Of a stretch of 38,624 bases of DNA, positions 1-38,624 are shown piece after piece. Numbering within the stretch: position 1 is the stretch's first letter; every line of letters starts with the position of its first letter. The translations under genes and the position numbers were made by a program. The stretch covers positions 1 to 38,624 of the forward strand of contig ONJB01000019.1 in NCBI GenBank assembly GCA_900318015.1. Reading direction: 5' to 3'. This DNA is from an uncultured Bacteroidales bacterium. Lineage in GTDB: Bacteria; Bacteroidota; Bacteroidia; Bacteroidales; UBA932. Under the pieces are notes generated by a model. The model had not been told where the DNA came from. It made no database searches and saw only the letters and a list, made by a program, of their open reading frames with translations.

Positions 1-972
1 CACGTCGATGCCGGTGACGTCCAGCATGCACATGTCCATGCAGATGTTGCCGATGGTGGGGGCGCGGTGGCCGTTCACCGAGAAGGAGGCCTTGCCGCGG
101 CCGAGGTGGCGGTCGATGCCGTCGGCATAGCCCACGGGGATGGTGGCGATGACGGTGCCTGCTGCGGCCTTGCCCCAGCGGCCGTAGCCGACGGTGTCTC
201 CCGAGCGCAGGTGCTTGACCTGCAGCACCTTACACTTGAGGGAGGCGACCGGCGCGAGCTGTACGCCCGGGAGAGCGCTGATGCCGTAGATGCCGATGCC
301 CAGGCGCACCATGTCGTACTGGTGCTCCGGGAAACGTTCGATGCCGGCGGAGTTGAGGATGTGGCGCATGGGCCGGTAACCGATCCCGTCCATGATCGTT
401 TGCGAGTTCCGCTCGAAAAGGTCGAACTGGGCCGCCGTGAAGGCGTCCTCCTCCGGGTCTTCCGCCACGCACAGGTGCGAGAAGATCGACTTGACCTTCA
501 CCTCGGGATGTGCGTTGAGGTATTCGACCAGGGCGGGAATTTCGGAGGTCATGAAGCCCAGGCGGTGCATGCCGGTGTCCAGCTTGATGTGGATCGGGTA
601 ATCCCGCAGGCCCTTGCCGATCAGATACGTGCAGAAGGCGTCGAGGGATTCCAGGTTGGGGATGCTGGGCTCCATGCGGGTCTGGACGATCTCCGGATAG
701 AAGTCGGTGCCGGCGGTGAGGACGATGATCGGGAGGCTGATACCGTTCTGGCGCAGTTCCAGGCCCTCGACCGGATAGGCGACGGCGAGATAGTCGGCGC
801 CCGCCCGCTGCATCATCGCGGCGAACTCCACGGCGCCGTGGCCGTATGCGTTCGCCTTGACGAGAACCAGCAGTTTCGTCGACGGGTCCAGCCGGGAACG
901 GAAATAGCGGTAGTTGCTTACGCAACCCCGCAGGTCCAGCTCCAGCCGGGAAAAGTCATCCTCGCGCATCAT
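1..972 (-). CDS. alr: Alanine racemase, 3' end cut by window edge
   Basis: PLP-dependent enzyme converting L-alanine to D-alanine for peptidoglycan, acting in the cytoplasm. The minus-strand reading shows VKANAYGHG at residues 38-46 with the PLP-binding lysine at K39, then the TIM-barrel region. Further on are VGYGRW and PVGYADG and the C-terminal GNICMDMCMLDVTG segment that carries the second catalytic region in this family. The frame is open to the window start, so about 324 residues are present and the last few tens are missing. Two adjacent ATG codons (972 and 969) compete as the start. The gene is transcribed divergently from the zinc peptidase at 1060, across about 87 bases that hold a TAAATTTG promoter-like element. 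Family assignment is firm; the exact start is not. Confidence 0.95.
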   Translation of the reverse strand, partial: MMREDDFSRLELDLRGCVSNYRYFRSRLDPSTKLLVLVKANAYGHGAVEFAAMMQRAGADYLAVAYPVEGLELRQNGISLPIIVLTAGTDFYPEIVQTRMEPSIPNLESLDAFCTYLIGKGLRDYPIHIKLDTGMHRLGFMTSEIPALVEYLNAHPEVKVKSIFSHLCVAEDPEEDAFTAAQFDLFERNSQTIMDGIGYRPMRHILNSAGIERFPEHQYDMVRLGIGIYGISALPGVQLAPVASLKCKVLQVKHLRSGDTVGYGRWGKAAAGTVIATIPVGYADGIDRHLGRGKASFSVNGHRAPTIGNICMDMCMLDVTGIDV

Positions 973-992
973 GCTTCCTTCAAATTGACGGG

Positions 993-1027
993 CAAATTTA
1001 GCAATAACGGCCGACAAATCTCACAAA
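993..1027 (-). promoter_or_regulatory. Putative alr promoter
   Basis: On the minus strand, TAAATTTG (1000 to 993) matches the Bacteroidota -7 pattern TAnnTTTG. A TTTG lies at 1027 to 1024, with a spacing of 23, slightly longer than the usual 19-21. It would place the start site about 15 bases before the alr ATG. It is supported only by pattern matching. Confidence 0.35.
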
Positions 1028-1033
1028 AATGTG

Positions 1034-1041
1034 TATTTTTG
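1034..1041 (+). promoter_or_regulatory. Putative -7 element for the zinc peptidase operon
   Basis: TATTTTTG matches the Bacteroidota -7 pattern TAnnTTTG and sits 18 bases before the ATG at 1060. No clear TTTG is seen 19-21 bases upstream, so this is a weak call. Confidence 0.3.
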
Positions 1042-1059
1042 TAAAAAAGAGCGCGCGCT

Positions 1060-1734
1060 ATGACCAGTTCGATGATTTGGATCGTGATGATCGCGGTGAT
1101 GGTCCTTTCGATGATCATCCAGGCCCGGCTCAAGGGCCGTTTCGAGAAGTATTCGGAGGTTCCCACGGGCCTCAGCGGCGCCGAAGTGGCCCAGCGGATG
1201 CTGCAGGCCCACGGCATCCACGACGTGAACATCGTCTCCATCGAAGGAACCCTCACGGACCATTATAACCCGCAGACCAAGACCGTGAACCTGAGCCACG
1301 ACGTTTACTATGGACGCAACGTCGCCGCGGCCGCCGTCGCCGCGCACGAGTGCGGCCACGTCGTCCAGCACGCCGTAGGCTACGGCCCCCTGAAGCTGCG
1401 CACCGCCATGGTCCCCGTGCTGACATTCACCAACAGCTGGATCTCCTGGGTCCTGCTGGCCGGCCTCATCTTTTACCAGGCTTTCCCGTCCCTGCTTTGG
1501 ATCGCCATCGCGATGTTCGGCCTCACGACGCTGTTCAGCTTCATCACCCTCCCGGTGGAGGTCAATGCCAGCGCCCGCGCCGTCCAGTGGCTGGACAGCG
1601 CCGGCGTGGTGAGCTACGAGACCAAGCCCATGGCGCAGGATGCCCTCAAATGGGCCGCCTACACCTACGTGATCGCGGCCATCGGCTCCCTGGCCACACT
1701 CCTGTACTACATTTCCATCGCCAGAAGAAGATAA
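1060..1734 (+). CDS. Membrane zinc metallopeptidase, YugP-like (Zn_peptidase_2)
   Basis: Predicted integral-membrane metallopeptidase of 224 residues, the usual size for the YugP/Zn_peptidase_2 family, whose physiological substrate is poorly defined. An N-terminal membrane helix spans roughly residues 5-21. The zinc-binding motif HECGH is at 96-100, preceded by the family-typical stretch NLSHDVYYGRNVAAAAVAAH. Two hydrophobic helices lie at about 126-165. A conserved EVNASARA follows at about 167-174, where the third zinc ligand Glu is expected. A last helix lies near the basic C-terminus. It is the first gene of a pair: the DJ-1-like gene begins only four bases downstream, so the two are probably co-transcribed. 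Protease activity is inferred from the motif. Confidence 0.88.
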   Translation: MTSSMIWIVMIAVMVLSMIIQARLKGRFEKYSEVPTGLSGAEVAQRMLQAHGIHDVNIVSIEGTLTDHYNPQTKTVNLSHDVYYGRNVAAAAVAAHECGHVVQHAVGYGPLKLRTAMVPVLTFTNSWISWVLLAGLIFYQAFPSLLWIAIAMFGLTTLFSFITLPVEVNASARAVQWLDSAGVVSYETKPMAQDALKWAAYTYVIAAIGSLATLLYYISIARRR

Positions 1735-1738
1735 TCCC

Positions 1739-2293
1739 ATGGAAGGCGTTTACATGTTCCTCGCCGACGGCTTCGAAGATATGGAAGCCATCGCCACCCG
1801 CGACGTCCTCCTCCGCGGAGGAGTGGATGTCCAGACCGTATCCATCAACGAAGACCCGTTCGTGACCAGCTCCCACGGCATCACCGTGAGCGTGGACCTC
1901 ACCCGGGACGATTTCAACGACGACTGCCCCTCGGTGATGATCTTCCCCGGCGGCATGCCCGGCAGCAAGAACCTCGCCGCCGACAAGGCCCTGATGGCGC
2001 TGATGCGCAAGTGCTATGAGAAAGGCGGGATCGTCGCGGCGATCTGCGCCGCCCCCGGCCTCGTCGCCTCCCAGCTGGACGATGTCGAAGGCAAGTGCTT
2101 CACCTGTTTCGACGGCTTCCAGGACCCGATGATCGCAAAAGGCGCCGTCTTCACGCCGGAGAGCGCCGTCGTGGACGGCCGCCTCATCACCGGCCGCGGC
2201 GCCGGCCACGCCGTGAACTTCGGCCTGGCCATCCTGGAAACGCTCAAGGGAAAGGAAACCGCCGACCGTGTCCGCGCCGGCCTGATGCTGTAA
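1739..2293 (+). CDS. DJ-1/PfpI family protein (YajL/ThiJ-like)
   Basis: A 184-residue single-domain DJ-1 superfamily protein, standard length for the YajL/DJ-1 branch. The reactive cysteine is C103 in the nucleophile elbow AAICAAP. The acidic partner corresponding to DJ-1 Glu18 is E16 in DGFEDME, and the IFPGGMPG loop sits at about 68-75. Members have been described as glyoxalases, deglycases or redox-sensing chaperones; which applies here cannot be told from sequence, and the annotated role of the branch is debated. There is no signal peptide, so it should be cytoplasmic. It starts four bases after the zinc peptidase stop, indicating an operon. Confidence 0.88.
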   Translation: MEGVYMFLADGFEDMEAIATRDVLLRGGVDVQTVSINEDPFVTSSHGITVSVDLTRDDFNDDCPSVMIFPGGMPGSKNLAADKALMALMRKCYEKGGIVAAICAAPGLVASQLDDVEGKCFTCFDGFQDPMIAKGAVFTPESAVVDGRLITGRGAGHAVNFGLAILETLKGKETADRVRAGLML

Positions 2294-2321
2294 AAAAGAC
2301 TGTATCTAATTGAAACTCAAT

Positions 2322-4280
2322 ATGAAAAAGACGGCCTTCATCATCGCCGCCCTGACCTTTTCGTTCCTTGCGGCCGCCCAGACCATCCCGGTCAATCCCA
2401 AGTTTGGCAGCGTCTCTGATGCGGAAATCGACATGACTGTCTACTCTCCCGACACCTCGGCGGTGGCCGTGATGCTGTACCGGGAATACACGATGGACCT
2501 GGTCATCAGCGAAGTCTCCGGGGTGATCGTCAAGGACATCACCGTCCACGAACGCATCAAGGTCCTCAAGGAGGAGGGCAAGCGGTTCGGTGACTTCAGT
2601 TTCCTGTATCTCAACAGCAACAGCACGAAGGAGGCTTACTCCGGGGTCAAGGTGGAGACTTTCAACCGGGAGAACGGAAAAGTCGTCCGGACGAAGATGT
2701 CCAAGAAGTTCGACTTCGACGAGAAGTACGCGGAAGATGTCCGCCGGCGGTCCTTCTCCGCCGAGAATGTGAAGGTCGGCTCGGTCATCGAGGTGGCCTA
2801 CAAGTTCAGTTCCCCCCGGTATTATGCCATCGACGACATCGACATCCAATTGACGATCCCGGTCAACCAGACACACATCGAAGTGGGGTATGCGGAGTAT
2901 TTCGGGGTCAACCGCACCCAGCGCGGTTCCGTACCTACCCGATACCGGAAGGACAACCGCATCGCCAACCTGCCCGGAGCGACGTCCTATGAGGTGAACC
3001 TGGATGTTTTTGACGCCGTGGACGTTCCCGCCCTCCCGGCGGAATCCCATTCCTTCTGCCCGGACCAGTACCGGGGTGCGATTACCTATGACCTATCTAG
3101 TGTCGTCATTCCGGGAGTGGTTTTTGAGAGCATCAGCATGAAATGGCCCGACGTGGACAAGGCCATCTCGGAGTCGGACATCTTCCGGGTGTGCAAGGGC
3201 AAGTTCCGGGATGCCAAGGAACTGGAGGCGGCGCTCACGGGCGTCGAAGGGGATGAGGCGCGCATCGCCGCCGTTCGGAACTATGTCGTCGGAAAAGTGA
3301 AGTGGGACGAGGAAAGCCAACTCGTTCCCGACGATGCCCGGGAAATCCTCAAGCGGGGATCCGGCTCCGACGCGGATATCAACGCGTTGACGGCCAGCGC
3401 CTTGAATACGCTGGGGTATACGGCTGAACCGGTCATGATCCGGCGCCGGACGAGCGGCATGCTGATCGACCACCACATCTCCCTCCGGTCGTTCGACACG
3501 TTCATACTCCGCGTGACCGCGCCGGGAGGCCAGGGACCCTGGTACTTGGACGCCGCGCGGGACGAAGGTTACCTGAATGTCCTAAATCCCCTTTTCCTGG
3601 TGGAGAAGGCGCGCGTGATCCCGTTCAACGGCTCCGGGGAATGGGTGGACCTGACCAACCTGACCCGTTCCCATGTGTCCGAACTGGTCAAGATGCGGAT
3701 GGAACCGGATGGAACCTTGACGGGAAGCGCCCAGATCGTCGCCAACCAGGAGGATTCCTACCTCGTCAAGGCCCACTACAACAGTTTTGACACGGAAGAC
3801 GCTTTCCTGGAAGACATCGAGTCGGACGAGCACATCGAAATCACGGCGTTCGAGATCAAGAAAGAGTATGGTCCCACCACGGAAATCAGCTATTCGTTCG
3901 AGAAAGAGAACGAAGCGGGCAGCCTGCTGTATATCCAGCCCGTCCTGAGTTCCTTCCATTCCTCCTCTGATTTTCGGAAAGAGGAACGCAAGCTTCCCGT
4001 GGACTTCCCGTATCCCGAATCCATTACCTACTCATTCAGCCTGGAGATTCCGGAGGGGTATGTGGTGGAAGAACCCCCGGAGAAGGTGGGCCTGACCTTC
4101 CCGTCCCTGGAGGGACGCATCCAGTTCGCCACCCAGCAGGTGGGGAATATCGTGTCCGTGCTCTATCGGGCCAGCCTGGGCAAGATGCTGGTCCTTCCGG
4201 AGGAATACGCCGACCTCCGCCTGTTCTGGGAAACGGCCATCGGTGTGGAGAAAAGCACCATCGTCCTGAAGAAGCAATGA
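2322..4280 (+). CDS. Secreted DUF3857/transglutaminase-like protein without catalytic Cys
   Basis: A 652-residue secreted protein. I chose the ATG at 2322 because it gives a clean signal peptide (MKKTAFIIAALTFSFLAAAQ); an in-frame TTG at 2310 would add four residues. The first 250 residues look like DUF3857. A transglutaminase-like core follows around 320-430, and a beta-rich DUF3858-like tail ends the protein. At the position where active transglutaminases have a GxC motif this protein reads GSGSDADIN, so the catalytic Cys appears replaced, as is common in one branch of this family. A structural or binding role in the periplasm is more likely than catalysis. Its stop codon overlaps the start of a paralogue that keeps the Cys, so the two are translationally coupled. 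Confidence 0.82.
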   Translation: MKKTAFIIAALTFSFLAAAQTIPVNPKFGSVSDAEIDMTVYSPDTSAVAVMLYREYTMDLVISEVSGVIVKDITVHERIKVLKEEGKRFGDFSFLYLNSNSTKEAYSGVKVETFNRENGKVVRTKMSKKFDFDEKYAEDVRRRSFSAENVKVGSVIEVAYKFSSPRYYAIDDIDIQLTIPVNQTHIEVGYAEYFGVNRTQRGSVPTRYRKDNRIANLPGATSYEVNLDVFDAVDVPALPAESHSFCPDQYRGAITYDLSSVVIPGVVFESISMKWPDVDKAISESDIFRVCKGKFRDAKELEAALTGVEGDEARIAAVRNYVVGKVKWDEESQLVPDDAREILKRGSGSDADINALTASALNTLGYTAEPVMIRRRTSGMLIDHHISLRSFDTFILRVTAPGGQGPWYLDAARDEGYLNVLNPLFLVEKARVIPFNGSGEWVDLTNLTRSHVSELVKMRMEPDGTLTGSAQIVANQEDSYLVKAHYNSFDTEDAFLEDIESDEHIEITAFEIKKEYGPTTEISYSFEKENEAGSLLYIQPVLSSFHSSSDFRKEERKLPVDFPYPESITYSFSLEIPEGYVVEEPPEKVGLTFPSLEGRIQFATQQVGNIVSVLYRASLGKMLVLPEEYADLRLFWETAIGVEKSTIVLKKQ

Positions 4281-6133
4281 GATACCGTCTGACTGCCGCA
4301 CTGCTCCTGTGGGCCGAACTCTTGTCCGCCCAGGAGAAATACAATGCCATCGTCCTGGAAGACGTGGAAACCTTTACGATGTCTTCTTCCACCTCCGGCA
4401 CGCTGGATGTGCGCCGCCGTGTCCGCGTCTTCAACGATGCCGGCCTGGAGGATGCGGTTTTCCAGGAATACACGGACCAGTTCCGCAGCATCGCTTCCTT
4501 CCGGGGCACCGTGGAGAAAGACGGTGGCAATCCGGTGAAAATCAAGAAGGAAGACCTGGTGAAGGTATCCATTGCTTCCGGCCTCGCCGAGGACGGGTTC
4601 GTCAACGGCTACCAGCCCACATCCTCCTACCCGTTCACCGTCACCTACGAGTATACGCTGTCTTTCCGGAAGGGCTTCGCTTCCTTCCCGGCCTTCTTCC
4701 CGGTCTCCGGCGAGAAGGTCAAGGTGGAAAAGGCCTCCTATACCCTGAAGGTCCCCGTCGGTACGCCGGTCAGCATCTTGTCGGAGAAAGCGGGCGAGAT
4801 GCGGAAGGAAACCGGGAAAACCGATACGTACCAGTGGGACCTTCCCGTTTTCGAAGGCTATGCCGACGAGGCCATGATGCCGTCCTGGCGGGAGATTGTC
4901 CCCTTCGTGATGGCCTCTCCCGTCGATTTTGTCTTTGTCGGCGTCCCCGGAAGCCAGGGGACATGGAAAGACGTGGGAGCCTGGTGCTACGGGCTCAAGG
5001 AAGGGACGGAAGACCTTTCGGCTGATTTCGTCGGCCGATTGAAGGACATGACGTCCTCGGCCGGTTCCGACCTCGGGAAGATCCGGATCCTGTATGACTA
5101 TCTCCGGGATCAGACCCGCTATGTGAGCATCCAGCTCGGTATCGGTGGTTACAAGCCCTACCCGGCCAGCCAGGTGCAGAAGTCCGGCTTCGGGGACTGC
5201 AAGGGACTTTCCAACTACATGCAGGCCATGCTGCGCGCCGTGGGCATCTCCTCCGAATACACCCTCGTGAACACGGATCGGGACCGTTTCCTGCCCGGCT
5301 ATTCCGGGATTGGACAGATGAACCACGTGATGCTTTGCGTCCCGCTTCCTGAGAAGAAGGATACCCTCTGGCTGGAGTGCACCAATCCTTCCATCCCGCT
5401 GGGGTATCGGCATGAGGACGTGGCGGGTCACGATGTCGTCCTGGTTACCGCCGACGGCGGCATCCCGGTCCGGGTTCCGGCATATGCGGACTCCCTCAGC
5501 CGGAATGTCTGCGAAATCGACCTCGAACTGGCCGCTGACGGCTCCGCAAAGGCGACGGCCCGCCGAAGCCTTTATCTGGACGAGGTCGAGGGCTGGCTCC
5601 TGATTCGCGACTGGAAGCCTGAAACCCTGCGGGGCCGGCTCACTTCCGGCCTGAGCGTCCAGCCCCAGTCCGTCACCCTGACCGGCGTGCGGGACAATTT
5701 CCGGGACTACGACGGTCCGGGCTACTGCCCTTGGATGCAGGTTGATTTCACCTTCGACACCCGCCAGTACGCCACCACCGGAAATGCCCGCCTGTTCATC
5801 CCGGCCAATCCCTATCCGATGGCGGCCTCGCTGCAGCGCACCAAGCGGCAGAACGACCTCGAGCACAAGCGGGGAGCGGTTTCCCGCGACCAGATCCGGA
5901 TCCATATTCCGGCGGGATTTACGGTCGAAAGCCTGCCTGCGCCGGTATCTCTGGACACGGAATGGGGATCCTTCACGGCGATGGCCAGCCAGGAAGACGG
6001 CGTGGTCACCGTTCTCCAAGAGTTCCGCTCCAAGCCCTTCCGGGCATCTTCGGACCAGTATGACAGTTTCCGCACCTTCATCCGGGCCGTCAACAAGGCC
6101 TATGGAAGCAAGATCGTGCTGGTGAGCCAATGA
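4277..6133 (+). CDS. Secreted DUF3857/transglutaminase-like protein with Cys retained
   Basis: A 618-residue paralogue of the preceding gene, starting at an ATGA overlap with its stop. A short signal peptide ends near LLSAQ (residue 19). The DUF3857-like N-terminal half is followed by a transglutaminase core: SGFGDCKGLSNYMQAMLRA contains the candidate nucleophile Cys, and NHVMLCVPLP plus LWLECTNPS carry the expected His and acidic positions. Family members are thought to act in the periplasm or on the cell surface, either as proteases or as cross-linking-type enzymes; the substrate is unknown. Tandem pairs of this family occur in Bacteroidota, and here only one partner looks catalytic. A hairpin cluster follows within 100 bases, marking the operon end. 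Confidence 0.82.
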   Translation: MRYRLTAALLLWAELLSAQEKYNAIVLEDVETFTMSSSTSGTLDVRRRVRVFNDAGLEDAVFQEYTDQFRSIASFRGTVEKDGGNPVKIKKEDLVKVSIASGLAEDGFVNGYQPTSSYPFTVTYEYTLSFRKGFASFPAFFPVSGEKVKVEKASYTLKVPVGTPVSILSEKAGEMRKETGKTDTYQWDLPVFEGYADEAMMPSWREIVPFVMASPVDFVFVGVPGSQGTWKDVGAWCYGLKEGTEDLSADFVGRLKDMTSSAGSDLGKIRILYDYLRDQTRYVSIQLGIGGYKPYPASQVQKSGFGDCKGLSNYMQAMLRAVGISSEYTLVNTDRDRFLPGYSGIGQMNHVMLCVPLPEKKDTLWLECTNPSIPLGYRHEDVAGHDVVLVTADGGIPVRVPAYADSLSRNVCEIDLELAADGSAKATARRSLYLDEVEGWLLIRDWKPETLRGRLTSGLSVQPQSVTLTGVRDNFRDYDGPGYCPWMQVDFTFDTRQYATTGNARLFIPANPYPMAASLQRTKRQNDLEHKRGAVSRDQIRIHIPAGFTVESLPAPVSLDTEWGSFTAMASQEDGVVTVLQEFRSKPFRASSDQYDSFRTFIRAVNKAYGSKIVLVSQ

Positions 6134-6135
6134 GA

Positions 6136-6191
6136 GGGAGGGGGTCTGGGGGTCTTCCTCCAGTCGCCCCTCGGGGCAGCCGCAAAGCGGC
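6136..6191. repeat. GC-rich intergenic stretch with small palindromes
   Basis: This stretch between the DUF3857 operon and the tRNA terminator has no coding potential that I can support. It starts with G-runs (GGGAGGGGG, CTGGGGG) and then shows two short hairpins, GCCC-CTCG-GGGC (6166-6177) and GCCGC-AAA-GCGGC (6179-6191). The look is that of a REP-like intergenic element. No second copy was noticed in this window. Confidence 0.35.
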
Positions 6192-6203
6192 GGGGGTAAA
6201 ACA

Positions 6204-6232
6204 GAGATACCGGCACAACGTGCCGGTATCTC
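6204..6232. other. 13-bp perfect hairpin upstream of terminator
   Basis: The arm GAGATACCGGCAC (6204-6216) pairs with its exact reverse complement at 6220-6232 across a 3-base loop. The right arm shares bases 6228-6232 with the left arm of the next hairpin (6228-6275), so the two folds exclude each other in part. Confidence 0.6.
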
Positions 6233-6272
6233 AACGAAAAAGACAGCCTAAACGGGCTGTCTTTTTCGTTGA
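6231..6272. terminator. Bidirectional rho-independent terminator
   Basis: A perfect inverted repeat: TCAACGAAAAAGACAGCC (6231-6248) pairs with 6255-6272 across a 6-base loop. The A-run on one side and T-run on the other make it work for both strands. It can end the plus-strand DUF3857 operon and the minus-strand tRNA-Gln transcript. Pairing extends three more bases on each side to 6228-6275, reaching into the tRNA 3' acceptor arm. Confidence 0.8.
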
Positions 6273-6339
6273 GATGTAGAGATTCGAACTCTAACTGAGG
6301 GAACCAAAATCCCTAGTGCTACCATTACACCACATCTCA
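6269..6339 (-). tRNA. tRNA-Gln (anticodon TTG)
   Basis: The minus strand folds into a complete 71-nt cloverleaf. The 7-bp acceptor is TGAGATG with CATCTCA. The D arm is GTG/CAC with the loop TAATGGTAG. The anticodon stem AGGGA/TCCCT holds the loop TTTTGGT, giving anticodon TTG (plus-strand 6305-6307). The T arm is TAGAG/CTCTA with the loop TTCGAAT. The discriminator is A and CCA is not encoded. Bases right after the 3' end form the bidirectional terminator. Confidence 0.93.
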
Positions 6340-6369
6340 ATTCCGGGGTGCAAAGATAGTATAAAGCGG

Positions 6370-6663
6370 CTAGAGCACCGCCCGCAGGACTCGTGTAAGC
6401 TGGTCGGAGCAGGAAGTGCCGCGCTCCTTGCAGTTGATGCCGGTGAGGCGGTCCAGGGCGAATTCCACGGGCTGGCCCTCCAGCAGGGCGCCCAGCGCCT
6501 GGAGGTTGCCGTGGCAGCCGGCGGTGTAGCGGAGGTTGCGGATGGTTCCGTCCACGAGGTCGAAATCGATCTGGCGGGAACAGACAAGGGCCGAAGGAAC
6601 GGCGGTGATGTGGCGGACGCCGTCGACGGTGACGTCGCGCAGGATCTGGATGTCTTCAGGCAT
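6370..6663 (-). CDS. TSCPD domain protein (TIGR03905-like)
   Basis: A 97-residue protein matching the short TSCPD family named after its C-terminal motif, here GTSCSDQL, with GCHGNLQALG in the middle and INCKERG shortly before the TSCSD. This domain also occurs in ribonucleoside-diphosphate reductases; the function of the stand-alone form is not established. I took the ATG at 6663 because it lies one base past the upstream gene's stop and leaves a full-length domain; longer versions of the frame run through that gene out of phase. It is the second gene of a two-gene minus-strand unit. Confidence 0.8.
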   Translation of the reverse strand: MPEDIQILRDVTVDGVRHITAVPSALVCSRQIDFDLVDGTIRNLRYTAGCHGNLQALGALLEGQPVEFALDRLTGINCKERGTSCSDQLTRVLRAVL

Positions 6664-6664
6664 G

Positions 6665-6895
6665 CTAGAAAAGGGTAGGATGGTTCTCGTCCAGCTCGGA
6701 GAGGATCTTGGACATGATGGCTTCACGGAACAAGGCCGCTTTCGCATGGACCTTGAAGCGGTTGCAGTATTCGTCCACGGCCTCCATTTCCTTGTCGTTG
6801 AAATAGAGGACATAACGGTTCTTGCGGAGGAGCGACGCTTTCTGTTTCTCGAGATAGGCGGGGTCCACGCCCGGGATCTTGCGTTTTCTGGCCAT
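6665..6895 (-). CDS. Small conserved Bacteroidota protein, possibly ribbon-helix-helix-like
   Basis: A 76-residue basic protein beginning MARKRKIPGVDPAYLEKQKA and ending DENHPTLF. I recognise the type as widespread and strongly conserved in Bacteroidota, but no function is known to me. The middle stretch NRYVLYFNDKEMEAVDEYC followed by a helical segment (KAALFREAIM) resembles a ribbon-helix-helix DNA-binding fold; that is inference. A TATCTTTG element ends only five bases before its ATG, so the message may be almost leaderless. It overlaps nothing and is followed after one base by the TSCPD gene. Confidence 0.78.
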   Translation of the reverse strand: MARKRKIPGVDPAYLEKQKASLLRKNRYVLYFNDKEMEAVDEYCNRFKVHAKAALFREAIMSKILSELDENHPTLF

Positions 6896-6900
6896 CGGTA

Positions 6901-6908
6901 CAAAGATA
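6901..6908 (-). promoter_or_regulatory. Putative -7 element close to the start codon
   Basis: The minus strand reads TATCTTTG, a full match to TAnnTTTG, ending five bases before the ATG at 6895. No well-spaced TTTG -33 box is visible. If used, transcription would begin at or next to the start codon. Confidence 0.42.
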
Positions 6909-6924
6909 GCAAAATCCTTTCAAA

Positions 6925-7362
6925 TCAGCGTTTGGAACGGAAGAAATCCTGCATCAGGGCCGTGCATTCGTCGCCTAGGACACCGGCCGTGACCTGCGTG
7001 CGCGGATGGAGGAGGGAAGGGGAGAAGAGGGTGTAGCCGCGGCGCGGGTCGATGGCGCCGTACACGATGCGGCCCACCTGGGCCCAGTTCAGGGCGCCGG
7101 CGCACATCGGGCAGGGTTCGACCGTCACGTACAAGGTGCAGTCCGTCAGGTACTTGCCGCCGATGGCTTCGGTGGCGGCCGTGATGGCCACCATCTCCGC
7201 GTGGGCGGTGGTGTCGGTGAGCCGCTCGGTCATATTGTGCCCGCGGCCGATGACCCGGCCCCGGGACACGATGACGGCGCCGATGGGGATCTCCCCGGCG
7301 GCGAGGGCGGCCTGCGCCTCCCGCAGCGCCTCCCGCATGAATTTCTCGTCCTGGTTTTCCAC
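6925..7362 (-). CDS. tadA: tRNA adenosine deaminase / nucleoside deaminase
   Basis: A cytidine-deaminase-fold zinc enzyme of 145 residues that converts A34 to inosine in tRNA-Arg(ACG), allowing it to read several codons. The zinc site is complete: HAE at 54-56 (ligand His and proton-shuttle Glu) and PCPMC at 83-87 (two Cys ligands). MREALREAQAA and GEIPIGAVIV near the N-terminus are typical of TadA. I chose the GTG at 7362 because the first ATG downstream (7338) would remove the beginning of the first helix. Related nucleoside or guanine deaminases share these motifs, so the tRNA substrate is a family-level inference. It is followed by the 76-residue gene after 29 bases. Confidence 0.87.
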   Translation of the reverse strand: MENQDEKFMREALREAQAALAAGEIPIGAVIVSRGRVIGRGHNMTERLTDTTAHAEMVAITAATEAIGGKYLTDCTLYVTVEPCPMCAGALNWAQVGRIVYGAIDPRRGYTLFSPSLLHPRTQVTAGVLGDECTALMQDFFRSKR

Positions 7363-7366
7363 GGGG

Positions 7367-7374
7367 CAAAGATA
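7367..7374 (-). promoter_or_regulatory. Putative -7 element of tadA
   Basis: The minus strand reads TATCTTTG, matching TAnnTTTG, and ends four bases before the GTG start at 7362. As with the neighbouring gene, this predicts a very short or absent 5' leader. No good -33 box is seen. Confidence 0.42.
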
Positions 7375-7434
7375 GTGAAAAAAAGTGGGGTCTGGAAGAC
7401 AAGTAAAAAAGTATCGGAATTGTGCTTAATCGTA

Positions 7435-7466
7435 TTTGTCCGAAAGGCTTACAAAAAGTAACTTTG
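7435..7466 (+). promoter_or_regulatory. Promoter of the mannan locus
   Basis: TTTG (7435-7438), a 20-base spacer and TAACTTTG (7459-7466) fit the Bacteroidota promoter pattern closely. It lies 15-30 bases upstream of the first glycosidase gene and is the best candidate for driving the glycosidase operon. Confidence 0.68.
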
Positions 7467-7495
7467 TGTAGAACTAGCTGATGCGCACCAACCCG

Positions 7496-8782
7496 ATGAA
7501 ACAGACACTGAACATAGCCATACTCCTCGCGATGACCCTTCTCGCTTCCGCTTGCGGTTCCCGGCAGGAATCTTCCCCGTTCGTCCGGGTCGAAGGTGGT
7601 TCATTCATTCGTAACTCCCGTCCATATTCGTATATTGGGACCAATTTCTGGTACGGACCGATCCTGGCTTCCGAGGGCGAGGGCGGTAACTATGACCGTC
7701 TCGTGCGCGAACTGGACACCCTTCAGTCCCTGGGGGTGGAAAACCTTCGGGTTTTGGTAGGCGGCGATGGACCCGACGGTGTTTTCTCCCGCATCGAACC
7801 CACCCTGCAGAAGGAGCCGGGTGTATATAATGATACTATTTTGACCGGTTTGGACCGTTTTCTGGAGGAATTGGGGAAACGGAACATGCAGGCGGTGCTG
7901 TATCTGAACAATTCCTGGGAGTGGTCCGGCGGCTACGGACAGTATCTGGAGTGGGCCGGCGCCGGCAAGGCGCTGATTCCGCTCGTGGACGGTTATGCCC
8001 CTTTTATGGCGCAGATGGCGCAGTTTTCTGTCAACCGGAAGGCGCAGGAACTGTTCTTCCGACACCTGGAGACCATCGTCGGCCGCACGAACAGCCGGAC
8101 TGGAAAGCCCTACCGGGAGGATCCGGCCATCTTTGCCTGGCAGATCGGCAATGAACCGCGCTGTTTCTCCTCCGATCCGGCCGTGCAGGACGGTTTCATC
8201 GGCTGGCTGACCGAGGCCGCCAGGCGGATCAAGGCGATCGACCCGAACCACCTGGTGTCCGTGGGCAGTGAAGGGCTATGGGGCTGCGAGAACGACATGG
8301 CCCTCCTGGAAAGGGTGACGGCCATCCCTGACGTGGATTACATGACCATCCACATCTGGCCCTACAACTGGAGCTGGGCCCATGCGGACCGGCTGGTGGA
8401 GGATTTGCCCGACGCCTGTGCGAAGACCGATGAATACATCGCCGCCCATCTGGAGTTGGCGAAGAGATACGGGCAGCCCGTCGTCGTGGAGGAGTTCGGC
8501 TTCCCCCGGGACGGCTTCTCGCCCGAAAGGACGGCCACGACCCAGGGCCGTGACACCTATTACCGTCACCTGTTCGCCAAGGTGGGGAAAGAGATCGACG
8601 GCGCCAATTTCTGGGGCTGGAGCGGTTTCGCCCGGCCTGCCCATGTCCAGTGGGAGCGCGGAGATGATTATTCCGGCGACCCGGCCCAGGAGGCCCAGGG
8701 CCTGAACGGCGTGTACAACGACGATACGACCGTGGAGATTGTCCGGCAGTCCATCCAAAGCCTTCACGATCAAGGGAAGTAA
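7496..8782 (+). CDS. GH5 subfamily 7-like beta-mannanase lipoprotein
   Basis: A 428-residue lipoprotein that likely hydrolyses internal beta-1,4-mannosidic bonds. The ATG at 7496 gives a short lipoprotein signal (MKQTLNIAILLAMTLLASAC, lipid-acceptor C20); an in-frame ATG at 7481 would add five residues. The catalytic pair is E220 in QIGNEPRC (acid/base) and E333 in VVVEEFGFPRDG (nucleophile). IHIWPYNW at about 285-292 is typical of GH5_7 mannanases, as is the N-terminal YIGTNFWYG. It opens the locus behind a good promoter, and its stop overlaps the next start by one base. The subfamily is a judgement from motifs; GH5 membership is secure. Confidence 0.87.
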   Translation: MKQTLNIAILLAMTLLASACGSRQESSPFVRVEGGSFIRNSRPYSYIGTNFWYGPILASEGEGGNYDRLVRELDTLQSLGVENLRVLVGGDGPDGVFSRIEPTLQKEPGVYNDTILTGLDRFLEELGKRNMQAVLYLNNSWEWSGGYGQYLEWAGAGKALIPLVDGYAPFMAQMAQFSVNRKAQELFFRHLETIVGRTNSRTGKPYREDPAIFAWQIGNEPRCFSSDPAVQDGFIGWLTEAARRIKAIDPNHLVSVGSEGLWGCENDMALLERVTAIPDVDYMTIHIWPYNWSWAHADRLVEDLPDACAKTDEYIAAHLELAKRYGQPVVVEEFGFPRDGFSPERTATTQGRDTYYRHLFAKVGKEIDGANFWGWSGFARPAHVQWERGDDYSGDPAQEAQGLNGVYNDDTTVEIVRQSIQSLHDQGK

Positions 8783-10263
8783 TGAAAAGGTTCGTACTCC
8801 TTCTGGCCATCCTCGGGATGGCTGCCGCCTGCGGGGAAGACAAGCAACCCCTCGCACCGGCCGCCATCACCCTCAGCGGCGACGTCTTTAACGTCAGCCA
8901 GGCCGGGGAGACGATCACCCTGACGGTTACGGCGCCTTCCCGCCCGTATGTGACGGCCTGTCCGGCCTGGATCCGGACCGAGGCCGTGGGCGCCTATGCC
9001 GACTACCAGCTGGAGATCAGCCTGGCTGTCCAGGCCAATCAAGCGTATGAGAGCCGTACGGAGACGGTGACCGTACAGGCGGGATCCTTGTCCCGGACAG
9101 TGACGGTCACGCAGGCTGGACGCGAGAAGTCCGATACGTCCATCGGGGAGAGCGCGGCCGATGCGGTCCGGAAGATGGGCGCCGGCTGGAACCTCGGGAA
9201 TTCGCTGGACGCCAACAGCGGAGATGACAGCCACATGTGGATCGAGGCCTATTCGGCCCGGACGAACGAAACGTACGAGACAGCCTGGGGGCAGCCTGTC
9301 ACCACGCGGGAACTCTTCCGCATGTTCAAGGAAGCCGGCTTCAACGCCATCCGCATCCCGGTGACCTGGTATCCGCACATAGGGAACATCCAGCTCCAGT
9401 GGGTGGATGAAGACTGGCACTGGGACAAGTCCGCGTGGACGGGATACGAGGTGGATCCCGTCTGGATGGCCCGGGTGAAGGAGGTCGTGGACTACGTCAT
9501 CGACGAGGGCATGTACTGCATTCTCAATGTCCATCACGACACCGGGGCGGCCTCGACGGCCTGGCTGGTGGCCGGCGAGCCGGAATTCGAAGCGGCCAAG
9601 GCCCGTTATCAGTCGCTCTGGCAGCAGATTGCCGAGACTTTCAAGGACTATGACGCGCGGCTGCTGTTCGAATCTTACAACGAGATGCTGGACCCGTACG
9701 ATTCCTGGTGTTTCGCCTCTTTTGCGACGCCTGCCCGCTATGATGCGGATGTGGCCGCATCCGCCTACCGGGGAATCAACCAGTATGCGAAGCTGTTCGT
9801 GGAGACGGTCCGCGCCAGCGGCGGGAACAATGCCCTCCGCAACCTTGTCATCAATACATATGGCGCCTGCAGCGGAGACGGCACCTGGAACAGCCATCTG
9901 ACCGACCCGCTCGCGCAGTTGGAACTGCCGGAGGCCCCCGGCCACCTGGCCGTGGAGGTCCATAGCTACTGGGAAGCTGACAAGTTCGACGCCCAAAAAG
10001 CCGACATCGACCGCCTGTTCTCCAACCTGGACCAGCACATCGTGCGCCGGTTGGGTGTCCCGGTCATCATCGGGGAATGGGGCGGTGGCAACGTGTCGGA
10101 TGAGGTCAGCGCCCGTTTCGCCGGTTATTTCTCCCAGAAGGCCCATGACGCCGGCATCGCCGCCCTCATGTGGATGGGCCTTTCCGACGGGAAAGACCGG
10201 GCCGTTCCCGCCTGGACCATGCCCCAGACCAAAGATGCCATCCTGAAACCTTATCTGCCATAA
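8782..10263 (+). CDS. BACON-GH5 (subfamily 4-like) endoglycanase lipoprotein
   Basis: A 493-residue lipoprotein with lipid-acceptor C17. Residues 26-113 form one BACON-type beta-sandwich, a domain thought to bind glycans or mucin or to act as a spacer. The rest is a GH5 barrel. GWNLGNSLDA and ETAWGQPVTT are typical of subfamily 4, the acid/base is E301 in FESYNEMLD and the nucleophile is E432 in VIIGEWGGG. GH5_4 enzymes act on beta-glucans, xyloglucan, glucomannan or mannan, so the exact backbone is undecided; position between two mannanases favours glucomannan. Its start overlaps the stop of the GH5_7 gene, showing tight coupling. Confidence 0.87.
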   Translation: MKRFVLLLAILGMAAACGEDKQPLAPAAITLSGDVFNVSQAGETITLTVTAPSRPYVTACPAWIRTEAVGAYADYQLEISLAVQANQAYESRTETVTVQAGSLSRTVTVTQAGREKSDTSIGESAADAVRKMGAGWNLGNSLDANSGDDSHMWIEAYSARTNETYETAWGQPVTTRELFRMFKEAGFNAIRIPVTWYPHIGNIQLQWVDEDWHWDKSAWTGYEVDPVWMARVKEVVDYVIDEGMYCILNVHHDTGAASTAWLVAGEPEFEAAKARYQSLWQQIAETFKDYDARLLFESYNEMLDPYDSWCFASFATPARYDADVAASAYRGINQYAKLFVETVRASGGNNALRNLVINTYGACSGDGTWNSHLTDPLAQLELPEAPGHLAVEVHSYWEADKFDAQKADIDRLFSNLDQHIVRRLGVPVIIGEWGGGNVSDEVSARFAGYFSQKAHDAGIAALMWMGLSDGKDRAVPAWTMPQTKDAILKPYLP

Positions 10264-10273
10264 ACGATTGACC

Positions 10274-11371
10274 ATGCATAAACTGTTACCTATGTTCCTG
10301 ATGACCGCCGCGGCGCTGGTTTCCTGTTCCACAGGAGACAAGAAGCCGATGGACACTCCCAAGGACCAGCTCGTCCACAAACTGTTCTCCCACGTGGAGA
10401 AGGGTGAAATCCTGTACGGCCACCAGGACGACCTCTCCTACGGCCATACCTGGAAGGTCGAAGACTGGGCGGCCGACTCCCTGACCCGTTCCGACGTAAA
10501 GGATGTTACCGGGAAGTATCCCGCCCTCGTGGGCTTCGACCTCGGCGGTATCGAGATGGGGGACAAGGCCAACCTGGACAGCGTCGATTTCGGCCTGATC
10601 CGGAAGGCGGTCCTCACGCATGCGGAACGCGGCGGCATCGTCACGTTCTCCTGGCATCCTCGGAATCCGCTGACGGGCGGTGACGCCTGGGATGTCTCCT
10701 CCGACCAGGTGGTCAAGTCCATCCTGGAAGGCGGTGAACTCCATGACCTGTTCATGAACCAGTGGCTGCGGAACCTCGGCGACTTCCTGGAGAGCCTGGA
10801 AGGGACGCCGGTCATCTTCCGGCCCTGGCACGAGAACGTCGGCAGCTGGTTCTGGTGGGGAGGAAAGCTGTGCTCGGAACAGCAGTACAAGGAGTTGTAC
10901 CGGACCACCTGGACCTATCTCGTGGAGGTGCGCGGCCTGACGAACATCCTCTGGTGCTATTCTCCGAACAGCAACATCTCCGTGGAGGAGTATATGTCCC
11001 GCTATCCCGGCGACGATTTCGTGGACATGCTGGGCATCGACCATTACGAGTATGTGGGCGGTGACGGCCTGAAGGAGTCCGGGGTCCGGTTCGCGGAGGA
11101 GCTCAAGCGCTCGCTGACCTATATGAATCAGCTGTCCAAGGACCATCACAAGCTGATGTGCCTGTCCGAGACGGGGTTGGAAAGCCTTCCCGACCCGGCA
11201 TGGTGGACCGGGGTGCTGTATCCCGCCATCAAGGACTTCCCGATCGCCTACGTGCTGACCTGGCGGAATGCCCACGACAAGCCGGAGCACTTCTATGCCC
11301 CCTGGGCGGGTTTTGAAAACGCTCCCGACTTCGAGGCTTTCAGCCAACTGTCCGATATCGTGTTCCTCTAA
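10274..11371 (+). CDS. GH26 beta-mannanase lipoprotein
   Basis: A 365-residue lipoprotein (LVSC, lipid-acceptor C18) of family GH26, releasing mannobiose or short oligosaccharides from beta-mannan. The GH26 landmarks are present: SWHPRNPLTG at 126-135, the His-Glu acid/base pair H186-E187 in FRPWHENVGSWFWWG, GIDHYE at 254-259 and the nucleophile E299 in LSETGLE. TWRNAHDKPEHFYAPW near the end is also typical. I took the ATG at 10274 instead of an in-frame TTG at 10268. It sits 10 bases after the GH5 gene and 11 bases before the GH130 gene. In Bacteroides fragilis a GH26 mannanase is encoded beside the GH130 phosphorylase, the same order as here. Confidence 0.92.
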   Translation: MHKLLPMFLMTAAALVSCSTGDKKPMDTPKDQLVHKLFSHVEKGEILYGHQDDLSYGHTWKVEDWAADSLTRSDVKDVTGKYPALVGFDLGGIEMGDKANLDSVDFGLIRKAVLTHAERGGIVTFSWHPRNPLTGGDAWDVSSDQVVKSILEGGELHDLFMNQWLRNLGDFLESLEGTPVIFRPWHENVGSWFWWGGKLCSEQQYKELYRTTWTYLVEVRGLTNILWCYSPNSNISVEEYMSRYPGDDFVDMLGIDHYEYVGGDGLKESGVRFAEELKRSLTYMNQLSKDHHKLMCLSETGLESLPDPAWWTGVLYPAIKDFPIAYVLTWRNAHDKPEHFYAPWAGFENAPDFEAFSQLSDIVFL

Positions 11372-11382
11372 ACCTAGACATT

Positions 11383-12543
11383 ATGACTTTCAACGAAAGA
11401 CTGGCAGAATTGAAATGCAGGCACGAGCAGTTGCTGGCCCGTCCGAACTTCCCTGTCGATGGAAACGGTGTGTACGAACGCTACCACTATCCCATCCTGA
11501 CGGCGGACCATGCGCCGCTTTTCTGGCGCTACGACCTGGATGAGAAGTCGAATCCGTACCTGATGGAGCGCTTCGGCATCCACGCGACGCTGAACAGCGG
11601 TGCCATCAAGTGGAACGGAAAGTACGTGCTGGTCGTCCGCGTGGAAGGGGCCGACCGGAAGAGCTTCTTCGCTGTGGCGGAGAGTCCGAACGGTGTGGAC
11701 AACTTCCGCTTCTGGGACCGTCCCATCACGATGCCGGAGTGGGGAGAACCCGCTACGAACGTCTATGACATGCGCCTGACCGCGCATGAGGACGGCTGGA
11801 TCTACGGCATCTTCTGCGTGGAGCGGAAGGATCCGGCCGCCGCTCCCGGCGACTTGTCGTCGGCCGTCGCGGCCGCCGGCATCGCCCGGACGAAGGACCT
11901 GGTGAACTGGGAGCGCCTCCCGGACCTGAAGTCCAAGAGCCAGCAGCGGAACGTGGTGCTTCATCCGGAATTCGTGGACGGGAAGTATGCCCTTTATACG
12001 CGTCCGCAGGACGGTTTCATCGACGCCGGCAACGGCGGCGGCATCGGCTGGGCGCTGGTGGATTCGATGGAGCATGCGGTCGTGACGGAGGAGAAGATCA
12101 TCAACGCCCGGCACTACCATACGATCAAGGAAGTCAAAAACGGGGAAGGTCCGCATCCGATCAAGACCCCGCAGGGCTGGCTCCACCTGGCGCACGGCGT
12201 GCGCGGATGCGCCAGCGGCCTGCGTTACGTGCTTTATCTGTATATGACGGCGCTGGACGATCCCACCCGCGTCATCGCGGAACCGGCCGGGTTCTTCATG
12301 GCCCCGGAAGGGGAGGAGTACATCGGCGACGTGATGAACGTGCTGTTCGCCAACGGCTGGATCTGTGACGAGGACGGCAAGGTGTTCATCTATTACGCCT
12401 CTTCCGACACGCGGATGCACGTGGCCACCTCGACGGTGGACCGCCTCGTGGACTACTGCCTGCACACGGCCCCGGACGGCCTCCGGACGGGCCTGTCGGT
12501 GGAAACATTGAACCGCCTGATTGACAAGAATCTAGGAAAATAG
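11383..12543 (+). CDS. 4-O-beta-D-mannosyl-D-glucose phosphorylase (GH130 subfamily 1)
   Basis: A 386-residue cytoplasmic enzyme with no signal peptide. The family converts mannosyl-1,4-glucose plus phosphate to mannose-1-phosphate and glucose, after an epimerase has turned mannobiose into mannosylglucose. The sequence closely follows the B. fragilis enzyme as I remember it: ATLNSGAIKWNGKYVLVVRV, PATNVYDMRLTAHEDG with catalytic D129, RNVVLHPEFVDGKYALYTRP, RHYHTIKEVKNGEGPHP and YYASSDTRMHVATST. It is the defining gene of the mannan pathway here. A promoter-like TATCTTTG lies just past its stop, so the downstream transporter may have its own start. Confidence 0.93.
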   Translation: MTFNERLAELKCRHEQLLARPNFPVDGNGVYERYHYPILTADHAPLFWRYDLDEKSNPYLMERFGIHATLNSGAIKWNGKYVLVVRVEGADRKSFFAVAESPNGVDNFRFWDRPITMPEWGEPATNVYDMRLTAHEDGWIYGIFCVERKDPAAAPGDLSSAVAAAGIARTKDLVNWERLPDLKSKSQQRNVVLHPEFVDGKYALYTRPQDGFIDAGNGGGIGWALVDSMEHAVVTEEKIINARHYHTIKEVKNGEGPHPIKTPQGWLHLAHGVRGCASGLRYVLYLYMTALDDPTRVIAEPAGFFMAPEGEEYIGDVMNVLFANGWICDEDGKVFIYYASSDTRMHVATSTVDRLVDYCLHTAPDGLRTGLSVETLNRLIDKNLGK

Positions 12544-12553
12544 TGTATCTTTG
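12520..12553 (+). promoter_or_regulatory. Putative internal promoter before the sugar transporter
   Basis: TATCTTTG (12546-12553) matches TAnnTTTG, with ATTG at 12520-12523 and a 22-base spacer. It begins three bases after the GH130 stop and 22 bases before the transporter ATG. It may allow the transporter-SusCD part of the locus to be expressed apart from the glycosidases. Confidence 0.5.
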
Positions 12554-12574
12554 TAAGAATCAACACTGAGATCT

Positions 12575-13915
12575 ATGGCCAAACTCTCTGAAAAGATCGG
12601 ATATGCCCTGGGAGACGCCGCCGCCGGCGGTATCACCTGGAAGGTGATGTCCATTGCGTTCCCCCTGTTCTTCACGAACATCTTCGGCCTCACCGTGGCC
12701 GATACCGCCACCCTGATGCTGGTGGCCCGCCTCTTCGATGTCGTGACCGACCCGATGATGGGCGCGCTCGCCGACCGGACGCAGTCCAAGTGGGGCACCT
12801 ACCGTCCCTGGCTCATCTTCGGCGCCATTCCGCTGGGCCTCGTCTTCGCCCTGCTGCTGTATACGCCGGACCTCGGCCCCGTGGGCAAGCGCATCTACGC
12901 GTACTCGATGTACCTGCTGATGATGGCGGTCTATACGGCCGTGAACGTGCCGTACGGCTCGCTGCTGGGCGTGATGACCGCCGATGACAACGAGAAGAAC
13001 GAGTTCTCGTCCTACCGGATGGTCGGCGCCTACGCGATGGGCTTCGTCACCCTGCTGTCGTTCCCGTACCTGCAGAAGATGGTGGGCGGCACCCCGGCGC
13101 ATCAGTATGCCGTACTGGGCGTGGTCCTGGGCGCGCTCGCCGCGCTGGGCACGCTGGCCTGCGGCCTGCTGACGAAGGAGCGCCTGAAGCCCGTCCGGGC
13201 GGAGAAGTTCTCCTTCAAGCCGTTCGCGGACCTGTTCCGTAACAAGCCCTGGATCATCCTGACCCTTATCGGCATCTGCACGAATTTTTTCAACGGATTC
13301 CGCTATGCCGTGGCCGGCTACCTGCTGGAATACTGCCTGCACGGGAATGTCACCGTTTCGGGCCTCATCATCAACTACACGGTGTTCATGACCTTCGGCG
13401 AGGTCACCTGCATGATCTTCGGCGGCCTGTCCCCGGCGTTCACCAAGTGGGTGGGCTCCAAGCGCAAGGCCTTCAACTGGGCGGCGATCATCTGCGCCGT
13501 GACCTCCATCGCCTTCTTCTTCATCCCGATGGACCCGAAGTACATCTGGCTGATGATCGCGATGGTGATCCTCACCTCCATCGGCATCGGCTTCTACTCG
13601 CCGCTCCTGTGGTCCATGTATGCCGACGTGGCGGACTACGCCACGGAGAAGAACGGCACGTCCTCCACGGGTCTTATCTTCTCCTCCGGGACGATGGCCC
13701 AGAAGTTCGGTTCGGCCATTTCCGGCGCCCTGGTTGCCCTCCTCCTCGGCATCGCGGGCTTCGTCTCGGGCACGGATGCCACCGGCCAGACCGTCGTCAC
13801 CATCACGAACGAACCGGCCGTCCAGCGGATGATCTGGATGCTGTTTTCGCTGTTCCCGGCGGCGATCGCCCTGCTGATCGTCCTGCTGCTGCGGCTCTAT
13901 CCCATCAAGAAATAA
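12575..13915 (+). CDS. GPH/MelB-type sugar:cation symporter (MFS)
   Basis: A 446-residue inner-membrane protein with about 12 hydrophobic helices. The start (KLSEKIGYALGDAAAGGI) and the loop DPMMGALADRTQSKWGTYRPW are hallmark GPH-family sequences, with the acidic residue in the DPMMG region typical of cation coupling. B. fragilis has a related transporter beside its mannosylglucose phosphorylase, so the likely cargo is mannobiose or mannosylglucose moving from periplasm to cytosol. It follows the GH130 gene after 31 bases and precedes the SusC gene by 62 bases. The substrate is inferred from context only. Confidence 0.9.
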   Translation: MAKLSEKIGYALGDAAAGGITWKVMSIAFPLFFTNIFGLTVADTATLMLVARLFDVVTDPMMGALADRTQSKWGTYRPWLIFGAIPLGLVFALLLYTPDLGPVGKRIYAYSMYLLMMAVYTAVNVPYGSLLGVMTADDNEKNEFSSYRMVGAYAMGFVTLLSFPYLQKMVGGTPAHQYAVLGVVLGALAALGTLACGLLTKERLKPVRAEKFSFKPFADLFRNKPWIILTLIGICTNFFNGFRYAVAGYLLEYCLHGNVTVSGLIINYTVFMTFGEVTCMIFGGLSPAFTKWVGSKRKAFNWAAIICAVTSIAFFFIPMDPKYIWLMIAMVILTSIGIGFYSPLLWSMYADVADYATEKNGTSSTGLIFSSGTMAQKFGSAISGALVALLLGIAGFVSGTDATGQTVVTITNEPAVQRMIWMLFSLFPAAIALLIVLLLRLYPIKK

Positions 13916-13977
13916 ACAACCAAAACATATTTAACCAACCTTTTTATTCATCAACAACCAACCAAAAGTTCTGCAAC

Positions 13978-16900
13978 ATGAAAAGTAAACTTTTTGCTTC
14001 ATTGGTGCTGCTCCTGATGGGTTTCGGCGCGATGGCACAGACCGTCCGGGTGACCGGTACGGTCAAGGATGCGATCGGACCGGTCATCGGAGCGAGCGTC
14101 ATCGAAAGCGGTACGCAGAATGGTACGGTCACGGATTTTGAAGGTAATTTCACGCTGAGTGTCCAGCAGGGCTCCAGCATCGAGATTTCCTCCATCGGCT
14201 ACAGGACCCAGGTCCTCGCCGTCACCGGTCCGAACCATTTCGACGTCCTGCTCGAAGAAGACACCGAACTTCTCGAAGAAGTGGTGGTGGTGGGTTATGG
14301 TGTCCAGAAGAAGAAGCTCGTGACCGGCTCCACGGTGCAGGTCAAGGGTGACGATCTGGTCAAGCTCAACTCCACCAGCGCCCTCGGTGCCATGCAGTCC
14401 TCTTCTCCGGGTGTGAGCATCATGAACTCTTCCGGCCAGCCGGGATCGGGTTACAATGTGAACATCCGTGGTATGGGTACCATCGGTTCCTATGCCCCTC
14501 TGTACGTCATCGACGGCGTTGCGGGTGGAGACATCAACTCACTCAACCCGTCCGACATCGAGAGCATTGACGTCCTCAAGGACGCGGCTTCCTGCGCTAT
14601 CTACGGTGCGCGTGGTGCGAACGGTGTCATCCTCGTCACGACCAAGCAGGGTAAGGGCGACAAGTATGTCGTCACTTATGATGGCTTCTACGGAATCCAG
14701 AATGTCCAGCGGATGCCCGAACTCCTGAACGCCCAGCAGTATATGGACATCCAGGACCAGGTCTCCTTCAACATGGGCAAGGATCCCATCGACTGGGCCG
14801 GCATCCTGAATCCGACGCTGTACAATGACATCAAGTCCGGCGCCTTCAAGGGGACCAACTGGCTGGATGCCATCCGTAACGTCAATGCGCCGAACACGAA
14901 CCACGCAATCAATGTCGTTGGTGGTTCCGACCGTTCGAAGTTCTCGATGGGTGTCAGCTATACGCATCAGGAAGGTATTTTCGGTAAGCCCGTCGCTTCC
15001 AACTACAAGCGTTTCACCGTCCGCCTGAACTCCGACCATGTGCTTTGGAGAGAGAACGGCCTGGATATTATCACCCTCGGTGAGAACATGACTTTCAACA
15101 CGAACCAGCGTGGCGGTATCGGTACCGGCAACCACTACTGGAACGACGTGTACAATATGCTGGCCGCGAACCCGCTTGTGCCCATCTACCAACCTGACGG
15201 TTCTTACACCGAATATGACTGGCTGAGCAACAGCGGTATCTGGGCGCTGGATTCCTATACCAGCAATCCGATTGCTGCGATGACCTATTCCAGCCGCGGT
15301 AACAACGACAGCCACGGCTACGGCCTTACCCTGTCCGGAAACCTCCGTGTGCAGCCCATCAAAGGCCTCACCTGGAAGAGCCAGTTCAATTATCGGATGA
15401 GTGCGAGCACTTACCGCGACTATTCGATGGTGTACAAGCTTACCAACTACGCGTTCCTGGATACCGACAGTGTCAGCCAGAGCGCTTCCGCCGGCTGGAG
15501 CTGGTCCTGGGAAAACACGGTCAACTACGTGTTCAACCTCGCAGACAAGCACCATTTCGACGCCCTCGTGGGTAGCACCCTCGAGCACAGCGGCTTCGGT
15601 GAAAGCGTGAACGCTTCCAACAGCGAGGTCCTCTGGCCCAACTTGTGGAAGTATGCCTATGTCGGCAACACGGCCGGCGATCCCAGTAAGGATAATGTGG
15701 GCGGTTCCACCTGGGGTGACAGCGGTCTCGCATCCTTCTTCGGCCGTATTAACTACGACTACGCCGAGAAGTACATGCTCTCCCTGATTCTCCGTCGGGA
15801 CGGTTCCTCCAACTTCATGCGCGGTCACAGATGGGGTACCTTCCCGTCCGTCTCCGCCGGTTGGGTGATTACCAACGAGCCTTGGTGGAACGTCCGCGCC
15901 ATCGACTTCCTGAAGTTCCGCGGAAGCTGGGGTCAGAACGGTAACTGCAACGTCTCCAATTTCCAGTATCTCTCCACGGTCTCCGTGGGTGCTGCTGACG
16001 GCGGTTACTCCTTCTATACCGGTCCTACCTCCACCACTTCGGGTACCGGCGCCTATGCCGATAAGCTCGCAAATCCTGACATCACCTGGGAGACTTCCCA
16101 GCAGCTGGACCTCGGTTTCGACGCCCGCCTGTTCCGCAACCGTTTCAACGTTGCCTTCGACTGGTATCAGAAGGACACCAAGGACTGGCTCGTGAACGCC
16201 CCGATCATGGGACATTTCGGCGCCAACGCTCCTTATATCAATGGTGGTGATGTCCGCAATACCGGTGTCGAACTCGCTCTCAACTGGAACGATGCCATCG
16301 GTCAGGACTTCTCCTACAATGTCGGCGTGAACGTCGCCCACAACAAGAACAAGGTTACCCGGATCGCCAACGACGAAGGTATCTTCCACGGCCCGGGCAA
16401 CGTTGTCCAGGGTATCGCTGAAATGTACCGCGCGCAGGTCGGTTATCCGATCGGCTACTTCTGGACCTACAAGTCCGACGGTGTGTTCCAGAACCAGCAG
16501 GAGATTGATGACTGGGTGGCGGCCGGCAAGGGCACCATCCAGGACCAGCTGGTTCCCGGTGACCTCAAGTTCGTCGATATCAACAAGGACGGTGTCATCA
16601 ACGATGCTGACAAGACGATGACGGGCGATCCGAATCCGGACTGGAACCTCGGTGTGAATTTCTCCGTGTATTTCAAGGGCTTCGATTTCGCGGTCAGCGG
16701 CTACGGCATGTTCGGCCAGCAGGTCTTCCGCGCCTATCGCCGGTATTCCGACAGCCAGTGGAACAACTACACGACCGAGGTGTACAGCTACTGGCACGGC
16801 GAGGGTACCTCGAACCATTTCCCGCGTCTGGTTGCCGGTACCAACTACAACTTCATGAACAACTCCGACATTTTCATCGAGGATGCCGACTTCTTCCGGA

Positions 16901-17604
16901 TCCAGACCATCACTCTCGGGTATGACTTCAAGCGTCTGTGGAAAAACGCTCCGTTCGGTCAGGCCCGTCTGTATGTCCAGGCCCAGAACCCGATTGTCTT
17001 CACCAAGTACAAGGGTCTCGACCCTGAGGTGGGCTCCTCCTCCGGTTTCGACAGCTGGGCGAAGGGCATCGACCTGGGCTTCTATCCGCAGGCCCGCGGC
17101 TTGCTCGTCGGCTTGAATATCTCCTTCGGTGGTGGCAGTCGCAAGAGTGCTGAACCCGCTCCGAGCACGTATGTCCCTGAGCGTATCGTGGAGAAGATCG
17201 TGGAGAAGGTTGTCGAGAAGCGGGTGGAAGTTCCCGTGGAGGTGGTCAAGGAAGTGAAGGTCCCCGGTGGTTCTTCCTTCAGCGGCACCTACGAGGACGA
17301 CCTGTTCTTCCTCATCAACCAGGCTGAGCTCCGTCCCGACGAGGCTTTCAAGCTGGGTCGGATCGCGCAGATCATGAAAGACAATCCGGATGCGAAGATT
17401 ACCGTCACCGGCCACGCCGACAGCGGTACCGGAACTGACGCCATCAACCAGACGCTCTCCGAGCAGCGCGCCCAGGTGGTGGTCGACATGCTCAAGAAGG
17501 CCGGCATCGCCGCCAGTCGCATCATCTCCAAGGCCGTCGGTGGCGACCGGGATGCTTCCATGTCTCCTGAGGCCAACCGCGTAGCCGTTTGCATTCTCAA
17601 ATAA
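13978..17604 (+). CDS. SusC-type TonB-dependent receptor fused to a C-terminal OmpA-like domain
   Basis: A 1208-residue outer-membrane glycan importer. A signal peptide ends at GAMAQ. A carboxypeptidase-regulatory-like domain covers about 22-95, a TonB-box-like EEVVVVGYGVQKKK follows, then the plug with the SusC signature (VNIRGMGTIG, APLYVIDGVAGG, IYGARGANGVILVTTKQGKG) and a long barrel. The barrel closes near residue 1051 (GLLVGLNISF), where SusC proteins normally end. Here a Glu/Val-rich linker follows (about 1060-1095), then an OmpA_C-like domain at about 1099-1208. D1148 in TGHADSG and R1164 in LSEQRAQVV occupy the positions that bind diaminopimelate in OmpA. The receptor may therefore be anchored to peptidoglycan. 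The start at 13978 is fixed by the signal peptide. SusD follows after 17 bases. Confidence 0.93.
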   Translation: MKSKLFASLVLLLMGFGAMAQTVRVTGTVKDAIGPVIGASVIESGTQNGTVTDFEGNFTLSVQQGSSIEISSIGYRTQVLAVTGPNHFDVLLEEDTELLEEVVVVGYGVQKKKLVTGSTVQVKGDDLVKLNSTSALGAMQSSSPGVSIMNSSGQPGSGYNVNIRGMGTIGSYAPLYVIDGVAGGDINSLNPSDIESIDVLKDAASCAIYGARGANGVILVTTKQGKGDKYVVTYDGFYGIQNVQRMPELLNAQQYMDIQDQVSFNMGKDPIDWAGILNPTLYNDIKSGAFKGTNWLDAIRNVNAPNTNHAINVVGGSDRSKFSMGVSYTHQEGIFGKPVASNYKRFTVRLNSDHVLWRENGLDIITLGENMTFNTNQRGGIGTGNHYWNDVYNMLAANPLVPIYQPDGSYTEYDWLSNSGIWALDSYTSNPIAAMTYSSRGNNDSHGYGLTLSGNLRVQPIKGLTWKSQFNYRMSASTYRDYSMVYKLTNYAFLDTDSVSQSASAGWSWSWENTVNYVFNLADKHHFDALVGSTLEHSGFGESVNASNSEVLWPNLWKYAYVGNTAGDPSKDNVGGSTWGDSGLASFFGRINYDYAEKYMLSLILRRDGSSNFMRGHRWGTFPSVSAGWVITNEPWWNVRAIDFLKFRGSWGQNGNCNVSNFQYLSTVSVGAADGGYSFYTGPTSTTSGTGAYADKLANPDITWETSQQLDLGFDARLFRNRFNVAFDWYQKDTKDWLVNAPIMGHFGANAPYINGGDVRNTGVELALNWNDAIGQDFSYNVGVNVAHNKNKVTRIANDEGIFHGPGNVVQGIAEMYRAQVGYPIGYFWTYKSDGVFQNQQEIDDWVAAGKGTIQDQLVPGDLKFVDINKDGVINDADKTMTGDPNPDWNLGVNFSVYFKGFDFAVSGYGMFGQQVFRAYRRYSDSQWNNYTTEVYSYWHGEGTSNHFPRLVAGTNYNFMNNSDIFIEDADFFRIQTITLGYDFKRLWKNAPFGQARLYVQAQNPIVFTKYKGLDPEVGSSSGFDSWAKGIDLGFYPQARGLLVGLNISFGGGSRKSAEPAPSTYVPERIVEKIVEKVVEKRVEVPVEVVKEVKVPGGSSFSGTYEDDLFFLINQAELRPDEAFKLGRIAQIMKDNPDAKITVTGHADSGTGTDAINQTLSEQRAQVVVDMLKKAGIAASRIISKAVGGDRDASMSPEANRVAVCILK

Positions 17605-17621
17605 TCAAGAACGAAAGCGTT

Positions 17622-19406
17622 ATGAAAAATATGAAGAAAATTGCGGCCCTGGCCGTCCTCGCTTTCTCGTTTGCATCCTGCGAGTCCTTCCTGGATACCA
17701 CCAACTACTGGTCCAAGGACAGCAGTAACTTCCCGGTGAACGCTACGGATGCCGAGCAGATGCTCGCCGGCATCTACAACAACCTGAACGTCTCCATCGG
17801 CAACAACGTCCATGTGAACCACTTCCTGTGGTCCGTGGCGGCGTCCGACGACGCGCTCGGCGGCGGTGGCGCGAACGACCAGACCATGCAGGCCGAAGAC
17901 CTCCTGTTGAACTTCGGCACCGATATGTACAACAACTTCTACGTGGACCGTTACAAGGGTATCGCGCGTGCGAACGCGGCCATCGAGGCAATGCCCAACT
18001 GCGGTGTCGCGGAACTCAATCAGTACATGGGTGAAGCTTTCTTCCTCCGTGCCTGGTACTATTACGAACTGGCTTCCATGTTCGGCAATATCCCTTGCCC
18101 GGTGTCCTCCCAGGCCGACCCGACCCAGCCGCAGATCAGCGGCGAGGCGCTCTGGGGCCAGATCATCGAGGACTGCAAGATAGCAGCCGACATCATGCCC
18201 GCACGGCAGTCCGCCGGTGACGGCCATGTGGACAAGTACGCTGCCGAGGCGCTCCTCGGCCGCGCTTACCTGTTCGCGTCCGGTTTCTATGGCCTGAATG
18301 ATATCACGCTTCCTGCTTACGAGAACGAGGCCATCGGCATCAGCATCGCCGAGGGTACCAAGATCACGAAGTCTGAAGTGGGTGCCTACATCACCGACTG
18401 CGTGAACAATTCCGGTTATTCCCTCGTAAGTGACTACCACAACCTCTGGGCGTACACGAACAAGTGCTCTATCGAGGATGAGAAGAATCCTTGGCACGGC
18501 CACGGTTACCAGTGGGTGGAGAATGACGGTGCCCGGAACCCGGAGGCCATGTTCATGATCAAGTTCAACACCCAGCCTTCCTGGGGAACCACCATCGGCT
18601 ATTCCAACCAGACCGCCCTGTTCATGGGTATCCGCGGACAGAGCCTCGACAACGGCGAGTGCATGCCGTTCGGCACCGGCTGGGGCATGTGCCCGGTCAA
18701 TCCTTCCCTGGTCTCCGACTGGAAGGCCCTCGAACCGAACGACGCCCGTCTGGACGCCTCCATCATCGATGTCAAGGACTTCAGCGGCACCTATGTGTTC
18801 GGCGGAGACTCCAACATCCAGGAGAGCGGTTTCTACCAGACCAAGACCATGCCGGTCATCGCCTGGAGCGAGGAGAACGGCAAGTACATGAAGTCCTTCA
18901 CGAACGTGATGTTCCCGGGCCTGACCTGGTCTTCCGGAAACGAGGACAACTTCCAGCTGAACAGCGTCAATGACATGGTGCTGATCCGCTTCGCCGAGGT
19001 CCTGCTGATGGATGCCGAGATCAACGGCAACCAGGCTTCGTTCGACAAGGTCCGCCAGCGCGCCGGCCTTCCTTCCAAGCCGCTCAACGAGGAGAACCTC
19101 CGCAACGAGCGCCGTTGGGAATTCGCTTTCGAGGGCATCCGGTTCAATGACCTCCGCCGCTACGGCGAGAGCTATGCCGTCGCTGCCTTGAACAAGCAGG
19201 AGGGTGTCCCTGTGTACAACAGCGGTGTGCTGGGAACGAACAACGCTTCCAAGTACAACGGTGGTTACGGTGAACGTTACAAGGCCACCAAGGGCTTCGC
19301 TCCGCTCCCGAGCAGTCAGATTTCCCTGTCTGCCGGTGCCGGCGAAGAGTACAAGTTCACCCAGAATGAAGGCTGGGGTTCCCAGTACGATTTTCCGGGT
19401 TGGTAG
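17622..19406 (+). CDS. SusD/RagB-type glycan-binding lipoprotein
   Basis: A 594-residue surface lipoprotein (MKNMKKIAALAVLAFSFASC) that forms the lid of the SusC importer and captures oligosaccharide. SusD landmarks are seen: FLDTTNYW and NATDAEQMLAGIYNNLN near the N-terminus, TPR-like helices including GEAFFLRAWYYYELASMFGNIP, and the C-terminal RNERRWEFAFEGIRFNDLRRYGE. An in-frame upstream ATG at 17589 would overlap the SusC coding end and spoil the signal peptide, so 17622 is preferred. Codons are rich in GGT and CGT like those of SusC, fitting high expression. The ligand is inferred to be mannan or glucomannan oligosaccharide from the neighbours. Confidence 0.92.
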   Translation: MKNMKKIAALAVLAFSFASCESFLDTTNYWSKDSSNFPVNATDAEQMLAGIYNNLNVSIGNNVHVNHFLWSVAASDDALGGGGANDQTMQAEDLLLNFGTDMYNNFYVDRYKGIARANAAIEAMPNCGVAELNQYMGEAFFLRAWYYYELASMFGNIPCPVSSQADPTQPQISGEALWGQIIEDCKIAADIMPARQSAGDGHVDKYAAEALLGRAYLFASGFYGLNDITLPAYENEAIGISIAEGTKITKSEVGAYITDCVNNSGYSLVSDYHNLWAYTNKCSIEDEKNPWHGHGYQWVENDGARNPEAMFMIKFNTQPSWGTTIGYSNQTALFMGIRGQSLDNGECMPFGTGWGMCPVNPSLVSDWKALEPNDARLDASIIDVKDFSGTYVFGGDSNIQESGFYQTKTMPVIAWSEENGKYMKSFTNVMFPGLTWSSGNEDNFQLNSVNDMVLIRFAEVLLMDAEINGNQASFDKVRQRAGLPSKPLNEENLRNERRWEFAFEGIRFNDLRRYGESYAVAALNKQEGVPVYNSGVLGTNNASKYNGGYGERYKATKGFAPLPSSQISLSAGAGEEYKFTQNEGWGSQYDFPGW

Positions 19407-19440
19407 CAGATCCTTCCTCATCATTTAAATGATCAGCATT

Positions 19441-20892
19441 ATGAAGAAAATCTTATACTTCGCAATCGCTGCCGTCACCGGTCTCGTTCTCGCATCCTGC
19501 CAGCCGACGGTCCTTGAGAGCCCGAAAGCCGATTCTCCCATCGCGGCCAACGCGTTGCAGAGCGCTTTCGTGATCGACGGACAGTACGCTGACGCGGCCT
19601 GCACGGTCCCTCAAGCGGACGGCAACTATATCAAGTATCACACTTCTCCGGCCCGTACCGTCCAGATCTCCACGACCAAGTCGGACGGCTCCAAGAATGT
19701 GCTCGTCACCGGTGCTGCCGGCGTGTTCAACATCACGCCCCGGCGCGGTCAGGATTCCAACCAGCCGTTCACGGTGTCCACGATCAACCAGGACGCTTCG
19801 GTCGTTTCCTTTGACAGCTCCGTCAACGTGTATGTCCCGGCCGACCTCGCTCCCGAGGTGAAGGTCCTCACCGGCGAGTCCGGTTCCAAGGCTTGGAAGT
19901 GGTACGCGGTCGATGGCGCCTGCTGGGGCAATGCCGGTTATAATGCCGGCAAGGCCGCTTCTCCGACCGACATCCCCGGCAAGTGGTGGGGCTGCACCCC
20001 TGAGCAGCTGGAGACCGAGCAGGTCCAGCATGCTGGCGGAACGGTGTACGGCTATGGTGATGAGAATGCCTACATGATCTTCAACGAAGACGGTGAGTGC
20101 ATCTCCTACAAAGCCGACGGTACGCAGATCGCCAAGGGTTCCTATACCTTCAAGAATTACACCCCGGATGGAAGCGGTTCCGGTTACGGCTACGGCACGA
20201 TCGAAACCACCGATGCTCCGATCCTGTTCCCGTTTGACATCAATACGGAAGGCAAGCGTACGAACGCTTTCCACGTCGCCTATGTCGATCCCAATGTCCT
20301 CGCCCTGATCAGTGACAAGGGCGCGGGCGACTGGGGCGAGTGCACCTGGTGGCGTTTCAAGAACGCTTCTGATGCGGACGCCGCCCTCGCGGGCAACGGC
20401 CAGCGCTCCTGGACCTGGAATACGATCGACGGCGCGACCTGGGGCAATGCCGGTTACAATGGCGGCCTGGCCAATGCGGCCGGCGACATCCCTGGCAAGT
20501 GGTGGGGTTGCACCCCCGAGCAGCTCGAGACCGAGCAGCTGGCCCACTCCGGCGGTGTGGTCTACGGCTATGGCAGCGACGACGCCTACATGGTGTTCGA
20601 CAGCGCCAACGGTACGGTCACTTCCTATAAGGCCGACGGTTCCCAGATTGCGTCTTCCCCTTACGAGGTGTCGGCATTCGACATGAATCCGGCCCTCTTC
20701 AAGAAGGGCACGATCACCACGACGGGTGGTTCGGGTATCCTGTTCCCGTTTGCCATCAACCAGAATGGTGCGGTGACGACCGAGTACGAGATCGTCTATC
20801 TGGACGGCACCCTCATGTCGCTCATCGGCAACTACGCCGGCAGCGGCGACTGGGGTGAGTGCACCTGGTGGCGGTTCAAACCCAAGAACTAA
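19441..20892 (+). CDS. SusE-position surface glycan-binding lipoprotein with two internal repeats
   Basis: A 483-residue lipoprotein with lipid-acceptor C20 (LVLASC), from the ATG at 19441; an in-frame ATG at 19429 would add four residues. I do not recognise a named family. Residues 25-145 look like an Ig-like domain. Two copies of a roughly 160-residue unit follow, at about 148-306 and 320-483. Each starts with a W-rich strand, contains WGNAGYN, IPGKWWGCTPEQLETEQ and YGYG plus AYM, and ends GDWGECTWWRFK. Exposed Trp residues and position directly after SusD point to a surface glycan-binding protein with two similar sites. A strong terminator follows 18 bases after the stop. Confidence 0.82.
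   Translation: MKKILYFAIAAVTGLVLASCQPTVLESPKADSPIAANALQSAFVIDGQYADAACTVPQADGNYIKYHTSPARTVQISTTKSDGSKNVLVTGAAGVFNITPRRGQDSNQPFTVSTINQDASVVSFDSSVNVYVPADLAPEVKVLTGESGSKAWKWYAVDGACWGNAGYNAGKAASPTDIPGKWWGCTPEQLETEQVQHAGGTVYGYGDENAYMIFNEDGECISYKADGTQIAKGSYTFKNYTPDGSGSGYGYGTIETTDAPILFPFDINTEGKRTNAFHVAYVDPNVLALISDKGAGDWGECTWWRFKNASDADAALAGNGQRSWTWNTIDGATWGNAGYNGGLANAAGDIPGKWWGCTPEQLETEQLAHSGGVVYGYGSDDAYMVFDSANGTVTSYKADGSQIASSPYEVSAFDMNPALFKKGTITTTGGSGILFPFAINQNGAVTTEYEIVYLDGTLMSLIGNYAGSGDWGECTWWRFKPKN
19885..20877 (+). repeat. Tandem in-frame duplication inside the SusE-position gene
   Basis: Unit 1 covers about 19885-20361 and unit 2 about 20401-20877. They share long protein identities such as IPGKWWGCTPEQLETEQ and GDWGECTWWRFK, plus conserved nucleotide stretches around the WWGCTPEQLETEQ codons. 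The middle of each unit has diverged, so the duplication is not recent. Confidence 0.8.
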
Positions 20893-20910
20893 CGCATCTC
20901 TTTTCTCACG

Positions 20911-20943
20911 AAGGCAGCCGCTTCGGGCGGCTGCCTTTTTCCC
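20911..20943 (+). terminator. Rho-independent terminator after the SusCD block
   Basis: AAGGCAGCCGC (20911-20921) pairs perfectly with 20927-20937 around a TTCGG loop and is followed by a T-rich run (20936-20943). It separates the SusCD block from the DUF6057-type region, whose first ATG is 14 bases past the T-run. Confidence 0.85.
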
Positions 20944-20956
20944 TTTTCAGATCCAA

Positions 20957-22420
20957 ATGGACCGGGTAAACAAAGCGGCGCTGTCCACCCTGTTGGGCGT
21001 GGGGGTCTTTGCCTTCTGGATGGGATTGTATCCACAGGCCTTGAACTACCACGAGCAGAACCAGCTGTTCCTCTTCACCGGGGACTATTTCCGGGAGCGC
21101 ATGGCGCTGCCGGGCGGTTTTGCGGACTGGCTGTCGGAGTTCCTCGTGCAGCTGTTCTATTACCGCTGGTCGGGTGCGCTCGTCCTGGCCGTGCTGGCCG
21201 TCCTGCTGCAACTGGCCGTCTGGCGGTCCGCAGGCTGTGTGGACAAGCGGGGAAGCAGGAGCCTCTATGCCTTGAGCTTCCTTCCCTCACTCCTGATGCT
21301 CGTGCATATGGGCAACATGGAAGTGCTGGTGAGCTACCCCGTCGCTTTGCTCCTGTCCGTTTCCCTATGCCCGGTTTTCGCCCGGGCTGGTTGGCACCGG
21401 CTCTGGCTGATCCCGCTCGGATGGTGGCTGGCCGGTCCGGTGATTATCGTACCGATCCTGTTCTCCGTCCTCCTGGGTCGGAAATGGAAGGATGTCCTGG
21501 TCCTCGTATTCACGGCCCTGGTCTATTACGCCGGTTACCGGCTGCTGGCCGCGCAGTACCCGATGCGGGATGCCTTCTTCGGCGTCAACTATACCCGGAT
21601 CCGCGAGATGCTACCTGCCTTGCAAGTCATCATCCCGCTGATGGCGCTCGGATGCATCTTCGGATGCGGACTTCCCATGAAGAAAACGGTCCCGACCATC
21701 CTGGATTGGGCGCTGTTTGCCGTCCTGGTGCTGGGAACCGCCCTTGGCGTCCGGCAGGCTTATGACCGGGATGCCTATGAGGTGCTCGCTTATGACGACC
21801 TCATCCGCCACGAGCGGTATCAGGAAGTGATCAAACGGGCGGAAAAGTATCAGCCGCCCACCCCTGTCAGTGCGTGTTCTGTCAATTTCAGCCTGTTCAT
21901 GAACGGGCAGCTCTCGGCCCGCCTGCCGGAGTTCTACCAGTGTGGCACGCAAGGGCTCGTGCTGCCTTCCATCCGGGACAACGTGTCGGATCTCACGTCG
22001 GCCGAGCTGCTCTGGATGATGGGCATGCCCAACATTACCCTCCAGTATTATTTCGATTCGATGGAGTCCATTGAAAACGGACGCCTGAGCGGCCGCTTCC
22101 TCTCCCGGATGGCCGACTGCAACCTCGTCAACGGATGGTACGGGCCGGCCGAAAAGTATCTGGACCTGCTCTCGCACAGTCTCTTTTACCGCAAGTCCGC
22201 CCTCCGGAGGAAGGAAATGCTCCGGGACGAGGCGGCGGTGAACGCGGATCCGGTCTATGCTTATGTCCGATCCGTCCGTTTCCGCGACGACTTCATCACG
22301 GGATATGACCGTCTGGACCTGATGATGGCTATCCTGTACAACCAGAACGAGAATAACTTCATGGCTGCCGAGTACTACAATGTCTGGCAGCGTCTCAAGC
22401 AGATGGAGGGCCAGCGATGA
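20957..22420 (+). CDS. DUF6057-type multi-TM protein, module 1 (short C-terminus)
   Basis: A 487-residue inner-membrane protein of a Bacteroidota-specific type I recognise as DUF6057; its function is unknown. The N-terminus reads LYPQALNYHEQNQLFLFTGDYFRERMALPGGFADWLSEFLVQLFYY, matching the minus-strand copy at 30172-31926. About eight hydrophobic helices end near residue 275. A soluble helical domain follows with TPR-like character (RMADCNLVNGWYGPAEKYLDLL). Compared with the other copies it stops early and lacks the terminal TYWxYxYY segment. I chose the ATG at 20957 because upstream codons overlap the terminator. Its end overlaps the next start (ATGA), so it is coupled to a CxxCH propeller lipoprotein. 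Confidence 0.75.
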   Translation: MDRVNKAALSTLLGVGVFAFWMGLYPQALNYHEQNQLFLFTGDYFRERMALPGGFADWLSEFLVQLFYYRWSGALVLAVLAVLLQLAVWRSAGCVDKRGSRSLYALSFLPSLLMLVHMGNMEVLVSYPVALLLSVSLCPVFARAGWHRLWLIPLGWWLAGPVIIVPILFSVLLGRKWKDVLVLVFTALVYYAGYRLLAAQYPMRDAFFGVNYTRIREMLPALQVIIPLMALGCIFGCGLPMKKTVPTILDWALFAVLVLGTALGVRQAYDRDAYEVLAYDDLIRHERYQEVIKRAEKYQPPTPVSACSVNFSLFMNGQLSARLPEFYQCGTQGLVLPSIRDNVSDLTSAELLWMMGMPNITLQYYFDSMESIENGRLSGRFLSRMADCNLVNGWYGPAEKYLDLLSHSLFYRKSALRRKEMLRDEAAVNADPVYAYVRSVRFRDDFITGYDRLDLMMAILYNQNENNFMAAEYYNVWQRLKQMEGQR

Positions 22421-23868
22421 AAAGATGGATCCCGCTGTTGGCGGCCTTGTTGACGGTCGCGGCCTGCAAAGGAAGCACATCCTACGTGGATCTGCTTCCG
22501 GACATCTATCCCGATTACATCGGTGTGACGGTTCCCGCCGGGATCGCGCCGATGGATTTCAACCTCCCGGCGGAGTATGACCGCGTCCTGGTCCAGGTGA
22601 CCGGAAGCAATGGCGGTTCCCTGAAGGTTCAGGGCAAATGGGCGCGATTCCCGCTCCGTGCCTGGCGGAAGCTCACCGGACAGAATGCCGGCGGAACGCT
22701 TCAATTCACGGTCTTGGGACGGAAAGACGGTCAATGGACGCAGTGGCGCGACTTTGTCATGTACGTCAGCGATGCGCCGCTGACCGATTACGGCGTCACG
22801 TACCGCAAGATTGCCCCGGGCTATACCACCTACAGCCGCATCGGCCTTTATCAGCGTGATATCCACAGTTTCCAGGAAGAACCCATCATCGAGAGCACGC
22901 TCACGCCCGGTCAGTGCATGAACTGCCATACCGCCAATGCCACGGACCCTTCCCAGTTCCTCTTCCATCTGCGCGGCAAACACGGCGCGACCCTGGTCCA
23001 GCAGGATGGGCACCGGGAGTGGGTGACGACCAAGACAGACAGCACCCTGGGCAACATGGCCTATTGCTACTGGCATCCCGGAGGACGTTGGGTCGCCGGT
23101 TCCATCAATCCGGTCCGCCAGTGCTTCTGGACGGGTGACCAGCAGCCCATCGAAGTGTTCGACACCGCCTCCGACCTGGTGGTGATGGACCTGCGGGACC
23201 ATTCCCTCATCGTGGACCCGCGCTTGACCACGGAGGACTGGCTGGAGTCATCTCCTGCTTTCACCCCGGATGGGAAAACCCTTTATTTCTGCAAGGCAAA
23301 GGCTTACGATGTCCCCCGGCAAGTGGACAGCATCCGGTATGACCTGATGCGGGTGTCCTTCGATGCCGAAACAGGTGCGTTTGGGGAGATCGAAACCGTT
23401 ATTCCGTCCAGCGGAAACGGCCGCAGCGTCAGTTTCCCCCGTCCTTCCTACGACGGTCGGTGGTTGATGTACAACGAGTCGGATTTCGGCGTCTTCCCGA
23501 TCGACCACAAGGAGGCCGACCTCTGGCTGATGGACCTGGCGACGGGGCAGACGCGGCCCATCGACGAGGTGAACAGCCCCTTGTCGGAGAGTTTCCACAA
23601 CTGGAGTTCCGACAGCCGTTGGTTCCTTTTCTCCAGCCGGCGGGACGATGGGTTATACGTCCAGGTTTACCTCGCTTCCATCGATGAGAACGGGCGCTGC
23701 ACCAAGCCCTTCGTGCTTCCGCAGCGGAATCCCCGGAAGTTCTATCACGATATCATGCAATCCTACAATGCACCCGATTTCACCAACGCGCGGGTGCGCT
23801 TCGACACCCGCGGGGTATACCGCGAAGTGTTCTCCGACCAACGTGTCCAAGCTACTGTCAAGCCATGA
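22417..23868 (+). CDS. CxxCH beta-propeller (PD40-like) lipoprotein, module 1
   Basis: A 483-residue lipoprotein with lipid-acceptor C17. The N-terminal third is a conserved domain of unknown function starting IYPDYIGVTVPAGIAPMDF. Next comes CMNCH at 167-171, a single c-type haem-binding motif, followed by LRGKHGATLVQQDG. The rest carries TolB/PD40-like propeller repeats (SSPAFTPDGKTLYFCKAK, FPRPSYDGRWLMYNE, NWSSDSRWFLFSSRRDDG). Two full-length paralogues lie in this window. A periplasmic or surface redox or ligand-binding role is possible; covalent haem attachment is inferred from the motif alone. It is translationally coupled to the DUF6057-type gene before it and lies four bases from the gene after it if the ATG at 23865 is used as overlap. 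Confidence 0.75.
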   Translation: MKRWIPLLAALLTVAACKGSTSYVDLLPDIYPDYIGVTVPAGIAPMDFNLPAEYDRVLVQVTGSNGGSLKVQGKWARFPLRAWRKLTGQNAGGTLQFTVLGRKDGQWTQWRDFVMYVSDAPLTDYGVTYRKIAPGYTTYSRIGLYQRDIHSFQEEPIIESTLTPGQCMNCHTANATDPSQFLFHLRGKHGATLVQQDGHREWVTTKTDSTLGNMAYCYWHPGGRWVAGSINPVRQCFWTGDQQPIEVFDTASDLVVMDLRDHSLIVDPRLTTEDWLESSPAFTPDGKTLYFCKAKAYDVPRQVDSIRYDLMRVSFDAETGAFGEIETVIPSSGNGRSVSFPRPSYDGRWLMYNESDFGVFPIDHKEADLWLMDLATGQTRPIDEVNSPLSESFHNWSSDSRWFLFSSRRDDGLYVQVYLASIDENGRCTKPFVLPQRNPRKFYHDIMQSYNAPDFTNARVRFDTRGVYREVFSDQRVQATVKP

Positions 23869-24407
23869 AAAAAGCATTGATTCTTCTCTTCGCCCTCTCG
23901 TCCGTCCTGTTCTTCTCCTGCGGACGCAACGACCAGTACCGCATCCACGGGCGGGTGACGGCCAATGACCTGGAAGACATGCAGATCTTCCTCGTTCCCC
24001 TGGGCCATGAGACGGCGGAGTTCGTCGATTCCGTCCACATCCATAATCACGAGTTCTTCTTCAAGGGCAAGGAACACTGGATGTGCGAGATTCGCCTGGG
24101 CAAGTACCACCGCGACAAGGGGCAGAACCTGCTCGTGGTCACGGAACCGGGCGACATCTATGTGACCATCGGCCCGGACAGCTCCGGTGGCGGCACGCCC
24201 CAGAACGACAGCCTGCAGGTGTGGAAGGACCTGACCATCGCCCGGAACAAGGTTTTCGGCCCGCTGTATGACGCCGGGCGGAAAGCGGAAGCCGATTCCG
24301 TGCACAATGCCTACAAGGAGCGCACACGTGAACTCGCCCGCAATGTCGGAGAAGAAAGCATCCTTGGCGCGTTCCTGTTGAATCTTTATCCTGTTCCTGC
24401 GGAGTAA
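23865..24407 (+). CDS. DUF4369-like lipoprotein
   Basis: A 180-residue lipoprotein (signal ending VLFFSC, lipid-acceptor C19), starting in an ATGA overlap with the preceding stop. The body (YRIHGRVTANDLEDMQIFLV, then NHEFFFKGKE and PGDIYVTIGPDSSGGGTPQND) resembles the DUF4369 domain that usually sits in front of a thioredoxin domain in Bacteroidota thiol:disulfide proteins. Here the protein ends after a short helical segment and has no CxxC thioredoxin part. Whether it serves the CxxCH proteins beside it, for example in keeping their cysteines reduced with a separate partner, is speculation. It lies three bases before the next gene, in the same operon. Confidence 0.66.
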   Translation: MKKALILLFALSSVLFFSCGRNDQYRIHGRVTANDLEDMQIFLVPLGHETAEFVDSVHIHNHEFFFKGKEHWMCEIRLGKYHRDKGQNLLVVTEPGDIYVTIGPDSSGGGTPQNDSLQVWKDLTIARNKVFGPLYDAGRKAEADSVHNAYKERTRELARNVGEESILGAFLLNLYPVPAE

Positions 24408-24410
24408 GCC

Positions 24411-25478
24411 ATGACCGGAAAGAAAGGCAGATGGATCCTTGGCATCTCGCTGGCCGCCCTGCTCGCGGTGGCCGGGGGGAGCCAGGTCTTTTTCCTGGCC
24501 CGTTACCCGTACTTCCGGAAGTATGCCGCCCAGAACGGCGTGACCCTTCGGGAGGCTCGGGAGGCCTGGGGGCATCCGGATGCCATTTCGGAGCAGATGA
24601 TGGGCTTGGCGGTCGAAGCTTCGCTTGAGAACTGGGACAAGGTGGCCGAGCTGGCGTCCGAAGACCGAAAAACCCTGGTCGGCACTTACTATTACAACCT
24701 GGCCAACGCCCACCGCGGGCAGCTTGCCGACCGGCTGATGGACTATTACCAGCCTTTCGAGCGGGGGCTTTTCCTCCCGGTCGGGGAGAAGTCCACGCCG
24801 TTCCAGATCGGCTGCGCCGGGGATGTCTGGTTCGCCCTGGGGGATATGTCGATGGCGGAACGGGATGCGATGCTGGGCATGCTGTTCTCCCCGTCACATA
24901 CCGGTTCCCGCTTTCTCCGCCGTCTGGCGGAGACCAATCTGGTCACCGGAGATTACGAGGCTGCGTCCAAGTACCTGCGGATGCTTCTCAATGCGCGCCA
25001 GGACCGGAAGTGGGCCCGGGAGCATCTCCCCGAGGCCTGGTCGCCGCAGTATGCAGCCCGCATCGAGCAGAAGCGCGCGCTGCTGCCCCATTTCGACCTG
25101 GTCCACGGCATGGACCAGACGCAGCTCATCCTGCGGATCCTGCTCAATTCCAATCCGTCCAACCGGATGGCGCTGGACTATCTCCTGTGCTACGACCTCC
25201 TGACCAAGGACCTGGACGCTTTCGTGGGGGATTACGTCCCTTCGCTGACCGCCTCACACCTGTACGAGGAGGCGATGCTCATCTTCCTGGCCGCCAAGGG
25301 CGGCATGGATCCGGAGAACTTCCGGCACTATCACATTTCCGAGGAGACGCTCGCGCGCTTCAACCGTTTCGTCACCATCTACAAGCGGGACGAAGGGTCC
25401 GGCAAGAACCTGACCGAGGAATTCGGAAAAACCTATTGGTACTACTTCTACTATGCTGTGCGGAATGAACACCGGTAA
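24411..25478 (+). CDS. DUF6057-like protein, module 2 (single TM, soluble domain only)
   Basis: A 355-residue protein with one N-terminal membrane helix (about residues 8-29) and then a helical domain. It aligns by eye with the C-terminal half of the minus-strand DUF6057-type protein: FLRRLAETNLVTGDYEAASKYLRML, NPSNRMALDYLLCYDLLTKDLDAFV and the ending FGKTYWYYFYY. It therefore has the tail that module 1 lacks but not the multi-TM half. No function is known. The helical repeats suggest a scaffold facing the periplasm, which is inference. It begins three bases after the DUF4369-like gene and its end overlaps the next start by 14 bases. Confidence 0.68.
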   Translation: MTGKKGRWILGISLAALLAVAGGSQVFFLARYPYFRKYAAQNGVTLREAREAWGHPDAISEQMMGLAVEASLENWDKVAELASEDRKTLVGTYYYNLANAHRGQLADRLMDYYQPFERGLFLPVGEKSTPFQIGCAGDVWFALGDMSMAERDAMLGMLFSPSHTGSRFLRRLAETNLVTGDYEAASKYLRMLLNARQDRKWAREHLPEAWSPQYAARIEQKRALLPHFDLVHGMDQTQLILRILLNSNPSNRMALDYLLCYDLLTKDLDAFVGDYVPSLTASHLYEEAMLIFLAAKGGMDPENFRHYHISEETLARFNRFVTIYKRDEGSGKNLTEEFGKTYWYYFYYAVRNEHR

Positions 25479-26922
25479 CCGGGCCTGGCTGGCCGTCTTC
25501 GCGCTCCTCCTGCTCCTTGCGTGCGGGCGGAGGGCGGACCTGCGCCCTTACGGAGAGGGGACCGACCGGACGGCGCCCATTTTCCCGGACTACCGGGAGG
25601 TTACGGTGCCCGGCAACATCGCTCCGCTGAATTTCTACTATACGGATCCGCAGGGCTCCCGCTTCGTGACGACGTTCACGGCGGCCGGGCAGTCCGTGAC
25701 CATCCGGGGGCGGGATGTGGTCTGGAAAGAGAAGGAATGGGCCCGGATCCTGGCGACCGGAGCCGATATGGAGGTGTCTTCTCAGTACAAGACCCCTTCC
25801 GGTCCGATGTCCTTCACCTGGACCGTCCACGTGAGTCCCGATCCCATCGACGGCTACCTGACCTACCGGCTCATCGAGCCCGGATTCGAGGTCTGGGACG
25901 ACCTGGAGATCGTCGAGCGGAACCTGTCCACCTTCGACGCCCGGCCCATCTCCGACTGGCGCAACACGCAGAACAAGTGCATGAACTGCCACATCCACGC
26001 CCAGGGAAGGGGAGACCTGTCGATGTTCTACCTCCGGGGCGAGGGCGGCGGCGCCATCCTCAACCGGGATGGGAAACTCCGGAAGCTGACGCTCAAGGAT
26101 TCTACGATGATCTCCGCCACGGTCTATGGCGAAATCCATCCGGGAGGCCGCTACGGCGTCTTCTCGACCAATGTCATCATCCCGGGCATGCATTCCTTCG
26201 GAAACCGCCGGATGGAAGTGTTCGACACGGCCTCCGACCTGTGCGTGGCCGATTTTGACGGAAACCGGATGCAGACCTTCCCGGAAACCGCCCGCCCTGA
26301 CGTCTTCGAAACCTTCCCTGTCTTCTCCGCGGACGGGAAGTGGGTGTACTACTGCGCCGCCCCGGTGAAAAACCTGCCGGCCGAGGTGGAGCAGACGATG
26401 TATTCCCTGGTCCGCCGGCCGTTCGACGCGGAAACCGGCACCCTGGGCGCGCCGGCCGATACGGTTTGGAGCGCTTCGGAGCGCGGCCTGTCGGTGTGCC
26501 ACCCCAAGGCCTCGCCCGACGGCCGCTGGCTGCTTTTCACCGTGGCGGATTACGGGACCTTCCCCATCAACCACCGCGAGTGCGACCTACGGATGATGGA
26601 TCTCCAGACGGGCGAGGTCCTGACCCTGGACGAGGTCAATGCCGACAAGTCCGACACGTACCACAGCTGGTCCTCTAATGCGAAGTGGTTCGTCTTCGCC
26701 TCCAAGCGGGGCGACGGGATGTTCGGCAAGCCCTGGTTCAGCCACGTCTCGGAAGACGGAAGCGTCACCAAGCCCTTCCTCCTTCCCCAGCGGGACCCCC
26801 ATTTCTATGATACGATGACCCGGTCCTTCAATGTCCCGGACCTCGGCAACGCTTCGGTCGGCTTCGACGCCGCGGAGATCGGCCGTGTCTGGCGGGAAAT
26901 GCCGGCCGAAGTTTTTGATTGA
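25465..26922 (+). CDS. CxxCH beta-propeller (PD40-like) lipoprotein, module 2
   Basis: A 485-residue lipoprotein from the ATG at 25465 (lipid-acceptor C20 in LLLLLAC); an ATG at 25453 would add four residues. It is a paralogue of the gene at 22417: IFPDYREVTVPGNIAPLNF, then CMNCH at 172-176, LRGEGGGAILNRDG, and propeller motifs AGDGKWVYYC-like, HPKASPDGRWLLFTVADYG and WSSNAKWFVFASKRGDG. The CxxCH motif is kept although the flanking sequence has diverged, which argues that it is functional. The start lies inside the end of the module 2 DUF6057-like gene. The GH5 gene follows after 13 bases, so this lipoprotein is in one transcript with a glycosidase. Confidence 0.75.
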   Translation: MNTGNRAWLAVFALLLLLACGRRADLRPYGEGTDRTAPIFPDYREVTVPGNIAPLNFYYTDPQGSRFVTTFTAAGQSVTIRGRDVVWKEKEWARILATGADMEVSSQYKTPSGPMSFTWTVHVSPDPIDGYLTYRLIEPGFEVWDDLEIVERNLSTFDARPISDWRNTQNKCMNCHIHAQGRGDLSMFYLRGEGGGAILNRDGKLRKLTLKDSTMISATVYGEIHPGGRYGVFSTNVIIPGMHSFGNRRMEVFDTASDLCVADFDGNRMQTFPETARPDVFETFPVFSADGKWVYYCAAPVKNLPAEVEQTMYSLVRRPFDAETGTLGAPADTVWSASERGLSVCHPKASPDGRWLLFTVADYGTFPINHRECDLRMMDLQTGEVLTLDEVNADKSDTYHSWSSNAKWFVFASKRGDGMFGKPWFSHVSEDGSVTKPFLLPQRDPHFYDTMTRSFNVPDLGNASVGFDAAEIGRVWREMPAEVFD

Positions 26923-26935
26923 CAACCTGACCCTT

Positions 26936-28705
26936 ATGAGACTTTGGAAAATCCTTCTATCGGCCCTGCCCGTTCTCCTCGTCGCCTGCGGCGGCAAGAC
27001 CCCGGAACCCGATCCCGTCCGACTCGCTGCCAGTCCGGCCGAACTGGAGTTCGGGCCGGAGGGCGGCACGCAGACCCTGACCATCACCAGCGGCATCCAG
27101 CCCGCGGTCTCCAGCCTGGGCGACTGGGTGACCATCACCCCGGGGACGCCTTCCGGGAACAATTATCCCTTCAGTGTCAAGGCCTCGGCCTACAACGGAA
27201 CCCTGGACCATTCGACCAGCATCCGCGTCATCGGGGACAAGCAGAGCCTGATGATCACGGTCCTGCAGCGTCATCCCGAGGTGGAACTGGCCGTCAGCAA
27301 GAGCACGCTTTCCTTCGACCGTTCCGGCGGCGAGGAAACCTTCACGGTGACCTCCTCGACCCAGCCCCAGGTCACGTCCGACGCGTCCTGGCTCGTCATC
27401 GAGACCGGCAGGATCGACAAGGACCACCATTCCATCGTCAAGGTGCAGGCCGGGGCCAGCCGGAAGACGGAGGCGGACGCCGGTACCCTCACCGTTTCCT
27501 GCGGAGGCAAGTCCGTGTCGGTCGGTGTCACCCAGGAGGCGTTCGTCGCTCCTGCTGTCGCCGCCACCACGCCTGTCACATCGCAGATGGTGTTCGATGC
27601 GATGGGACCGGGCTGGAATATGGGCAATCATATGGACGCCATCAACAACGGCGTGTCCGGCGAGACGGTCTGGGGCAATCCCAAATGCACCCAGGCCACG
27701 ATGGACGGCGTCAAGGCGGCCGGGTTCAAGGCCGTCCGCATCTGCACGACCTGGGAAGGACATATCGGTCCCGCCCCGGCGTATCGGATCGAAGACAAGT
27801 GGTTGGACCGCGTCGCGGAAATCGTCGGCTATGCCGAACGGGCCGGCCTCGTGGCCATCGTGAACACGCACCACGACGAAACGTACTGGCAGGACATCAG
27901 CAAGTGCATCAACAATGCCGCAAACCACGAAAAGGTGAAGGACGAGGTGTTCGCCCTCTGGACCCAGATTGCAGAACGTTTCAAGGATAAGGGCGAATGG
28001 CTCGTGTTCGAGTCTTTCAACGAGATCCAGGACGGCGGCTGGGGCTGGAGCGAGGCCTTCCGGAAGAACCCGGGCGCCCAGTACAAGATCCTGAACGAGT
28101 GGAACCAGACCTTCGTGGACGCCGTCCGTGCGACCGGCGGGGAGAATGCGACCCGCTGGCTGGGCATTCCGGGCTACGCCTGCAATCCGGGCTTCACGAT
28201 CGCCGGCCTGGTCCTGCCCACGGATTACACCAGCGCCAACCGCCTGATGGTGGCCGTCCACGACTACGACCCGTACGACTATACACTCAAGGATCCGCTC
28301 ATCCGCCAGTGGGGACATACGGCCGCAGCGGACAAGCGCCTGAGCGGCGACAATGAAAAGGCGGTCGTCGATGTCTTCGACAATCTCAAAGCCGCCTACC
28401 TGGACCAGGGCATCCCGGTCTATCTGGGCGAAATGGGTTGTTCCCGCCATGCGGCGGAGGATCTTCCGTACCAGCGCTACTATATGGAGTACTTCTGCAA
28501 GGCCGCGGCGGACCATCTCCTGCCGATGTACCTCTGGGACAACGGTGCCAAGGGAACCGGGTCGGAACGCCACGCCTACATCGACCACGGTACCGGCCAG
28601 TTCGTAGATGACGAAGCGCGGACGCTGGTGGGCCTGATGGTCAAGGCCGTGACCACGAAGGATCCGGCCTACACGCTGCAGAGCGTCTATGATGCGGCTC
28701 CGTAA
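26936..28705 (+). CDS. Double-BACON GH5 (subfamily 4-like) endoglycanase lipoprotein
   Basis: A 589-residue lipoprotein with lipid-acceptor C18 (LLVAC). Two BACON-like beta-sandwiches occupy about 27-112 and 116-201. The GH5 barrel follows: GPGWNMGNHMDA, ETVWGNPKCTQATMDGVKAAGF (subfamily 4 pattern), VNTHHDE at about 309-315, acid/base E363 in FESFNEIQDGG and nucleophile E499 in VYLGEMGCSR. It resembles the BACON-GH5 at 8782 in architecture but carries one extra BACON. Likely an extracellular endo-beta-glycanase on a glucan or glucomannan backbone; the substrate is not fixed by sequence. The stop codon directly abuts the stop of the converging minus-strand gene. I set the start at 26936 by the signal peptide. 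Confidence 0.86.
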   Translation: MRLWKILLSALPVLLVACGGKTPEPDPVRLAASPAELEFGPEGGTQTLTITSGIQPAVSSLGDWVTITPGTPSGNNYPFSVKASAYNGTLDHSTSIRVIGDKQSLMITVLQRHPEVELAVSKSTLSFDRSGGEETFTVTSSTQPQVTSDASWLVIETGRIDKDHHSIVKVQAGASRKTEADAGTLTVSCGGKSVSVGVTQEAFVAPAVAATTPVTSQMVFDAMGPGWNMGNHMDAINNGVSGETVWGNPKCTQATMDGVKAAGFKAVRICTTWEGHIGPAPAYRIEDKWLDRVAEIVGYAERAGLVAIVNTHHDETYWQDISKCINNAANHEKVKDEVFALWTQIAERFKDKGEWLVFESFNEIQDGGWGWSEAFRKNPGAQYKILNEWNQTFVDAVRATGGENATRWLGIPGYACNPGFTIAGLVLPTDYTSANRLMVAVHDYDPYDYTLKDPLIRQWGHTAAADKRLSGDNEKAVVDVFDNLKAAYLDQGIPVYLGEMGCSRHAAEDLPYQRYYMEYFCKAAADHLLPMYLWDNGAKGTGSERHAYIDHGTGQFVDDEARTLVGLMVKAVTTKDPAYTLQSVYDAAP

Positions 28706-30175
28706 TTAATCGGACCAGCGGAAACCGAACGGTACGCGCTCAGGGGCATCGATCAGCTTCTGGGCGCGTATCCGGTCCAGGGGGACGGGACCCGTCACGA
28801 ATTCGGGGACGTTGTAAGAGCGGTACAGCTTCCGGTAGTACCCGACCGGATCGCGCTGCGGAAGCATGAAGGGCTTGCCGGCTACGCCGTTCTCGTCGAA
28901 ATGAGAGATGTAGGGCCGGGTGTACGATCCGTCGTCCCGTCGGCTGGAGAATACGAACCAGCGGGAATTGGAACTCCAGTTGTGGTAGCTGTCCGTGTCG
29001 GGACTGTTCACCTCGTCCATCGGCCGGATCTCCCCGGTCCCGAGGTCCAGCAGCCACAGGTCGGATTCGTGGTGCCAGATGGAGAAGGTACCGTAATCGC
29101 ACAGGGTGAACATGAGGTACTTGCCGTCGTAGGAAGGTTTCGGGAAGGTGAGACTTTTGCCCATGGAAACGGCATCTACGACCGTCTCGACATCCTGCCC
29201 GATGGTGCCCGTCTCCGGGTCGAAGCTGACTTTCAGGAGGTTGTACTGCGACTGCGGGAGTTCGCCCGGAATCTGGACCTCCCTGGCGGCGGTGAAATAG
29301 AGCGTCCTGCCGTCGGGCGAAAAGGCCGGGAAGCTCTCCCAGATGCCCTTTTGCTTGATCTGGGGCGCCGTGATAATCTGGTTGTTCACCACGTCGTACA
29401 CCTGCAGGTCCGAATCCAGGTCGAACACTTCGATGATCTTGTCCGGCTGGACATGGAAGCCCTGGCGGGTGTTGTTGGTGGAGTAGGCGATGTATTTGCC
29501 GGTCGGATGCCAGTAGGGATAGACACAGAATCCGAGCGTGGAGTCGGTCTTCGTGTTGTAGGCGGCCATTTCACCGTTCACCTGCAGCAACGTGGCGCCG
29601 TGGTCGCCGCGGATGTGGAGGCTGAAGGCATCAGGATTGCCACGGTTGTAGGCGTGGCAGTTCACGCAGCCGTCGAACTGGGTGTTCTCCAGCAGGCCCC
29701 GTTCCTTGAAGGATCCAAGCTCCCGTTCGTAAATGCCCATGTGGCTGTAAATCTCATAGCCGGGGGCGATCAGGCGGTAGTTGAGGCCGTAGTCGATCGG
29801 GTCCGGCGAGACGAACATCCCGAAAGGGTCGAACGATTTCCAAGCGCCGTCGATGCGGCCGGCCACCTCCACGCGGAGGGAGTCGCCGACGCTCCGTTCC
29901 AGCAGCGTCTTCCATTTCCGGACGGGCAGCTTGGTGAAGGATTTCCCCCGGTTCTGGAGAACCGTCCCGTCAGGAGCGGTGATACGGACTTCCAGCCGGT
30001 CTGCGCCCGGGAGGGCGAAGTCCAGGGGGGCGATGCCGGTGGGGATGGTCACTCCCGTGTAGTCGGGATAAATGGACGGCCGGCAGCCTGCAGGGGCGGC
30101 GTGGCGCATCCCTGAGGTGCAAGCGGCCAGGGCCAGGGTGAGGGCCGCGAGGACCAGACGGATCAATCGTTTCAT
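28706..30175 (-). CDS. CxxCH beta-propeller (PD40-like) lipoprotein, module 3
   Basis: A 489-residue lipoprotein (lipid-acceptor C19 in ALAAC) and the third paralogue of this set. It has IYPDYTGVTIPTGIAPLDF, then CVNCH at 170-174 followed by IRGDHGATLLQVNGE, and propeller motifs FPAFSPDGRTLYFTAA, FPKPSYDGKYLMFTLCDYG and NWSSNSRWFVFSSRRDDG. It resembles module 1 more than module 2 in these segments. The start overlaps the stop of the DUF6057-type gene upstream (ATGA), repeating the coupling seen in module 1. The two genes share the promoter at 31950-31980. The role is unknown; a haem-binding or ligand-sensing surface protein is a reasonable guess. Confidence 0.76.
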   Translation of the reverse strand: MKRLIRLVLAALTLALAACTSGMRHAAPAGCRPSIYPDYTGVTIPTGIAPLDFALPGADRLEVRITAPDGTVLQNRGKSFTKLPVRKWKTLLERSVGDSLRVEVAGRIDGAWKSFDPFGMFVSPDPIDYGLNYRLIAPGYEIYSHMGIYERELGSFKERGLLENTQFDGCVNCHAYNRGNPDAFSLHIRGDHGATLLQVNGEMAAYNTKTDSTLGFCVYPYWHPTGKYIAYSTNNTRQGFHVQPDKIIEVFDLDSDLQVYDVVNNQIITAPQIKQKGIWESFPAFSPDGRTLYFTAAREVQIPGELPQSQYNLLKVSFDPETGTIGQDVETVVDAVSMGKSLTFPKPSYDGKYLMFTLCDYGTFSIWHHESDLWLLDLGTGEIRPMDEVNSPDTDSYHNWSSNSRWFVFSSRRDDGSYTRPYISHFDENGVAGKPFMLPQRDPVGYYRKLYRSYNVPEFVTGPVPLDRIRAQKLIDAPERVPFGFRWSD

Positions 30176-31926
30176 TGGGGCTGGGTCCGGTATCTGTAAT
30201 AGTAATAGAACCAATAGGTGTCGCCGTACTTGCGGTGCATGGTCTCCTCCGACGCTTCCGTCCGGGCGTCGCCGATGAACTGGCTGATGCGCTGGACGTT
30301 GGCCGGTGAGAGGTAGGAGGGGATGCCCTCGAAGTCGTTGTGCGTGAGCACCCAGCGGAGGAGGAGGGCCTCCTGGTAGGTTTTGGGCATCTGGGGCGCC
30401 TTCAGCAGCTGGATGACCTCGACGAAACGGTCCAGGTCTTTCTTCAGGAGGCACCAGGACAGGAGATACCGGAGGGCCATTTCGTTATCCGGGTTCTCCA
30501 CGTACAGGAGTCCCAGCATCGAGTCCATTTCCGTGTCGCTGAACAGGAAGTCGTGCTCCTTGAGGCGCAGGTCCTTCGCGCGGGCGAGTTCGGGCCGGTT
30601 CTCGAAGATCTTGCCCGCATCCAGCAGGGCCCTTGTCTCGCGGGCCCATCGACGGTAGAAAAGGGTATTCTCCAAAGTGGAGAGATATTTCCTGGCCACG
30701 TCCAGGTCGCCGTTGATGATGTTGGTCTCGGCGAGCCGCCGGTAGCAGCGGGCGCTCTTCTGGAAGTCCGGAATGGCTTCCTGCGCCTCGAAGGCGAACC
30801 GCTGGGCGGTGTTCACCATCCCGAGTTGCCAGTAAATCTCACCCGTGCTCACCGGACCGGTGAAAGTGCGGATGAACTCCGGAAGCAGTCCGTCGGGACC
30901 GTTCTGGAAATAGTCGAACTGGTGGTCTTCCATCCGGCCGGTCTTCGCGAGGGCCAGGTTCAGGCAGGAGACGGTGGTGGGATTGTCGGGATTCTTCCGG
31001 TCGGCCTGCATCATGATGCGGTTCCACATGTTCATCCGGACCATGAAGTCGTAGCGCATCCATTCTTCCTTGCTCCAGTCGGCGGACCGGACGACCAGCA
31101 CGGTTCCGAGGGCGGCAACCCCGAGGAACAGGCCCATTCCCGTGAGCAGCTGTCTCTTGGCGGGGCGCTCTTTCATCGGCAGGTAGGAAAAGGCGGTTAC
31201 CAGCACGGCGCAGATGGCCGATATCCACAGCATGCCGGGCAGGAAATTGTGGAGGCGGTAATAATGGACACCGGTCGCAAGCCGGGAGAGGGGATAGGCG
31301 ACCAAGTGGTTCGCGACCAGCGGGCAGAGGACTGTCAACGCCACGAAAACGACGGCGGCGGGCCAGGCCCGGAGCCCTTCCCGGACGAATGCGTCGATGA
31401 GGACGATCAAGACGAATACGAGGGCGATCGGGCCGCAAGCCAGGTACAGGACGGGAATCAAGAGGGCTTCCACGATGCTGCGGGGCAGATTCCGGGCGAT
31501 GCGGAGGCAGAGGGCGGCGGCGCCCAGTGACAGGGCGAGGGCGACGGCCCCGCCCATCAGGGCGCTTTCGTCGCAGTAGAACGCAGCGAGGGCGGCGACG
31601 GGGACAAAGGACAGGGCGTAGACTGTCAATGTCCGGCGGCGGCAAACAGCCCAGGTAAGCACCTGAACACCGCACAGGAGCACGGCCAGGATGGCCGCTC
31701 CGGCAGGCGCATAGTAGCAGAACTGCGTGAAAAACCTTCCAAGCCAGTCGGCGAATCCGCCGGGAACGGCGGCTACGGATCGGAAGTAGTCCCAGGTGCC
31801 TTCGAAAAGCTGGTACTGCTCCTGGAAATGCAGGTGGTAGGGATATTTCAGGGCGAAGAAACCGTACAGGACGATGCCGGTAAGCAACGTCAGAGCGGCG
31901 CCTGTCAACCTGTGGGATCGGGTCAT
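30172..31926 (-). CDS. DUF6057-type multi-TM protein, module 3 (full length)
   Basis: A 584-residue inner-membrane protein and the most complete DUF6057-type copy here. KYPYHLHFQEQYQLFEGTWDY and VPGGFADWLGRFFTQFCYY match module 1. About nine hydrophobic helices precede a soluble helical domain with CYRRLAETNIINGDLDVARKYL and LENTLFYRRWARE, ending YGDTYWFYYYYRY. I chose the ATG at 31926 because a well-spaced promoter lies just upstream and would fall inside any longer form (an ATG at 31962 overlaps the -7 box). No function is known for this family. It is coupled to the CxxCH lipoprotein downstream. Confidence 0.77.
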   Translation of the reverse strand: MTRSHRLTGAALTLLTGIVLYGFFALKYPYHLHFQEQYQLFEGTWDYFRSVAAVPGGFADWLGRFFTQFCYYAPAGAAILAVLLCGVQVLTWAVCRRRTLTVYALSFVPVAALAAFYCDESALMGGAVALALSLGAAALCLRIARNLPRSIVEALLIPVLYLACGPIALVFVLIVLIDAFVREGLRAWPAAVVFVALTVLCPLVANHLVAYPLSRLATGVHYYRLHNFLPGMLWISAICAVLVTAFSYLPMKERPAKRQLLTGMGLFLGVAALGTVLVVRSADWSKEEWMRYDFMVRMNMWNRIMMQADRKNPDNPTTVSCLNLALAKTGRMEDHQFDYFQNGPDGLLPEFIRTFTGPVSTGEIYWQLGMVNTAQRFAFEAQEAIPDFQKSARCYRRLAETNIINGDLDVARKYLSTLENTLFYRRWARETRALLDAGKIFENRPELARAKDLRLKEHDFLFSDTEMDSMLGLLYVENPDNEMALRYLLSWCLLKKDLDRFVEVIQLLKAPQMPKTYQEALLLRWVLTHNDFEGIPSYLSPANVQRISQFIGDARTEASEETMHRKYGDTYWFYYYYRYRTQPQ

Positions 31927-31949
31927 CGGAAAACGTGAGTTGTAACTTA

Positions 31950-31980
31950 CAAATATATCCATTCTGCCCGATAAATCAAA
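31950..31980 (-). promoter_or_regulatory. Promoter of module 3
   Basis: On the minus strand, TTTG (31980 to 31977), a 19-base spacer and TATATTTG (31957 to 31950) match the Bacteroidota consensus exactly. The start site would fall near 31944, about 18 bases before the ATG. Confidence 0.68.
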
Positions 31981-32009
31981 GGAGCGGGGCAGGAAGAGAG
32001 GTGTCAAAT

Positions 32010-32041
32010 TTTGGCAAGCCCGGGAAAAATGCGTATCTTCG
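32010..32041 (+). promoter_or_regulatory. Promoter of the RidA-like gene
   Basis: TTTG (32010-32013), a 20-base spacer and TATCTTCG (32034-32041), one mismatch from TAnnTTTG. It ends seven bases before the ATG at 32049, so the 5' leader would be very short. It faces away from the module 3 promoter. Confidence 0.58.
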
Positions 32042-32048
32042 TGCCCGC

Positions 32049-33146
32049 ATGAATACCCAAACTGGAATCTTTGTTTTTTCTCCCGGAAGAGATGCGGTCT
32101 GCGAGTATCACCTGATGATCACGGTGACGGATCCGTCGTTGTCCTATTCCCGGCAGCTGGAGGAGGTGTTGGATGCCTACATCCTAGCGACGGAAGGCCT
32201 TACCGTGCATTTCCGGCGCTTCTTCCTCAGTGATGGAGCGAACCAGATTTCCCGGTTGGAAAGCGCCTTGGCGCCGCTGCCGTCTGTCCCGACCTCCATC
32301 GTCCAGCAGGCGCCGCTCGACGGCACCCGGATCGCCCTTTGGGTCTATTGCACCTCTCCGATGGATGTTCTTGCCGGCATGCCTGTCCACAACGGGTATA
32401 CCCACTGCTGGTCCGGATCGATGGTCTGCCCTGGCGCGGACTCCCGTGCGCAAATGGAGGGAATCTTCGAGAACTATGGCGATGACCTGCGAAAGACCGG
32501 ACTCTCCATGGCTTCGGATACGGTCCGCACCTGGATCTTCGTCCGCGACGTGGACACGAACTACCACGGGGTCGTCGTCGGCCGCCGGAATTACTTCGAC
32601 CGCATCGGCCTCACCTCTTCCACGCATTATATCGCCAGCACAGGCATCGAGGGACGCCATCCGGATGCGAAGTATCTGGTCGAGATGGACGCCTACAGCG
32701 TAAAGGGCCTCCAGCCGGGCCAGATCCGGTTCCTGTACGCGAAGGACCATCTCAGCCCCACCTATGACTACGGGGTCACCTTCGAGCGCGGCGCGACCGT
32801 GACGTATGGCGACCGCCGTCATGTTTTCATCAGCGGGACGGCCAGCATCGACGCCGCCGGCCAGGTGATGCACCAGGGCGATGTCGCCGCCCAGGCAGGC
32901 CGCATGTTGGAGAATATCTCGGCCCTGCTTGCCGAGGCCGACGCCGGTCTTCCGGACTTGGCCATGGGCATCGTGTATCTTCGGGATGCGGCGGATTACC
33001 CTATCGTCCGGCCAATCGTTTCGGCCGCCTGTCCGCACCTTCGCCCCCTGTATGTCCTGGCTCCCGTCTGCCGCCCGACCTGGCTGGTGGAAATGGAATG
33101 CCTCGCCATCACGGGCACTTCCGATCCCGCCTTCCGCGCTCTCTGA
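32049..33146 (+). CDS. Two-lobed RidA/chorismatase-like protein
   Basis: A 365-residue cytoplasmic protein without a signal peptide. The C-terminal third is a clear RidA/YjgF-type domain (HVFISGTASIDAAGQVMHQG, then MLENISALLAEADAGLPDL and a closing LVEMECLAI). The preceding part (RTWIFVRDVDTNYHGVVVGR, THYIASTGIEGR) looks like a degenerate second RidA lobe, giving the two-lobe layout known from FkbO/Hyg5-type chorismatases. Standard RidA proteins are about 130 residues. No catalytic assignment is safe: it may be a chorismatase relative, an imine deaminase or a Bacteroidota-specific paralogue. The ATG at 32049 fits the promoter directly upstream. Its link to the glycan locus is not evident. Confidence 0.66.
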   Translation: MNTQTGIFVFSPGRDAVCEYHLMITVTDPSLSYSRQLEEVLDAYILATEGLTVHFRRFFLSDGANQISRLESALAPLPSVPTSIVQQAPLDGTRIALWVYCTSPMDVLAGMPVHNGYTHCWSGSMVCPGADSRAQMEGIFENYGDDLRKTGLSMASDTVRTWIFVRDVDTNYHGVVVGRRNYFDRIGLTSSTHYIASTGIEGRHPDAKYLVEMDAYSVKGLQPGQIRFLYAKDHLSPTYDYGVTFERGATVTYGDRRHVFISGTASIDAAGQVMHQGDVAAQAGRMLENISALLAEADAGLPDLAMGIVYLRDAADYPIVRPIVSAACPHLRPLYVLAPVCRPTWLVEMECLAITGTSDPAFRAL

Positions 33147-33148
33147 CG

Positions 33149-33170
33149 GATACAATGGCAAGATTGTATC
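33149..33170. other. 8-bp perfect inverted repeat between RidA-like and GH2 genes
   Basis: GATACAAT (33149-33156) and ATTGTATC (33163-33170) flank a 6-base spacer. There is no T-run after it. It could be a weak terminator for the RidA-like gene or an operator upstream of the GH2 promoter. Confidence 0.4.
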
Positions 33171-33188
33171 AGTATTTGAGATAGTCAT

Positions 33189-33221
33189 ATTGGTTTTAGC
33201 CCCTATCTCCTTGTAACTTTG
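33189..33221 (+). promoter_or_regulatory. Promoter of the GH2 gene
   Basis: TAACTTTG (33214-33221) matches TAnnTTTG and is the same octamer as in the promoter at 7459. ATTG at 33189-33192 with a 21-base spacer is a plausible -33 box. The leader to the ATG at 33268 would be about 40 bases. Confidence 0.52.
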
Positions 33222-33267
33222 TAGTGCTGCCGGTCATCGGTGACAAGAATCTGAACAGACACTGAGC

Positions 33268-36200
33268 ATGAAAAAGACACTCGCGCTCCTGGCGCTGCTG
33301 CTGGCGGCGGCCTGCGGAAGGAACGAAGGAACCAGGACGCTGGGCATCGGCGTCTATCCCGGCGATCCCGCCGAGAATTTCTCGCCCACACTCCAAAAGG
33401 GCGACGGATACCGGAACATCGCGCTGCTGCGCGCCGCCCGGCATTCCTCCAGCGCCGACTACAACCAGACGGCGCAGCTCCTCACGGACGGACTGATCGC
33501 TGACGGACCCGCTACTTGGGTGGAGGTTTTCCGGGGTGGGGAACTGGTGCCCGGCTTCGAAGGCGGTTTCCTGACCGACCAGAACCACGCCGGCATCAAC
33601 TGTACCGGCCCCGAGGTCGACTTCGAACTGGTCTTCCACGGCTTCGTGCCCGTGGCTGACCGGATCCTGGTCGCCACTGGCGGGGACCGGAACCAGAAGA
33701 CGGTCCTGACCGTGGAAGGGAAGGCGGAAGACGGCTCCTGGAAGCCGGTGGGCACCGCACGTGTCCGACCGGCGGAGAACAAGATGTTCATCCATCCTTG
33801 CGAGTTCTCCGTGCCCGTCAATGGCGCTTTCAGCGCGTACAAGCTGCATTTCGAGGACGCTCCGAACTACTTCCCGGTGAACGAAGTTCTTTTCTTCAAG
33901 GACGACGCGCTCGTGGACGTGCTGACGAACGCTCGTTTCGTGAGTTCCTGGAAGAGCGCCGGCGCCGAGGATGAATGGGTATCCATCGACCTGGGTACGC
34001 CTTCCACTTTCGACAAGATGTGCTTTGCCTGGGTCAACGGCCCTTTGAAGGCGACGGTCCAGGCTTCCCCTGATGGGAAAGCATGGAAGGACGTTGCCTC
34101 CTTCGAAGGGGCGGAGCCTGAAATCAAGTTCGCCCAAGCGAAGGGACGCTATATCCGCCTGTGCCTGAATGGCACGGAGAACGGGCAGCCGTTCGAACTG
34201 AGCGAGTGGGAAGTGTTCGGCCAGGGCGGCACCCAGGCGGTGCCGAAGCCGGCGCCCGCCCGCGATGGCGCCCGCCAGCTGCTTTCCGGCGGCGCCTGGA
34301 AGCTCCAGCGCGCCCCGCAGGCGCCCTTCTCCGGCGAGGAAATCTCGACGGCCGGCTTCGATGACAAGAATTGGCTGGTCGCCACCGTTCCGGGAACGGT
34401 CCTCGCGACCTACGTGGACAACGGGGCCGTGGACCATCCCAACTTCGCGGACAACCAACTGTTCATTTCCGATTCCTACTTCCGCAGCGATTTCTGGTAC
34501 CGGGATGTGTTCCAGGCCCATCCGGATACGCCCCGGCAGTTCCTGCATTTCGAGGGCATCAACTACCAGGCGGTCGTGTTCCTGAACGGCCGGTTCCTGG
34601 GCATCGTGGACGGCGCTTTCCGCACGGCGGACTTCGACGTGACCGGCATCCTGCAGGACGGGGACAATGCCCTGGCCGTGCAGGTGATCCACAATCCTTC
34701 CTACGGAACGATCAAGGAGCAGACGGCCTACACGCCGCAGTCCAACGGCGGCGTCCTGGGCGGGGACAACCCCACGATGCACGCTACCATCGGCTGGGAC
34801 TGGATTCCGACCGTCCGCGGGCGTGATATCGGCCTCTATGACGATATCTGGCTGGCCTATACCGGCCCCGTCACCGTGGAGGATCCGTTCGTGCGGACGG
34901 AACTCCCGCTGCCGGATACCACGAAGGCCACCCTCTTCGCGCAGGCCATCCTGGTGAACCACGGCGACAAGCCGGTCTCCGGCACGCTGGAATGGAAGTT
35001 CGGCGACCTGGCCGTTTCCGAATCTGTCGACCTGCAGGCTGGAGAGAAACGGGAAGTCGTTTTCGACCCGCAGACCTTGCAGAGCCCCCGCCTGTGGTGG
35101 CCGAAGGGCTACGGCGAGCAGAACCTCTATCCCGTGTCCTTCCGCTTCATGGCGGACGGCGTCGTCTCCGACGCCAAGGAATTCCAGTCCGGCGTGCGCC
35201 AGATGGACTTCTCGATGGATTCCTATATCCCCCTCCAGGGCTTCAGGAACTCCTTCGAGAGCCGGAACGAGCGGCAGCGCCTGAGCCTGTACGTGAACGG
35301 CCGCCGCTTCATCGGCTTCGGTGGAAACTGGGGTTTCCCGGAGCACCTGCTGAATTACCGCGCCCGCGAATTCGACGCGGCGGTGAAGTACCATGCCGAC
35401 ATGAACTTCACCATGATCCGCAACTGGGTGGGCATGACCGGCCAGCGGGCTTTCTACGAGGCCTGCGACCGGCACGGCATCATGGTCTGGCAGGATTTCT
35501 GGCTCGCGAACCCCTGGGACGGCCCCGACCCGCTGGATCCGGACCGCTTCAACGCGGTCGCCGAGGAATATGTCCGCCGGATCCGCAACCATCCTTCCAT
35601 CGGCCTGTACGTGGGCCGGAACGAAGGATATCCGCCGGAGGTGATCGACTCTTTCCTGAAGGAGATGATTCTCCGGGAGCATCCGGGCATGTGCTATATC
35701 CCGCATTCCGCCACGGACGGCGTGAGCGGCGGCGGTCCTTATAACGCCCTGAAGCCGGCGCAGTACTTCCGCGTCCGGGGTCGGGACAAGTTCCACAGCG
35801 AAATGGGCATGCCGGCCGTGATGAATTACGAAAACCTGGTCCGGGCGATGGGCGAGGAGGCCCTCGAGCCCGTGAGCACGATGGCGCATCCCAACGCGAT
35901 GTACGGCCTGCACGACTACACCCTGGGACGAGTCGCCAGCAGCGCCCAGCAGGCGGAGAGCTTCAATGAGCTCCTGGCCCAGGCGTTCGGGGAGCCGGCC
36001 GACGCGAAGCGGTTCGCGGAACTGGCCCAGTGGATCAACTATGACGGCTACCGGGCGATGTTCGAGTCCCGCGGGCAGTACCGCCGCGGCCTGCTGCTGT
36101 GGATGAGCCACCCGGCGTGGCCGTCCATGGTCTGGCAGACCTATGACTACTACTTCGAACCTACGGGCGCCTACTTCGGCTGCAAGAAGGCCTGCGAACC

Positions 36201-36783
36201 GCTCCACATCCAGCTGAACCAGCTCACTCGCGAAGTGGAGGTGGTAAATTACCACGCCGGCGACCGAGCCGGCCTGACGGCCAAGGTCTCGGTGCTGGAT
36301 ATGCAAGGAAAGGCCCTGGACGGGTTCACCGGGCAGCTGGACCTCCCGGAGGACAGCACGGCTGTCGTCGGTAAACTCCCGGTGCCGGAGGACGTGACCC
36401 CGGTCTATTACGTGAAACTGGAACTCTCCGATGCGGCGGGCAAGCCCCTGTCGACCAATTTCTACGTACAGGGGAAGGAAGAGGGCAACCTGCAGGCCTT
36501 GAACGGCCTTGGAAAGGCTTCCGTGAAGGCCTCCTTCTCCGGGAAGGGCCCCTGGAAGGTCAAGTTGACCAACAACGGGGACGTCCCCGCGCTGATGCTG
36601 CGGCTGAAGCTGGTCTCCAAGTCCACGGGCGAGATGGTCCTGCCGGTCCTCTACACCGACAACTACTTCTCGCTGATGCCGGGGGAGACCCGGGAGATCG
36701 GCATCGAAGCCGCGCCGGAGGACCTGTGCGGCAAGGCCGGCCTGGAAATCTCCGGTTTCAACCTGGAGGGCCGGGCGCTGTAG
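33268..36783 (+). CDS. GH2 beta-mannosidase-like lipoprotein with discoidin-type N-terminus
   Basis: A 1171-residue lipoprotein (lipid-acceptor C16 in LLLAAAC) of glycoside hydrolase family 2. Residues 40-315 hold a discoidin (F5/8 type C)-like module; WVSIDLG and YIRLCLNG at about 234-300 are typical, and an extra beta-rich segment seems inserted in it. Then come the GH2 sugar-binding sandwich (about 330-520), an Ig-like domain and the TIM barrel, with acid/base E786 in VGRNEGYPP and nucleophile E845 in KFHSEMGMP. The pattern fits the beta-mannosidase / mannosylglycoprotein endo-mannosidase / exo-glucosaminidase group more than beta-galactosidases. Likely removal of terminal beta-mannose in the periplasm or at the surface, consistent with the locus. 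The esterase gene follows within 50 bases. Confidence 0.84.
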   Translation: MKKTLALLALLLAAACGRNEGTRTLGIGVYPGDPAENFSPTLQKGDGYRNIALLRAARHSSSADYNQTAQLLTDGLIADGPATWVEVFRGGELVPGFEGGFLTDQNHAGINCTGPEVDFELVFHGFVPVADRILVATGGDRNQKTVLTVEGKAEDGSWKPVGTARVRPAENKMFIHPCEFSVPVNGAFSAYKLHFEDAPNYFPVNEVLFFKDDALVDVLTNARFVSSWKSAGAEDEWVSIDLGTPSTFDKMCFAWVNGPLKATVQASPDGKAWKDVASFEGAEPEIKFAQAKGRYIRLCLNGTENGQPFELSEWEVFGQGGTQAVPKPAPARDGARQLLSGGAWKLQRAPQAPFSGEEISTAGFDDKNWLVATVPGTVLATYVDNGAVDHPNFADNQLFISDSYFRSDFWYRDVFQAHPDTPRQFLHFEGINYQAVVFLNGRFLGIVDGAFRTADFDVTGILQDGDNALAVQVIHNPSYGTIKEQTAYTPQSNGGVLGGDNPTMHATIGWDWIPTVRGRDIGLYDDIWLAYTGPVTVEDPFVRTELPLPDTTKATLFAQAILVNHGDKPVSGTLEWKFGDLAVSESVDLQAGEKREVVFDPQTLQSPRLWWPKGYGEQNLYPVSFRFMADGVVSDAKEFQSGVRQMDFSMDSYIPLQGFRNSFESRNERQRLSLYVNGRRFIGFGGNWGFPEHLLNYRAREFDAAVKYHADMNFTMIRNWVGMTGQRAFYEACDRHGIMVWQDFWLANPWDGPDPLDPDRFNAVAEEYVRRIRNHPSIGLYVGRNEGYPPEVIDSFLKEMILREHPGMCYIPHSATDGVSGGGPYNALKPAQYFRVRGRDKFHSEMGMPAVMNYENLVRAMGEEALEPVSTMAHPNAMYGLHDYTLGRVASSAQQAESFNELLAQAFGEPADAKRFAELAQWINYDGYRAMFESRGQYRRGLLLWMSHPAWPSMVWQTYDYYFEPTGAYFGCKKACEPLHIQLNQLTREVEVVNYHAGDRAGLTAKVSVLDMQGKALDGFTGQLDLPEDSTAVVGKLPVPEDVTPVYYVKLELSDAAGKPLSTNFYVQGKEEGNLQALNGLGKASVKASFSGKGPWKVKLTNNGDVPALMLRLKLVSKSTGEMVLPVLYTDNYFSLMPGETREIGIEAAPEDLCGKAGLEISGFNLEGRAL

Positions 36784-36833
36784 GCGTGTTCGGGAAAAAT
36801 GATTATCTTTATGCGGACAAACCGCATGAAACG

Positions 36834-38279
36834 ATGAAACGAATACTTCTTTTCCTGGCGCTGCTGCTGCCTGTGGCGCTCAGCGCCGAAGACCTCCGGG
36901 TCGCGCACATTTTTTCCGACCACATGGTGCTCCAGCGGGAGTCCAAGGTCCCGGTGTGGGGCTGGGGCGATCCCGGCAAAACCGTAACGGTGTCCCCTTC
37001 CTGGGATGGAGCCGCCCCCGTGACGGCGAAGGTGGCCAAAGATGGCACATGGCGCGTGAATGTCGATACCGGCGAGGCCGGCGGACCCTATGTCCTGACC
37101 GTCAAGTCCGGGAAAGAAAGCATCCACTTCGTCGATGTCCTCCTGGGCGAGGTCTGGATCTGCGCCGGCCAGTCCAATATGGAAATGCCCATCTCGGGCT
37201 TCGGCTTCCAGGAAGTTGCCGGTGCGCGGGACGCGATCATCAAGGCGGCCACCTTTGCCGACAAGGTGCGCATCATCGATATCAAGACCCCCAAGTGCAA
37301 GGAGCCCGTCGACGATATCGAGGCTGTCTGGAAGCGCGCTTCCGCGGCCTCCTGCGCCGGTACATCCGCGGTAGGCTGGTTCTTTGCCACGGCCCTTGCC
37401 GACAATCTGGACGTTCCCGTGGGCATCATCGTGAACCCCTGGGGCGGCAGCCGGATTGAGCCCTGGATGACCAACGAGGCCATCAATGCGGCCGGCATCA
37501 CCGCTGAGGAGCGGGCGGCCATCGACGCCATCGAGGAACAGCCCGACCGCTGGCCCGAGACGCCGGAGCTCATCTGGAACGGCCGCATGGCCCCGATCGC
37601 GGGCTATGGCGCGCGGGGTTTCATCTGGTATCAGGGCTGCTCCAACATTGGCCAGGAATGCTACGACAAGCTCCAGACGTCCATGGTGAAGCTTTGGCGT
37701 GACAGCTGGGGCCGGGGAGACATGCCGTTCATCTTCGCCCTCCTGGCGCCGTACGAGCACGGCGATGCCGACGGCCGCTGGCGCCCGCATTTCGTGGAGG
37801 TCCAGCTCCGCAGCCTGAAGACCATCCCGAACAGCTTCGCCGTTTCGACCGAGACAATCGGCAACAAGGTGACCGTCCATCCCGCGCAGAAGAAGGAAGT
37901 CGGCGACATGATGGCCCTCCGTGCCCTGCAGTCCGTCTATGGGCAGAACCTGGGCTTCGACATCGAACTCCCCGAGGTGAAGAGCGTCGAATACCTGGAG
38001 GACGGGCGCGCGAAAGTGACGCTCACGCACGTGTGGTCCAACCTCCAGTCCATCTCCGCCCGGGACATCGTGGGTTTCGAACTCGCCGGTGAAGACCGGG
38101 TGTTCCACCTGGCCGAGGCCGAAGTCGACTGGGACGGCGGTACCATTTATGTCAGATGTGCCGATGTCCCCAAGCCTGTGGCCGTGCGGTACGGCTTCCG
38201 CAACTGGATGGGCGCCAACCTGGAAAAGACACCGGGCATTCCCATCCCGCCCTTCCGGACCGACGACTGGTCCCTGTAA
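36834..38279 (+). CDS. SGNH sialate O-acetylesterase-like protein (SASA family)
   Basis: A 481-residue secreted esterase with signal peptide MKRILLFLALLLPVALSA. The N-terminal beta domain (FSDHMVLQRESKVPVWGWGDPG) is standard for this family. The nucleophile is S114 in CAGQSNMEMPISG; the WYQGCSN block lies in the middle, and HPAQKKEVGDMMA supplies the C-terminal His region. Members remove acetyl groups from sialic acid, and some act on plant polysaccharides, so acetylated mannan is a plausible target given the GH2 and mannanase neighbours; that is inference. A weak TATCTTTA element lies about 22 bases before the ATG. The start was chosen for the signal peptide; the upstream extension overlaps the GH2 gene end. 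Confidence 0.85.
   Translation: MKRILLFLALLLPVALSAEDLRVAHIFSDHMVLQRESKVPVWGWGDPGKTVTVSPSWDGAAPVTAKVAKDGTWRVNVDTGEAGGPYVLTVKSGKESIHFVDVLLGEVWICAGQSNMEMPISGFGFQEVAGARDAIIKAATFADKVRIIDIKTPKCKEPVDDIEAVWKRASAASCAGTSAVGWFFATALADNLDVPVGIIVNPWGGSRIEPWMTNEAINAAGITAEERAAIDAIEEQPDRWPETPELIWNGRMAPIAGYGARGFIWYQGCSNIGQECYDKLQTSMVKLWRDSWGRGDMPFIFALLAPYEHGDADGRWRPHFVEVQLRSLKTIPNSFAVSTETIGNKVTVHPAQKKEVGDMMALRALQSVYGQNLGFDIELPEVKSVEYLEDGRAKVTLTHVWSNLQSISARDIVGFELAGEDRVFHLAEAEVDWDGGTIYVRCADVPKPVAVRYGFRNWMGANLEKTPGIPIPPFRTDDWSL

Positions 38280-38624
<345 letters not shown>

Follow-up and report, generated by a model that had tools for sequence, protein, structure and literature searches.

CcmI and NrfG are TPR proteins that present apocytochromes to heme lyase. 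TolB, in turn, is a periplasmic six-bladed propeller. The alpha subunit of hydrazine synthase carries two hemes (PMC12758564), and Glu334 is the essential residue of the chorismatase Hyg5 (PMC7170507). The gene pair described here and a chorismatase-family gene beside it can be compared with these systems. Its first gene encodes a DUF6057 protein (D), and its second a lipoprotein with one CxxCH motif and a PD40 propeller (B). A literature search found nothing on DUF6057, nor on PD40, CXXCH, and Bacteroides in combination, and a broader search found nothing on the pair among the titles and abstract starts of the matches listed.

D and B constitute a cognate, multi-copy gene pair that is gained and lost together. 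The preferred reading, to which we assign a probability of roughly 0.5, is that the pair would form a two-gene periplasmic mono-heme cytochrome module, with a chorismatase-dependent redox tie, that has been repeatedly captured by polysaccharide loci; the heme, the complex, the localisation, and the reaction are what we infer here.

The locus and its gene pairs

The window, that is, the whole stretch of 38,624 nucleotides analysed here, comes from an uncultured Bacteroidales bacterium. Three D/B pairs recognised in a first-pass annotation were recovered in it at the same positions (Table 1), with all six frames intact. D1, D2, and D3 exceed the gathering cut-off of Pfam DUF6057 (29.8 bits) and are thus members of this family, and the three B proteins exceed the PD40 cut-off (20.9 bits). 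The surroundings correspond to a mannan-type polysaccharide locus, with GH5, GH26, GH130, a sugar transporter, SusC, and SusD. A fourth D/B pair of the same genome is found on another contig (G000:C65), directly downstream of SusCD, and adjoins an alpha-glucuronidase-like gene that was identified by eye.

Table 1. Coordinates of the gene pairs and of nearby genes in the window
Feature	Position	Strand	Description
SusC	13978-17604	+	start uncertain; Plug match
SusD	17589-19406	+	SusD_RagB and SusD-like_3 matches
D1, DUF6057	20957..22420	+	487 aa; N-terminal membrane domain and TPR-like domain (hydropathy), short C terminus; PF19529 345 bits
B1, lipoprotein with PD40 propeller	22417..23868	+	483 aa; PD40 37.9 bits; one CMNCH, 22915-22929
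DUF4369 protein, between pairs 1 and 2	23865..24407	+	PF14289 30.6 bits
D2, DUF6057 without polytopic domain	24411..25478	+	355 aa; one N-terminal hydrophobic segment and TPR-like domain; PF19529 310 bits
B2, lipoprotein with PD40 propeller	25465..26922	+	485 aa; PD40 37.8 bits; CMNCH, 25978-25992
BACON-GH5 enzyme, between pairs 2 and 3	26936..28705	+	Cellulase 173.9 bits
B3, lipoprotein with PD40 propeller	28706..30175	-	489 aa; PD40 46.6 bits; CVNCH, 29654-29668
D3, full-length DUF6057	30172..31926	-	584 aa; PF19529 592 bits
Chorismatase-family protein, Rid-fold C terminus	32049..33146	+	divergent from D3; PF01042 54.8 bits (longer frame, 31935-33146)

The start/stop overlap reported for each pair was also found, and it amounts to 4 bases (ATGA) for D1/B1, 14 bases for D2/B2, and 4 bases (ATGA) for D3/B3. 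The fixed ratio of the two products that had been read from these overlaps could not be upheld. Among 31 scored pairs with D upstream of B, a set that also includes the named loci L016-L022 and in which the start of B was assigned by a rule of our own, 14 overlap, 11 lie within 20 bases of each other, and 6 are further apart; in three other cases, B precedes D. Moreover, the overlaps are not special in the window, because B1 and the DUF4369 gene share 4 bases, as do the genes at 2310-4280 and 4277-6133. Consequently, start/stop overlap was rejected as evidence of fixed stoichiometry.

The two proteins and a putative heme

DUF6057 (PF19529) is named as a family of unknown function, and D1 and D2 are partial forms of it. 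While D3 spans profile positions 8-568, D1 covers positions 8-477 of 569, lacking the C-terminal end, and D2 covers positions 266-569 only, with a single hydrophobic segment and no polytopic domain. The first-pass description of D thus needs amendment for D2. Short forms of the D1 type are also present in close relatives of the window locus (L011, L012, L014, and L015), as are those of the D2 type (L011, L012, L013, L014, and L015); since they recur in this manner, they are not the product of recent damage. In its full arrangement, D has a first TM helix, a loop with two short helices, further TM helices, and a TPR tail. The soluble part is modelled as TPR-like by AlphaFold2 (D3, pLDDT 87.9), and a fold search with D was filled by TPR matches. 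Profile searches against PDB sequences gave no confident relative of either the D or the B family. A cytochrome b in the membrane part of D was also considered and rejected, as the invariant and nearly invariant positions in an alignment of 15 D sequences, three of them partial, include no His.

In B1, B2, and B3, the motif CxNCH occurs exactly once and a lipobox is present, in line with what had been annotated. Of 60 full-length B sequences, 59 retain CxNCH. In this set, the close relatives of the window (L011-L015) are represented by several near copies, and B sequences that are cut or short were left out (one of the three in L013, and those of L048 and L055). The lipobox Cys is present in all 60. 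His398, a candidate for the distal heme ligand, is found in 57 of the 59 motif-bearing sequences, is absent from two, and was lost together with the motif in L053. The AlphaFold2 model of B3 (pLDDT 88.8) has a TolB-like fold, with the six blades of such a propeller. On these sequence features, B is probably a mono-heme lipoprotein whose heme would be covalently bound. In G098, the B that is separated from D no longer has the heme motif, but as it deviates at a total of 14 conserved positions, the motif may have disappeared through general drift.

The placement across inner membrane and periplasm suggested by the first-pass annotation is consistent with the lipobox and with the hydropathy of D1, D2, and D4, which fits an inner-membrane anchor with a periplasmic repeat domain. 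By contrast, the hydrophobic segments of D3 come, by our own count, to an even number, which speaks against a periplasmic tail.

Under the preferred reading, B would be the redox-active part, a TolB-like propeller lipoprotein with one covalent heme c at CxNCH, in the region of the first blade. D would be anchored in the inner membrane, with its TPR-like domain facing the periplasm and recognising its own B, and may either hold B at the membrane or present apo-B to the CcsBA heme lyase. The likeliest interface would be the TPR core (approximately DUF6057 positions 270-477): given the missing C-terminal end of D1 and the missing polytopic part of D2, it is this core that the four copies of the genome have in common.

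Alternatively, D may be purely a maturation factor, namely a TPR chaperone devoted to handing apo-B over to the CcsBA heme lyase, with no part in the working enzyme. Although rather unlikely, such a role would fit the tracking of D and B as cognates (see below) and the fact that, among the regions of D, only the TPR-like core occurs in each of the genome's four copies. It would also fit the presence of CcsA in all 15 D/B genomes of a sample of the order (G000, the genome of the window, and 14 others), as well as the observation that the sole B without CxNCH is a separated one that tracks no D. Nevertheless, the heme-less case comes from a single genome, this role would leave nothing obvious for the polytopic domain of full-length D to do, and B-like CxxCH propellers without D exist beside a chorismatase-family gene. 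CcsA is found in 121 of the 148 genomes of this sample (D/B genomes versus others, Fisher 0.07), and it is too common for its co-occurrence to be taken as proof of heme.

Pairing and co-inheritance of D and B

In addition to the 148 genomes of the order, a phylum sample was scanned, and the genome of the window belongs to both. DUF6057 exceeds its cut-off in 15 of the 148 genomes, and matches to the B profile with E below 1e-80 are found in the same 15, the one in G134 being cut by a contig end; weaker, partial matches to this profile occur in G065 and G147. D and B are also present, and adjacent, in two genomes outside the class. Across these 17 genomes, 38 D and 38 B were counted, with equal numbers in each genome. 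The count was made by hand from the lists, after merging split matches and excluding fragments and partial (weak) PD40 matches, that is, a 229-residue D fragment (G095:C79:105709) and PD40 matches with E values of 2e-23 to 2e-31 (G057, G065, G134 twice, and G147). The excluded matches of G057 and G147 are B-like proteins with CxxCH, and counting them would give G057 one D and two B.

D is adjoined by its own B in 33 of the 38 cases, in 30 of them with D first and in three with B first (G102 twice and G110). Rare adjacency elsewhere, which the first-pass annotation had named as what would speak against the pairing, was not what was found. Where the two are not adjacent, they are split by contig ends (G134) or lie on different contigs (G026, G049, and G098), while in G101, a second D follows the B of the first pair and has its own B about 1.6 kb away on the other strand.

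The tree distances of D and B correlate at 0.789 over 41 pairs from the 17 genomes and L016-L022. Shuffled partners gave maxima of 0.25 when exchanged freely and of 0.733 when exchanged within genomes, and none of 3000 within-genome shuffles reached 0.789. The membrane part of D alone correlates with B at 0.751 (shuffle maximum, 0.743) and the TPR core alone at 0.767 (shuffle maximum, 0.696).

Linkage can by itself produce co-inheritance of adjacent genes, and overlap, as seen in 14 of the 31 scored pairs, is a common feature of operons. D and B might thus co-travel merely as a convenient operon, with no physical partnership. This is unlikely, as the copy number of D equals that of B in 17 of 17 genomes, even where the genes lie apart. 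Since linkage alone could give matching trees, it is the separated genes that matter, and in three of four genomes, the separated D and B share their nearest sister pair. In G026, both are nearest to the G019 pair L044 with a clear margin. In G049, both are nearest to the G025 pair L024, and in G101, to the third pair of the window, the lead of D being narrow in these two (2.84 versus 2.97 and 1.42 versus 1.50, respectively). In G098, where B has no heme motif, the two disagree on the nearest pair. In G134, where contig ends split the genes, the two pairs that rank first and second in closeness to B rank second and third for D.

Genomic company of the pair and known systems

The chorismatase-family gene beside the third pair (Table 1) was absent from the first-pass annotation. 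It was first noticed as a neighbour of a window pair, with three occurrences among 140 scanned neighbours, and was followed up because it was recurrent. A profile of its family finds PDB 5ag3 at E 1e-37 and FkbO at E 4e-27. Cys341 and Glu348 of the protein align with Cys327 and the catalytic Glu334 of 5ag3, and this Cys and Glu, seven residues apart, are invariant in seven of seven aligned copies. Judging from Glu334, 5ag3 is presumably Hyg5, the label of the entry being putative pteridine-dependent dioxygenase. In the NCBIfam model of the FkbO/Hyg5 subfamily, the protein scores 43.5 bits, below the cut-off of 325.

Full-length copies of this gene were searched for with a profile (A5) built from seven chorismatase-family copies near D genes. 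They are present in 15 of 15 D/B genomes of the order sample versus 6 of 133 others (Fisher 4e-16), the line for full length (E<1e-50) having been chosen once the list was known, within an empty interval between 1.3e-58 and 5.0e-39; weak Rid matches and the partial chorismatase matches of G018 and G053 were left out. The 15 D/B genomes fall in 15 families, and in the six of these with the family code of a second genome shown, the other genomes have neither D/B nor a chorismatase-family copy. In the phylum sample, a copy is found in three of three D/B genomes versus 2 of 244 others, plus one fragment, and the two genomes outside the class carry both the D/B pair and the gene.

Seven of the 17 genomes (G000, G025, G026, G098, G134, G186, and G225) have the gene at most three genes away from D or B, and in G101, a SusCD-D-B run carries it at the far end, while in nine of the 15 co-occurring genomes the copy is not beside the pair (G014, G019, G049, G057, G071, G095, G102, G110, and G114). 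Copies away from D are often beside other exported CxxCH proteins, which account for 10 of 127 genes within three places versus 5 of 514 others, in a count that rests on a signal rule of our own and on neighbours that are not independent of each other. One such neighbour set consists of di-heme peroxidase/PSCyt1 beside CcsBA (Pfam names, for L101 only; L100 resembles it in gene sizes and is adjoined by CcsA), and another is hydrazine-synthase-like (Pfam, for L104 only). In addition, B-like CxxCH propeller proteins without D adjoin the gene in G057, G147, and G307. In a neighbourhood set of 26 copies, which excludes that of G101, ten are without any D, B, or exported CxxCH protein up to three genes away. 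The module would work in cells with a chorismatase-family enzyme, probably because an aromatic product of the enzyme would feed the same redox system.

SusC or SusD lies within 5 kb of 16 of 30 pairs, versus 2.3 expected from the density of SusD (by locus, 15 of 27 versus 2.0), and two of the 14 pairs without them at this distance are pairs 2 and 3 of the window, which belong to the same locus although 6.8 and 11 kb away. These figures would suit a component of polysaccharide loci, such as a sensor or a binding or uptake accessory to SusCD. As a general role, this is doubtful and was rejected, as it fails in the SusD-poor G014 and G019, which have four pairs and two SusD each, with no SusC/SusD in the stretches examined around the pairs; moreover, the two genomes outside the class carry the pair with a chorismatase-family gene. 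The pairs of G014 and G019 thus indicate that the module is portable and not a polysaccharide-locus component as such, and in SusCD-rich genomes, copies of it would have been repeatedly captured by polysaccharide loci.

A further reading, in which D has a diverged GT-C-type glycosyltransferase as its membrane part, followed by a TPR tail, and B acts as an accessory, is very improbable: the topology of D would fit, and hhalign puts D profile positions 3-97 on TMEM260 positions 11-115, the expected start of the GT-C domain, but with a probability of 1.3-7.7% versus 96.9% for a TMEM260/PMT_2 control, while no Pfam GT-C family matches eight N-terminal parts of D at E<=10 (HMMER filters drop most weak matches), Glu36 of the loop is Glu in 32 of 46 aligned rows, and D2 is without the polytopic domain.

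Against the cytochrome module preferred here are counted, besides linkage, the heme-less separated B of G098, the even segments of D3, the non-discriminating CcsA, the two of 59 B without His398, the B-like propellers without D, the narrow leads in G049 and G101, the 14 of 30 pairs without SusC/SusD within 5 kb, and the 10 of 26 lone chorismatase-family copies.

The link of D/B with the chorismatase-family gene points to an undescribed periplasmic redox module. For DUF6057, the results provide a partner and a role that can be tested, and they place what is probably a mono-heme lipoprotein cytochrome in polysaccharide loci of several Bacteroidales families. The link, with chorismate as the presumed substrate and hydroxybenzoate as the presumed product, also offers a concrete biochemical handle on the way in which electrons may reach periplasmic cytochromes in anaerobic Bacteroidota. 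In a broader and quite improbable version, a cytosolic chorismatase-family enzyme would make a hydroxybenzoate-type aromatic, on which a set of periplasmic cytochromes of Bacteroidota, both propeller and di-heme ones, would rely as their electron carrier or cofactor, with D/B as the most duplicated branch of this set seen here and DUF6057 as a membrane-side docking protein for its own cytochrome. That the aromatic acts as an electron carrier is speculation; if true, the whole scheme would represent a respiratory or detoxifying route new to science.

Among known systems, B shares its modelled fold with TolB; nevertheless, it scores only 20-23 bits in the TolB NCBIfam model, against a cut-off of 343, and has a lipobox and CxNCH. 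Membership of B among hydrazine synthase alpha subunits was rejected, as the three B of the window give no HZS_alpha (PF18582) match at E<=1 and have one CxNCH each; in contrast to that subunit, the single CxxCH of B lies in the region of the first blade. The chorismatase-family protein resembles Hyg5, FkbO, and XanB2 in its profile match and in the spacing of Cys and Glu (CH-II), but falls below the subfamily cut-off and adjoins propeller cytochromes. Finally, D is like CcmI and NrfG in architecture, having a membrane-linked TPR-like domain, probably periplasmic, that is tied to a c-type cytochrome. Full-length D differs from them in its large membrane domain and in tracking a single B, where they serve many cytochromes.

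Propeller proteins standing apart from DUF6057

In the separated PD40 propeller lipoprotein of genome G098, which stands apart from every DUF6057 protein, both cysteines and the histidine of CxNCH are substituted, as is His398. PD40 proteins that resemble this lipoprotein family, with one CxxCH each and no DUF6057 partner, adjoin a chorismatase-family gene in three sampled genomes (G057, G147 and G307).

Features in the window and at loci (L) of other genomes or contigs
Position	Feature
window 2310-6133	DUF3857/transglutaminase-like genes, two, tandem, overlapping
window 13447-17604	SusC-like receptor frame ending in an OmpA domain (frame residues 1287-1371; 56 bits)
window 32049-33146 (+)	chorismatase-family gene
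L053:9071-10459	separated lipoprotein of G098
L107:2167-3915	PD40 protein, no DUF6057 partner
L108:1315-3042	PD40 protein, no DUF6057 partner
L120:2608-4716	PD40 protein, no DUF6057 partner
L104:10498-18296	includes 1331-residue HZS_alpha (E 2.4e-37)/FGE protein and propeller + di-heme protein

Other genes of the window

The OmpA domain is an unusual addition to a SusC-like receptor, and lies immediately ahead of SusD.

Chorismatase-family genes and CxxCH proteins

CxxCH proteins adjoin chorismatase-family genes in the window and at L100, L101, L103, L104, L109, L113 and L118, and several kinds of cluster in Bacteroidales combine the two. At L100, L101, L104 and L109, CcsA, of heme c maturation, is adjacent or within about 10 kb. 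L109 resembles L104, as judged on gene sizes and CxxCH counts. In L104, the two tabulated proteins flank the chorismatase-family gene, and they look like homologues of the alpha and beta-gamma subunits of hydrazine synthase.
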